Positions 1 through 64,000 of a stretch of 64,000 nucleotides of DNA are shown here, one piece after another; the first letter of the stretch is position 1, and every line of letters begins with the position of its first letter. Below the pieces are notes generated by a model that was given only the letters and a program-made list of their open reading frames with translations, made no database searches and was not told where the DNA came from. The stretch is from Tribonema minus (taxonomy: Eukaryota > Sar > Xanthophyceae > Tribonematales > Tribonemataceae), in contig JAFCMP010000171.1 in assembly GCA_017506865.1 (NCBI GenBank), positions 56,942 through 120,941 of the forward strand. The letters run 5' to 3'. Position numbers and translations under genes: made by a program.

Positions 1-2604
1 ACTTTGCTGAAGATTTGTCACCCCGACGATGGTGTCATTTGAGAGGATTAACGCGTAGGTGTGAAAGATGCCAGCGCTGGAAACTGCAACTGGCACAGTA
101 TGTTTAGCATAAGCTGATGTTGCCCTTGAGCGGCCAGATCGGGTCTGCCTACTAGAAGGTCATTTAAAACACATTTGGTATAAGTATACTTTGCATATGC
201 TCAGTTTTCACTGACAAGCTTGCCGTTCTCAGAGTTGAAGCGCACCACACTTTATTTGGTCACACACAGAAGAGCAAGAAGGACAATGGTTATCCTCAAC
301 TCAGTAGACGCTTTGACAATGGAGGCTGCAGTGGCCATCACCTCCACTTTTTTGCTTCAAGTATGCTACTAGATAAGGATATACTGTGTAACGAATTTGC
401 TTGCCATGGCACTGCAGTGAATGCCACAGCTAAGCAGTTCACGGCCATTGCAAACCCTCTACAGCATTCATCACGAAGCAATGACTGCCCCGGGAATGCA
501 ATCACCATGAAGCAATGACTGCCATAACACTCTGGCAGTGGCCAGTGACACCAGGCTGTTTATTAGCACCAGAACTTGCCGACAATGGTGCTGAGACTCT
601 GGTCCTCCAGAGTATCTGTTCTGTGTGTAGTTTGGGTCTGTTGTGGTGCCAGGGCACAGTAGCCCAGAATGGGTACAGATGCAGGAATGAACTGCACCAG
701 AATGGATGCATGTAGCAGAATGTGACAGAACACGGATGGATTATATAACTGGTAGGTATATACCTACCAGTTCATGCTACCGTGTCATGTCACCAGCTCA
801 TACTTGGCAGTCGTACTTGTGGGTCATATTTGGGGGTCATACTTAGGGGGTCATACTTGGTAGTAATATTATTACTTAGGGGGTTGAAATTGGGGGTCGT
901 TCTTAGGGGTCGTACTTAGGGGTTATACCCGCCGGCGGGGTCACACTCATTGTGTGAAGGGTTGTATGCTCAAGTTGGGTGACTATTTTGTCTCTCTTTC
1001 TTATACTTCCAAAGCATGCATATGATGTCCTCATATGCAGTCCATCATCAGGAAAGAGAGGTGGTCTCATTTCCTTGTGAGACGCCACGTTTTGCCGGCA
1101 AACCATCCGCCGTTGCCGTCGCCCGTCGGTTTGCCGGTGATTTGCCAGAATGTTCTGCGGCAAGTGTGCGGCGAGCGTAATGAAAGCCGCTTGAGCCGGT
1201 GAATGCTGGCTGACTGCCGAGGTGTCGCCATTTGCATTTGCCGGCTGACGGGTATGAGAAATTGCCAGATCATTGCTAATAAGGGGCTGACGGATGTTGA
1301 GCACCTGACAGCTGTGACCTGAGCTGAATTGTACACACAGCAAGAGTGCGCCTAGGCTGGAGCGATGCAGTGTTGCTGGCGTATGTGGCCTTGAGCTTTC
1401 CAAAGTGCTGCATGCATGCAGTCCGCCATTTGCTGGACTCCACAGCTGAAGCTCTCCAACGGCCAGTCGATTGCCACCTTCTAGGGTACTGCAGCACAAC
1501 TCCAACGGCCGGTCGACTGCCACCTTCAAGGGTACTGCAGCACAACACACGAGCAGAAATCACGCACTTAATCTCAGAGGCTACTAAGTGGGCAACTTGA
1601 AGTGGAGGCCAGGGACGCTGGCGTGCAGATTGTTTTTGTTTCATATGCAGCACTTGTCTTTTGCAGCAGCTTTTGAGAGCACAACTGCAACAAGCCTTAG
1701 GGTGTTCAGAAGCAGTTAGGAAAATGAAGCGTGCTGCGACTTGAACAAAACACAGTTGACGTGATGGGTTTGAGCCAGACCCACTTGTGCGGTTCTGGTG
1801 AGTAAAGCCTCGCAGACCTGAAACCATCACAGGGTCGACACTAGGAGATTCACAGCATTCCGGTCCATCCCGTGTTCTGTCACATTCTGGCAAGTGCATC
1901 CATTCTTGTGCAGTTCATTCCTGCATCTGTACCCATTCTGGGCTACTGTGCCCTGGCACCACAACAGACCCAAACTACACACAGAACAGATACTCTGGAG
2001 GACCAGAGTCTCAGCACCATTGTCGGCAAGTTCTGGTGCTAATAAACAGCCTGGTGTCACTGGCCACTGCCAGAGTGTTATGGCAGTCATTGCTTCATGG
2101 TGATTGCATTCCCGGGGCAGTCATTGCTTCGTGATGAATGCTGTAGAGGGTTTGCAATGGCCGTGAACTGCTTAGCTGTGGCATTCACTGCAGTGCCATG
2201 GCAAGCAAATCCGTTACACAGTATATCCTTATCTAGTAGCATACTTGAAGCAAAAAAGTGGAGGTGATGGCCACTGCAGCCTCCATTGTCAAAGCGTCTA
2301 CTGAGTTGAGGATAACCATTGTCCTTCTTGCTCTTCTGTGTGTGACCAAATAAAGTGTGGTGCGCTTCAACTCTGAGAACGGCAAGCTTGTCAGTGAAAA
2401 CTGAGCATATGCAAAGTATACTTATACCAAATGTGCTTTAAATGACCTTCTAGTAGGCAGACCCGATCTGGCCGCTCAAGGGCAACATCAGCTTATGCTA
2501 AACATACTGTGCCAGTTGCAGTATCTAGCGCTGGCATCTTTCACACCTACGCGTTAATCCTCTCAAATGACACCATCGTCGGGGTGACAAATCTTCAGCA
2601 AAGT
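1..2604. repeat. long inverted-repeat (foldback) element
   Basis: The first ~740 bases are the near-perfect reverse complement of 1865-2604; base n pairs with base 2605-n, with few mismatches. The spacer of about 1.1 kb holds a perfect 22-bp palindrome at 749-770, a run of degenerate GGGTCATACTT-type short repeats at about 800-930, and a ~48-bp tandem duplication at 1453-1549. The ORFs in the spacer and arms look like chance frames and none resembles a transposase, so this is probably a non-autonomous foldback or long-TIR DNA element. The left arm starts at the window edge, so the true left end and any target duplication cannot be judged. Confidence 0.85.
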
Positions 2605-3160
2605 GTGAGTACAATACAAAAACCTTAAGGTCCATGGTAATGGCTCTTGTTTACAGCCTGAGCATCCGCTGCATTCTTCACGGTCACCTGGGACACCCTT
2701 GCCCATGCGCAGCTGCGTGGTACTTTGTTTTTATTGCAAACGCGGGCTTGGCATCAGCCATCCTGACTCCTTCGCTCTGACACACGGAACTGTCACGTTT
2801 GCTGCACACAACAGTTAAACTGTTACTGAGAGCATGCAACCTGCGCAGGCGTCAACTCACTAGAAATGACTAATTAGTACCGTCGGTTTAAGATTCGCTG
2901 ATCGCGTGCAGAGCTGGCGACATCAGCGCACGGCAAATCCTGATTCTACCCCTTCGTATGATAATGAAAACTCTAAGGCTAGGCGCAGTCCTGTCCTGAC
3001 CCTGACCTGTGCTAGTTGTACTCCTAATCCTAACCCTAACTTCGACGACGCAGCGCGCGCATACACCACCAGCCGAGATGAGCAAGGCAGGATGAGGGTT
3101 CGGGGTTGGCAACAGACAGCAGCGCTCCTCCAGATCCAGAACACATATGTCATTACAGCT
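2605..3160. other. intergenic, no gene seen
   Basis: No credible coding region. A short CCTAACCCTAA-like string near 3023-3041 is too short to be telomeric. Small overlapping ORFs on both strands (2888-3220) look like chance frames. Confidence 0.5.
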
Positions 3161-3164
3161 TGCA

Positions 3165-4500
3165 GGGTTGAAGTGTTATGCCGCTCGAGCGCTCAGCTTA
3201 GCCAGTGGCACCTGACTTGAAGCTGCTGCGACGCCGCCAGCTGCCCTGCAAGTTACAGACACATGCAGGCTTCACAAGCTACCAGCTCATTGCTTGCACA
3301 AGCTGTGTGTTCACCATCGGGAGCCGCCACATGACAAATGGAATAGACAAAGTGAAGTGCCCAGGCAAGGTGGCACTCGACTGAGCCAGCGGCACCCGCC
3401 CTGATCTGCTGCAACGTCGCCAGCTGCCACTGGCACTCAAGTTACAAACACGTATTGGCTTCATACCTTGCTAGCTCATCGCTTGCGCAGGCTGCACATT
3501 CACCAGCGGCGACCGCCAATGATGAAAGTTCGTGAGTTGAAGTGGTGCGTCAGACAAGCGCCTGAGCCAGCCTGTGGCACCCGGACCGAGCGGCCGCGCG
3601 GCCGACAGTTGCTGCACATGTCACAAATGCACAAAGGTTTTCAAACCTATCTACTCGTTGCTTGCAACAAGCTGCGCTATCACCACTGGCATCCGCCGGT
3701 CATGACAGCTCGCGGGATTGAGTGTCCGGCAAGATGACTCTTCGGCTGAGCCAGTGGCACCTGGCACTGAGCTGTTGCAACTCCGCCAGCTGCCACGCAG
3801 GTTACAACGCATATAGGCTTCAAATTACCGGCTCCTCGCTTGCACAAGCTGCGCGTTCACCATCTGCCCCCACCAATCATGACAGCCCGTGAGATTGAAT
3901 GGCTATGCCAAACAGGCACCCAGCTGGGCCAATGGCGTCCGCCCCACGCTGCTGCAACATCGCCAGCTGCCGCGCAGATTGCAGACACATGTAGGCCCCA
4001 TGAATGACCAGCTCAGTGCTTGCGCAGGCTGCACGGTCATCAGCGGCATCTGCCGGTCATGACAGCTTGCGGGGTTGAAGTGGTATAATACAGACTCTGT
4101 TGGACAAGCTCTCAGCTGAGCCAATGGCACCCGCCCGACTGTCCGACTGTGCCGCCGCTATTTGCTGCACAAGTTGCAGCTACATGTACATGAAAGACCT
4201 GCTCATTGGTTGCTTAGGCGGCGTGTTCACCAGTGGCATCCGCCGATCACGACAGCTTGCGAGGTTGGAAGTGGTATGGCGGACAAGCGCTCAGCTGAGC
4301 CAATTGCACCCGGCGCCGGAGCCTCTGCGCCGCCGGAAGTTGCCGCACATGTTACACGGACAAGAATGTCCCATGAATGACCATCTCGTCGCTTGCACAA
4401 ACTGCGCGTTCACTTCCGGTTACCGCTGGTCATGACAGCTCAAGTGTTGAAGTGCTACTCCAGCGTGAGACAAGCGCTCAGCGGAGCCAGTAGGGTCCTC
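3165..4500. repeat. satellite array 1, ~180-190 bp unit
   Basis: Seven diverged tandem units share the anchor CTTGCRCARGCTGC, at about 3293, 3482, 3661, 3839, 4019, 4211 and 4392, a spacing of 178-191 bp. Each unit continues with TTCACCAGCGGC, CATGACAGCTCGCGRGTTGAAGTG, GCTGAGCCARTGGCACC and a ..TTACAGACACATGTAGGCTTC.. block in the same order. Divergence between units is substantial, so the array is old. The last unit runs straight into the chromodomain ORF. The same unit recurs at 36826-37290. Confidence 0.85.
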
Positions 4501-5373
4501 GCCGTTGGCCCAAGCGTCTTCGGCGACAAGCCGGTGCAGTCCGGTGCACTGGTCATTGACATGAAGGAGGGCCCCACGCGCGTCACGCGCCACCTGGTCA
4601 AGCTGTGCCGTGACCCCACTGACGACAGCGAGGGGCCGCCCGGCACGCTGTTGGCTGGTTTTGCCCGCTACCTGCTCGCCAAGCATTGGCACGGCCGATC
4701 GCCCGGCTCACTCACTGCCGATGACGTCACCGCCGACCCTGAGCGTCACGGCGTGGAGGCCGTGCTGCGCCATCGCCTTGTAGCGGAGGCGCGCGGCCGC
4801 GGGCAGCGCCTGCAGTACCTCGTGCGCTGGGAGGGCGACGTTGCCAACTCTTGGGAGGACGCGTCCAACATGGACGCGTGCCCTACGGCGCTGCACGAGT
4901 ACTGGACTACGCTGAGCCGCGCCGCCGACTTACGCGATGACTTTGCGATCGACGGCGCCGGCACGGGGGTCGTCAGGAAGGAGCTGCGCAAGGCGGAAAA
5001 GCAGCGTGGCATCGGAGGCGTCTTAGCTGTGTGCGGGCGGGGGTCATACGAGCTCGCGCCCGGCGCGCATGTTGTCATGTCGGCACCCAGTAGCAGCATA
5101 TTGCTGAGCACTGCTGTCAGGGGTATGCAGATCATGGTAGTCTATCAAATGACTGCTTCTGACGGCGCAGTGTACACACAGTGGCATGAAAGGGAAGTCG
5201 TGGGCGTGGTCCAGTCCGCTAGCCGCACACGCAAGCAGGTACCGCGTCTCAGGGTGTTCTGGGTTGATGAGGGCAAGTACTCGTTGCTGTCGCTTAGTGC
5301 TGACACGTATGGCTACGTCACCGCAGGGCACGTGGTTTCTGTGTGGCAGCAGGGCGCAGGTCAATGCGCTTGA
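4432..5373 (+). CDS. chromodomain protein, probable element-derived integrase tail
   Basis: The frame is open from the satellite through 5373. The first ATG codons in frame are at 4432 and 4561, and I use 4432. In the middle (about 4757-4905) lies a chromodomain-like block with the aromatic cage context YLVRWEG, then SWEDASNM and a terminal LHEYW. Chromodomains of this form typically sit at the C-terminus of integrases of chromovirus-type LTR elements or related DDE elements, where they steer integration to chromatin. No integrase core is visible upstream, because the satellite array occupies that space. The C-terminal ~150 residues match nothing I recognise. Treat it as an isolated tail of an old element; a free-standing host chromodomain protein is possible but less likely. 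Confidence 0.5.
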   Translation: MTAQVLKCYSSVRQALSGASRVLAVGPSVFGDKPVQSGALVIDMKEGPTRVTRHLVKLCRDPTDDSEGPPGTLLAGFARYLLAKHWHGRSPGSLTADDVTADPERHGVEAVLRHRLVAEARGRGQRLQYLVRWEGDVANSWEDASNMDACPTALHEYWTTLSRAADLRDDFAIDGAGTGVVRKELRKAEKQRGIGGVLAVCGRGSYELAPGAHVVMSAPSSSILLSTAVRGMQIMVVYQMTASDGAVYTQWHEREVVGVVQSASRTRKQVPRLRVFWVDEGKYSLLSLSADTYGYVTAGHVVSVWQQGAGQCA

Positions 5374-5770
5374 GGGCAACGCAGTACAGTAGTGTAATGT
5401 TCAACTTTGCATATGATAGTCGTGCATAGCATATGTGCGCTGGGTGAGAGACAGTTAGTATATGTGCTGTGTGCAATTCTTGCACTTGTGTTGTGTTGTA
5501 GTCATGGTTGCTTCCCTGTCGTCGGGCTTAGCAAAGCCCTAGGGTGGGTGACTGTGGTGACACTGGGTTGTGTCACCTGTTTCAACGGTCTGTTCTTCAA
5601 GGGCCGTTCCGAGACAGTTCTTGACAGTTACAAAAGTTGAGGTTTGGCTATCACTTCGGAGTGAGCGATAGCCTGAAACACACACACACTTGCTTGAGTG
5701 CTGTTGTGGGTGTCAGTGTGCTGTCTGCTCTGTTTGTCAGTGCTCACGTGCAGTGTCAGCACAACACTAT
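5374..5770. other. downstream of chromodomain ORF, no gene
   Basis: TG-rich sequence. A GC-rich hairpin with a TCGG loop lies at 5646-5673 (GGCTATC pairing with GATAGCC, plus an inner ACT/AGT stem). No coding frame looks real. Confidence 0.4.
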
Positions 5771-6263
5771 AGCCGTCCCCTTCTGGGGTGCCAGGATACC
5801 ATATTCCCCCCCCAATTACCTAGGCTTGGTCCCTCAAGCCACCGATTGGGGCTACAGATCGCGACTATTACGGCTTGCTGCCAACGCTGGTCCGTGCCGG
5901 GTCCTCGGAGGATCGCGACTATTACGCTTCGTGCAACGCGCCTCGGAGTGACTGATCGGGTGGCTGCTGGAGGTGAACGGTTTTGCCGAACGGGTGTGGG
6001 GTTCTCACGGGGAATGATGGACACGTGACTGATCGGGAGGTGAACGGGTTTTGCCGAACGGGTGTGGGGTTCTCACGGGGAATGATGGACACGTGTCTAA
6101 TGGGTGGCCGTCTGGGCGCAAGGAAAGAACCTGCTTCCAACAGGATTCGAACCCGGCCGTATGTAGCGGAACCAACTGTGGTGGTCCTGACTTTACCACT
6201 GAGCTAAAAAGCTTGTGCACACTTGGCAGGGTAGCCGTCCCTTTCTGGGGTGCCAGGATACCA
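5771..6263 (-). mobile_element. tRNA-headed SINE-like unit between 31-bp direct repeats
   Basis: Two 31-bp direct repeats with one mismatch (5771-5801 and 6233-6263, starting AGCCGTCCC) bracket the unit; their length fits target duplications made by LINE-type retrotransposition. The minus-strand 5' end carries a tRNA-like head (6135-6213). The body has a ~54-bp tandem duplication (about 5975-6096) and a smaller repeat of GATCGCGACTATTACG. No poly-A tail is visible at the low-coordinate end, only a G-rich stretch on the minus strand. It lies about 230 bp beyond the stop codon of the non-LTR retrotransposon ORF, which could have supplied its machinery. Confidence 0.5.
6135..6213 (-). tRNA. tRNA-like sequence (pseudo-tRNA, SINE head)
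   Basis: On the minus strand, TAGCTCAGTGGT (6195-6206) is a perfect Pol III A box and GGTTCGAATCC (6143-6153) a perfect B box, 41 nt apart. A five-pair anticodon stem can be drawn around a loop reading CCACAGT (formal anticodon ACA, without the invariant U33), and a variable-arm hairpin follows. The acceptor and T stems pair imperfectly. This looks like a promoter-bearing tRNA relic rather than a working tRNA. Confidence 0.55.
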
Positions 6264-6490
6264 CATGTGCGTTCTCATCTCCATGGTAGCAGGTGGTGGG
6301 CAGTGTGAGCTCACACAACTTATTGACGTCCTTCACAAGCGGGTCGTACTGCCACAGAAAGTGGTAGTTCCGTTGCATGTACTTTTTATTAATTCTCGCT
6401 CAGGGCGCGAAAAAGCCCAGATGATTGGCATCTAGCTGTAAGGAATCTACATGTCGTATGACAGTCTGGAAGTGTCGCAACGACAACCAC
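6264..6490 (-). other. 3' region of the non-LTR retrotransposon
   Basis: Probably the 3' untranslated part of the minus-strand retrotransposon ORF that ends at 6491. No gene is visible, and the element's exact 3' end could not be fixed. Confidence 0.35.
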
Positions 6491-9400
6491 TCAAACGCCG
6501 CCGCCGCCAAATGGCATCTCGGGGTCCTCCCCTACGTCCTCCTCCATGTGCCCCCCCCCCCTGGATTCTGCCATGTGTGTCATGACACGGCCAGAGTACG
6601 CCATGTGGAGCGCTGCCGACAGTGCCGAGCGTAAGCGCGCCAGGGCGATGCCCTTGAGAGCTTTAGGGCGCGCTCCTCCGGGCACTGACATCCTGCTGGC
6701 ATACTCCGTCGCCACAGCCTCCAGCAGCTTCCGCCCCTGCTCCCCGATGCTGCCAAATGACCCTATTGCCAATGTGGCAAGTTTGTAGCAATTCTGATCA
6801 TAATGACCAGAATAGTGGGTAGTCTTGGCGGCCTCTTGGTCGCGGCAGCATCGCTCGGGGTCTGCTGCAGTCTTCGCCGCCCGCGACGCCACCTGTGCCT
6901 CGAAGCAGGTAACGTCCACCATGAGCGGTAGGTGGCGTGTCGGGTCGTCGTAGCCGGTCACCGGGAAGGCGTCGGCAGGCAGCACGATGTCCATCCTGCG
7001 ACTCCCCGGCGGCCCGGCGGACCCCAGAAACGGCGTGTAGTCCTCGTCCACCAGTCCCGTTTTGAGGTATTGCCGCAGGAGGCGCTGCGTGGCCCTCTTG
7101 ACGCTATTGTGGACAATGGTGTCGTGCGCCTTGACGCGTGGCGCTTGACACAGCCGTGCATGCAGGGTGCCGCCCGGCGACTTCCCGCACAGCTTGCAGC
7201 CTGCCGTCTGCTCCTCTACTCCGATGGCGCGTTTGACGGCCAGCTGCCAGGATAGGCCATCGAACGAAGCCGTTGTGGAGTACATGGGCTCGTTGAGGAA
7301 TGCCATGCCGATCGAGTGCATGTGGCGCTGCGACCGGAATCGAGCAAGTGCTTGCGTGCGTTGCGTGCCCTGCGGCAGCTGTTGCAGGTCCGCCTCCACC
7401 TTATCTGCAAGCTCGGTAGCGACGGCATCTGCAAGCGCACTCTGATTGGGGCGCTTCAGGCTACACTGCAACTGCAGAGCACTGGCGTCAAGTACGCAAG
7501 CAGCATCCGCACCAGTGCCACCACCTGCTGTCGGCCGCAGCGGCGGCTGCTGCGTAGGTGGTTGCTGCTGCAGTGGCGTTAGCGCTGGTGGCAGTAAATG
7601 TTCCAGCTTGTCACCTGTTGCTGCACGTAGAGATGTGGCAGCTGTGGCGATCGTCCGCATGAGGGGCAGGCGCGCCACCTCTGCTGCTGCTGCGCCTTGT
7701 AGCATTGCTGGTGTGGAACGCGCAGCGCCTGCATTGACGGCTGCCGCTGCTGCGTGCGCTGGTGCTGCAGCTGTGCCGCCTGCCGTTGCTGCTGCTGCCA
7801 GTGGTGTTGCTGCTGCCGCAGGTGTTGGTGCAGCACCTGCCGCATTGGCCGCTGCCACCGCCATTGCCGCTGTCGCAGCCGGCACGGTTGCGGCGCCGCC
7901 TGCCGACGCTGCTCCTGTTGCAGGTGCTGCAGCAGCCCTTAGGCTAGTAGGGCCTGTAGCAGCTGTATTGCCTATGCCCGCAGCCGCTGCTGTTGATGCT
8001 GCAGTTAGTGATGCCGCCGAGGCCACTTGAGGTGCAACATGTGCTGCCGCTGCTGCAGCAGCCTCTGATGCTGGAGCAGCTGCTGCTGCCGCCGCTGCTG
8101 CTGCCGCCGGAGTAGTTGCGCCGTGCGCCGCCGCTGCTGCTGCTGCCGCTGGTGCCGCCTGTGCTGCCGCCGCGGCCCCTGATCCAGCGGCAGCTGCGTC
8201 GTGTGTTGCCGGAATGGCTGCGCCATAAGCGCGGCCAGCCGCTGATGCAGTTGCCGCTGCCGGAGCGGTCGCGCCTCCACTGGCAACCGCCGCTGCCGCT
8301 GTAACAGTTGCCGCTGCTGATGCTGCTGGTGCTGGTGCTGCTGCCGCTGCTGCCGGTGTCGCTTGTGTTGCCGCATCCTCAGCAGCGTTGTCTGCAGCCG
8401 CTTGAGGAGCCGCCTGCTGCAGCACCCCCGCCCATCCAGAGAGTGCTGGTTGCAGCGCTTGCAACGTGCCCGCCACATACGCAGCATCAGCGATGTCGCA
8501 GGCGCTGGTAATGCCAAGGCCGCCATGCCGTGTTGGGAGTCGCGCTTGCTGTAAGGCTGGGCCGTGCGCTGCCAGATGGAAGTGGGCCCCACTTTGCTCA
8601 AACTGGCGCCAGGTCTGGCCTGGTGGCTGCAGGCCCATTGAGTGCTCAAGCACCCACTGCGTGACCCGATCCCACTCCTTGGCGGCTGGCGCTGTCTGCG
8701 TAGTGGGAATGGTGCGCAGGCAGTACGTCATGCGAGGCACCACGCAGTAGCGCAGTAACCTGAACATAGCCCTCGGAGATGTCAGGCGCGCGCATCGCTC
8801 TGCAAATCGAGCCCCTGCCCCGCCTGCACCCGCTTCCCTGCGCAGCCATGCGTCCACAAAGCTGCTGTGGCCCACCGGCACCCCCAGCAACACAGCTCCA
8901 CGGTTCTGATTTTCATCCGTATCCCCCACTAGCTGAACGCCCAGCTGCTGCAGCAGTTGCCGCTCGTGGTCTGTCACCACATGCCCCCTGCCAGGCAGCG
9001 CGCGTGACTTGGTGAGGTTTAGCTCCAGCCCCACCTCCGCAAAGTGTTGTTTGAGCTGCGCCACCGCCTGTATGTCATCCTGAGTCAGCGTGCAAGCGCC
9101 TGTTCGGACGTTGGCATCGTCCATGTAGGCGCCCATCCGCCTCCGCGCGCGCTGCGCAGCCGCCGCCTCATTGAACCGTTTCAAGCACTGAGCAATGGCG
9201 CCGCAGAAGAGCATCGGTGCCGCGGGGTCCCCCTGCTTAAACCCGCGCTGAGACATGATGATGCGCGTGGAGCCGTCAACGTGCTGGAACAGCAGGCGTG
9301 GCCGAGTGCGAACGTATGTGCCGATGAAGTAGTCGAGGAAGTCCGGCAGCTGTGCTGCTACCCATTCCGCTGCCGCCAGGACGAACACCATGTTGAAGGC

Positions 9401-11830
9401 ATTCTTGAGGTCCAGCATGAACTGCCAGTGACCGAGCTCATACGCGAGTTTGCCGGCCATGGCCGCTTTCTCCGCTCCTGCTGAGACGGCTACCCCATAC
9501 TGCCCGTCTGGCTCAAGGAGCTCCGCCAGGAAGTCTTTGCGGTCTGCCACGTACACCGAAGTGCATAGTCGCTGCAGCACCTCGCCGCAAACGATGGGCC
9601 GCTGCTTAGCTGTACCATCTTCCTGTTGTTCTGCAAGTGGCGTCAGGCGCCCCGCGCCATGCAACTGCCAGAAGGCATCCGGCAGCCGCGCAGCCTCCCG
9701 CATAACGGTCTGAAGCCACCGTGTGAGGACAGCAGCAAACTCATGCCGTCCCCAGCTTGTGCGTAGCGCATCCTGCAGGTGGCTGTAGCGCAGCCCCGAT
9801 GGGCCTGCTCCACTGTAAGGGCTTGCTCGCTGGATGAGCTTGGCAACCGTCTCTGGCTCAATTCCCTCCCCCTGTAACAGGCTGAGTTCTGCTGGCATGT
9901 CGGCTGCTTTCGCCACAAGCTGATCAACCATGCCGGATAGCTCATGGAGTTGTTCCCCTGGCGCAGCGGGGGGGTGTTTGGACTGCATGGCGGCAAAGCA
10001 GTCATCATCAGGTATCGCCACCGTTTTGGGCTGAAGGAAACGCGCTGCCTGCTGTAGCCCCCCCCGTGTGCCCATGCACTGTAGGACGTAGGCGTTGATC
10101 GCTGCCTCCGTTTGCTGGCGCGCGCGCCAGCGCCGGTGCGCACGCGCGTGTGCGAGGAGCGCTGGCACCAACCGGTCAAGCTCACCGCGTGCCAACATTC
10201 TGATTCTGTCGGAGCGAGTGATGCCAGGTGCGCCATCGGTGGAGGTGATGAGTGATGGCATGAGGTGGTGTAGAATCGTGGATCTTTGCAGTCGCTGCAC
10301 GCGCCCTGCGGAATCTGGCTCCCGCGCCGCATTGACGAACATCGTCATTGTGTGTGCCAACAGATGTGTTGCTGCGTTCTCCAGTGCAGCTCCCACATAG
10401 CGACGATTGCGTGGTCTAGCAAGGCTTCTAGTTGTCGCGAACTGCAGCTTGCACAGCTCATCGAGGCTGATGCTGTCAAGCACTGCTGCGACTGCGGGGG
10501 TTGAGATGGTCCACGTGAAAAGCCCACCTGCCCCACCTGCTGCGCCTGCAGGGCCTGGCGCTGCCGCTGCTGTCGCCGCACCTGCCGCTCTGGGGCCCCC
10601 TCCGCCGCCGCCGCGGCCGCCACGACCACAGCCTCGTCCGCCGCTGTCGCTGCTGCGACCGCTGCCACGGCCACCGCGGCCGTTTTGAGTTCGCGCGCCA
10701 CTGCCGCTGTTGCTAGCACCGCCGCTGCGGCTGCTGGCATCACTGCTGCGGCCGTTGCCAGCGCCGCTGTCCTTAGTACCGGCTGCACTGCCGCCGCCGG
10801 CACCGCTGCTGCTGCCGCCTCCGGTTCTGCTGCCGCTAGTCGCTCTGCTACTGCTGACGTCTGCATCATTGCTGCCGCTGCGAACGCGTCCTCCATTGCC
10901 ACGTCCGCGCCCTCCACTGCGACCCCGACCCCCTCGTGTAGCACTGCTGCCCCCGCGTTCCGGCCTCTTTGAGCTGCCGGAGGAGCTGCTGCCACCAGCC
11001 TGAGCAGCAGGTGCCTGCTGCGCGTGCGCTGGTCCCTTTGCGTAGGGGTTGCCGATGGGTGTGCACGCCGGTTGCTGCTGTGGCAGCGACGTGGTAGCTG
11101 TTGCCGTCGATGCATCAGGTGCTAGCGGTGCTGCTGATGCTGTTGTTGACAATGTTGCCGCCACTGCAGCGGGTGAAGTGATAGGCCTGCATTTGCGGCA
11201 GTGCTTGCCCGCGCTGGCATCGCTGCTGTCCACTCTGAATGTCTTGTTGGCATGAAACAGGTTTTTGCACAAGGCACACTCGGTGTAGATGGTTTGCAAG
11301 TGCGACGTGCTGAGGTCGGAGCGCTCCATGAACGTTGTTGCTGTCCCACTGTGGTGTTTGCGCTGGTGCTTCGCCGCGATGTGGGCGTTTAACCTCTGCT
11401 GTAACGAGAGCAGCGACATGCCCTTCTTCACCACGAGGTCGCATAAGTTGCACTTGTACTCCGGGTCCGCACTGCCTCCACCTCCAGCTTCGTCGTCTAG
11501 CATCAGACGTTGCTGTTCCAGACTGTTATGACCTGTTCTAGAGCGCTTGACTGCACTTTGCCCGCCCGTGTGCTCCCCTTCGCCTGTTTGATCGGAAATT
11601 GACCAACCGTCATTCTGTACCCTCTTGCGTTTGTGCGCTGCGCGTCCGTCTCCAGTTGCTCTGCTGCTGCCACTCGTGCCATCGTCCTGTTGACAAGCGC
11701 CATTGCCATCTGCAGCACTGGTGCTAATATCCTGCGCTTGTGCGCACGCTAGATCGGATTCCTTGCATTTCTGCGCTGATTCAGAGTTGGCAATACGGGC
11801 CTCCCGCCGCCGCCATGATATTCTTTTCAT
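6491..11830 (-). CDS. non-LTR retrotransposon polyprotein (RT + restriction-like endonuclease)
   Basis: A single uninterrupted frame of 1779 residues beginning MKRISWRRREARI. Order of parts: C2H2-type zinc finger CNLCDLV...HIAAKH (about 125-160); a Cys finger CALCKNLF...CRKC (about 180-215); a Ser/Gly/Arg-rich linker (about 270-420); reverse transcriptase (about 670-985) with FMLDLKNAFN, FKQGDPAAPMLF and the catalytic YMDD near 902; an Ala-rich low-complexity tract of ~260 residues (about 1130-1395); then CKLCGKSPGGTLHARLC with a following HN, and a PD-(D/E)XK-type nuclease (MDIVL, MVDVT, K..HY, about 1610-1660). Zinc fingers plus a C-terminal restriction-like endonuclease are the hallmark of the R2/NeSL/Utopia-type LINEs, which cut a target and reverse-transcribe their RNA there. 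No break is seen, so it may be autonomous. A YMDD in place of the usual non-LTR FADD and the huge Ala tract are unusual. Confidence 0.88.
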   Translation of the reverse strand: MKRISWRRREARIANSESAQKCKESDLACAQAQDISTSAADGNGACQQDDGTSGSSRATGDGRAAHKRKRVQNDGWSISDQTGEGEHTGGQSAVKRSRTGHNSLEQQRLMLDDEAGGGGSADPEYKCNLCDLVVKKGMSLLSLQQRLNAHIAAKHQRKHHSGTATTFMERSDLSTSHLQTIYTECALCKNLFHANKTFRVDSSDASAGKHCRKCRPITSPAAVAATLSTTASAAPLAPDASTATATTSLPQQQPACTPIGNPYAKGPAHAQQAPAAQAGGSSSSGSSKRPERGGSSATRGGRGRSGGRGRGNGGRVRSGSNDADVSSSRATSGSRTGGGSSSGAGGGSAAGTKDSGAGNGRSSDASSRSGGASNSGSGARTQNGRGGRGSGRSSDSGGRGCGRGGRGGGGGGPRAAGAATAAAAPGPAGAAGGAGGLFTWTISTPAVAAVLDSISLDELCKLQFATTRSLARPRNRRYVGAALENAATHLLAHTMTMFVNAAREPDSAGRVQRLQRSTILHHLMPSLITSTDGAPGITRSDRIRMLARGELDRLVPALLAHARAHRRWRARQQTEAAINAYVLQCMGTRGGLQQAARFLQPKTVAIPDDDCFAAMQSKHPPAAPGEQLHELSGMVDQLVAKAADMPAELSLLQGEGIEPETVAKLIQRASPYSGAGPSGLRYSHLQDALRTSWGRHEFAAVLTRWLQTVMREAARLPDAFWQLHGAGRLTPLAEQQEDGTAKQRPIVCGEVLQRLCTSVYVADRKDFLAELLEPDGQYGVAVSAGAEKAAMAGKLAYELGHWQFMLDLKNAFNMVFVLAAAEWVAAQLPDFLDYFIGTYVRTRPRLLFQHVDGSTRIIMSQRGFKQGDPAAPMLFCGAIAQCLKRFNEAAAAQRARRRMGAYMDDANVRTGACTLTQDDIQAVAQLKQHFAEVGLELNLTKSRALPGRGHVVTDHERQLLQQLGVQLVGDTDENQNRGAVLLGVPVGHSSFVDAWLRREAGAGGAGARFAERCARLTSPRAMFRLLRYCVVPRMTYCLRTIPTTQTAPAAKEWDRVTQWVLEHSMGLQPPGQTWRQFEQSGAHFHLAAHGPALQQARLPTRHGGLGITSACDIADAAYVAGTLQALQPALSGWAGVLQQAAPQAAADNAAEDAATQATPAAAAAAPAPAASAAATVTAAAAVASGGATAPAAATASAAGRAYGAAIPATHDAAAAGSGAAAAAQAAPAAAAAAAAHGATTPAAAAAAAAAAAPASEAAAAAAAHVAPQVASAASLTAASTAAAAGIGNTAATGPTSLRAAAAPATGAASAGGAATVPAATAAMAVAAANAAGAAPTPAAAATPLAAAATAGGTAAAPAHAAAAAVNAGAARSTPAMLQGAAAAEVARLPLMRTIATAATSLRAATGDKLEHLLPPALTPLQQQPPTQQPPLRPTAGGGTGADAACVLDASALQLQCSLKRPNQSALADAVATELADKVEADLQQLPQGTQRTQALARFRSQRHMHSIGMAFLNEPMYSTTASFDGLSWQLAVKRAIGVEEQTAGCKLCGKSPGGTLHARLCQAPRVKAHDTIVHNSVKRATQRLLRQYLKTGLVDEDYTPFLGSAGPPGSRRMDIVLPADAFPVTGYDDPTRHLPLMVDVTCFEAQVASRAAKTAADPERCCRDQEAAKTTHYSGHYDQNCYKLATLAIGSFGSIGEQGRKLLEAVATEYASRMSVPGGARPKALKGIALARLRSALSAALHMAYSGRVMTHMAESRGGGHMEEDVGEDPEMPFGGGGV

Positions 11831-11864
11831 GATCTCTGCTACGCCATGGTGCTACATGCTACAG

Positions 11865-12455
11865 CTACATACCTATCCGCATCTCGTGGAGGCCTACTAG
11901 ATTCCTGTACTTCCTCACTCGGTACCTGTACGACGTTAAAATGTTGCATGTACTCCATTTGGCAACCCAGCATGTACGCACCTGCGCCTCCGCGTACATG
12001 GCGTCGTGAATGCGACTGAGCGTGATCGCCAGGATCCCCATGTCGTCTTTATTCCTTTGCACGACCTTACACAGGCGCAAAATGATGGTGTTGAGCTGTG
12101 CCTTGTCGTCTCCTTCCCACTCGTCAAACGCTGTATGTTTGTTTAATACCAGTGGACGGAGCATTTCCTCCGGGGAAGGGTGCATGGGTTGTACGCACTC
12201 GTACGCATCTGACAAGACGCCGCCACTTACCTCGAAGTCGTTAAATCCGTGCACGTTCACGTTGATGAGTCTGTCGGACGGGGAGGGTTGTGGTGGTGGT
12301 GGTGGTGGTGTGTCCACGGTCTGGCCTCTCTCCTTCCTGCAAGGCGTGCAGCCTGGGTCGCTTGCTGTAGCGGGCGGCTTGTAGACACGCAGGAAGCGGC
12401 AATTGACCAGAAAAAGGTGTCCGCTGCAACCAACACTTTGATGACCGTGCGCCAC
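11865..12455 (-). CDS. hypothetical protein, possible exon
   Basis: A minus-strand frame of 196 codons just upstream of the retrotransposon. The part HLFLVNCRFLRVYKP, a Pro run encoded by a GGT/ACC microsatellite (12290-12312), and the stretch around EEMLRPLVLNKHTAFDEWEG read like real protein, but I recognise no family. Coding-like sequence continues upstream in another minus frame to about 12713 (GIAKFSLASVWSQLIERG), which suggests exons or a decayed gene. It could instead be the 5' leader or ORF1 of the retrotransposon. Confidence 0.3.
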   Translation of the reverse strand: MAHGHQSVGCSGHLFLVNCRFLRVYKPPATASDPGCTPCRKERGQTVDTPPPPPPQPSPSDRLINVNVHGFNDFEVSGGVLSDAYECVQPMHPSPEEMLRPLVLNKHTAFDEWEGDDKAQLNTIILRLCKVVQRNKDDMGILAITLSRIHDAMYAEAQVRTCWVAKWSTCNILTSYRYRVRKYRNLVGLHEMRIGM

Positions 12456-12712
12456 ATGGCACCTCTATCCTCCGATGCACCATGCACCACGCACCTGCAC
12501 TGTGCTGAAGCGATCGCAGGGCCTGGTGAAGCTGAGCTGAGCTGCACCTCTCTCGATCAGCTGAGACCAGACACTCGCTAATGAGAATTTGGCGATACCG
12601 TGGTCATCTTGATGCTGCTGCAGAGCGCACATAATCATCTCGGCGCTGCCATTAAAGCTGTCTCCATCCAGCCACACATTCCAAGCCAGGGTGCGCGAGT
12701 AAACTAAATACA

Positions 12713-13395
12713 TTGCGCCAACCCTATTGCGCCATTAGATTGCGCCAATTGCGCCAACCGAGGCGCAAAAGAGGGGGTGGCGCAATTGGCGCAAATATCT
12801 TGGGATAGGCAGTGTTTCGCAGTGCATCGTAGTGCAACAGAGGTCATGGACGATGCTGGAATTGTTGATTTGGACCAGGATAGTGATGGCGATGCGCCAG
12901 GCACTCAGACCAAAGCAGCAGGCATGCCAGCAGGCCACAGGCGCCAGTGCGACGCTTCTTCGAAGCCACCGGTGGCAAGGTCAGCAGCAAGCGAGGGGCC
13001 TGTCAGTGCCTGCACTGCGGCGTCAAGTTTACCAAGAGTCCATCCAGGGTGCAAACGTTGGAGCAGCACATCCTGCACCAGTGCACCGAGGTACCAGCAG
13101 ACTTGAGGGAGGAGCTTCACAGCGAGTGCACCAAGGACCTTCCCCTGGCGACTGCGAGCGGGCCTGTGGACATTGAGGCCATCTTGAACGCGCACCTGCC
13201 CACGTAGAAGCTTTGTTCTTGGCAGCGTTGCGCTGATACGGTACTACGTCCAAATAGGGTACAAAACTGAACTACAATGTACGTTGAATGCTCCTGGGCC
13301 GCAAACCAATTGCGCCAGTTGCGCCAGTCAATTGCGCAATGGCATTTCCGTTTTTTGCCTGAGCCTTGATTATATTGCGCCAGGCGCTCAATAAT
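12713..13395 (+). mobile_element. small BED-finger DNA element with TTGCGCC-rich ends
   Basis: Both flanks carry clusters of TTGCGCC/GGCGCAA (about seven copies at 12713-12795 and five at 13302-13392), as expected for transposase-binding subterminal repeats of hAT-like elements. Between them lies only an N-terminal BED-type segment. Its opening resembles that of the hAT protein at 39779 (acidic MDDAGIVDLDQDSD against MADAVES...MDLDTDESD). The catalytic domain is absent, so it is a non-autonomous derivative. Exact termini and a target duplication were not found. Confidence 0.5.
12846..13207 (+). pseudogene. BED zinc-finger fragment of a hAT-like transposase
   Basis: Two adjacent frames are used. 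The start at 12846 gives an acidic N-terminus, and the frame ending at 13207 gives RRFFEATGGKVSSKRGACQC, then CLHCGVKF and LEQHILHQC, a BED-type zinc finger (Cys-x2-Cys ... His-x4-Cys). The two parts are separated by a frameshift near 12945-12950. Only about 120 residues exist, far short of the 600 or more of an active hAT transposase, so it can at most be a DNA-binding peptide. Confidence 0.5.
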
Positions 13396-13499
13396 CAAAA
13401 CGCGCACCCTGTTCCAAGCACAGGTCAGGGCGCCCTTGTTGAACTGATTACCGCTGTTCCCGGCCGCTGTTTGTTTGCCGCTGATTAAGCCTGCACCGT

Positions 13500-15290
13500 G
13501 AAGCGATGTTACCGCCGCAGCGTACCGTTGCTGTCATCAAGGCGATTACACCTGCGGCAGGACAGCACAGCGCTATACATCGTTTGCGGTTTGCGATTTG
13601 CGATTACACCTGAGTCCTGAACGTGGACAGCATAGACAGCATAGCGCTTAACGTCGTTTGCGGTTTGCGATTTGCGATCACACCTGAGTCCTGAACATCT
13701 GCGGCAGCACAGCATAGCGCTATACGTCGTTTGCGGTTTGCGATTTGCCATTAGTCCAGAGTCCTGCAACCTGCGGAGACAGCAAAGCGCTATACGTCGT
13801 TTGCTGTTTGCGGTTTGGGATTAGTCCTGAGTCCTGAACATCTGCAGCAGGACAGCAAAGCGCTATAGTATCACGTCGTTTGCGGTTTGCGATTGGCGAT
13901 TAGACCTGAGTCCTTCACCCTGCGGAGACAGCAAAGCGTTATACGTCGTTTGCGGTTTGCGATTTGCGATTAGACCTGAGTCTTGAACATCTACAGCAGG
14001 ACAGCAAAGCGCTATAGTATTACGTCGTTTGCGGTTTGCGATTTGCGATTTGAGACCTGAGTTCTGCAACCTGCGGAGACAGCAAAGCGCTATACGTCGT
14101 TTGCGGTTTGCAATTTGCGATTAGACCTGAGTCCTGACCATCTGCAGCAGGACAGCAAAGCGCTATAGTATTACGTCGTTTGCGGTTTGCGATATGCGAT
14201 TAGACCTGAGTTCTGAAACCTGCGGAGACAGCAAAGCGCTATGACATTGTGTCGTTTGCGGTTTGCGATTTGCGATTAGACCAACATGCGGAGACAGCAA
14301 AGCGTTTTACGTCGTTTGCGGTTTGCGATTTGCAATTAGACCTGAGTCCTGAACATCTGCGGAGACAGCAAAGCGTTATACGTCGTCTGCGGTTTGCGAT
14401 TTGCGATTAGACCTGAGTCCTGAACATCTGCAGCAGGACAGCAAAGCGCTATAGTATTACGTCGTTTGCGGTTTGCGATTTACGAGTAGACCTGAGTTCT
14501 GCAACCTGCGGAGACAGCAAAGCGCTAAACGTCGTTTGCGGTTTGCGATTTGCGATTAGACTTGAATCCTGAACATCTGCTGCTTGATCAGGACAGCAAA
14601 GCGCTATACGTCGTTTGCGGTTTGCGATGTGCGACTAGATTTGAGTCCTGAACATCTGTGGCAGGACAGCATAGCGCTTAAGGTCGTTTGCGGTTTGCGA
14701 TTTGCGATAACACCTGAGTCCTGAACATGGACAGCATAGACAGCATAGCGCTTAACGTCGTTTGCGGTTTGCGATTTGCGATTACACCTGAGCCCTGAAC
14801 ATCTGCGGCAGGACAGCATAGCGCTATACATCGTTGGCGGTTTGCGATTTGCGATTACACCTGAGTCCTGAGTCCTGCAACCTGCGGAGACAGCAAAGCC
14901 CTATACGTCGTTTGCGGTTTGCGATTTGCGACTAGACCTGAGCCCTGAACATCTGCGGCATGACAGCAAAGCACAACACATCGTTTGCGGTTTGCGATTT
15001 GCGATTAGGGTGAGTGCTGAACATCTGCTGCAGGACAGCAAAGCACTATACGTCGTTTGCGGTTTGCGATATGCGATTAGACTTCCGTACTGCAATCTGT
15101 ACTTAGACTGCACGTCGTTTGCGGGTTGCGATAGGCAATCAGACACGTCTTGCAAAACTGTGTGTGGACAACAAAGCACTACACGTCGTTTGCGGTTTGC
15201 GATTTCCTGTTAGACCTCCGTACTGCAATGTGTATTTCAATGGTAGCACTGCAGTCGTTGGCGATATGCGATTTGCGATTAGGCAGTCAA
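13500..15290. repeat. minisatellite, ~24 units of 60-80 bp
   Basis: Each unit contains three heptamers in a row, TTTGCGG TTTGCGA TTTGCGA, followed by a TTAGACCTGAGTCCTGAAC-type segment and ACAGCAAAGCGCTATA. Cores recur every 60-80 bp, for example near 13582, 13660, 13732, 13874, 13944, 14024, 14096, 14176, 14250, 14310, 14383, 14459, 14529, 14609, 14683, 14757, 14830, 14907, 14981, 15052, 15114, 15185 and 15254. Between about 13900 and 14530 two spacer types (CTGCGGAGACAGC and CTGCAGCAGGACAGC..TAGTATTACGTCG) tend to alternate, giving a ~150-bp higher-order dimer. The ORFs here are repeat artefacts. Confidence 0.95.
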
Positions 15291-15800
15291 ACTACGGCGA
15301 AGGTGCGCACACATAACATCGTGCTGCTGTTCCCTCTCTGCAGGTGGACGGTGACAGCCGGTGGGTGGCGGGGACCTAGACAGGATCGGGACGCGTGGGA
15401 CACGGTTAGCCAAGCGTGCACCGGCCCTAAACAACCGGTAATTGCCAACTGGCCCTTGGCTTGCTGAGATCAGATGTGCAGGTTTCACGTTTTGATACAG
15501 TGAGACAGCCCTTGTTGTCTTTCTTCAAGAGACAGTTGGTGTTTTACGTAGGTTTCTCATCTCTGTAATCAGGTAAAATCTGTTATCCCCTTGTCCCAGA
15601 ATGTCTGTTGGAGTACTTGGAGATTAATCGACGAGTGAATTTTTGATGACACCAACTACTGGGACTAGCCTGCCCCGATCCTGCCCCAAATGCCCTGCCC
15701 CATGCAACCTCGAAGCGTCACATGGACCAATGCGCATACATGTGATGAGTACGTTGATTCTGAATGTGGAAGTCGGCTTTTGGCAGAGAGAAGTCAGCGT
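15291..15800. other. no gene seen
   Basis: Unique sequence between the minisatellite and the coiled-coil relic; no supported feature. Confidence 0.4.
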
Positions 15801-17495
15801 TCATTTCTCAAGAAAGTCTACATGCTCGGAGTCCAGCATGGCACGCATTGCGGTCAGCTGCTTTCGTTTGAACGACTCCAGTCTGGCTGGCTCTTCAGCG
15901 TTTGTACGACTGTTTGCATCCGACTGCTTGTTGTCATATGCAAACTCTCTGGCCGCGCGCTTGCGCCTATTGGCGTCCGACCTTTGCGCATCTCGCGGCC
16001 TCGTCATGGCAGCTTCGGCCTTTCGCTGTACATTTTGCTAAGTGTCTTTGACCTCTCTACACCCCACATGTATTTCCACATATTATTCGGCGGCGTCTGC
16101 GTGACGACTAAGCGCTGCACCGGCACTTCGTCAGGCACTCCGTGTTGCGCGCGTTGGGTTGGATCGCAGGCTGAGCATCATCGCCTGTGCCAGGCACTGT
16201 TCACGCCGTGCACGCTGTGCAATCGCGGCTGATCACTGACGACTTCTACTGCCATTTGATCACAGTCAAAGTGTACAGCTGTCTCGGCATCAGGCACCAG
16301 CGTGCCAACTGCAGTTGGCAGTTCTGTTGCTGCTGCGCGTCAAAGCGCGAGCTGAGGCGGGTTATCTCACGGCGCATATCGCCGAGCCGCTGCAGCTTGC
16401 CGCTCTGTAACTGCTTATGTGTCCCTGCATACCCTGATGCTGCGCAAGGCTCATCACGCCTGTCGCTTGCTGCAGGTTGCTGGTGGGCCAGGCCTTCGAG
16501 TTGCACCTTGAATGAGTCTCATTCAATCCGCTCATCCGCGACCCTGAAACTCAAAAAGCAACCGAGCACTTATGCTATAGTAAAGTCTCCAGGGCAGAAC
16601 AGGTGTTGAAGTTGGGTAATGGCATGCTGTAGCCCTATGTCAGGGGCATCTGCTGACTACTCACTTGTTGAAGTTGATGTTGTTCCTGATGTGATATTGT
16701 ACTTCAACGGTGATATTCATACTTCAACTTCATGCCAACTTCAACTGTCATATCACTGCTCAGCGTCAAATAGCACGGCTCCACCCGTCTCAACTTCAAC
16801 AACCAACAGCTCTTCTGGTGCGTCCAAGTGAGGCCAAGAATCTACCATTATCAAACTTCATCAGTTTGAGTGTCTTGACTGACTTCACTATAGCATAAGC
16901 GCTCGGTTGCTTTTTGGGTTTCAGGGTCGCGGATGAGCGGAGCGGATCTCAGACCGGGTTGCTCGCGCAGTCCACCTTGTCACCCATGTTCGCAGCAGCG
17001 GCAGCGGCGCACAGCGCGCGCTTGCTGGGATATCTGCACCTTCAGCATGTCCAGCCTGCGCTTCCACCGTGACAGCTTCCACCTGAGCGTTGCCCGCCTC
17101 ATGGAGCGTGCCCTGCTCTGCTAACTCGCGGCGCAGCTGGAGTTCACGCAGCGGCCCCACAGTCTGCTGGATCTCGCCCATCATGGGCTCGTTTTCCTAG
17201 ATGCGCAGTCCCTGTTCGCGTTGGGGAGCGCCTCCGCAGCCATCTTGAACCCCTGCAGGAAGCCATCACCGCCGCCGCCGCCGCCGTAGACGTTACCGCT
17301 GGCGCGACGGCGGCTCGATTCTCCGCCGTACGTTGAAGGCGGCGCTGTGCTCGCGCCATCGCAGAAGCCACCTGCAATGGATATATTGATACTGGGCGAC
17401 GCCAATGCGAGCGCCTGCGGCGCCGGCGCTGCCATGGTGTTAATCGGCTCGCCTATTCTGAGTGGCACGCCGGCGCCCGTTATCTGAGAAGCCAC
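15801..17495 (-). pseudogene. degraded coiled-coil ORF, family copy 1
   Basis: Minus-strand coding-like stretches appear in several frames. An N-terminal piece at 17181-17495 (MASQITGAGVPLRIGEPINT) has a Gly run. Helical pieces follow at 16921-17184 (RELQLRRELAEQGTLHEAGN) and 16246-16506 (QRLGDMRREITRLSSRFDAQ). A basic C-terminal piece lies at 15801-16007 (MTRPRDAQRSDANRRKRAAR). The sequence from about 16330 down to 15840 is clearly homologous to 54790-55250 on the plus strand (shared QREQCLAQAI-type block), so this is a dispersed family. The MITE copy at 16525-16947 sits inside it. I do not recognise the protein; high helix and Gln content suggest a coiled coil. Confidence 0.5.
16525..16947. 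mobile_element. MITE, copy A
   Basis: About 423 bp, ending in inverted repeats CCGCTCATCCGCGACCCTGA on the left and the complement TCAGGGTCGCGGATGAGCGG on the right, each followed inward by AGCAACCGAGC/GCTCGGTTGCT and TATGCTATAGT/ACTATAGCATA. The interior is rich in TTGAAGTT/AACTTCAA. It is almost identical to copy D (60420-60856) and related to copies B and C. It has no coding capacity and its mobilising transposase is unknown. Confidence 0.9.
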
Positions 17496-17586
17496 ATTGC
17501 CGAGAGCTGACGTGTGTTCGTCGAGCCATTAATGCGTGACCGCTCATGCATGTGCCTCACACCAAAGAAACCCTCTCTCTTGCAGG

Positions 17587-17960
17587 TGGAGCGGGAGACC
17601 GGCGTGGAGGAGGTGAACGCCCTCCTGAACGCTGCTGCGAGCGAGGGCCCGCTGAAGGGCGTCCTGGGCTACGAGACGCGCCCGCTCCGTGGACTACATC
17701 AATGAGGAGCGCAGCGACGTCATGGACGCGCCGATCACCACGGCGGTGAACGGCACGTCCGGCAAGCTGTACGTGTGGTACGACAACGAGATCAGTGCCT
17801 GCAAGTTATGCTGGTGATGGAAGATCATGTCCGTTACAATGGTCCCTGCATATTATGCTACTTGGAGGTGTATTATCCACGGTGGTGATTGGCACCACGG
17901 TGGTGAATGGCACGTACGTCATGCTGTACGTATGATATGACAATGAGGTCAGCGCTGCTA
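17587..17960 (+). pseudogene. GAPDH C-terminal exon relic
   Basis: An intron 3' end (CCCTCTCTCTTGCAG) precedes 17587. The frame then reads VERETGVEEVNALLNAAASE and GPLKGVLGYETRPL and, after a shift near 17690, VDYINEERSDVMDAP, VNGTSGKLYVWYDNE. This matches the end of phosphorylating glyceraldehyde-3-phosphate dehydrogenase (family pattern LKGILGYEERPLVSVDY ... VNGTQVK..AWYDNEWGY), nearest to the bacterial/ArsJ-associated type as I remember it. The expected terminal WGY is lost after YDNE. A second decayed copy of the VNGT..KLYVWYDNE segment follows at about 17893-17960. No upstream exons are in the window. This is probably a dead host-gene fragment. Confidence 0.55.
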
Positions 17961-18481
17961 CGTTGTTGGCGCTAGTGGAATGGAATCAAGGAAGGGGTGT
18001 GGATTTGATGTTGATGACATGCGTCAGAGGTATGCGTGTAGCCGCTGCGTTGCTGCGCTAGTGGAAGGGGCTTGCAGCGATCATGGTGGGTTACGGCACG
18101 CAATGACCTGTGTAGCAGACGCCATGCGCAGCGGTCTGACCATCTGGTACAGCATGCCTACTTCAAGAGTCATTGCGGTGCGCTGCAGTCAACGAGTACA
18201 CGCACGGGGCACTGAACAGAAAGGCATATTTGCGCGCGATACCAAGGTGTCAAATCGTACGCGCGTCAGGTGTTAGAGTGTGGTACGCAAGTTAGGCCCG
18301 CCAGCTTCGCGCATCGTGTCATGATGCTGTCAGTGAAAGGAAGGCAATTGAGAGATCAAGACGTCTGCAATGGCCCTGAACACTTGCGTGGAAGGACCGC
18401 ATCACCACGCTCTGCGAGGTTTTTGAAAGCAGAGGTGTGCGCGCAGAGGTGAGCATGCTGCACTTCAACGCGCAACTTCAC
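17961..18481. other. no gene seen
   Basis: Sequence between the GAPDH relic and the copia left LTR; small ORFs look random. Confidence 0.4.
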
Positions 18482-18483
18482 TG

Positions 18484-18747
18484 TTGAAATGAACACTGTT
18501 TTGTAGCAGTCAGGTTGCACTTGAAGTTGTGCACTTGACGTTGCAGTTTGTTCGAGATCTGTTCGAGATCAGTTCGAGATCTTTTGCATGGATGACTCAG
18601 CAATCCTGAGCTGGAATGCCCAGGCTTGCTGTGCTTTGTAATATCACTTCCTTTCCTACACACTAGCACGTGTGTGTGACTTGTTGCTGTGATGGCTCAA
18701 GCTCAGGTTTCTCTGCACGGTGATTTGCGCGATGTCAATATTGCAAC
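18484..18747 (+). repeat. copia left LTR
   Basis: About 264 bp starting TTGAAATGAACACTG and ending ATTGCAAC, nearly identical to 22965-23227. It contains a short tandem TTCGAGATC run. Confidence 0.9.
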
Positions 18748-18750
18748 GGT

Positions 18751-19318
18751 TATGAGCCTTAAGCTCAAGCTGAAGCTAGAGTTATTCGACGGCAAGGAGG
18801 AGGATTGGCCTATGTTCGCCAACGCGTTCGAGTCGGCACTGCTGTGCGAAGGAGTCCCGGCATGCATGGTGCAATGGGGAGAGCAGTTCGACGTTGGGCT
18901 GCGGGTCAGCAACCAGCGCGTCTACGACGAGCTGGACGTCAGGATTTACTCAGCGTTGGTCGCCTGCGTGTCCCGCAAGGCGACTGACGTCCACTACATC
19001 CTACTACGCGACGGGAACAACAGGCACGGAAGGGAGTTCTTCAGGGCGTTGCAGCGGAGGTTCGAGCCGAGGAGCGTCAGTACGGCCATGGCAATATCGG
19101 ACCAGCTGCACTCTCTGGAGATGGGGGAGCGCTCGGTGGCGGAGTATTTCGGTCACGCGCGCTACCTGCGGTCCAGATTGGCCACGCTGGGCATAGCGAT
19201 GGCTGATGGCGAGCTGCTGCTGCTCTTGTTGCGGGGTCTCCCCAACACGGAAGGTTACCGGATGGCTCTTGTTGCGGGGTCTCCCCAACACGGAAGGTTA
19301 CCGGATGGTGGCTACTAA
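18751..19318 (+). CDS. copia gag region
   Basis: Frame beginning MSLKLKLKLELFDGKEEDWP just after the left LTR (an upstream in-frame ATG lies in the LTR). The pattern of a KL.LFDG..W start, a YDELDVRIYSALVACV helix and an LEMGERSVAEYFGHARYLRS block is typical of copia gag (UBN2-like), which forms the particle shell. Part of a fossil element. Confidence 0.75.
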
Positions 19319-22300
19319 TCTCCGGTGCATGCCACGCATGGACTTGGATGAGGCGGAGCGGCAGCTCAAGGCGCACTACGACGCGGAGGTCGCAGCTGCG
19401 AGGACCGGCAAGGGCGCATCAGTCTTTGCAGCACAGGTTCCAGGCAAGGGTCTGGACAGGAGCGTGCCTCAAGTTAAGGGCGCGTGTCATTGGTTTGGGC
19501 GCGTAGGTCACTGGGCCTACGAGTGCAAACAGAAAAAGGCCGGCAAGAAGCCGGCGCCAGGGTCAGTTGCGGCAAAGAGGTCCTTGGCGAAGCAGCAGCG
19601 TCGTCAGCAAGAGGCAGGCGGCGAGGATCCTACACGGGCTTGCATCGCTCGGGTCGGAGAGTCGCAGGGTGAGGGCACAGCTTTAGCAGCAGCTGTGCCT
19701 CAGCAGCAGCAGGCGTCTGGCGATGTCTACATATACGTCGACAGTGGAGCAAACCGGCACATCATTGACCCTTTGCAGCTTGGGGTCGACTTGAGCTCAG
19801 TAGTTTCAGCATGGCGGCCCGATCGTATCCCGGTGGAGACTGCTCATGCTTCAGCTTCTGGGGAGGTCACGGTGTCGGTGGGCGTAGCCGACTTGCACAT
19901 CAAGGTGCCAGTCAAGCACGGGCGCGAGGAGCAGCTGCTGGTGCGGGAGGGAGTAGTAATTCCCGGGTCAGGACAGTTACTGCTCAGTGCCTCACTTCTG
20001 ACCAAGCATGGCGGCAGTGTCATTCTCAGCAAGCATCACTCCAAGTTAATTCTGCCGGGAGAACCTCGCGAGGAGGTACGTTTGGAGCCCTTCGGAGGCC
20101 TTTTCCGCTTCAGGGTGCGTCTGGACCGCAAAGGCGCACAGCTTGCTGGAGGCGGTAAGGAGGGCGCAGCCGCTTATGCAGCGAAGGTCTCTCTGCAGCG
20201 ATGGCATCAGCGGCTGGGGCACCTCAACCTGGCGGACATGCGGAGGCTTGCAGATACGGAGGGGAGCGGAGTTCAACTTCCAGTTGGGGAGCTGGAGCCT
20301 TGTGAGACCTGCCATTTGGGCAAGGCAGCTCACCAGCCGCACCCCCCTCAGGCCACACAGGGTGCTACTGCCAAAGGACAGCTTTGGCACTCGGACACGG
20401 CCGGGCCCTACGAGGTGGAGAGCCGCAACAGGAGCCTCTACGCTCGGGTGTTCATCGACGAGGTATCTAGGTACCATGTAGTTTACTGTCACCGGCACAA
20501 GGGTGACCAGGTGGCACACGTGGAGCGGCTGCGCGGGGAGGTACTGGCGCCTGCAGCGGTGCATATGCACGAATTGCACATGGACTGTGCAAAGGAGTTC
20601 ATTAGCGCAGATCTTCAGGAGCACGCGCGCTCGGCGGGGTACTTGCTCAGCCACTCTTCGCCGCACACTCCGGAGTCCAACGGCATCGCTGAGCGGGCTT
20701 GGCGCACCATCAACAGCAAGGCCCGCTGCATGCTGCAGCATGCCTCCCTCCCACTATTTCTATGGGAGCATGCAGTGCAGGCGGCAGTGTACCTCATCAA
20801 CAGGAGCCCTCATTCAGCCATAGGGGGGCAGACGCCGTACGAGGCGTGGACGGGCAAGGTGGCGAACCTGGAGCACATACGGGTGTTTGGCTCCTATGCG
20901 TACGTGTGCGCGGAGGGCGAACAGGGCAAGATGACCAACAAGGGCTGGCGCGGGCGGCTGGTCGGCTGGTCAGAGTCTGTTCGCGGAGGATACCTTATCT
21001 ACAACGAGCGCACCTGGCAAGTAGTGGTCAGCAGGAATGTCACCTTCATAGAAACGCCCGGAGAGTCGCCTGACACAATTGACGCGCCATCAGTGGGGGA
21101 GGGAGAACAGCAGCAGCCTCAACCTACTGGCGCGCACGCAGCAGATGCAGCAGACGCAGCAGCAGATGCAACAGATGTGGAAGCAGCGGAGCCCGGGGAG
21201 GGCGCCCGAGTAGCACCTGAGGCGTCGCGTACGCGCAGCGGGCGCGGTTACTCGGCTCAGCCTGCCGCGAGATTTGCTGCCTTGGCGGAGCAGGTGCCAG
21301 CAGACCCCAAGTCGTACAGGGAGGCTGTCTCGGGCACTGATGGCGGCAAGTGGCGGGCGGCGTGCGATCGCGAGATTGCGGAGCTGCAGGGCAGGGGCAC
21401 TTGGAGTCTCATTCCACGCAGTGAGGTGGACGTGGGCGCCAAAGTGCTTGGCTGCACTTGGGTCTTCAAGACCAAGTTCGGCGAGCAAGGCGAGGTTGTT
21501 CGTCACAAGGCGCGGCTAGTAGTGCGGGGCGATCAGCAACGACCCGGCATCGACTTCGACGACGTCTACGCGCCCACCGCAGACATCAAGTCACTACGGT
21601 CTGTTGTGGCGCTAGCTGCTCATCACGGCTGGCAGCTACACATCTGCGACGTCATGAACGCGTTCGTCCAAGCCGACATCGACAAGCCTACATTCGTGCG
21701 GCAGCCGGAGGGCTACGTGCAGCGCGGAGCAGACGGCGAGCCTCTTGTGATGCAGCTGCACAAGGGACTTTACGGCTTGCACCAGAGCCCAGCGCTTTGG
21801 CACAGGAAGCTGATCGACTTTCTGCTGGAGCACGGCTTTGTTCAGTCACCGGCGGACGCTTGCGTGCTGCGCAACTGCAGCAACGGAGTCATCGTGGTCA
21901 TCTACGTGGACGACGTGTTCACAACGGGCAGCACGGACAGCGGCGTGCTGCAGGCGACCGTTGACCTCATCGCCAGCGAGTTCGCCATCAAGGACCTGGG
22001 ATTTCCCACGCGGTTCCTCGGCATCAACTTCACGCGCCACGACGACGGCAGCATCACGCTCTCGCAACCAGACTACATCAACACGCTGCTGGAGCGTCAC
22101 CACCAGCTAGGCGCGCATCCGGCACACACCCCAGCGGCGACAACGGCTATTGCAGCAGAGGAGTTAGCGCAGCTGGAGGGAGCTCAGGTAGCAGAGTACC
22201 AGAGCATGGTTGGCGGACTGCAGTGCATAGCCACTTGCACGCGGCCGGACATCAGCTTTACGGTGTCGCAGCTACAGCGGCACATGGCGCAGCCCAAGCG

Positions 22301-22856
22301 GTGCCACATGGAGGCAGCCAAGCGCGTGCTGCATTACCTGATGGGCCACCCCACAGGTATCACCTACAGGCGGCAGGAGGGAGCGCAGCTGCAACTGGTC
22401 GGCTATGCGGACGCGTCGTTCGCCAGCGACAGCTCTACGCGGCGCAGTCAGACCGGCTACGCGTTTCTGCTCTGCGGAGCGGCGGTAGTTTGGCGCTCGA
22501 AACTGCAGCCTTGCGTCACGCTTTCTTCAACGGAGGCGGAGTACGTGGCGCTTTGCGAGGCTAGTAAGGAAGTGCGGCCTTTGGCGCAGCTGCTGGAGTT
22601 TCTTGGCGCGGAGCAGGGGGTGGTGCGCATTATGGAGGACAATGCAGCGGCGATCCATTTAGCTGCGGACGCAGGTGCCTCGCAGCGCACTAAGCACATT
22701 GATGTAAAGTACCATTATGTGCGCGAGCAGGTGCAGAACGGACTAGTATCAGTAGAGTCAGTGCGCACACAGGAGCAGCATGCAGATGTGCTGACCAAAG
22801 TGCTAGGCGCAGTTCAGCACCACTTCCACATAGCGGCGCTTTTGGGCAGCGCATGA
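19206..22856 (+). CDS. copia pol polyprotein
   Basis: About 1216 codons. Visible parts in order: zinc-knuckle-like GACHWFGRVGHWAYEC; aspartic protease IYVDSGANRHII; integrase with HQRLGHLN..ETCHLGKA zinc region and the D, D, E core (LWHSDTAGPY, LHMDCAKEFI, ESNGIAERAWRT); reverse transcriptase from WVFKTKFG with VVIYVDDVF; RNase H with GYADASFASD, SSTEAEYVAL and KHIDVKYHYVRE; and a HADVLTK end. These are the standard copia enzymes for copying and inserting the element. Gag and pol overlap in different frames; the family is usually expressed as a single polyprotein or by read-through. Confidence 0.93.
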   Translation: MASCCCSCCGVSPTRKVTGWLLLRGLPNTEGYRMVATNLRCMPRMDLDEAERQLKAHYDAEVAAARTGKGASVFAAQVPGKGLDRSVPQVKGACHWFGRVGHWAYECKQKKAGKKPAPGSVAAKRSLAKQQRRQQEAGGEDPTRACIARVGESQGEGTALAAAVPQQQQASGDVYIYVDSGANRHIIDPLQLGVDLSSVVSAWRPDRIPVETAHASASGEVTVSVGVADLHIKVPVKHGREEQLLVREGVVIPGSGQLLLSASLLTKHGGSVILSKHHSKLILPGEPREEVRLEPFGGLFRFRVRLDRKGAQLAGGGKEGAAAYAAKVSLQRWHQRLGHLNLADMRRLADTEGSGVQLPVGELEPCETCHLGKAAHQPHPPQATQGATAKGQLWHSDTAGPYEVESRNRSLYARVFIDEVSRYHVVYCHRHKGDQVAHVERLRGEVLAPAAVHMHELHMDCAKEFISADLQEHARSAGYLLSHSSPHTPESNGIAERAWRTINSKARCMLQHASLPLFLWEHAVQAAVYLINRSPHSAIGGQTPYEAWTGKVANLEHIRVFGSYAYVCAEGEQGKMTNKGWRGRLVGWSESVRGGYLIYNERTWQVVVSRNVTFIETPGESPDTIDAPSVGEGEQQQPQPTGAHAADAADAAADATDVEAAEPGEGARVAPEASRTRSGRGYSAQPAARFAALAEQVPADPKSYREAVSGTDGGKWRAACDREIAELQGRGTWSLIPRSEVDVGAKVLGCTWVFKTKFGEQGEVVRHKARLVVRGDQQRPGIDFDDVYAPTADIKSLRSVVALAAHHGWQLHICDVMNAFVQADIDKPTFVRQPEGYVQRGADGEPLVMQLHKGLYGLHQSPALWHRKLIDFLLEHGFVQSPADACVLRNCSNGVIVVIYVDDVFTTGSTDSGVLQATVDLIASEFAIKDLGFPTRFLGINFTRHDDGSITLSQPDYINTLLERHHQLGAHPAHTPAATTAIAAEELAQLEGAQVAEYQSMVGGLQCIATCTRPDISFTVSQLQRHMAQPKRCHMEAAKRVLHYLMGHPTGITYRRQEGAQLQLVGYADASFASDSSTRRSQTGYAFLLCGAAVVWRSKLQPCVTLSSTEAEYVALCEASKEVRPLAQLLEFLGAEQGVVRIMEDNAAAIHLAADAGASQRTKHIDVKYHYVREQVQNGLVSVESVRTQEQHADVLTKVLGAVQHHFHIAALLGSA

Positions 22857-22964
22857 TTGCAGTTGTTGTTTAGTGGCAGCGCAGAGTAAGGCACCAGGCT
22901 CTGTCACGGTTGTCATTTCAGTTTTGACAGTCAAGCTCATGGGAGTCTTGACTGGGGGAGGGTA

Positions 22965-23227
22965 TTGAAATGAACACTGTTTTGTAGCAGTCAGGTTGCA
23001 CTTGAAGTTGTGCACTTGACGTTGCAGTTTGTTCGAGATCTGTTCGAGATCAGTTCGAGATCTTTTGCATGGATGACTCAGCAATCCTGAGCTGGAATGC
23101 CCAGGCTTGCTGTGCTTTGTAATATCACTTCCTTTCCTACACACTAGCAGGTGTGTGTGACTTGTTGCTGTGATGGCTCAAGCTCAGGTTCCTCTGCACG
23201 GTGATTTGCGCGATGTCAATATTGCAA
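22965..23227 (+). repeat. copia right LTR
   Basis: About 263 bp, ~99 % identical to the left LTR. Confidence 0.9.
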
Positions 23228-24281
23228 CACACAGCTGCAGGTATGAGCAAGGGAATGTTTTTTTAATTGAACAACGGAACCACGTCTCGCAAACTGCAAC
23301 TGAGGGTCAATTGGGCATTCGGGTGGCACCACATCGTGAGGTGAAGCGCAAATACGGCGTTTCAATGCACCAGAGTTGCTGTTGCCATCGGCAGTCATCC
23401 ATGAGCCTGCTGGCAAGTGAAGCACTGATGCCCAAGGTGAAGTTAGCTTCTTGTGAAGTTTATACTTGACCCCATTCCAGGTACGAGCTGTTTTGCGGTG
23501 TGCCGTGCACTTGTAGTGAACGAGACTGACGCAGGTGAGCCGGCAGCCCCATGCAGCCCCCAGCGAAGTCGCGCTTTACAAGAACTTCAACACAGTACAA
23601 CAAAGTTGCCGCACACGAGTACGTAGTGTTAATCTCAGAAGGGCCTTCTCTAGCACATGCGTAGTGTCAGTGTCCACTCCTCCTATCCTCCTCCCACACA
23701 CGTTGCTTCACTCTTCGGCTTCATTACACTCCATGATTATGGCTTACTGGACTCCTTCTGGTGTTGCGTTGTCTTGCAGTGGGGCAACAGTATGAGGATG
23801 GCTGAGCCGGTGGCCAAGGCGGATATTATTAAGATGGTGGAGCAGCGTCCTTATGCTCGTACCGCCAACTTCTTCGGCTGCGCTCGCTCCCAACGCGTGC
23901 GGCTAGGCCCTACTGGGTCATCATACTCTATTATGATATGTGGCTGCCATCACTGGTGTCGGCGTTGCGGGGTTAGCACTCAGGCCCTTGTGATGTCTGT
24001 ACTGCTACTGCTAGCGTTCTGTGTGTGTTGAGTGTCAAGGATTCACCTCATGGCCGGTGCTGGATCTGTCATGAGCAGCCGCTGCGCAGGGGAGCGACCT
24101 GCAGCGAGCATCAATCGATCAGGCGTCAATATGCAAGATGACGTTTGAGTGCATCAGTCCTGCGTCTGTTCGTGTCCTTGCTGCACGAATTCAAAATCTG
24201 AGGTAGCTCAAACATCACGAGCGCTGCCACCTGATGTTGATTGCGTGCGGCTGCCACCGCACCTGCATTGCACTGATTACG
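23228..24281. other. no firm gene; one exon-like segment
   Basis: Mostly featureless. At about 23780-23935 an intron-like acceptor (GTTGTCTTGCAG) is followed by an open frame containing MRMAEPVAKADIIKMVEQRP and YARTANFFG, which reads like an exon of an unidentified gene, but no partner exons were found. Confidence 0.3.
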
Positions 24282-24287
24282 CTTCAC

Positions 24288-24333
24288 CCCCGGGGTCCAA
24301 GCTCCCCTCCCCCCCCCCCCCGGCTCCGCGACG
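24288..24333. repeat. left terminal inverted repeat
   Basis: Perfect match to the right end over the first 20 bases, then a C tract interrupted by one T, then CTCCGCGACG. CTTCAC precedes it at 24282-24287. Confidence 0.85.
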
Positions 24334-24825
24334 CCAAAACCCCCTCTCCCCCCCACTTCCTATTGCGGCCTATTATCAACACCCCTGACCTATTAGAGGG
24401 TGTTTTTGAACAGCTCTCAGTGTGTAGAGTGCGATGGTGAAGTCAAATAAAAAAAAGGATTCGATGTTGAGGTTTTCCCCAGCGTCCAAACTTTGCCCCT
24501 GCGCAAGCATAGCAAGGGTGGCCTCGCCCTTTTACTCGACATAGGTGTAGCACACTCAAGGCACACATCTTAAGGCGATGAACGGCCATTCACAACAACG
24601 AGAAAAGCCATGTTTGCATTAGCATGCTGCTATAATGGTATTGGCCTTGCCGGGAGCTGAATCGCTGAACACCTGATGACATGTGGACACCACATGATTT
24701 GCAATGTAATACTACTATGGCACACACAGGGCAACAAAATGACAATGTATTCTTCATTGCTCATGTTACATAGTAGTATAAAAAGCACTAAAGCAAGCTA
24801 TGGCATGCAGCTGCAGCAGCAGCCA

Positions 24826-27800
24826 CTATGTGTGGTATTGCACAGCGGTGATCACTCGGTCGCGCGTACTAGTGGTGGTGCGCGTTTCACGTCCGTCGTC
24901 CGCCATCATCTGAGACCGCTTGCGTTTGGCCCTGGTGCCACTGGCATCACCACGCGGCAACTCGCTTTGTGCAATCTCAGCAATGGCAGCATCAAGCGCA
25001 TCTCTGTCAATCTTGCTGAGTACGTACTCGAACGACTCGGAGCCATCAGCACCCTGCACCGCTTTGGACGTCAACGTGATAGGGGCCAACACATGCGCAA
25101 TGTCATAGCACTGATGATCGGGCTCGTTCAAAACGTAAACACTGTCCACGTCAGGGCCGCTAGTGTCAGCTTGCGTAGCTTTGTACCAGTGCGCAACCAC
25201 CACGATCGTGCCCTCATAGCTGTCGAGGTCAACTGGCTCTCTGTACTCGACTCTACGACGACCTGCAAGCTTGATCAAACGCTGCACCTTGCCAAGCCAA
25301 AAATGGTATGGCTGTTGGCTGTTGCGGTTCTCCGAGCTGTTTTCGAATATCATTGCAAAATCGCCTTGCAGACCCAGCATGCGTCGCTCACGCTCCAGTG
25401 CCTGCAGCATCACAGCACATTACAACAGGAGAAAACAAAAAGCGTTACTACATAATTGTATGGAGATACTTTTTGTGCAATGAGCAAATATGATATCACA
25501 AACATCTTCCATGTTACAGTATTTGAAGTGTAAAGTTAGAGTCAAAGTAAATAGAGCACCCATGCAAATGGCACTATCTCGGTACGAAATATGAACATGG
25601 GTTGGCAGAACAATCATTCCCATACTAGCATCACAAGTCCACAAATCGCTACACCGCGTACTTGATTTACTGTTGCAGATGTACATGTGCATACAGTTCG
25701 AGTACATAAAACCGCGTTTGTCTGCCAGACCACAACTTCCGCAGAAGCTCTCCTGGAAACACACACTCAATTCCACAACATTCTGATGTGCGCATAACAC
25801 CACTCAATTCCACAAGGTTCTAATGTGCGCACAACACCAGTATGCATGTACCAACAGTAAAGAAAAATATCACCTGCAATGCATGTACCAACAGTAAAAA
25901 AAGATCACCTGAAACACTGTCCGCTGGCTCGGTGCTCCGCTGGTCCCTTGAGTGACACGGGTCAGCCGGTCCTTTGAAAGCTTGGCACCAGGCTTGACAT
26001 GGTTCAGCTCCGACACCAGCTGCTGTATGGAGACAAGCCCACGCTCTGGAACCTCGACGTGAGGACAAATCTTCGTACGGCTGCTCGAAGGCCCCGGCCC
26101 CCCCTCGCACTCGATGGTGACCATCGCAGGCTCGCCTTCCGTGGGCGCATCACTAATGGCCTCTGTGATGAGCGTGTCCACAACGGCGCGCAACTCGCTG
26201 CGTGCGTTGTCGCTGTCGCGGCTTATGCCGCCAACAATCACCTCCTGCTCCACCCCCAAGTCATCCTCAACCACATCAAATGTGTGAGTCGCCAGCCCTG
26301 GATGATCACTGAGCTCCTCATCACTAGGCTGAATGGCAGCCAACGCCTTGGCTCCCAATGTGTGAGGATGATCCGTTTCATCTCCATCGTCATCGTCTGT
26401 GTCAGACTCCGAGCGCAATGATGGCGCATCGTCTCTGCAAAGGCAAGCAAACATAATGGTTAGCTGCTTGCATTGCATGGTAGTATCCGCTCATGATATT
26501 GTGAGACTTCAGTGCACGTCATGATGGTGCTGCCAGTGACATGCTGAATGTGCCATGCATAAGCTTACCATAGAGCATGCGATGATGGGCGTGCGGTCAC
26601 TGGCAGTAGTCTGCATCAGCAAAGCAGTAATCACGCTATGCAAGTCCACAGAATGCAGCGGCACTTCAAAGTGGACTGCAGCAACACTTATGGTGTACTT
26701 GTAGTCTAATAGGCAAAGATTGGTGTAACAAAAGGGATGGCCTCTATCATCTCCAAAACGATGCCAGCACCGCTGATTGTATAGTATCAAACATGATGAT
26801 TGGATGATCTAGGGATGCTGCGCATGCGTGTTGAAGAGCACGGTCACAAGCGTACCATTTGGCATGCATGCATACCTCGCCGCTGTCGCTGGCTGACCCC
26901 GGCCCGCTTCTGGTAGCGCCGCACTGCGGATAGGCGCCTGTGCTCCAGCGGGCCTGTGATAACAGTGGCATCGCATCCTGTGTGAACATGTGCAGAGTGA
27001 GCAAACCATTCAACAAGTTGTCCTGGGTCATGGTAGTTTTTGCCTGCATTTCTCCCTTGTTCAGCCCCTAGAAAGACGAAGCTAGTACTACCTGTGGTTC
27101 GCCTGACGACATCACATAGGCTAGTGCTACGGAACCACAAAAAAAACAGTTACGATCACATTGAACTACAGCAGCACGCACCTGTTAGGAACTGCAGGAA
27201 TGGTGTTCATGGGCGCCTCGTGTCCCTGATCATCATGGTCTGCTGTCCGCATGTGCAGAAGTGCTGTCTCCTCTTCTGCCCATGGCTCAATGTACCACTG
27301 ATCGGCCTCCGCAAATGTTGAAGGCAGAGCTGTAGGAAATCCAGCCGGCGGTGAGAGCAGGTGTTTCAGGGATGGGGGTCTAATGCCCAAGCTCCAGGCA
27401 AAAGTCGTTGCTCGCTGCTGACCAAGCGTCCATTGTAGTGTCAGCTCCGCGTCGCTGCAAAACCAGGCAACACACATGTAGGCCTTCCAGAGTTCATCTG
27501 ACTGTAAAGCTGGGTAGGAATAACATTTGATTGAGAGTACGTACTTCTCAGTACATCAATAGCGAGCCTATGAGTACTCCAATAGCTTGAAGGCCTGCCG
27601 CCAACTCATTGAAAGCAGATGCGCTTTGAAAGCGTGGGTGTCATGCCCATGTTGCATCACTTGTGTATGAGGCACGAACTCTAAATGCCACCACCGAAGC
27701 ACCACCCTTTGCACAACATCAAGAGGACGCATTCTCAGCTGACAATGTGTAAAAAGGCAGGATCTAAAGCTTCACACACATCGTTCCGCTGTGAAATGCT

Positions 27801-30800
27801 ACAGCAGTTTTTTGTATCATTTCCTCACCTGGGGTACACTGTGAGATCTGCAGCAGCAGGATGCCCATCAGCACCATTGTCATTGCCAGGCATGGCATCC
27901 TGCAGCACAAATGGCATAGCGAGAAAAGGTACATGGGATAAGGTGGCATTGCGCAATTTGCAGGAAACTTAATCCTAACCCCTGTGTTGCTGTTATCAAA
28001 AATCAAAATCTGCATACAGTGGTGCAGCTTTTCACATCAAAGTGTAATGGTGCGAATTAGCCATGGCAGAACACATGAAATGACTCCGTCTGTCAATGTA
28101 GCGGATTTACTGACCTTGTGCCACACATCACACAGTTTCTCATGGCTGCGTTTCTTTAGCGGCGCATCAGGGTTGCACATCTGCTCTTCCACATGCCAGT
28201 ACTTTGGCACCGCGCGCAAGGCATCGTGGTGTGTGTAGATGCGTTGCATTGTAGATGATGCGCCGCTTCCGCAGAGCTCCGAGAACACCTTCTCACAGCA
28301 GTCGCTGCCATCTTGCATGAGAGCACAAGGCAGCCCAGGGGTGAAGTCCCGGAAGAACCTGTGCAAAGCGCAGTGCCACACACACACACATGTTACCATG
28401 GCAATCATGAAATTACAATAATCTGTACATGGTTACATCCTGCAGAACATGAAAACACGGCAGACCCCGCAGAGAGCTAATGAGGGGTGTTGGCATCTGA
28501 GATCTACTGAGCGTACATGCGCAATCATATATAGTGATGCACACCTGATGTAGAGCTGGTCATAATTCATTGCAAAGGACGTACAGCGTCATCATAAATA
28601 CAGCCTCAGCAGAAGAAAGAAGGGCACCTGATGATGAGGATGACGTTGTGCACAGAGATGGTGATGTCCTCATAGCACTCCCTGCTGATGAAGTTCGCTT
28701 TCAAGGTGAGCCGCTCCGCGCGTAGCAGCCAAGAGCGCCACAACCGCAAGAAGTGCAGCACAAATGATGCTGCTTCGGCTCTCTCAGCCAACGTCCAGCT
28801 GCTGCTGAAGAACACCGACACGTAGTTCCAGATCACCTGGGCAACGTGCACATTGAGGCTCTTGAGATCAATGCAAAATGGACCCTCAACTGCAGTGGTA
28901 TGACACTGATTCGGCATGGCATACGCCTGCAGTATGGTACATGCCCCATGACAGCACTGCGACAGAGCTCTTCGATGACAGTAGCGTTCGCAAAGCCAGG
29001 CAGGCACACGCGCACGCATTGCCACAGTATGCCACACAAGCCACTAGCAGTTGCATATCCACGTTTAAGGCAGCTTGAAGCCTGCGCGCGGAGGTTGCAC
29101 GCAGCTTTGAAATGGTGATTCGATTTGCAAGCAGTGCTTGAAGCACCTGCGGTGTTATGCGGCCAATCCTATAATAGACTTTACTTCTTACTGCTAAAGC
29201 TAAGGCCTATGATGATCAGTCTGTCCCTGATGGCGCTTGTTGCTTCGACTAGAAATGCACATGTACCTCAAGGTAGGCACTGGTCCCATGTGTGGGTGTG
29301 CCGTGGCGACTTGCAAGGGTAGCAAGGCCTGCCCTTACTCTCCTGAAGGCAAGGCGTTGGCAAGCCGCCCAGTTTTGCCTATCTGTGCGCTCGACGTCGT
29401 TCGCACGGAGCCCGTGCTGCGCAAATGGGAGCTGGTCAAACACGGCCTTAACGTGGCTCATGTGTGCCATGTAATCACCCATCGCCAGCACCCGCGTTGC
29501 AGAGTCCAAGGGGTTCATCAGCTTCTTCCCGTTGTGGATTGGGTCCTGCGAATGGATGCCACGCACTTCCCCACCTGCAGCAACATGCGCGAGACCGTAA
29601 AGCTATAGAGTGAAAAATGAGCATTCGGCAGGCTGTAAATTACCTAGTGGCAGCCTGAGACTCATACATATGCAAGGCCTGAAAAATCAATACACAGTGC
29701 TTTTTTAACCTGGTGTTGTGTACCTTGTTGCCATGCACTGAACAGGAAGCCTGGTGCTGGCAGGTAATATCTGCTGCCGCGCTCCCCAGATCCTTGGGCA
29801 CGGTAGTCCTCAAGCTGCAGTTTCCGCCTACGAGCATCTCCATCCGACGCATGGCCAATCAGGGGGCCCAGCGCATGCAGCAAATGCGTGCGCCACAGCT
29901 CGGCTGCATGTGTCCATTGGCTGCGCACAAAGTCTGCATCGAACCTGTTGCACACCGCCTGCAGAAAAACCAAGCCAAAGCGCGCGTCAGTGTCAATATC
30001 ATGGCTAAGCAACAGATATTGTCGTCAGTGTTGTTGTGATTTAGCGAGGTTCAACGTGTTGTGTTACGTTTGAGATGTCCAATAAATTAAATATCACAAT
30101 GGCGGCAGAGATGCCGTAAACATTTATACCAGTGCAGCAACCTGCAGCATTGTCAGCTCCAGCGGCATATAATATAGTGACAGCAATATGTATGCTCCAT
30201 ATATATGATGCATCACTTACCTGTACCATGACACAGAGTTTTGGCAGCTGTGAATGCAGGGGGTTGATCACCATGACTCTGCCATAGCCCCCTCGTTTCT
30301 TGCCTGCAAACGCCTGCACGATGACATCGTAGCCGTCACCTGCACACAACCATCAACATTTGCAACAGTGCACATGAGATTGTAACAGGTGGTACTCATA
30401 CTGCAATGTTAGACTCGTCTCGTTGAGGTGTTTGAAGTCGTGGCATAGAATGCAAAAAGTACTGTGTCTGATAAGCTAATGCATATTTAACGGTCTCAGA
30501 CAACTGTAGATCAGCGATAGATCATAAAAATACCATCAGGTCCAGGTGGCAGGTCGACGCGGACACCATCCAAGCTGCAGGTGTGGCCGTCGCCTTCGTC
30601 GCCGCAGAAGCCCACCAGGGTGTTTGAAGCTAGGTCAAATGTGACGGAAGAGTCGATCTTCGTCTCGTCCTCTGACATTTGCGTAGGCACAGGCCCAATT
30701 ATGCCCTTCGCCTCCTTCAGGCGCTTGTACACTGCTCCCAAGCGCTTGAACGCTTCCGGGTTCAAGGACCCTGTGTAGACATACTGTGCATCAGAGAGAA

Positions 30801-33800
30801 CAATGCGCACATCAGATTGGAAGCATGAGCATTGCAATGGAAGAAGCATTGCCATACCAGGCACATCAGAGTACCACCACTGTTTGCACTTACGCCAGTG
30901 CGAAGGCCCTTGCGGACAGTCTCCACAGTTGGCCCACCGATGTTGAGCTGCAGAAGCGACGTGACCCTGGGCCCTGCCCAGAATAGAAGCACCTGGTACA
31001 GGGCATGTGTTGATGGTGACCACCTGCACAGTGTCAGGCACACGTAAAATGATTGATGTTAAAGGCTGGTAGCTTACATTGACCAAAGATGTGTGTAGCC
31101 CTTGAAAGCCAGCGTCGGCGTTGTGCCGTCAACTGTTGAGAGTACAGTGCGGCAAACTAATGATCATGCTCTCTCCGCATGCCTTTCAGGTGCTTGCTAA
31201 TCCATGCGTCAAGTCAGCCAAGTTTCGAGTCAGCCTTCAGCATTCATGCAGGCACCAGTACACCAAGTGGCGGCTACACCTGCATATTCAAAGTTGAACT
31301 TGAAGTTCGAGATCTTGTTGCCACATCTTGCCTGTTGCCTGACGCGCCTGCAGCATTCATATTCCGCGCGAGGTCCCTGATGAAGTTCATGAGCACTGCC
31401 TGATCAGCGCCTAGTCTGCCGCGATCATACGCGCGGTTGAGGTCATCAACGATTTTACGCATGTCGCCGCGACCAGCTGCCGCCTCCAGACGTTGCCGTA
31501 GACCGAGCACCTGCACGCTCTTCCGGCAGATGACGGTGCTCTGCCGAAACAGCTGCACCAAAGAAGACCGTATAACGTGTAAGCGGAAGAAGCTGATATG
31601 ATACAGATACATACAGATACACATCTGGGCAACAGCGTGCTGCAGCTCACCTGGTACCTGAGCTCACGATTATCTTCGCGCAACTTGCGTGCTCGATCTA
31701 CCAGTTCAGGCCTGCCCATGTACCTGTACGAATGACACACATGGACAGGGCTCGCAAGTCAAACGAAAAGTGGCGTTGCTCGATTTACCAGTTCAGGCCT
31801 GCCTAGTACCTGCACGAATGACACTCAAGGACAGCCGACTCGCAAGTCAAACGAACGTGGCGTTGAGTGACAGAAACCAAGTGCAGTGATATATATGAGG
31901 GGTTCCAAGGAAACTCAGACATAGTACCTACCTCATGTTTTTGTGGCTCCCATGCGTAGCCTGACCCGCCTGCCTGATCATCCGTCTGCGGAAGTCATCC
32001 AACTTTGGAATAGATGCGCAGTAGCCGCACATGCCGTGACCAAAAGCTGCGTTGGCATCGGTTTGGATTCGCAAGCACTTGCGGTGTCGCACAGTCCCAC
32101 GCAGCAGTAGCATCTTTCCTTGGGTGTCGTCACCGTCAACATCCTCATCAGACGCCACATAAATGGGATCTGCCTCCGAGACAAGGTCGTCGTTGGAAGC
32201 TCCGGCAGCGTCAGTCTCCTGCATGTACTGCAGAAGAAAAGCTGGCGCTGCAGATACAACGGCCAACAGTAAGCATACAATGAGAAAGCACATACTAAGC
32301 GCACACGTACAACCCCCATAATATGTTTTAATGCGAACAGCGACGTACATAGTGTATGCCGTGTGCTGCTCACAATGTGCCACAATGGCCAAACGGCCAT
32401 ATTTCATGATGTAAAGAGCATACATCACATCTGGTTGTAAGCATACATAAAGTATATGCATGGCACATCCCTCATATCCTATAGTGTACGTATGCTTGCA
32501 TGTGTGAAATGTGAAATGAGGGTTTTGTTGGGCTGTTGTGCAGTTCAGATACTGACATGACCCGCATATGCACCGCTGTGTGCTAAGTATACCGAGTCTC
32601 AAATTGCCAAACCAAGTGATCAGTAAGCATGCAGTGGGCGACTGTCGTTGAAACTGCATACATTCTGTCGGTGGCGTGCATCGGATTCAATTTGGGTGTA
32701 CACTACAGCTATAGCTGGGCCTCTGTGGCTCCACGGTATTCCACACATAAAGCGACAGTCGCTACAATATGCAATGTCGTGCCTATGAGGTGCTACTTGC
32801 CTGGCTCCTCCACCGGATCGATGTACCACTCTGCTCCTGCTAGTCCGCTGTCCTTCAGTGGCTGCACGCTGTACTCCTTGCTGGCGTAAAAATGTTTCTG
32901 CCTGTACCAGCCGAAGCACAGTTGCCTCAGTCCACGCTCCCTGCCATGCATGCATCAAATCACATGTGATTTGGCTAAGTGGCAGGGTACGTGGTTCTAT
33001 GAGCACCATTGACTGTGATCGCTCAGCAAGTGCAAGCGCTTGCAATAGAGTGGGCAACAAGCAAAATGCGCCTCTTATACTCATCAGCAGTGGCATGCAT
33101 CATGCATGTATATGCAGCTGTAGAACAAGCAATCGCACTAGTATCATGTGGCTGGCATATGCAATGCCACCATCAACAATGCCGCTGCGAGTGGTCATAG
33201 GGGCACCGCATCTGCATTGTCACCTGCTCACAGCTAGCCCAGTGTCATCAGCTGCTGCTGCTTTGAAGGGCAGCTGCGCCTGCCTCAGGCCACTTGCAAC
33301 GTGCTGCTGGTGTCTCTCACTCCGGACGTGCTCCTTGCAACGCTGCTTTGCGTCTAGGCACTCATCCATGAGTGCCGGCAGAGCCAAGCAAAAGCCATCA
33401 AAGCCGCATGCTCTGTCCCTGATGCAGCTGGGGCACCGCACCTGTCGCCCTTCCCTATCCACCACCAGGTGCCGATCTAAGTCTGCCACATACGCCTCCA
33501 AGCCAAGCCATTGCTGCTCCTCTGCATCAGTGCGCCGTACATGAGTGGGCGCAGCGGGCGCTACCTCCATGGTTGTATCCTCAGAACCCGCCGCGGATCC
33601 TGCACGCAATGCAGCATACCAAAAAAAAGACCAGTAGGAAACAAAGTGAGTGCCACTGTAACGCATGCATGATAAAATGGGTCTGTTTCAAATCATTGCT
33701 GCTTCAGAACGGCATTGATCACATGAAGTACGCGAAATGCTGCTGTTCACAGCAGCCATACCTGGTGGCACGTGGTGCATTCGATGAGTCACAGATGTCT

Positions 33801-34629
33801 CCAACAATACTTGTGTTGATGACGTGATCAGTGTCGGCAAGCGAGTTTAAGTGGCACCAGCTGCGCTTTGTGGCAAGCATTGCGCAGCTTTCTCCTTGTG
33901 ACTGCTATAGACATCAATGACAAGCAGCTGACATTCCTTACCAGTACAAAGCACGTGTTTGCGTTAAAAAGTAGTGCTGTTGGAGGCACGTTGCGTTGAA
34001 GATAGTGCTGGCCGAGACAAGGCACCCTGTTGCTTTCCGCTTCAATATGCCGTCAGTGGCAACGTTCAACACTTGCCTTCATCATCAGCACTAGCATCCC
34101 TGAGTGTGCCAATGTTTGACGCCAGAGGTACTGGCGCAGCTGCAGCCGCGCAATGCTGACACTGTTGCTGGCGCTTCTGTTGTCCTGGGGTCCCGATGTG
34201 CGCCTTGAAGTTGGCCAATGACGCTGTTGCATGTATGGCCGGTTTGGGGGTGCCACCGCTGGAGTAGACTTTCTGGCAGCATAGGCAGAGGACCTCAAAG
34301 GCCTTGTTCAGCGGATCCTCCTGTCTGTATCCTGCACGCTGCTGTATCCTAAAGTGCTCAAAGCCCAGCCCTTGCGGCGGTGGTGGGCGCACTAGCTGCT
34401 CCGCGTAGCTCTCCAAGCCAGCAAGAAAATCTGGATCAGCACACGACAGAAAGCATGCACGCCTTCTGAGGAACGGCAGGCACTACATTCAGCAGATTCA
34501 ACAAGTTGCTACATACTATACCCCCCTATTGGTGAAACGCCATGCACAAACGCACAGCGTTCTACATGACAGCAACCCGAACAAGCGAAAACTACACAAC
34601 AAAAAACGATCTCAGGTGTGCTGTTGCTG

Positions 34630-34662
<33 letters not shown>

Positions 34663-35093
34663 CTGCTGCTGCTGCTGCTGCGTCTACTGCTCAATCTGCT
34701 GCTGTACTTGCCTGCTTTGGCGCCTCCGCCTGCAAGGCTGAGCTCCGCCAGCTGCACTCGGGTGTGGCCTTGATATGCAGGGTTGCCTGTATCGTGCAGC
34801 GCAGGGCCGCAAATGCTGCAGAACACCTTTGTGCACTCCTGGCAATATTCCACCCCTGCCGTCCCATCGCAGCTGCCGCACCCACTGGCTAAAAATAGAC
34901 TGCGGGCCCCAGCACACGCATCCGCATTGCTATGGACCTTCTCGCAGCACACACGGCAAAGCGGTCCAAGGGTGCCTTGTGATGAGGCAAAGCGACATGG
35001 AGTGCAGATTTGCAGCAGCACGGGGTCCTGTTGCTGGGTGCACCAGACACAGGAGATGAGCACGGCTCCTGCAGAATGAGCCTGTGCTGCCAT
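24826..35093 (-). CDS. P-element/THAP9-like transposase, 19 exons, 1622 aa
   Basis: Exons (plus coordinates, transcribed right to left): 34712-35093, 34077-34430, 33224-33599, 32801-32940, 31932-32247, 31651-31711, 31332-31552, 30894-31023, 30534-30783, 30221-30339, 29724-29958, 29267-29574, 28628-28836, 28115-28358, 27829-27899, 27182-27454, 26876-26953, 25909-26434, 24826-25401. All phases agree and no stop falls inside. Parts: two B-box-like Cys/His modules (exon 1); BED-like Cys/His segments (exons 2-3); CGYC...FRRRM (exon 5); helical KLREDNRELRYQ (exon 6); LNIGGPTVETVRK (exon 8); EDETKI and LVGFCG (exon 9); GHASDGDARRRKLQLED (exon 11); SQDPIHNGKKLMNP (exon 12); SDCCEKVFSELCG (exon 14); a Lys/Arg-rich C-terminus. 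The D..D..(D-P-x-H)..E order fits the RNase H fold of P/THAP9 transposases. Introns after exons 1, 2, 4 and 7 begin GC. Exon 17's acceptor is the least certain; an ATG at 35127-35129 is an alternative start. Confidence 0.75.
25842..25908. repeat. tandem duplication spanning the intron 18 donor
   Basis: GCATGTACCAACAGTAAA...CACCTG occurs twice, ~37 bp apart, so a second decoy 5' splice-site copy sits inside the last intron. Confidence 0.6.
31687..31868. repeat. 91-bp tandem duplication of exon 6 edge
   Basis: The block from GTGCTCGATCTACCAGTTCA through TGGCGTTG is repeated once with several differences, copying the upstream half of the 61-bp exon 6 and its acceptor into the preceding intron. 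Confidence 0.75.
34618..34706. repeat. CTG/CAG trinucleotide tract in intron 1
   Basis: Interrupted (CTG)n of about 85 bp next to the GC donor of intron 1. Read through without splicing, it would encode a Ser run on the minus strand. Confidence 0.85.
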
Positions 35094-35266
35094 ATTTACC
35101 CTCCACCGCCTGTCACCTACCCATGACACCCACTAACTCAAAGACCTCGGATTCGAGCAGATCTCATCCAGCCGAATTCAACGGTGGTACTGCCGGGTGT
35201 TAGTTACATGATTAAGCGAAGTTAATAGACTTTCAAGTTTCAAGGCTCATTTACCCCCCCCACTCC

Positions 35267-35312
35267 CGTCGCGGAGGCAGGGGGGGGGGGGGGGGGAGCT
35301 TGGACCCCGGGG
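35267..35312. repeat. right terminal inverted repeat
   Basis: Reverse complement of the left end; contains a 17-base G run (35280-35296). CTTCAC follows at 35313-35318. Confidence 0.85.
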
Positions 35313-35318
35313 CTTCAC

Positions 35319-36825
35319 CGACAGTGTGCCCCCTTGGAATCCAGAAGTGGCAGCAGTGGATCTGTTCATATGCCATATCCTTGCTTGCTAGCAAACAAGA
35401 CACAAAGCCCAAAGCTGCTGGCAAAAGTGACGTTATGATTGCGAGGTCATAGGCTTATCGCTAATGACTCTTTCCTTGTGTGGTGTTGTAGCAGTTTGAC
35501 GTTGCATGTAGAATGTACAGTACCACGGCTTATGTGTGAGTTTAGACCGGTTTTGGCTTGCGCAAGAGCTGCCAGCACAGTCAAGTCAGGTGGAGATATC
35601 AATGAATTCAAATTCATTGCTGTCCTGTGATTTGTCACGGAATGCATGTGCACTCAATGCAGCTCTCCTTCTCCGAAGTGAGACTCAAACGCAACACGCC
35701 CCCCCCCCCCCCCCCCCCCCCCTTCAAACTGCAGTCAACATCACATAATCAAGCCAAACTTAGGGTTGCCCTGCCGAAAAGCATGCTGGTCCCGTATTGA
35801 ATCAGGTTAATGGAGGCCTGGGTCACCTTTGACAGTGCCCAGAACTGAGGACTATGCCAACACGTCTGAATCATATCTGTAGGAGAAATGATCACAGGGT
35901 ATCAGGCGCTTGTGCTGAAAGAACTAGTCCTGGTGCTGCGGGAGGTCCAACCCAACCCCAACAAACCCCACCCAAGCCTCACCCCGTCCCCACTATTCCA
36001 TTCCGCTGCACCAACGCTCCTCTCCGCGAGCAGGCCAGCGTTAACGTAAAGGTCACCCACCCATGTCGCTGCCATAATGGTCCCAGTTGCATTCAGGCCA
36101 GGGTACACAAACCACTGGGTACCAGGCACATTGGTGTCTCAAAGGAGCAGCAACAACACACACAACTACTGCAACAGCAGCAGTAGCAGCTGCAGCGGCA
36201 GCAGCGCCAACAGGAGCAACAGCGACCACGGTGGCAGCCGCAGCAGCAGCAGCAGATTCAGCGGCACTAAATGCGGGAGGGGCGGCAACAGGCTGAGCAG
36301 AGGTGGCGCCAGCAGCAACACTGGCGACCACGCCAACGGCGGCAACGGCAGCCGCACCAACCGTAGCCGCAGCGGCCAGCTCCGCTAGTGCTGCCACAGA
36401 CGCTGAGGGGCGCAGCCACTGTGCTTCTTAATGGTGGCAGCATCGCTGCCTAAGCTGGCGCAACTACTCAGCCGCGCGGTTGCGCCGCTCCATGATGGCG
36501 GCGAGCGAGTCGCGCTGCGTCGTGCGGACGCCTCCTCAATAGGCCCCGCGTCCGTTGCCGCGAGCATGGTTTCTTGCTCTTGGCGTTCACAGTGACTGCG
36601 GTCGGAGATCCTTGCCCCAAGCATGACCCTGCCTGCTGAACCCCGCATTTCGGCCCCGGGCCAAAACAGTTGGGTTAGCGCGGGGGTCAAGCCCTAGGTA
36701 ACATCCACTGGGCGCCCACGAACACTTGCAGTCACTAGGGCGCGCCTGTCCCTAGGGCACGTGACAATGTACGAATCTGGCACAGTTAATGAACTAGTCG
36801 GTATATGTGTATGTATAGCTTTTCG
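35319..36825. other. intergenic: dispersed repeat, poly-C, low complexity
   Basis: 35450-35800 holds a copy of a dispersed segment also found at 54150-54700 and 61895-62490. A 24-base C run lies at 35699-35722. 36130-36400 is GCA/CAG-rich and yields spurious Ala-rich or Gln/Ser-rich frames on both strands. A minus frame at 36385-36690 (ERQEQETMLAATDAGPIEEA) is weakly coding-like and unidentified. Confidence 0.45.
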
Positions 36826-37290
36826 CTTGCGCAGGCTGCGCGTTCACCAGCGACGACCGGCGGTCTTCACAGCTCGCCGGATTGAACTTGAAGTATCGGA
36901 CAAGACAAGCACCCGCCCAGAGCGTCCGTGAGGTCGCCACCTGCCCGCAAGTTACAGACACATGTAGGACGTATGCACTCCCAGCTTGGCGCTTGCGCAG
37001 GCTGCGTGTTCACCAGTGGCGACCACCGTTCATGACAGCCCGAGGATTAAAGGGCCAGACAGGACATTGTCAAGCGCTGAGATAAGCGCGAGCGCCACCG
37101 CTAGCTGCCACGCAGGCTACAGACACATGTAGGCTTCGCAAATTACCAGCATGGCGCTTGCGCAGGCTGCGCATTCATCAGCGGCAACCGCCAATCATGA
37201 CAGCTCGCGTGTTGAAGTGCCAGACGAGACATGCGTTCAGCTGAGCCAACAGCACCCGCCACCAGCTGCTGCAATGCTCAGTTACAGTGC
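36826..37290. repeat. satellite array 2, three units of ~165 bp
   Basis: Units start at CTTGCGCAGGCTGC at 36826, 36992 and 37157 and carry the same ordered blocks as array 1 (TTCACCAGCG, CATGACAGC, AGACACATGTAGG). They are about 15-20 bp shorter than those of array 1. The array ends ~400 bp upstream of the tyrosine recombinase gene. Confidence 0.85.
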
Positions 37291-37696
37291 GTATTTCAGG
37301 CACATGCAGGCTAGCTTGTTTCTTACCAGCTTGACTCCTTTTTTGCCTGTATTTCAGGCTAGCCTTACGTATGACTGTAGCCCAATCGAAGAACGCCAAG
37401 GTGCGGAATGGCGTGAGGCCGTAACACGCATTATAGCAGCTCAACGACAATCACGTTGCGACCAAGCGCCTGTTTGTGCGGACTTCTTACACGAGGGTTT
37501 GAAATGTGCCGGGTATGTCTGCAGATAAGGCATGTTGATTGTGGAGACTTCAAGTCTGCGAACGACAAGATCTTCGGGCGGTTGCGCGTTCAGTGCACCC
37601 GTATGGAATCTGAAATGTGCTTGCACGTGGCATGCCGTACACAAGACAATCGCGTCTAATGTTGATGGTTTATTATGTGGCTCACACTCAAAGAAC

Positions 37697-38932
37697 ATGT
37701 CCGCCGACAAGAATGCCACCGCTGCCGCCGCTCTCATTGCACACATGACGAGCGACCCCACTCTCGACCCTGCCGATCGAAACGCGGTCAACGCCTTCAT
37801 TTTCCGTTGGGCCTCTGAGCAGGTGCAGTTGCATGCCCGGTACAAGGCCCTGCTAGCGGAGGGTAGGCAAGGAGACGCAGCTCAAGTAAGGGCTGATAAC
37901 GGCGGCTTCGTCAACTGCGCCGCAACGCTAGAGTCCGTCATCACCAAGGCTCGCCGAACGCTGCCTGAGGGCAGCGCATGGGCGCGCCATTGCTATGCGC
38001 CGGCGCTAACAACCATGGTGAATGATGCGAGCGCCGCCAGGGTCGACTGTGCCTCCCCGAGCCGTCTTGAATATTGCACCGGCGAGATAATTAGGTGGGC
38101 GACTGAGCAGGCGGAACGCGCTGATCACCCAGATGCCGAGAAGGTCGCGCTGGCACTTGGGGCGCTCGGCGGTAGACGCGCCAAGGAGGTGCTGTACGGC
38201 AGCGAGCACCCGATGCGCAAGGTCGGCGAACACCGCGTTGCCGCCGTGCTCTGCGTGAAGGGCAGAAAGCGCGAAGTTTCGGAGGAGGAGTTTGACACAA
38301 TCATCGCGGCCGATCTTTACTTGCACGCCGTCGCCTTCGTGCGCAGCCGCATCCCTTGTGAGACTGTCGCCGACGTCAACCGCGCGGAAGCACGGATGCT
38401 CAACCGTATGGAGAGCACCCCTCTGCTGCGCAAGTTCAAGTCCGCGTTCCTTGATCACTTCAAACACCGCCAGAGGGCGGGCGTCAACCTCATGAGGACG
38501 CTGTACGCCACGGAGATGACAAAGGGATCTCAGCAATCGCTCGTCGACACCGCAAGGGTGCTCTGTCATCGCCCTGTCAGGCACGCCGCGAGACACTACG
38601 ATCTGATTCGGGCGGTGGAGGCGGACACCTCTGAGCCCGCAGCCGCCGAGCCGGAGCCAGTCTGCTCGCCCTGCGCTACGTTGGCCGCCGAGCCGGAGCC
38701 GGTCTACTCGCCCTGCGCAACGTTGGCCACCGCACAGGACGACACCCGGTCCGTCGCAGACACACTTCCAGATGCGGTCCAGGACGAAAACGTACCGACC
38801 AGGGCCGTCAAGCGCCAGAAGACAGCACCCTCCATGCGTATCGAAGACGCCGTCACCGTTGTCATCCTCTGCGCCGCTGTGGCTGCGCTGAAGAACAACG
38901 GTCACACCAAAACCCAGCTGCCGCCGCACTGA
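37697..38932 (+). CDS. tyrosine recombinase, Crypton/telomere-resolvase-like
   Basis: 411 residues; the start is ATG 37697 (MSADKNATAAAALIAHMTSD), although the frame is open further upstream. The catalytic set of a tyrosine recombinase is readable in order and spacing: box I GGRRAKEVL (R161), a beta-hairpin Lys in VKGRKR (K188/K191), box II NLMRTLYAT (R267, with Asn where many enzymes have His), then LCHRPVRHAARHY with H291 and the candidate nucleophile Y301. The 24 residues from R267 to H291 and the 10 from H291 to Y301 fit Cre/Int/telomere-resolvase geometry. The C-terminal ~100 residues are Ala/Pro/Glu-rich, with a short tandem repeat (EPEPVCSPCATLAA). Such enzymes cut and rejoin DNA through a Tyr-phosphodiester. 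No transmembrane or signal segment is seen. It may drive a Crypton-type element or resolve DNA ends; which one is not decidable here. Confidence 0.7.
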   Translation: MSADKNATAAAALIAHMTSDPTLDPADRNAVNAFIFRWASEQVQLHARYKALLAEGRQGDAAQVRADNGGFVNCAATLESVITKARRTLPEGSAWARHCYAPALTTMVNDASAARVDCASPSRLEYCTGEIIRWATEQAERADHPDAEKVALALGALGGRRAKEVLYGSEHPMRKVGEHRVAAVLCVKGRKREVSEEEFDTIIAADLYLHAVAFVRSRIPCETVADVNRAEARMLNRMESTPLLRKFKSAFLDHFKHRQRAGVNLMRTLYATEMTKGSQQSLVDTARVLCHRPVRHAARHYDLIRAVEADTSEPAAAEPEPVCSPCATLAAEPEPVYSPCATLATAQDDTRSVADTLPDAVQDENVPTRAVKRQKTAPSMRIEDAVTVVILCAAVAALKNNGHTKTQLPPH

Positions 38933-39093
38933 CATACCAGCCGAACGGCTTATGAAGTGCGCCGGCGAAGTGGCTGCTGCCGTGTCACTGGAGTGGAGGG
39001 GCTGCGAAGCACACCTGCGCGGCAAATGCCGCCACAACATCGTGTACAAGTCATCTGAAACCGTGCCTGCCGCCTAGTGCAACTTGAACAGGT

Positions 39094-39475
39094 CATGCCG
39101 AGCCCAGTCGGACATGAGGTTGCTTGCCAGCGCAGGCTTGAAGCGGGAGCACCATCCAAGCGGCCGAGGCACAAGGCGCCGCTGCCTCTCTTGTGCGATG
39201 ATTTGGTAAGGCGCATTCGGCGCGAGGGACACCAGATCAGTGAGCACCTGAATGCCGAATACCACCGTGAGCGCTATGCAGACATGTCCCCCCACATTCG
39301 GGGCCTGCGCACGGCACAGTCGCAGCTGGGTATGCTGTTGCACTGGATCCGCTGGGAGCGCACATGGTCCGTGGCAGGATCCAAAGCGTCTTTCTACCAG
39401 GGCTGCACCATAAGGCAGGCACTTGAGGGCCTCCGGAGCGACGACCACCAGCGCGAGCTGGAGGACGAACGCTGA
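39094..39475 (+). CDS. hypothetical small protein
   Basis: About 126 codons from MPSPVGHEVACQRRLEAGAP to a stop at 39475. It is basic and coding-like (DDLVRRIRREGHQISEHLN, LGMLLHWIRWERTW) but matches no family I know. It lies ~160 bp downstream of the tyrosine recombinase on the same strand and could belong to the same element. Confidence 0.4.
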
Positions 39476-39629
39476 ACACTTTCGCCGTCAGCTGCTGTCT
39501 CGACTCTAAGTGTCATCACGCACAGTGTGCGAAGCAAGCCACAGTCACTGTGGCATATGCCAGTATCGCGTCACATGCGTGTGATGCGCCAAGGCCCGTC
39601 AATCAGTGTCTGAATATATTTGTGATACC

Positions 39630-41467
39630 TAGAGTTCTGAGCCGGTTTCGACTAAGTCGAACCGACTCCGACTAGTCGGCCTAGTCGAAAAGTCGGATTT
39701 TGAAATCACCGACTTTTCGACTTTTTCGGCAAAACGCGCGTAAAAAGCCATTCAAACGCCTCGTGGAACGAGTGCAACATGGCGGATGCCGTAGAGAGCG
39801 CTGGTGGTGATGGGGGGGCTATAGAAGTGATGGACCTTGACACAGATGAGTCAGACACTGCTGCTGCAGGAGCCCGCGCAGCAGCAGAACCAGCCGCAAT
39901 CTTCAAAATTGCTGCCAGTCAGAAAGCCAAGCGCCAGCACGTGGCATCGCGGCTGGAGCAGCTGCGCAGAGTCAAGCGCAGTGGAAAATCACCCATCTGG
40001 AGCTTCGGTCTTGGCTTCAGCAACTATGTCGGCAAAGGCTCAGAGTCGTTAGCCCACCTGATCGTGTGCGAGCAGTGCATTCTGGACGACACTCTGCATA
40101 CAGCAGAGATAAACTACAATAAGGACAGCAAGTCACCTTCCAAGGCAGTGCAGCATCTGGAGTCAGTCCACAAAGATCTGCACCGGCAGTACCTGACAGG
40201 CGGGCACGGCAGCATCAGCGGCAAGTTTCAAGCCGTCAGCAGCCCCAACTTCATCGAGAAGCTGTGCAAGTACATCGTCAACAACTACTTGCCCCTGTCC
40301 ACCGTGGAGGATGAAGACTTCAGGGAGCTGGTCTTTTCACTCCAAGGCCAAGCTGCCTTGCACCCGCACACTCAAGGAGCACCTGATCCACTACCACAGC
40401 GAGCTAGAGATAGACATCGCGACCATGGCAGCTGGGCAGGAGGAGGCGATCACTGTTGACGGCTGGACGTCGTATGCGAACGAGACGTATCACTCCTTCA
40501 CTCGCCACTACATCAGCGAAGGGTGGGAGCTGGTTTCGCTGGCGCTGGAGTGCACCTTGCATGCGGGCAGGGCCACTGCGGAGGACCTGGTCCGGGCCAT
40601 CCAAGGAGCTGCTGCTGCTGCCAATGTCGAGGCTTGGCGTAAGAAGCGTGCTGCTAGTGTTCTTGCGATTGCGCCCGCATCTGCGTCTGTAACGAAGTAA
40701 GTTGTGAGCCACAGGTCGCAAGCCTGTTGCTGGCTCCCGCCCTGTCATTTGTTGCAGACGTAAAGTATGCAGCGTCACATCGGCTAGCCGATGCTTCCCA
40801 GCACAGCCCCATCCTTGCATGCACTGGCTAGCAAGCCCCATGGTGCCCACCTATAGGAGCAACCTGTGTGTCATTTGAGTTGCTCGCATCGCCCCACAGT
40901 AGCGCAACTGTTACAGCATAGATTTGATAATCACAGGCTTGTTGCAACAATGGTCGAGAGCTGAACGTGCGTTGTTTCCAACGTTTCCTTGTCGTCAATG
41001 TCAAGCTGCCAGGTATGCTATGCTTGCCTTTCTGATGCAGAGCATGCATGCTCTGGCAGTTGCAATGTAACTCTGATGTCCTGGCTTAAGTGACACTGTG
41101 TATAATCTTTTTGGCGCAGCACTAGCGGCTTGTGTACATTGACCTTTGCGCATGCATATGAATGTGGTAGCACATGCGTTGATGCAACAGGGTAGCAAAC
41201 GCATTGATGCATTGCGCAGTGAACCATGCACGTATTATGATGTCTGGGTGGTTTTAGAGGTCAATATGTCGTTTGACAGACGTTCACGGTAGTGTAGGTC
41301 GTTAATATGAGAAAAAAAGCACTCAAGTCGGTCTAAGTCGGTCCAAGTCGATCAACTAGGGCCAAAGTCGGTCGCAGGTGCCAAAAAACCAACTAGTCGG
41401 AATTAGTCGGTCGCAGGGCCAGCCCGACTGTAATTTAGTCGGTTTGGTCAATCGACTCGGAACCCTA
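39630..41467 (+). mobile_element. hAT transposon, internally truncated, 8-bp TSD
   Basis: Perfect 8-bp target duplications GTGATACC flank it (39622-39629 and 41468-41475). Termini TAGAGTTCTGAGCCGG and, inverted, TAGGGTTCCGAGTCGA match the hAT pattern. About a dozen AGTCGG/CCGACT hexamers cluster in both subterminal zones (39640-39730 and 41325-41460), as expected for transposase-binding sites. At 1.84 kb it keeps only the N-terminal half of the transposase, so it is non-autonomous. Confidence 0.92.
39779..40700 (+). pseudogene. hAT transposase, N-terminal half
   Basis: Starts MADAVESAGGDGGAIEVMDL. An acidic head is followed by a BED-type segment (SPIWSFGLGF, CEQC, VQHLESVHK, about residues 75-125). 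Another frame from about 40365 then gives LKEHLIHYHSELEIDIATMA and the RNase H start AITVDGWTSYANETYHSFTR, containing the first catalytic Asp (VDGW). One frameshift near 40365 separates the two parts. The rest of the catalytic domain and the C-terminal dimerisation region are missing, so it cannot be active. Confidence 0.75.
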
Positions 41468-41475
41468 GTGATACC

Positions 41476-43021
41476 ACTCACCATTCTTCGCTGCTTTTGC
41501 GCCCTACGCTTGTCGTCTGTCTGCCTTGAAGCTCTCCCACACCGCAGTCTAGTGACCGAGTACCTTCGCATGCAAGAACGTGCTCCCGCCTGCTCCTGCA
41601 ACTGCAGCTGGTGAAAGTTTAGCGCATTACAGCACTCCGACCATGAATGGCGCGCGCGTGCCAAAGCCGCTCATGCAAGCAAATTGAGTCCCCACACTCT
41701 ACCTCAGCCCCCCATCGCGCTGAGTTGTACTACGTGCCACGCTCACCATGCTCCCTGGTACTCGTCTGCCATGGCGGTGACGCTGCTCCGGCGCGAGTGC
41801 ATCACAGCTGGCGACTGCTAGGTGCTACAGAGCACGAGACATCCAAACGCCGAGGCATTGCGCAGCGCTGTGTGCGCACAGCTGCTGCCGACACGGTGGC
41901 TGTTCATGCACCCCGGCCTCGCGTCCACTTCGAGAGTGCGCTACGCATACTTGAGAATCCAACAGGCCATGCCATCACAAGCTGCAGCACCGCGCCAGCA
42001 GTCGACGACCGTCAGCACTGCGAGCTGGGATGAACTGTGGCGCGCGTCCATCACCACGGCGATATTGCGGAGCAGCTGCGCCTTTGCTTCGCCAGACTGA
42101 GTGTGGCCGCGTGCAGAGTAGAACGCAAGCCTACACACCGCTAAAGAGTGCTGGGTTCGTGTAAAGTTGCAAGCACATCGGGAGGCCTGGGCAGAATCAG
42201 CACGCAATGACGGTGAGCAAGCTGGCAGCTAGTGCACTACATGTAGAGTGCTCCGAATGGCCTGATCCGCACAGCAAACGCAGCAGCATGAAGCCCTGCA
42301 TAAGCAGCAGGGCAGGCCAGCGCTCTTCTGGCAGCAGCGGCAGATGTCAATAGGAGGGGGAAGTGGAGCCAGCAGAAAAGGCAGCACATACAGAGGTGAC
42401 CCTGGGCCACCACCCTGGCTGTGCGGGCGGTGAGCGAGATGGCTGAGTGTAGGATGTGGTTGCCACTCGGACCATTCCCACTGGCAGGCCCTCAACTTGA
42501 AGGGGGGCAGTGATGGCGTTCAGCACATCGAGACGGACATGTCCATCATGCCCCAGGGCCTACTACGGCTTTAAGAGCGCCTTCGTGGCCACCAGGGACA
42601 TCCAGACGGGCAGTCACTGTGGCTGCTCACACGGTACGAACCCTCACTGAGCGCCGGAACATCGTGGAGCCTGAGGCTCGGGGTGACATTCCGCCACAGA
42701 AAGAAGGTGAAAAGGTATTTGCAGGCGCTCGTTGCTGCTGAGCATCAGATCAAGTCTGTGCCCAACGCCGCCCGGGAGCTGCGCGCATTCAGCGCACGGT
42801 AGGCACTGGCGCCTGGCCCGACAGGTAGCGCCAAGTACTGCAGGCAGTGCCATCGGCTCTCAACTGCCGACTCAGTCGTGCTGGCTAGGCGTACGGACGC
42901 ATGGTCAGTGTGTGAGGTGCACTACGCTCGAAGCGCTGCAATGACACAGCTTATAAGCTACCAACACATGTGCGGCACTTTCCAATCGCGCTCAAACATT
43001 GAAAGGAACGGTTTGCTAGCT
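41476..43021. other. no firm gene; weak coding-like scraps
   Basis: A plus frame at 41822-42100 (PTRWLFMHPGLASTSRVRYA) and one at about 42610-42801 (SLRLGVTFRHRKKVKRYLQA) look protein-like but are short and unrecognised. They are probably debris. Confidence 0.3.
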
Positions 43022-44502
43022 CTATTGAGTGTGCCCACCGGGTGGTCTGTCACCTGCAGCCTCTTGCCGTTGCCAAACCCTTGTCGCTTTGGAGCGGCCA
43101 CGGCAAGGGACCGTCGTCAATGGTCTCGCAGGGCATATCCGGCGTGCTCGCTGTATTGTCGTATGAACATGTTTCGGCTGCCGTGCGTGCACGCCGTGTC
43201 CTAGGTCACCGACGCCCTGCGGGCCGCTACCTTCATCACCCACTCGTTGTTGCCTTGCCACTCCGTCACGTACTTTTGTCGGTCCGCCACCAATGTCACT
43301 TTCAGAAGATCGCCCCGTAGCCACAACTTGTGCGGAAACTCGTGTAACTCCACAAGGCCATCCCGGCGCTCCTGCTTCACCGTATAGATTTCCCTCGAAA
43401 ACACAGCTTCGTGACTCAATTTGAACTGCCCCATTTTTTTCAGCGCCTTCTTGGTGTTGTCGAGCGCCACTCTGTCTACACGCACAGTACTGAGTGGCTC
43501 CAGCTTCGGGTTGAACCTGCGATTTACGTCTCTCCCTGCGGCCAGCCGTCGCAGGCGCTCTCGTACTGCAGCTAGTACTGACGCGGGGTAAGATGTGTCG
43601 GCGAGGTCTCGCCGTCTCTTGCCAGTGGCGCTGTGGACGCTGCTGTTGTACACCCTCAAGACTGCGTTCAGCGCTTGCTGCACTGATATCTGTCTGTTGT
43701 CTAGGATGGAAAATAGCATGGTGACGATCGTTTTGTTGGAGACCTCGGCCAGCCCGTTGCTCAACGGGTTCGCTGCTGTAGATAGAATCTGCTTGATGTG
43801 CCCATACCGTCCTCGCACAGCTGTGAACTCTCGCCCAGTGAATTCCTTGCCATTGTCGCTGCAAATGGCGCCTACATGCACACCAGCTGGTAGCGAAGAG
43901 AGTATCGATTCCATAGCAGCGGCCACAAGCGGTCCCGATTTGCGGGCCAGTGCCCTCGCTCAAATTACCTTTGTGAACATGTCTGCGACCACCAGCAAGA
44001 ACTTGGCCTGCCCGGCACGGTCGATCTGGGTCAGGTCACATACAACACCTTGAATGGGCCCGTGGAGACGGACGGCTTGGCCTTTTGAGTTCGCTTGCGG
44101 TGTCGATATTCCTGGTGCACTTGATGCGTCGCCAAAAACCGAGCTACCTGAGACGCGCTGACCCCCCAGTATTTCGTGCGCATGTACGACAGCAGCCGTT
44201 GGCGCCCCAGTGATGCTGGCATGGCGTCGAATTCTCTCTCCAGCACATCGAAAACCAATGGCTGTTCCACGACGACTCTACCCCTGTACAGGGGGATGCC
44301 GTCCTCGATCCGCAGTCCGTCGAATGGAAAACGAGCTTCAATGTCGTTCAATGTCGGCGAGGTCCTGAAATTTGAATCGCGCCAGCGTGAAGTCTCTGCG
44401 CTGCTGCTCCGGGTCCGCAGACGGCCTGTCTCCGCTCAGGTCTTGCGCTTTTGCTATGAGTTCGTCAGCCATGGATCTGTCGTGACTTGCACAACAAAAT
44501 AA
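43022..44502 (-). pseudogene. rve-type integrase fossil
   Basis: A broken, minus-strand integrase of a Gypsy-, Ginger- or KRBA2-like element, with a few breaks. Recognisable parts in order: a start MADELIAKAQDLSG; an H2C2-type zinc region (LGRQRLLSYMRTKYWGVSAS); the catalytic core with SDNGKEFTG and NPLSNGLAEVSNKTI; and a C-terminal chromatin/DNA-binding tail. No reverse transcriptase, gag or LTR is seen beside it, which favours a free-standing integrase gene over an LTR element. Moderately old. Confidence 0.65.
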
Positions 44503-44643
44503 TTTGCAAGATGCCTCGCGCGACCATGAGCTGCCAGACTGAGTGTGCAATGCAACCCGGCGGCGCAGCGCTCCAAGCGTTGCTGCGGCAACCTGGCCAG
44601 TTCAGGTCTGCAGCCCTGCGTTCACTTCTATTGTGTCCCAATG

Positions 44644-44841
44644 GGATCCACTCCGCTCATCCGCGACCCTGAAGCCAAAAAGCAACCGAGCACCTATGCT
44701 ATAGTGACATAGGGCTACAACATGACATAACCCAACTTCAATACCACTTCTGCCCTGGACACTTACTACTGGACAAGCCTTAGGGTCTCCGATACGGTTG
44801 CTTTTGGCTTAAAGTTTCAGGGTGGCGGATGGGCGGAGCGG
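44644..44841. mobile_element. MITE, copy B (short form)
   Basis: About 198 bp with the same inverted ends (CTCCGCTCATCCGCGACCCT and GGGTGGCGGATGGGCGGAG). It shares the AGCAACCGAGC block and the AGGGCTACA string but lacks most of the interior: a deletion derivative of the family. Confidence 0.85.
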
Positions 44842-45325
44842 ACGCTACCATGATGGCATAATGATGGCATGCTTTGTTAGCGCGCTAGCCATGCAGCACC
44901 CTCCTTGCTCAAGTCCCTGCAGCCGCTGGGGACGGCAACCAGCGTGTGAGCTGTGCCACTGCAGCCCGCTCAGCGCTGCACGACGGACGCGATGGCCATG
45001 TTGCGCCTCACACGGCTGTGTGAAACCGCCAGCATTGCACCTTGTCGCCGGCTGTCCACTCTGCAGCTGCTGCAGCCTGAGTACGTGCATCGGCCTCGCG
45101 CAACGGCCGTCTGTGCGGCAATGGTCAATGTGCACCTAATTGCCATCCGGTGGTGACGCAAGCTGCGCCGCAAGCGGCGACGCAGCCGGCGACCTCACCA
45201 AAGTGTAGCTTCGTGCCACTAGCGGTTAGCGGTGCGGCAGGCAGCTCAAAACCACGATCGGTCAGCGTGAAATATTATATGTTGCTGCTGGCATCACTGA
45301 CAGACTGAGAGTCCACGGGCTGAAA
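44842..45325. other. no gene seen
   Basis: Overlapping frames on both strands, none convincing. Confidence 0.35.
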
Positions 45326-46309
45326 ATGGAACTGGCTGATATCCCCGCCGCCATTCGCATCGATCTCGATTCGGGGATGGGCAGCGTGCTTGATGTCATA
45401 CGCCTCGTGAATCCTGAAATACCCTCAAACCAGGCGTCTTCCACCTTCAAGAGGCTGGCAACAGAGTTGCCAGACGTGGCGTCGTCCTGCCGCCAACTCC
45501 GAATCAACGGCAATGGCAAACTCACCCCGTGCGCTGACGCACGAACGCTGGTGGAAATTGTTTGGTCGCTGCCTGGCAAGCCAGCACGCGCATTTCGGCG
45601 TACTTCGGCGATGACAGTGTGCCGCGTTCTTGGCGGGGATGTCAGCTTGGTCGATGAGATTGAGGGGCGGTGCCGTGCGCTGCAGGCGACAGAAGTGGGT
45701 CGCGCAGCGCAAGACTTCCTGATCGGTGACGGAAGCGTCCAAGTGTCGAGGGAGCTGCCTGCGGAGCTACAGTTGGCCACTCCCGAGCAGCGGACCTTGT
45801 TTGTTGCGAGTTGGATGCATGAGCGCAGACTGGCGCTGATTGACCGTCAGAAGACTCAGCAGCTGGCTTTGATCAAGAATGGTTTTGACCTCCTCGGCAG
45901 TTTCGGTGTCGCTGACGCGCGTGACAGGATCGCCTTCGGAGACCTGGTGCGCCGTGTTGTACAGCCCCCTGCACATGATGACGGCGCACTCATTGTCGCA
46001 CGGCCGATGAGCGAGGATGAGCCGAGCGTGGCGACGCCCTTGGCACAGGTTGCGCACCGAGGCCCCGAAATAAGCATGCATTCGGTCGCAGCCGAGATGG
46101 GTGTCCGCATCAAGGCAGGCACCGAGTGTTTGATCGGGAAGAAGGTGAAGGCTTTGTATGCCATCAAGTACGGCACGGCGGCGGCGGCGGCGATCCCGAA
46201 GCGAAATGTTCCTTTTCGGGGCAAGGTATTCGCTGAGAACACATACTGGAAGCGCGATCAGGACCTCATGGAGGAGGCGATCCGCACGGTAACCATGCTT
46301 AACCGCTGA
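45326..46309 (+). CDS. MSV199/BRO-N-like domain protein
   Basis: 327 residues from MELADIPAAIRIDLDSGMGS. Residues ~15-125 resemble the MSV199/KilA-N-type DNA-binding region of large DNA viruses and their relatives: SVLDVIRLVNPEIPSNQAS, TPCADARTLVEIVWSLPGKP and FRRTSAMTVCRVLGGDVSLV, where the LPGK..R.FRR..A..V.R.LGGD.SL pattern is characteristic. A helical middle (RRLALIDRQKTQQLALIKNG) and a conserved-looking tail (YWKRDQDLMEEAIRTVTMLN) follow. Such proteins are thought to bind DNA, but no function is established here. The frame is whole. The retrotransposon fragment starts 38 bp downstream, which may be coincidence. Confidence 0.5.
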   Translation: MELADIPAAIRIDLDSGMGSVLDVIRLVNPEIPSNQASSTFKRLATELPDVASSCRQLRINGNGKLTPCADARTLVEIVWSLPGKPARAFRRTSAMTVCRVLGGDVSLVDEIEGRCRALQATEVGRAAQDFLIGDGSVQVSRELPAELQLATPEQRTLFVASWMHERRLALIDRQKTQQLALIKNGFDLLGSFGVADARDRIAFGDLVRRVVQPPAHDDGALIVARPMSEDEPSVATPLAQVAHRGPEISMHSVAAEMGVRIKAGTECLIGKKVKALYAIKYGTAAAAAIPKRNVPFRGKVFAENTYWKRDQDLMEEAIRTVTMLNR

Positions 46310-46347
46310 GACACAACAAGGCGGCGCCTGACGCCCTCCAACCCCTC

Positions 46348-47564
46348 ATGCCTGAGTCGGTGCCCCCCACAGCACTTCAGCGCGTGCTCCCTGCGCCGGT
46401 CCTGGCATGGGTCGCTGGCTTCAGCGTGTCGCCATCGGAGGCGTTGGTGGCTGCCGCAGCTGCAGATGCCCCCTTGCCCGCCAACCCTGCATTTGGCGAA
46501 GGAGAGCCGCCGCTGCTGCCGCCAACATTGCCACCGCTAGTGCCTGCGCTACACCAACCCGCCCTCGACGACGACGACAACGACCTGCGGCACGATGAAC
46601 GCGCGCGGCACCCGCAGCGCTTCCTCTCCGCGCACCTTGCGTGCCTCACCTGGCGACTGCTGGTGCGCGACTTGCAGCGACTGGACGGCGCCGGAAAACC
46701 CCTCTTAGCACAACTACGCAGTCAGAGCGGGCCCGGCGCACTGTCTTGGCTGGACGTCCCACCAGGCGCCGGCGTCGCAATGACATCGGTGGCAGCCGTT
46801 ACCATGACACTGGTGGCGCTGTTTGTGGAGCCGTGGGGAGTCACTGGACCAGGTGACAGCTGCAGCCCTTTCCAGTGCTGCCCTACGACGCCCGCCCGCC
46901 CCACCTGTGTGCATGTTCTTAGCTGCCGCGCTCAGCCGCAGCGTGGCCGGATGATTACACATGAGGTGCACAAGCGCTGCCTGCAGCGGCTCTTGCGGTC
47001 GTGTGGGGCGCCATACTTCCTCAGTGAGTCAGCGAGGACATCATGATCACGTCCTCTGATCATGAGGGTGGCCGCATCGATACGGTGGTCCTCCCTTGCG
47101 TCCTACATATGTGTGGCAACCCCGACTTCGAGCGCAAGGGCGTGGCGCTTGATAACTGCGTATGTGCACCTGTTGCTGCCAAGTACTGCGAGCGCGGGGC
47201 GGCCGCGACGGTCATTGGCTTTGCGGCGCGCTCGGCGGAGGTGTACAAGCGCGTACGGTACGTGGGGCACTTCGACGCCGAGCGGTGGGTGGTGGTGCCC
47301 TTCGTTCAAGGGTCCTTCGGGCGCTTGGGTGGCGCCGCGCGCGCGTTCATCGCGCGTTTGGCGACACATGCCGCTGCGCGAATGGGCGGCAGCGAGCGGG
47401 TGGTGCGTCGGCGGCGGAGTGCGGTGCACCGGCACATTGTCGTCACCCTGTCTGCCGCGCTCGCGCGCGAGCTGGCGGAGCGTATTTTGGCGTACGTGCG
47501 CTGCGCGCAGATGGGCGGTCGGGCGGTGCGCCCGGTGTCGTCACTGTTGGCGGCGGCGCGCTGA
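46348..47564 (+). pseudogene. 5'-truncated non-LTR retrotransposon, C-terminal part (copy 1)
   Basis: Two overlapping plus frames (46348-47046 and 47043-47564). The first carries FLSAHLACLTWRLLVRDLQR, QLRSQSGPGALSWLDVP and a Cys/His segment (THVLSC-like CVHVLSCRAQ, then HEVHKRCLQRLLRSCG). The second carries RIDTVVLP, VALDNCVC and VPFVQGSFGRLGGAARAF. This matches the post-RT region and PD-(D/E)XK endonuclease tail seen at the end of the 6491-11830 element (compare its TLAIGSFGSIGEQGRKLL), but from a distinct, diverged family. Loss of the 5' part is the usual result of incomplete reverse transcription. Confidence 0.65.
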
Positions 47565-47567
47565 GTG

Positions 47568-49075
47568 ATTGTAGCATTTGCATGATTGATGGTGTCGTCG
47601 TATGCATTTGCACACAAGCCACATGGGGCCGCCCATAATATAATTACAAGTGCCGATTGTCGACTCTGTCAGGTTGCCTGTGCAGGGCGGGCCGTCCTGG
47701 TACGCCGCTGCCACCGCTGCTTCTGCTGCAGCAGCTGCTGCTGCTTGACACGACGAGCACGATAGGTCCATTCTGGCTGGCACTCGCACTGTTATAGTCA
47801 CTCTCTTCGTGCTGTTGCTCGCGCATACGGATGACACTCGCCCGTCAGGCTCAGGCCAGTACCGGGTAGAGCCTCCGAAGCCATGATGGCGATTGTGGCA
47901 ATCAATGCAGTGCGCCTGACTTATCGTGTGTGTTGGTGTAAACATTTTTCATCAGATTCTGCAGGGTCTTGCGCAGTGCACGCCTGTGGGGTGGTCACTC
48001 TTGTGGGGCGCCACATCCATGTTTTGCCATACTGTTGCTGTTGATAACATAATATGTTGTTTGCCTTCAAGTTGTCTCTAACCACACACTGTCACTCAGG
48101 CTGTTTGCGTGCCGCTGAGTGCCGAACAGTCACTGCGGACGACTACTTCAGCTGTTTGCATGAGGCTGAGTGTGTTTGATGAACTGATGGTCTTGTATTT
48201 TTAGCGACCAGGGTGGGCCCGGCCGGTTTGTGGGACGTGTTCAATGAACTGGTAATACAGAACAATGTGCAGGCTAGGCTGCTGCATAGAAGTGAATCAG
48301 AGAATGCATAGGACACCATGCCTCCGTAGGTGCCTTTGCAAGTACAAGTCCATAAGTATACGCATAATCGGGAAGTTCGAGCGGACCAGATACACTGCCA
48401 GTGTGTGACAGTCGTGCCTGCTGTGAAACGGACACAGAGACTGCTGAGCTCAGCAAAGTCGCAGGTGAAGCCACGGTCCCAGAGCACACCTCACACTGCT
48501 GCTGCTGATTATGGTGCTGCACCAAGTGCTGCACATGCCCTGCTCCTGGAGGGCCGCTGTGGAGCGCCGCAGCTGGCACGGTCTCAGCGGGTGCCCTATC
48601 CACCTGCCAGTGGGCTTTTCGCGCCCTGGTCACTGACAGGGCGAGATAGTGCTCTTGGTGCTTCTCTTCTGGCGCCCTTCTTCTCGGCAGGGGGATGGCC
48701 AGGGCTGATCAGTGCCGCACTGCGTGGAATGCATACTTGTCACTCTCAAAAGGCGACTAACGCCCCACTGCTGGTAGCCGCATCTTCTTGCCCGTCTGGG
48801 CTGATGCCTAACGCAGAGCCCGCTAATGCCCAACAGCAGCAGCCTTATTGCAGGACCGTGCACATGCCACCTCACTCAGTCTGGCAAGTGCACATGGGAA
48901 CATGATGGTGATACACTGTCGACATCGTTGATGCCCTCACAGGCCCCATTGTACCGCACCGCATCGTTCAGAAAGACCACCGCGCCCGTGCCGTGCAGGG
49001 CAAGAAGCACGCCTGTGCTGCAGCGCACCGGACCAGTGGTGCGATCACCACTTCCATCAGTAAAAATATGTTGGT
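47568..49075. other. 3' flank of the non-LTR fragment, no gene
   Basis: Contains a CTG-rich patch (47705-47750). AGTACAAGTCCATAAGT near 48344-48360 recurs as ATACAAGTCCATAAGT at about 52171-52186, downstream of the second fragment, which suggests a shared 3' end. A plus frame at 48330-48905 is open for 191 codons but unrecognised and probably spurious. Confidence 0.4.
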
Positions 49076-50326
49076 ATGCGATCACCACGGCACATGACTT
49101 CACTAGCGCTTGCCGAATTGCTGCAGAAGGATAGTCTAAGAGACCCCAAGGTAGTAACCGGTTGCCTGCAGCAGCACCGCCCCAACATCTGTCACGACGA
49201 CACTCTGTGCGTAAGGCGCACACGGCGCAAGAACTATGGCGATGACGTGGTCAAGAACAGCAGCGCCTACAAGGCGGGACTGAACGAGGTCGTCAAGCGC
49301 GCAGAGCAAATGGTGCGCGGCGCCACAGGCCGTGAGGAAAGAGCATGGGCAAGGCGAATTAAGGAGCGCGTCATCGCCTTCGACGTGCTAAGCATTTGCG
49401 ATCAACGCAACCTCAAGGCGAGCGGACGCCTTGAGCAGACCGCGGCAAAGTCTTACACCGGCAGCGTCGTCGTGGACCGCATGTTGGCGGACCTCGTGCA
49501 GGGGCCCGAGTCGGCAGAGCTGCCTGGTTCGCCGGCAGGCACAGTGGCGGCAGCCTCAGCGTCAGCGCCAGCGGGTGGTCACCTGGCTACGTCACAGCAG
49601 CTTGACACTCAGGGTAATGGTTGTGCCGCCGACAGATTGAGTGCCGCGGGGCGAGCTCTGATGGACGACATGCTGGCAACTGTAGACTACTCTCGCCCCA
49701 AGGTGTTTGAGCTGGTGTGCGCGTTGGCGTTCATGTGCGGCCGCAGCTTGGCCGAATTGATGGCAACGGGTCAGTTCAGCGCTGCGGAGAGGGAGCGCGA
49801 GCGCGCGCCATACCCGTGGGTACTGTTCCAGGCGAGCCCAAGCAGCAAGACGGAAGTGATTCTACTGCTGTGCGGATCCCACAGCTTTCTCAACGGGCTC
49901 AAACGGCTACGGAGCATGAAACAGGTGGCGTCAGCGGCGTCGTGCAAGAACATTAACTCGCGCTTCTGCAAGAGCGCAAACACTGCGGCCAAGACTGTGT
50001 TGGGGGTGGCCTCCAGTGCATTCTCTGACGTCAGGGCTCTGTATGTGGGGCTTACCCTCGCTCTGTACGGCAGCGCCAAGACCACCAGCAAGCAGATGAG
50101 TGAGTGGACGCGGCGCTGCGTACCGAACTCAAACCTTCCCTCTACAGCAAAGTTCCTGGCCGCGTGCAATGTCGCTTACACAGATGCGCTCCCCCAGAGA
50201 CCGACGCCATTGCCAGTTCAACCAGCCGTGGCAGATGTCGCTGCAGCGGAGAGCGAGGAGAGTGAGATCGAGGACGTCGAAGCGCCCGCGGGCGGCAGCT
50301 GCGCTTCGCATGGAGGCATATTTTGA
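49076..50326 (+). CDS. tyrosine-recombinase-like protein, telomere-resolvase-like
   Basis: 416 residues, ATG at 49076. The N-terminal third is helical (KAGLNEVVKRAEQMVRGATG); a Ser/Ala/Gly linker follows (about 150-190); the C-terminal half resembles a tyrosine recombinase: box I ALAFMCGRSLAEL (R223), a Lys in PSSKTEVILLL (K258), box II FSDVRALYVGLTLALYG (R320), then SEWTRRCV (W344, 24 residues after R320) and a downstream Tyr (Y368). The RALY..LTLALYG form of box II recalls telomere resolvases (protelomerases), which make hairpin DNA ends. The His/Tyr end of the site is less clear than in the 37697 gene. It ends in an acidic tail (AAAESEESEIEDVEAPAG). The frame is whole. Confidence 0.5.
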   Translation: MRSPRHMTSLALAELLQKDSLRDPKVVTGCLQQHRPNICHDDTLCVRRTRRKNYGDDVVKNSSAYKAGLNEVVKRAEQMVRGATGREERAWARRIKERVIAFDVLSICDQRNLKASGRLEQTAAKSYTGSVVVDRMLADLVQGPESAELPGSPAGTVAAASASAPAGGHLATSQQLDTQGNGCAADRLSAAGRALMDDMLATVDYSRPKVFELVCALAFMCGRSLAELMATGQFSAAERERERAPYPWVLFQASPSSKTEVILLLCGSHSFLNGLKRLRSMKQVASAASCKNINSRFCKSANTAAKTVLGVASSAFSDVRALYVGLTLALYGSAKTTSKQMSEWTRRCVPNSNLPSTAKFLAACNVAYTDALPQRPTPLPVQPAVADVAAAESEESEIEDVEAPAGGSCASHGGIF

Positions 50327-51504
50327 CGCCACCGCGCCATTGTATGATTGAGGTGCGCACCTATGCACAGAACGCAAGTATGCATACATGAAGTTGAAAG
50401 GTTTGCACAACATGCGTCTCATGACGTGAGGGCTCGATGCACGATGACTTCACTTCTAGAGTCTTGAGAAAAGGCACTTCAGCAGTGCTGGCCCGTGTAC
50501 ACAGCAGTATCACCGTCTGCGAGGCGCAGCGCTGTGCAGTGCTGTGCTGCTGAACTGCGCGGCGCGTACAGGTCCTGCTAGTATCCTCTACGACGACGAG
50601 CTGGAACGCGCAATGCGGTGTGCACACTGTAACAGTGGTCCAGGCATGATGCGGTGGGCGCAGTTGGGCACTAGCAGGTGCACAAGCGCAGCGGCAAGTA
50701 GCACCTGCTGCAGCATCGATGACATCCTGTGCGCAGCAGCCGCGAACGTATTCATCACACACCTCCATTCATCGGGTTTGATGGGCATACGCTTCAGCGG
50801 CTGTAGTGCTCTCTGTCCCTTCTTCCACTACGATCCCAGCGCACAGAAATTGCATTGCAATGGTTTCACCATAAATTTCAACACATCAGCACTGGGTAAT
50901 ACTATGTAGTACCACTTAACTTATTGGCGCCAAATGATGCAATGCACATGTGCAGGATACAGATCCGGTCAGACACACAATTTTGAGCTCCCGAGGGCGG
51001 CACTGCTAAGGAAAGAGGTTGGACACACGGTCTTTGCACCTTGACACAACTGGATCGATCGGACATGCCCTCAAAGCTACAATGTGAACGACGAATAGTC
51101 ATGCACCCAACCAGGCACTTGAACGACAGGCACCAATGACGCTCATAGGCCACTACTCACAATTGCAGGGCGCGTTTGCCCACTGAGCCTGCGATGGCCA
51201 TCGCGATGTTGGCCACATTGCCAGCAACCTGCACACGGACGCAGCAGAGAGGGCATGAGGCTCATCAGTCTGCCAGACTCATTCGGCAATCTGGCAGTAT
51301 TGAAAGCCTCCACATAATGTCATGTCACATTGTGGATGGTGTTGTGCACGCGGCAGTTGCGTCACTGAGTCTGAAGCCGTCAAGCACTCTCACGGATGAG
51401 TCTGCTCACCCGCATAAGGAGGTTGCAGTACTGTTACTGCTGGTACCTGAGAATCACACTGCCATTCAGGTCACTGTACCGGGGATAAGCGAGAGCTCTT
51501 TCGG
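50327..51504. other. no firm gene
   Basis: A plus frame at 50544-50909 with Cys pairs (MRCAHCNSG, CSALCPFF) is open for 121 codons but unrecognised. The rest appears non-coding. Confidence 0.35.
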
Positions 51505-52106
51505 TTGAGTCTAATGTGCGCTGTTGCCCGCATGTCATGGCTCGGCGGTCTTGAGGATGTGGTCGTGATTGAGGCTGCTGCTGGTGGTTCATATCAGATC
51601 GCACTTATGCACACTGCGCCTGCTGCTGATGCTTTGTCAGTGATGAGAAGTGTCGTCGGTTACAGCGTTGCACACATGGGACGCAATGTTTGTGCGGCAT
51701 GCAATGGAGAGCACTTGAGTGATTGCTTGACTCCGTTTCTTTGTGTACACATGGACGGCTATGCTGCTGGGGTGGGGGAGGACGCAAAGGTCAAGCACCA
51801 CACCGGCACCTTGACGTCATCTTGGGCCTTTGTGCCATTCGTGCAGGAGTCGTACGGACGGCTGGGCAAGCAGACAAGTCTCTTTGTCAAGGAGTTGGCA
51901 ATGCACTCAGCACTGTGCTCAGGGGGGGGGGAGACAGATGTGTTGCGCGCAAGGCCGGGCTAGCTAAGCGTCAGATCCTCATTGAGCTGAGCATGTCATT
52001 GGCGCGGGAGTTGGCGGAGCGTATCATGGCGTACACATGCGGAGCGCGAATGTTGGGCTGTGTTGCAGCGCCGGTATCCAAGCTCCTAGGGCGCAGTGCA
52101 GACTAG
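51505..52106 (+). pseudogene. 5'-truncated non-LTR retrotransposon tail (copy 2)
   Basis: Related to copy 1: SSWAFVPFVQESYGRLGKQT parallels RWVVVPFVQGSFGRLGGAAR, and after a frame change (about 51950) LSMSLARELAERIMAY parallels LSAALARELAERILAY. It covers only the end of the endonuclease region. Confidence 0.65.
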
Positions 52107-54149
52107 GCTACTGCGTTGACGCAAACTTTTCGATAGCACAGACAACCCGGCCTCCCTTGGGCCTTTATAAATACAAGTCCATAAGTGCACATGGAGCAGG
52201 TGAGAGTTCTACCGCTGGCACGTGCGCGTTGCTTGGCTTAACTGCAATGTGTTCTTGTGCAAACCAAGGGCCACGGGCACTGGGCATTTCACACTTCATG
52301 TCGTATCTGCAATTGCATCCATGCATCCATCGTCCCATGGACTTTGTACGTTAGGACAATGAAACATCTCGATGTGCAGCACCGGGGCTCCATCGTGCGG
52401 TCCGCGGTGCCGCACTTGGTGCGGAATTGGTGCTGATCTATCACCGAGACGGTGCAGCTGCGGGGCTGCACCATGCACGACTTTAGTCTTCGGGTTTGCG
52501 CGCATAACAACGCAAGAGGCGAGGGCAGGGCAGCACAGCAGGCAAAGCGCACACATGAGCGCGATCGATGTGCAGCGAGAATATGACAACAAGACATCCG
52601 TTATTGCTGTGGCTATCAAGTGTAGCGCAGCGGTCTCACAAAAGTACCTTACGAATGCGCTGCTGGAACTGCAACGCTAACACTTCGGATGTTCACGCAG
52701 CATTGAATCGTGCCGAGCGCAAGTGACGTACGGTCCCCGACGTGAAAAGCACCTCTGAGACTCCCAGAGTTCTGAAACGCCGTGTGCCATCTTCACTCCA
52801 TGCAAGCGCCTGCCAGCGGACTGCTTCCATCGGTTCGTCCTGGGAGAAGATGGTGCGCCAGATAATACAAGTTGGCGGTCAGCAAGATCCTCGCAATGCT
52901 CACAGCAATCAGCTAACTCACAACAGCTTCACACACCAGATGGGGGCGCCAGCACTGCATTGTGGCAAAGTCATGACGATGATGGCGCAGAGGACGGCAA
53001 CGCTGCTGATCAATCCATCTCAGCCATGCTGTGCAAGTGCAACCTCCCGCTACGGCATGACGTCCTTGATTTCATCTTTCATGATCAGATACTTCGAAGT
53101 TCTACAGTAGTATTTCTGAAGAACCTCAGAAGTAGGGCAATGGTGTTGTGTGTAGAAATGCAGCACGGCAATCTGACTACGGCAGCTCTGATGCCATATT
53201 CTGAGGTATTAAGGACTCTGCACGCACTAGCAGTAGCGAGCGCAATACGATCATATGAGGAGCAGTACTGGTTCAGGCAACACTTTACAAGTCCATCGCA
53301 ATGATACCGTACTTAGTGGAACACTCTCGCTCTAAGGCCTCATGTCACGGCCAAGCACAGCTCAAGAAGCTGGCTATGCTCATAGAAGTGCGCTGACAGC
53401 ACACGGCGGTTTGACAGACGAACAACTGTCGTTACTTAATCATCAAATGCATACCAACTTGTTCAATGTAACAAGTTTGTGAAAGAAACGTGGGGCAATA
53501 GGCTCAAGCAAACGAGCTCAAAGACACAGGCAACTGTTTGAGATCCCGTGTTGCACGTCGAAGATATTCATGATGAAGTAGTACACTCTTGCTGTAAGCC
53601 TCGATATCAAAAGCGCTGCCAACACTGTGTGCATTCCACAGCAACTGTTGCATGCTGGCAGTTCGTAGCGTAAACGAGCCGCAGCGCACATCGATTAACT
53701 GACAGCTGCTGAACAAATACCTTGCAGCACTCTGTGACGGCAGCATCTCCATCTTGCACGCTGCCTCTTCCGACCGTTGGGTTCTGGGCTCCGTCAACCT
53801 GCCAGGCACCGGGGGCAAAGTAAACGAGAACCCCGACCATGTGTAACAGCGATGGAGAGCATGGATGGTAACAAGCAGCACAAGACTTGTGACCGACAAC
53901 AAGGCACCTCTCAATACATCGGTTGTTTCAGCGCTGTGCACATTGCATGCGTCCATGATTTGGTGGTCATTGCAGACAAGAGTACCCAAGGTGAGTGTTG
54001 CCCGGGCCTCATCGGCAGCCGTCTGCAAAGCTGATCATTACCAATGCCTCAGCATTCATGTGCTGATTGATTCCACTCTCACACTGGGCAAACAAACATG
54101 CGACCCATCCTAACCCTAACTCTATACCAACACAAAGTGTGACAGCAGC
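52107..54149. other. no firm gene
   Basis: A plus frame ending at 53304 (SEVLRTLHALAVASAIRSYE, EQYWFRQHF) looks protein-like over ~80 codons but is unrecognised. A minus frame at 53504-54028 is open for 174 codons; I cannot support it further. Confidence 0.3.
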
Positions 54150-54700
54150 ACACTCAGTCAATCTCGCTAGAGAGGAGGCCAACAAAGACGTGTGATGAAG
54201 CGCGCGACATTTGCAATGCATGGAAGGAGGTTCTCGCGCCTTGAATACACCTAAAGTGCGCCTGTCAAACTTCAGTGTGTTCTTCTCCAATGAGTGCATT
54301 CGACTGCGATTGTGCATGTTCATTTACACTTGCCTGCTACTGCACCATTCAATATGGGAGCATCAAAGGTACTGGCATACCGAGACTGACACATGCCGCT
54401 TGTCTTGTGACATAGTGCATGCGGTAGATACAGCTTGGTAGTTCACACTGGTCACAGTGTCTGCCATATTGACAGGCAGTGCAACGTTCATAGTATTCGA
54501 AGGGTCGTATTTTCAAAACCTTGTGCGTCAGCTAACGTCCTCCTTCAGGCGCATTCGCTTCATCCCCTGTCCCCATGTTAGTTGCGCTGGAAACAATGTA
54601 CCGTAAAAAGTTCATAGAGTACAAGTTGCAGTCCAGCCTGCCGTGGCACAGCATGTAATTAATCTATGGTATGCGAACCAAATGGAAAAGCCTCCAAAAA
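54150..54700. repeat. dispersed segment, copy 2
   Basis: Homologous to 58700-58815 joined to 61895-62490 (shared AAAGTGCGCCT, GATTGTGCATG, GGCGCA..CGCT..CATCCCCTGTCC, TTGCAGTCCAGCCTGCC blocks in order) and in part to 35450-35800. This copy lacks the hAT insertion and so represents the empty site. Confidence 0.8.
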
Positions 54701-54778
54701 GTATAATGAAGTTCAAACTTCAATTATGAAGTTCAAACTTAAAACCCTGAGTAGGGCCTGTGCTAGTTAGGATTATCC

Positions 54779-55250
54779 ATGCATAAACGTACCGGTGTGC
54801 CGACTGCAGTTGGCACAACCGTGCTCAATGCCGATACTCCTGTACGCCTTGACCGCGACTATGTGGCAAGGGAAGTGGCCAGCGATCAAAGTGCGATCAT
54901 GCAGAGGGCACAGCGTGAACAGTGCCTGGCACAGGCCATCAAAGATGCTCAGCCTACAATCCGACCCGACGCGCTGCACGGAGTGCCCGACGAAGTGGCA
55001 CAGCGGCACAGCACTTGGTCATCGCGCAGAAGACGCCAACTAATACATTAGATTACCGGTGAGGAACGTAAGAGGGTATCAACGACACTCTGCGCAATGT
55101 ACAGCGGAAAACCGAAGCTGGTATGACGGGTCCGCGAGACGGGCACCAACACGCGGAACCGCGCGGCAGAGGAGTCAAGCAGCCGAAGGCAAGCGTTCGC
55201 ATAAGCGCTGAAGAGCCTGTGGGAATGGATTGGCTCATGCAGCAGCAGAA
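54779..55250 (+). pseudogene. coiled-coil ORF relic, family copy 2
   Basis: A plus frame (HKRTGVPTAVGTTVLNADTP, RAQREQCLAQAIKDAQ, PDALHGVPDEVAQRHS) ends at 55051. Homology to the minus-strand relic at 15840-16330 continues to about 55250 without an open frame. Function unknown. Confidence 0.5.
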
Positions 55251-55789
55251 TGCGCCATGCAGGAGCCTGTCAACATTAAATCTACACTGGCCTGCACATG
55301 ATCAACTTCTCTGTGCTGACCGCAAGTGTGCTCGTGGGTGGCGGAGGCGGGACATGGTCGGAACAGGCATGGGTAATCAGAGATTGCACACCCCTCCTTG
55401 AGCAGTTTCTAGAGGACTCGATAAAACTCCAGGGACAATGGGACAATGAATTACTTTCATAGCTAAAATAGACAGCAAGCTCACACACTCCTCTTATATG
55501 ACATAGAGTCAACAGGGCTGTCCCCGCGTCCAAAACGTGACATTCGTAGGTGCGACCTCGGTAAAACAATGGCGATTTGACCATTACCGGTCATTTAGCG
55601 GCGGGACACGCTCCTTCCAGGCCTGTCCCGAGCGTACCCTCTTCTGGCAAGTCCCCGCCACCCGCAAGCCGCCACCATCCATCCGCAACCCTTATTTCAC
55701 GGCAGAGAACGAAAACGCGCAGCCAACAGCATGGCATGACAATCGAGTGTTGCTCTCAGCTCCATGCATCAGCCCTCACCTTGGCCTTG

Positions 55790-56460
55790 CCTGACAGACA
55801 TCGCGGGTGGCGGCCTGCGGGTAGCGGCTTGCGGCCAGGCTTCAGCGGCAGCGCCAGGCTTCAGCGGCAGCGCCAAGCAGCAACACAAACCCTGAAAAAA
55901 GGAGATCAACAACCCGACACGCGACACCCGAGACCCGAGACCCGAGACCCGCCGCCGTTGGCTGCCGGCTCTCAGATTTCTGCAGACTGCTGCTCCGTTG
56001 AGTTTTTTTTTCACTTTGTGGCTGAGGCTGAGGGCGCTGGGCTTTGATCGCTTGGATAGCGGGTCTCGGGTCTCGGGTCTCGGGTCTCGGGTCTCGGGCA
56101 GCGTGCGGTGGCAGGGCACCACATGCTCGCAGCCCTCATGTCGTATAGCAAGGGTCCGTACAAATGCAGCGCCTACCGCCTGCACTTTAAGAGCAGCCTG
56201 CCACCAGCGGATGCAGCCGCTAGGCTTCAGCGGCAGCGCCAGGCAGCAACACAAACCCTGAAAAAAAATCCATTCAAAACTTCAACCCGACACCCGAGAC
56301 CCGAGACCCGAGACCCGCCGCCGTTGACGCTGCCGGCTCTCAGATTTCTGCAGACTGCTGCTGCGTTGAGTTTTTTTTTTGGCGGGCGCTGGGCTTTGAT
56401 CGCTTGGATAGCGGGTCTCGGGTCTCGGGTCTCGGGCCTCGGGTCTCGGGCAGCGTGCGG
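55790..56460. repeat. ~350-bp tandem duplication with GAGACCC/GGGTCTC hairpins
   Basis: Two tandem units each contain a (CCGAGA)-type run on the left (55925-55955; 56285-56315) and a (GGGTCTC)-type run on the right (56057-56099; 56411-56452) about 100 bp apart, so each can fold into a long stem. The units also share AGCGCCAGGCAGCAACACAA-type and ACTTTAAGAGCA blocks and a GCAGGGCA(C/T)CACA start of the downstream ORF, so that ORF's 5' end is duplicated too. Confidence 0.85.
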
Positions 56461-58408
56461 TGGCAGGGCATCACACGCTCACAGCCCTCATGTCGTACAG
56501 CAAGGATCCGTACAAATGCAGCGCCTACCGCTTGCACTTTAAGAGCACACTGCCACCAGCAGATGCAGCCGCTGCTGTGGCGACAGCAGCTGAGAGAGTG
56601 GAATCCACCAAAGCCGTTATGCCCGGCGGGCATGATTACCTCAACATCAGCATGTCTGGCAGTCGCAGCTGCAAGGCACACGCTACACAGGTGGCTGCGG
56701 TGCTGAGCCCGCGGTGCGGCAACACCATTAACCTTGTCACGCCAGACCGCGAAAGCGTGATCATCGGCCAAGACGAAATCCGCCGCATCTTCACTACAGC
56801 ACCTGCGCTAGCGTCGCCGCAGCTCGCAGGATCCGCTCCGCTCATCCGCGACCCTGAAAGCCAAGAAGCAACCGAGGCCCTTGTCCAGTAGTAAAGTCTC
56901 CAGGGCAGAACTGATATTGAAGTGGGTTATGGCATGCTGTAGCCCTATGTCAGGGGCATCTGCTGACTACTCACTTGTTGAAGTTGATATTGATCCTGAT
57001 GTGATATTGAACTTCAACGGTGATATTCAAACTACAACTTCATGCCAACTTCAACTGTCATGTCACTGCTCAACGTGCAATAGCACGGCTCCACCCATCT
57101 CAACTTCAACAACCAAGAGCTCTTCTGGTGCGTCTGAGTGAGGCCAACAACCTACTACTACCTAACTTCAACAGGTTGAGGGTCTTGACTGACCTCACTA
57201 TAGCATAAGTGCTCGGTTGCTTTTTGGGTTTCAGGGTCGCGGATGGGCGGAGCGGATCCTTCGCGCTGGTTCGGGCGCCCGGGCCGGCTGCAGTCGGGTT
57301 GGTGCCTTTCGCTGGGGCAGGTGCTCGTGGGATCTCGATGGACGCAAACGTCTTCCACGCTTTTGAGAGCCAGCGGCTTCAACATTTCGTGGAGAGCCAC
57401 CAGCGGTCCTCGGAGCAGTGGAACGGCTTCATCATCAGAATCACCTACCAGCCCGAAGAATTTAACGTGCCCGGCATCCACCGCACTGTCGACTACTTCA
57501 GGATGTTCAACGGTAACATGGAGTTCTCCGCATACAGGGACCGGCACGTGTCAGTTGAGGACTGGCAGCAGGCTGGCTGGCAAGATGCAGACGCCGCGGA
57601 CCCAAACAATCCTGTGTGGCAGGACTTTCCATATGCCGAGAAGCACAACATCTGCGTACGCATCCGCGAGGCGGCACTGCTCTGCACTGTTGTTGAGCAA
57701 GCGGTGGTGATAATGTCTTGTGGAGCGCTGGCCCCGTCGTTCTACCTGTTCATACACCTCAGAAAAGGCATTCCGTCAACACGCGACAGCATACTTGCAT
57801 TCATCGCGGCGATGAAGCGGGTTAAGAATCGATTCGCTGTGAAGCGGTTCTGGCCGACACTGCCGGACCCTCATACCGGACGCCCTGCCAGCCTGCCGAA
57901 AACGAGCTTGGGGGACCTTCGGGGTGAAGGTTGGGCGCTGGTGACGAGTCGAGACGGCGTGCGCACGCCGTGGCCAGCGTTTAACGGCTTGGAGGTGCCG
58001 GAATCCGTGGCAGCGGCGGGGTTTGGAGCAGACAACCCTGCTTCGGTGGCCTGCATGACGGAGGCAGCTACGCCGTACGTGGCGCAAGCCATCGCGTCCG
58101 GCAATTCACAGCAGGTGCTCGACATCATCGTGCCGCTAGCCCCCGGCGCGGCGCAGCAGATGCTGGCGGTATGGGAGCGCTTCTACACCGAGCACGGCGT
58201 GGAGGTGCTGCAGACGATGCTGGACAGGTATGCGCGCGACGCGGCAGCAGAGGATGCGTATCATCTGCGCGCCGGGAAAGCAGTGGCGGAGCGCGAGAAG
58301 GAGGAGCTGCGGGTTCAGCATGATCAATTGCTCACAGAAGTGGCACAGATGCGGGCGGCGCGTGACGAGCTGTTGCGCAAGGTCAGTGCGGAAAAGCAGC
58401 TTTTTTAA
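56460..58408 (+). CDS. uncharacterised protein with C-terminal coiled coil, split by a MITE
   Basis: Upstream part 56460-56828 (MAGHHTLTALMSYSKDPYKC ... RRIFTTAPALASPQLAG) and downstream part 57260-58408 (FALVRAPGPAAVGLVPFAGA ... LLRKVSAEKQLF) lie in the same frame on either side of MITE copy C, with GGATCC (Gly-Ser) at both joins. The middle contains FNVPGIHRTVDYFRMFNGNM and HNICVRIREAALLCTVVEQA. The last ~80 residues (AEREKEELRVQHDQLLTEVA) form a clear coiled coil, and coding-like coiled-coil sequence continues past the stop at 58406-58408 to about 58699. I do not recognise the family. The dispersed segment follows directly, as if it were this gene's 3' region. It could be a mobile-element structural or DNA-binding protein. 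Confidence 0.5.
56829..57259. mobile_element. MITE, copy C
   Basis: GGATCC on both sides (56829-56834 and 57254-57259). Inverted ends GCTCCGCTCATCCGCGACCC / GGGTCGCGGATGGGCGGAGC, then AGCAACCGAG / CTCGGTTGCT. Interior homologous to copies A and D. It interrupts an open reading frame. Confidence 0.92.
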
Positions 58409-58926
58409 CCGGAGACTGCAGCAATTCAAGCCGCATGCGATGCCTTACGCCAGCAGAGGACTGACTCGTGGGTAGAGCTGAGAGCGAGGTGTTTAGCTCA
58501 TGGCATCAGTCTTGGTAAATATGATCAGGAGAATAAGACATGGCATCAGTTGACCGAACAGATCAATGACATGAGTACGCGCCTGCGCAACATGCAACTG
58601 GAGGAGAGGAGGCTGATGCGTATGTGTGCTGAAGTGCGCGGAAACTGCGACGCATTCAAAGAGATCCTAGCTATAGAAGAGGCCGATGAGGAGCTGTGAG
58701 ACGTCCGACATTTGCAGCGTGCAAAGAGTGCCTCGCTTTTGAATTCACACACAAAGTGCGCCTATCATTATTGTAGTTCGTTATCTTTCTGATTTCTGCA
58801 TTTGACTGTGATTGTTAGGGTTGGCACTTGCGTAGATAGTATATATACGGTATATTGGTATATACGCGTATATATACGCGTAGACGCCATTCGGGTGCGT
58901 ATTTTTGCGTATATTCACTCTAAGCC

Positions 58927-61601
58927 ATGGACGACGCCCCTGACCCTGGGCCCGACAAGGGCAAGGAAGCTAGGGCTCTGTTTGACAAGCTGAGGGGCCA
59001 GAAGCTCAAAGGCAGAGCTCATTGGTGGAGCAGCTTTGACGTGGTGATGCTCTCAGCCACAGAGGTTGTCCTGCAATGCCTTCGCTGCCCGGAGCAGCTC
59101 AGCGCCCTTAACCCGTCGGCTCGGGCAACTTCACACCTGAACAGCCGAGCCTGCACCAGGGCTTTTGCAGTCGCTACGGAGGCTGCGTCAGCTGCTGCAG
59201 CAGCGGCCGCTGCGACTGATGTGGAAGAGGAAGGTGGGAGTGGACACAAGCGGCCTCGTACAGCCGCTGAACTGGCCAGCCCTGTGCCTGCAAAGGACGT
59301 GAGGCAGCACATGGTCTCAGCGCATCAGATCACCCAGGCAACCACCTGCCTGGCCCGCTTCTTCTACAAAAGCGGCGTGGCTCTGCACCTTATCGAGCAG
59401 GAGGACCTGCTGGCTTCGTTCAAGGCCCTAGGCCTCACCCTCCCTAGCCGCAAGCAACTGGCCAACAAGATGCTGGACGCGGAGTACGAGCGGGTGAGAG
59501 CTGACGTCTGGCAGGAGATCCGTCAGCTCTTCCTGCTCCAGCTTTCAACAGACGGGTGGCGGCGCAATCACTGCGCCGATGGCGCGCCCCTCATCAACGT
59601 GATGGTGCTGAAGCCGAAGGGAGGGTCCCGCTTCGTCAAGGTGGAGGCAGCGCGGGGCGTGTGCAAGAACGCCGAGTGGATTAAGGAGCAGCATCTGCGC
59701 TGGGCACACGAGGTCACGGAGGGTGATCTCAGCCGGATGCTGGGCATGGTGATGGACAACACCAAGGTAAGCTTCTTATATCACGTTATGCAACCGTTCT
59801 TGATGTAACAAAGTTTCTCTATGCTTCTTTTTTGTCATGTGTATGCGACCATACCTAGTGTGACAAATGAAGTGTGCTAATGGTGTCTTGATGCGCGCAT
59901 CATGATCAAGTTTAGTGCTTGACTCAACATCTTCGTGCAATGTGCATGTGTCGCGCTGCACCCGCAGGCTAACAGAAAAGCCATGGACATGATGAAGGCG
60001 CAGCACCCTCAGTGGATTCTGCTCGGGTGCCAGGCTCATGCTTTGGCCCTGCTCATCAAGGACCTTCACGGCGACAAGACTACGCGGCTGCCCTGGTCCA
60101 AGAAGGCGTACGCCACCGGCCTCATGATGTCCAACACCATCAACGGCTGCGAGCCGGTCAAGCGCGCGCTGCGCGAGCAGCAGAAGGAGATGTACGGCAG
60201 CGTCAAGGGCGTCCGCACGCACTGCCCCACGCGTTTTGCTATCCTGCACTTCATCATCTGCGACCTGTTGGCGTCTGAGGAGGCCATCAGGCGCATGGCG
60301 TCCGCGCGCGACTGGCCCACCATCTCTGGCACCACAACGCACGCGGACGAGTTTGCCGGTGCTGCCACCATGGTGCCCGCGCGCGGCCGCACGCCGGCAT
60401 ACCGCTTCTTCAGCGAGGAGGATCCACTCCGCTCATCCGCGACCCTGAAAGTTTAACTCAAAAAGCAACCGAGCACTTATGCTATAGTAAAGTCTCCAGG
60501 GCAGAACAGGTGTTGAAGTTGGGTAATGGCATGCTGTAGCCCTATGTCAGGGGCATCTGCTGACTACTCACTTGTTGAAGTTGATGTTGTTCCTGATGTG
60601 ATATTGTACTTCAACGGTGATATTCATACTTCAACTTCATGCCAACTTCAACTGTCATATCACTGCTCAGCGTGCAATAGCACGGCTCCACCCGTCTCAA
60701 CTTCAACAACCAACAGCTCTTCTGGTGCGTCTAAGTGAGGCCAAGAATCTACCATTGTCAAACTTCAACAGCTTGAGTGTCTTGACTGACTTCACTATAG
60801 CATAAGTGCTCGGTTGCTTTTTGGGTTTCAGGGTCGCGGATGAGCGGAGCGGATCCTGAGGCCAGTGCGCTGAAGACGCTGGTGCAGCCGGTGAGCGACG
60901 CCATCCACCAGCTGGAGGCTGATAAGGCGCTGCTCAGCCAGTCGTTTCCCATTTGGAAGCAGCTGCTGAAGCACGCCGCCAACTTTGACGCCCATCCCGA
61001 CAACGAGGGCCGCGCAGCCGCGCTGCCGCTGTTTGAGCGGCGGTACGAGTTGCATCGGGCCAAGGAGTGGGTGGCCGCCTACGTTGTTGACCCCTGCTAC
61101 GCGGTGCAGACGGACGGCGAGTGGTTCTTGCCCTTCGGATCGCTGGAGCCCATGGAGCTCGCGGCTGCCAAGGCCTGCATCCTGAAGCTGGGCGGAGCGG
61201 AGCATGCGGCGGCTATCACCGCGGAGCTTGTTCGCATGCAGCTGGCGCCCTTGCCAGAGGTCATGTGGGAGTCGCTGCCAACGCTGACGGAGCGCACCAC
61301 GCTGGCGTCTGGTAAGGTGCAGCTAGCCAATGGAACCATGCGCCGCGGTTGGTGCCAGACTGTAGGCCGCCAGCACTTCCCTCTTGTGTCCAAGGTGGCT
61401 GTGAGACTTCTATCGTTTCACGCTACCGCGTGCGCCACTGAACGGAACTGGTCGCTGTGGGGCACGGTGTACACCAAGTGCCGCAGCAACCTCGCTCTTG
61501 CAAAGGGCGAGAAGCTGGTGTTCATCAAGGGCAACGACAAGAAGGCTGCCAATGTGCTTGATGAGGAGGTCATGCTTGAGCTGCTGGAGGAGGGCGCCTA
61601 G
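58927..61601 (+). CDS. hAT transposase
   Basis: Exon 1 is 58927-59766 and exon 2 starts at 59968 (intron GTAAGC ... CCCGCAG, 201 bp, frame kept: MDNTK|ANRKAMD). Exon 2 is split by MITE copy D, and the frame is the same on both sides. Parts: BED-like head (about residues 30-80: HWWSSFDVVM, CLRCPEQ); an Ala/Glu linker with the basic patch HKRPR; RNase H parts with LSTDGW (first Asp) and VMDNTKAN (second Asp); the insertion-domain mark GCQAHALALLIKD; and the C-terminal dimerisation motif HATACATERNWSLWGTVYTK followed by KLVFIKGN. These residues define an hAT cut-and-paste transposase. Apart from the MITE no damage is seen. If the MITE were absent or spliced out, the protein would be ~680 residues, normal for the family. 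Confidence 0.88.
60420..60856. mobile_element. MITE, copy D
   Basis: GGATCC at both edges (60420-60425 and 60851-60856). Inverted ends as in copies A-C; the interior is nearly identical to copy A (TTGAAGTT-rich). It is inserted in hAT exon 2. Confidence 0.92.
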
Positions 61602-61894
61602 GCTAGTCAACGTTACACGTCCAACAACGTCTCAATACCATCAACAAACCTGTTTCGTTCTTTCTTTTTGAATTTGGTGCAATCTGTTCTGATGTTTGCA
61701 TATCTGTAGCCTGCAGTCTGAGCCTGTTCGAATGCACTTGGTTTAAGAGAAATTCAATAACAGGAAGTGGCAGTTATGTCATTGTGGCTTTGTCATATAC
61801 GCTAATATACGCAGTATATACGTATTATACGCCAAAAATACGTATATTAACGGGTATGTAAAATCCAAATATACGCATTGTGCCAACCCTAGCA

Positions 61895-62490
61895 CTGATT
61901 GTGCATGCTCATTTCAATGCGGTCATGTTGATGTATGCTTGCATGCGATGGCTTTGTTGAATACCAAGCATCACAGGTACTGCAGCGAGACTGACGCATG
62001 GCGCTTATGCATTCGCCTGTGACATCGTGTTTGCTCCAGATGCATGTTGGTGGTTTCACAGTAGTCACAGCGTCTGCACCTTTCATAGGTACTGCAACAT
62101 TCAGAGTATTCAGAGGCCGTTCGTAGTGCAAATGGCTTCAAGTTGTGCATCAGCAAATGTCTTCCTTCAGGCGCACTCGCTGCATCCCCTGTCCTCGTGG
62201 GAGTGTGAATCGCGCCGCAAACGACGAAATATTTTTATTCATTGCGCTTGGAGCACACGAAGCCCTCTTGTCAGGGAATGCATGAGCACGCCATGCAACA
62301 ACACTCCTTCTCCGAAGAGACGCCCAAACACAAACAGGTCTCCCCCTTTCACACTATCATCAACACGACCAAGCCCTAAGGTATACTTTAAGTTTATGAG
62401 TGCTTGCTGTTCAGTAGGAGTTGCAGTCCAGCCTGCCAAGGCAAAGCAGGTGCTCAATACTACTGTACAGTATGCAAACCACATGGAAAG
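61895..62490. repeat. dispersed segment, copy 3 (right part)
   Basis: Continues the segment begun at 58700-58815, separated by the hAT insertion. Homologous to 54300-54700 and, over 62270-62400, to 35650-35760. No coding frame is supported. Confidence 0.8.
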
Positions 62491-63330
62491 ATGAGCGGCG
62501 GTCGCCTGCGCTTGTTAACTGGTGTTTGTGCGCACCACATGGGCCCCATTGAGGCCTGAATTGGCGTAATAGCGACGCGGATACTGAAAAGTGACGTGAG
62601 GGCAGAGTAGCCTTCTTGAAGTTGCGCGTTACCAGTGTTCACAGAAATGCAGGATTCGAATAATGTCCTTCAGGTTGAGACTGATGTTCGTACAGAAGCT
62701 AAGTAACTTCAACATACCAAGTTCAGCTCATGCTCAGAAGGTCATCCTCAACATCTCTTGAAGTTCAGCACATGTTCAACTTCTGAAAGTTCAATATTGA
62801 TCGGCTCAACGTCACCAACCCAATAAGTTCCGGTGATTTCAACATTGTGTAGATACTTCAACTGGGACTGATCAGTATTGCGTGCTGTAAAGCCGTGCTT
62901 TTCTAGCATCCAGGTCGTTTCCGCCCCGCTTCAGGCCTCATGTGGGGATCCCACAATATGAGCAAGCTTCCAGTATAGAGTGGCTCAAACTTACATCATC
63001 AAGTCTAAACTTCAATTCCTGCTCCGCTTCGACGCACATGTGGTCCAGAGGCTGCTATAATTGTAAACACATATGGTGAGGCGAAACAGGTCACGTTGCA
63101 GAGACGTTATCGCGACAGTCCGCGACGACCCATATTGAGCAGCTCCCAACATCAGCCGCTCTATTGCACACCAGCTTCATTAGTTTTGCTGGCACGTTGG
63201 ATTGGTGATCCCGGTCTGGCATGAGGCGCTCAAGGTGGAAGCCGCGGCAACGCGGCCTGCTTGAGGTCGGAAAATCGGTGTTGAGACTCTTGAGCATAGT
63301 AAAGGTCAGGATTGCCCCAACGCGTATGCG
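62491..63330. other. no gene seen
   Basis: TTCAA/TTGAA-rich sequence at 62690-62870 recalls the MITE interior in composition but has no matching ends. Confidence 0.35.
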
Positions 63331-63430
63331 TACAAATCTACGCACGGGTATATGCGTAGATAGACGGGATACATGTTGAAATCTACGCACGGGTATATGC
63401 GTAGATAGACGGGATACATCTTGACAAATG
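63331..63430. repeat. 47-bp tandem duplication with palindrome
   Basis: AAATCTACGCACGGGTATAT and the following GCGTAGATAGACGGGATACA occur twice in tandem. Each copy contains the inverted pair CTACGCA/TGCGTAG, reminiscent of the TATACGC ends of the hAT at 58816. Confidence 0.8.
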
Positions 63431-63767
63431 TACGCTTATGCTTTGCTCAGGGGTGTATGGCCCCCATTTCCCCTCAGTGAGGCTAGTTTGCTAGCTGCGG
63501 ATTGCGCGCTGGGCGCTGTGCTTGCTCCCTCCCTTTGTTTGGCGCCGAAATGCAACTTCAACTCAAAATCGAAATTACGCCGATGGCTGCGAACATGGAC
63601 GACACTGAGGTGGTGGGCGTGAGAGATCAGCAGCAAGCCATCACTTGTGCAGTGGTGCCTAGTGCAGCTTTTAGGAAGAACTCTTGCCAGCCCCGCCGTG
63701 CGCAGCACCAGGACACAATTCCCCAAAGGTGATAGTGCAGTCCACCACCGGCGATGTCATGCATGCA

Positions 63768-63970
63768 TGATCCCTGCATGGTGAAGATCCAGCAGTCAGC
63801 CTGCAAGGTGCAAGTGCTAAAGGTGGTTGTGACTTGTGTTAAAACGTGCAGCATTAGCCCTGCATGGCAAAGATCCAGCAGTCAGCCAGCAAGGTGCAAG
63901 TGCTGAAACCTGTTTTGACTGTATACAAACATGAAGCACTAACCCCTGCATGGTGAAGATCCAGCACTAA
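63768..63970. repeat. ~90-bp tandem repeat, 2.5 units
   Basis: CCCTGCATGG(T/C)(G/A)AAGATCCAGCA begins units at about 63771, 63860 and 63945, followed in the first two by GCAAGGTGCAAGTGCT. Confidence 0.8.
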
Positions 63971-64000
63971 GGCTCGGAGCGGATAATCCTGCTGGGCAGC

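Follow-up and report, generated by a model that had tools for sequence, protein, structure and literature searches.

We interpret the element described here as a cut-and-paste DNA transposon that is P-related in lineage, structurally complete and young (probability about 0.9). It occupies positions 24289-35311 (11,023 bp) of the window, by which we mean the whole 64,000-nucleotide stretch of Tribonema minus DNA that was analysed, as delimited by terminal inverted repeats (TIRs), a target site duplication (TSD), an empty site and further copies. The inverted arms, at 24288-24333 and 35267-35312, are 46 nt long and 93% complementary, in keeping with the TIRs of the P superfamily. The initial annotation had proposed a whole-looking 11-kb DNA transposon with 46-bp inverted termini; the element and its arms are borne out, but one base of each arm belongs to an exact 8-bp duplication, and the limits were therefore set to 24289 and 35311. 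The two copies of this duplication, GCTTCACC, lie at 24281-24288 and 35312-35319 and are identical. Between them, the left TIR (CCCGGGGTCCAAGCTCCCC..., 24289-24333, plus strand) stands on the 3′ side of the gene and the right TIR (35267-35311, minus strand) on its 5′ side, both defined by comparison of the arms and by the TSD. CTTCAC, noted on both sides in the initial annotation, is the inner part of GCTTCACC.

The age of the insertion can be judged from a second contig of the same assembly, C479, which aligns with about 3 to 49 kb of the window as a series of collinear blocks, individually 83-98% identical. A single GCTCCACC without the transposon stands at the insertion point there, and 487 of the 519 columns aligned over this junction are identical. 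Most simply, the insertion took place after the window locus and C479, be they haplotypes or duplicates, had separated. A copy of the family is present elsewhere on C479, where its exons match the window gene; the TSD sequence of that copy was sought in the window and not found. When the 20-nt terminus was searched against the 158-Mb assembly, its two exact matches were both ends of the window element.

Searches with both ends and the core protein, of the kind suggested with the initial annotation, recovered at least 11 family loci in the Tribonema minus assembly in addition to the clean empty site on C479. Both termini were located at five loci, namely the window copy, C62, C178, C112 and C538a (C529 lay outside the TIR scan), and the TIR pair, whose absence from other copies would have spoken against the transposon, is thus present at four loci beyond the window. 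Exact 8-bp TSDs flank three of the five, the window copy (GCTTCACC), C62 and C178 (CTCCATAG, GTCTTGCC), while a matching 8-bp TSD was looked for at C112 and C538a and none was found. C62 (4,196 bp) and C178 (4,531 bp) are both internally deleted and have ends of the same kind. C538a is divergent; it covers most of the protein, has four stops within matching segments and contains roughly 6 kb of extra DNA in mid-element. The 3′ terminus of C538b and a TIR of C190 were sought and not found.

The gene runs on the minus strand from 35093 to 24826 and comprises 19 exons encoding 1,626 aa, with one terminal stop and none internal. Splice phases are consistent at all 18 junctions; donors are GT in 14 cases and GC in four (three GCAAGT, one GCAAGA), and 18 of 18 acceptors are AG. 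This reproduces the 19 minus-strand exons and agreeing phases first proposed, and the open frame closed by one stop also stood, although not the count of 1,623 codons including the stop (1,626 aa against 1,622). Taken in order along the minus strand, exon 1 (34712-35093) encodes an N-terminal Cys-rich module (C15..C60) and a B-box-like cross-brace, as judged from the model and ligand conservation, and exons 2 (34077-34430) and 3 (33224-33599) encode candidate modules proposed from the model and copy comparison, the former of Cys/His type and the latter with the pattern C-x2-C ... H-x5-H. Exon 4 (32801-32940) precedes exon 5 (31932-32247), whose C...CxxC stretch is common to many relatives. A predicted coiled-coil segment falls in exon 6 (31651-31723), its equivalent being helix 3-49 in the model of the relative P0038; exon 7 (31332-31552) is followed by a GC donor, and exon 8 (30894-31023) contains the helix-turn-helix region (AGPR..GGPTVETVRKGL) placed by profile alignment. 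The RNase H domain begins in exon 9 (30534-30783), where profile alignment and motif patterns place SEDET and a CG..H.C insertion, and continues through exon 10 (30221-30339) and exon 11 (29724-29958), with ASDGDARRR in the latter, to exon 12 (29267-29574), which by profile alignment holds D-x2-H (D876, H879) and in which the helical insertion domain (DRQNW) starts. The insertion domain occupies exon 13 (28628-28836), the acceptor of which (gcccag followed by GTGATCTGG) was picked from homologues, and the second RNase H half (GSDCCEKVFS) is in exon 14 (28115-28358). After exons 15 (27829-27899) and 16 (27182-27454) comes the least certain, exon 17 (26876-26953, about 26 aa), which was placed by splice consensus and phase and is covered by no other copy; exon 18 (25909-26434) supplies the acidic C-terminal part, and exon 19 (24826-25401), backed by homologues, the C-terminal domain and stop. 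Around the exon 6 acceptor there is a short tandem duplication (31726-31812) that repeats the beginning of the exon, in slightly altered form, 86 bp upstream.

That the agreement of phases is beyond chance, as had been argued, is supported by homologue joins, tblastn segment ends and codon constraint. Aligned proteins of relatives span the core joins, roughly exons 5 to 14. When the protein was compared by tblastn with ten other loci, 17 of the 18 junctions had a segment end no more than 3 residues away, and 46 of 96 segment ends fell within 3 residues of junctions, as against 7% of positions. Junction 11, with no segment end near it, is spanned by two segments, and at junctions 7, 10, 12, 13 and 18, too, at least one segment runs past the join by more than 5 residues. 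Two other gene models were discarded: an automatic exon path of 27 exons, several of them judged spurious, and a hand path of 20 exons and 1,690 aa. The 19-exon model was adopted because homologues showed the latter's extra exon (29146-29045) and early start of the next exon to be wrong. The Pfam, PDB phmmer, first family search and homologue alignment all used the 20-exon query, which carries up to 64 extra residues.

Transposase codons are under constraint between copies. With overlapping segments counted twice and stop codons excluded, dN/dS was 0.18 against the divergent C538a (1,473 codon comparisons; dS 1.14, near saturation), 0.20 against C529, 0.27 against C479 and C323, 0.30 against C62, 0.36 against C290, 0.40 against C178 and 0.46 against C112; the value of 0.67 against C538b (248 codons, dS 0.06) points the other way. 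Constraint of this sort would also suit a transposase that had been domesticated as a host gene and kept only old ends around it, but several copies, a TSD that is perfect, ends resembling one another and the empty site at the homologous locus point to recent mobility, and we give the host-gene reading next to no weight.

The transposase of this transposon appears to fold like Drosophila P transposase, the evidence for the fold being a model of the relative P0038, which stands in for the window protein. The predicted structure of P0038 matches P transposase 6p5a over residues 70-574. In it, a strand at 345-348 is followed by helices and two short strands across 350-520 and then by a helix at 534-546, giving the mostly helical insertion between RNase H strand 5 and helix 4 that is expected of the P superfamily. 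Profile alignment, the window protein included, puts D, D, E and D-x2-H at the P positions: D703 (SEDET; codon 30667-30669) aligns with DmTNP D230, D826 (SDGD; 29842-29844) with D303 and E1060 (28292-28294) with E531, all codons being on the minus strand. The aligned positions of the GTP contacts discussed below are consistent for five master sequences, with realignment confidence of 7-9 at those sites; one alignment made without realignment misplaced D303 in the window row. A coiled coil and helix-turn-helix also lie upstream of RNase H in the profile alignment, with helices in the P0038 model, and for the coiled coil the profile is the sole support because it lies outside the fold match (70-574). 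The P-element-type RNase H fold of the initial annotation, and the structure prediction proposed as its check, thus find their support in the P-type core of P0038 and in the aligned acidic residues. Resemblance to Drosophila P (PDB 6p5a, 6pe2) covers the order of coiled coil, helix-turn-helix, split RNase H and mostly helical insertion, the positions D230, D303, D339-x2-H342, D528 and E531, the 8-bp TSD and the existence of internally deleted copies. Vertebrate THAP9 and zebrafish Pdre2 are likewise similar, with a P-type RNase H and D, D, E plus [C/D](2)H (excerpt of PMC8230255). Structural similarity to Transib transposase and RAG1 is far lower than to P, and the Transib-containing clade has TSDs of 2-5 bp (excerpt of PMC12730594) against 8 bp here.

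Target duplications of 8 bp are usual in hAT and in Zisupton of KDZ (excerpt of PMC12730594), and giant KDZ elements occur in Ectocarpus (excerpt of PMC12477816), so another superfamily with 8-bp TSDs, P-like in motifs only, has to be weighed. The ranking of folds speaks against this reading, and the Hermes-like fold and hAT C-terminal domain of a hAT-type transposase were looked for without success. In a viral fold library the one match at E up to 0.001 was a Pandoravirus hAT-like protein (E 3.6e-4, TM 0.24-0.25). We consider such a superfamily very improbable and retain the P-related assignment.

Sequence profiles recover this relationship poorly. Each of the Pfam models PF21787, PF21788 and PF21789 matches 26 of 26 P proteins in our comparison set, which is arthropod-heavy and was hand-picked among 120 matches listed of 156. 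Among 44 relatives, PF21787 at E up to 0.1 matched two, with a best E of 0.012, a weak match at most, and PF21788 and PF21789 matched none. The P profile search proposed as a check therefore returned a faint signal in relatives but none in the window protein, the 20-exon model of which matched no P model at E up to 10 and no transposase model. Searches of PDB did not name P transposase by phmmer (20-exon query) and did not list it by family profile; PF21787 had no match in the whole genome, where controls were equally silent. It is conceivable that the family is already a P family in Repbase and missing only from Pfam. Among the literature matches listed, however, no title or abstract start concerned a THAP-less or algal P lineage, and the DNA-transposon rows in the excerpt of PMC12477816 on Ectocarpus have no P entry, with 51 DNA families unclassified. 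On this basis we think a prior Repbase entry unlikely, though well within reach.

Two protein searches yielded 78 distinct family records (P0001-P0078, some partial). P0001 is a Tribonema minus record, a hypothetical protein, which we infer to be the C479 copy. The family names include Riccia sorocarpa, Riccia fluitans and Calypogeia fissa, which we take to be liverworts, and a Bigna1 label, presumably Bigelowiella natans; the lineage extends over a stramenopile alga, liverworts, other protists and metagenomes. Motif patterns recur across 77 records: EDET in 63, SDGD.RR in 65, QD..H in 70, GSD..E..FS in 63 and CG..H.C in 67. None of the 78 records has a precomputed P-model domain, so the family probably goes unnoticed when algal and liverwort genomes are annotated. 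Viral contigs gave 27 pattern matches, with no relative among them. In a tree read without support values, a long branch carries the window protein close to the base, a placement to which we attach no weight. Two relatives end in a PTM/DIR17-like Tudor domain (P0004, 1066-1119; P0007, 1160-1217) and one of 44 has a BAH match, and chromatin-reader domains may have been added within the transposase lineage.

The N-terminal region sets the window protein apart from Drosophila P: by Pfam it has no THAP domain, it carries several Cys/His modules, and there is the CG..H.C insertion in RNase H. No THAP finger was matched in the window protein (20-exon model) at E up to 10, and the listed domain families of 44 relatives include none; THAP was found in 11 of 26 P proteins of the comparison set and is present in THAP9. 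It had been suggested that two B-box-like modules replace THAP. One is conserved, its ligands C72, C75, C84, C87, C92, C95, H100 and H110 being kept in seven of seven covering copies; the further modules are Cys/His candidates. The Pfam zf-B_box match of exon 1 is sub-threshold (E 1.4). A structure predicted for exon 1 by itself was poor (pLDDT 51.8), which leaves the spacing and conservation of Cys and His, together with this match, as the basis for the B-box idea.

A further departure concerns GTP. The excerpt of PMC7776569 describes the use of GTP as a trait that P transposase shares with no other transposase or integrase, and gives D528, K385, K400, V401, S409, F443, D444 and N447 as the GTP contacts that P elements conserve. 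In our 26 P proteins the counts are K385 24, K400 11 (R in 9), V401 26, S409 26, F443 21, D444 23, N447 26 and D528 26. In the aligned columns of 70 relatives and the window protein (n=71; profile alignment, no superposed coordinates), position 385 is G in 59 and K in 4, position 400 is N in 69, 401 is W in 60, 409 is F in 27 and S in 18, 443 is I, V, M or L in 65, 444 is D or E in 52, 447 is F, L or Y in 44 and N in none, and 528 is D in 63. The window protein keeps one of the eight contacts, D528. Some of the replacing residues are themselves strongly conserved (DRQNW), and GTP dependence may be absent in this P-related lineage. A P-related transposon still using GTP in a rebuilt pocket is a somewhat doubtful alternative: D528, the acidic residue at 444, S409 in its minority and an R-Q pair before K400 persist, so part of the pocket survives, and the helical insertion domain is present, but most members have other residues at K385, K400, V401, F443 and N447, and the fly contacts are stated to be conserved in zebrafish THAP9 (excerpt of PMC10983969). 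We put at a little under even odds the hypothesis of a deep P-related lineage transposing without GTP, in which the insertion domain was kept with its own conserved surface (DRQNW). If so, animal P elements would have acquired their GTP dependence later, or this lineage would have lost it. Such a relative, alike in predicted fold and catalytic core but with most of the pocket replaced, would allow direct comparison for GTP use; the window offers a complete copy, recently inserted and with both ends, as such a test needs.

By analogy, the transposon would work like a P element. The coiled coil would dimerise the transposase, by homology to P transposase, and the helix-turn-helix and N-terminal Cys/His modules, as a THAP substitute, would recognise both ends. 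The RNase H site of D703, D826 and E1060 would carry out two-metal cleavage of the ends and join them to target strands 8 bp apart; this spacing and the precise ends of the insertion are demonstrated by the TSD and the empty site. The helical insertion domain would position the ends as in P transposase and presumably holds no GTP in the manner of that enzyme, since most contact residues are replaced, partly by strongly conserved ones. The P-type interpretation originally offered is thus supported by fold, catalytic alignment, TSD and TIRs, and we file the element as a P-related lineage, distinct from P elements sensu stricto because THAP and the Pfam models were not matched and most GTP contacts are replaced. 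It is also large: 11 kb and 18 introns, where Drosophila P has 2.9 kb and four reading frames (excerpt of PMC7776569).

The window holds other features of note. A predicted tRNA-Cys at 6132-6212 has an unusual anticodon (aca) and is possibly a false call. An LTR retrotransposon at 18484-23228, of Ty1/copia type as judged by eye from its ORF, has 264-bp direct repeats that are 99% identical and a long open frame at 19197-22856, and is absent from the homologous C479 locus. A minisatellite at 13548-15082 (73-bp unit, about 21 copies) is matched by the homologous C479 stretch, and a repeat of about 430 bp occurs at 16527-16948, 56826-57261 and 60419-60861, all three matching C479 near 434 kb and 447 kb.
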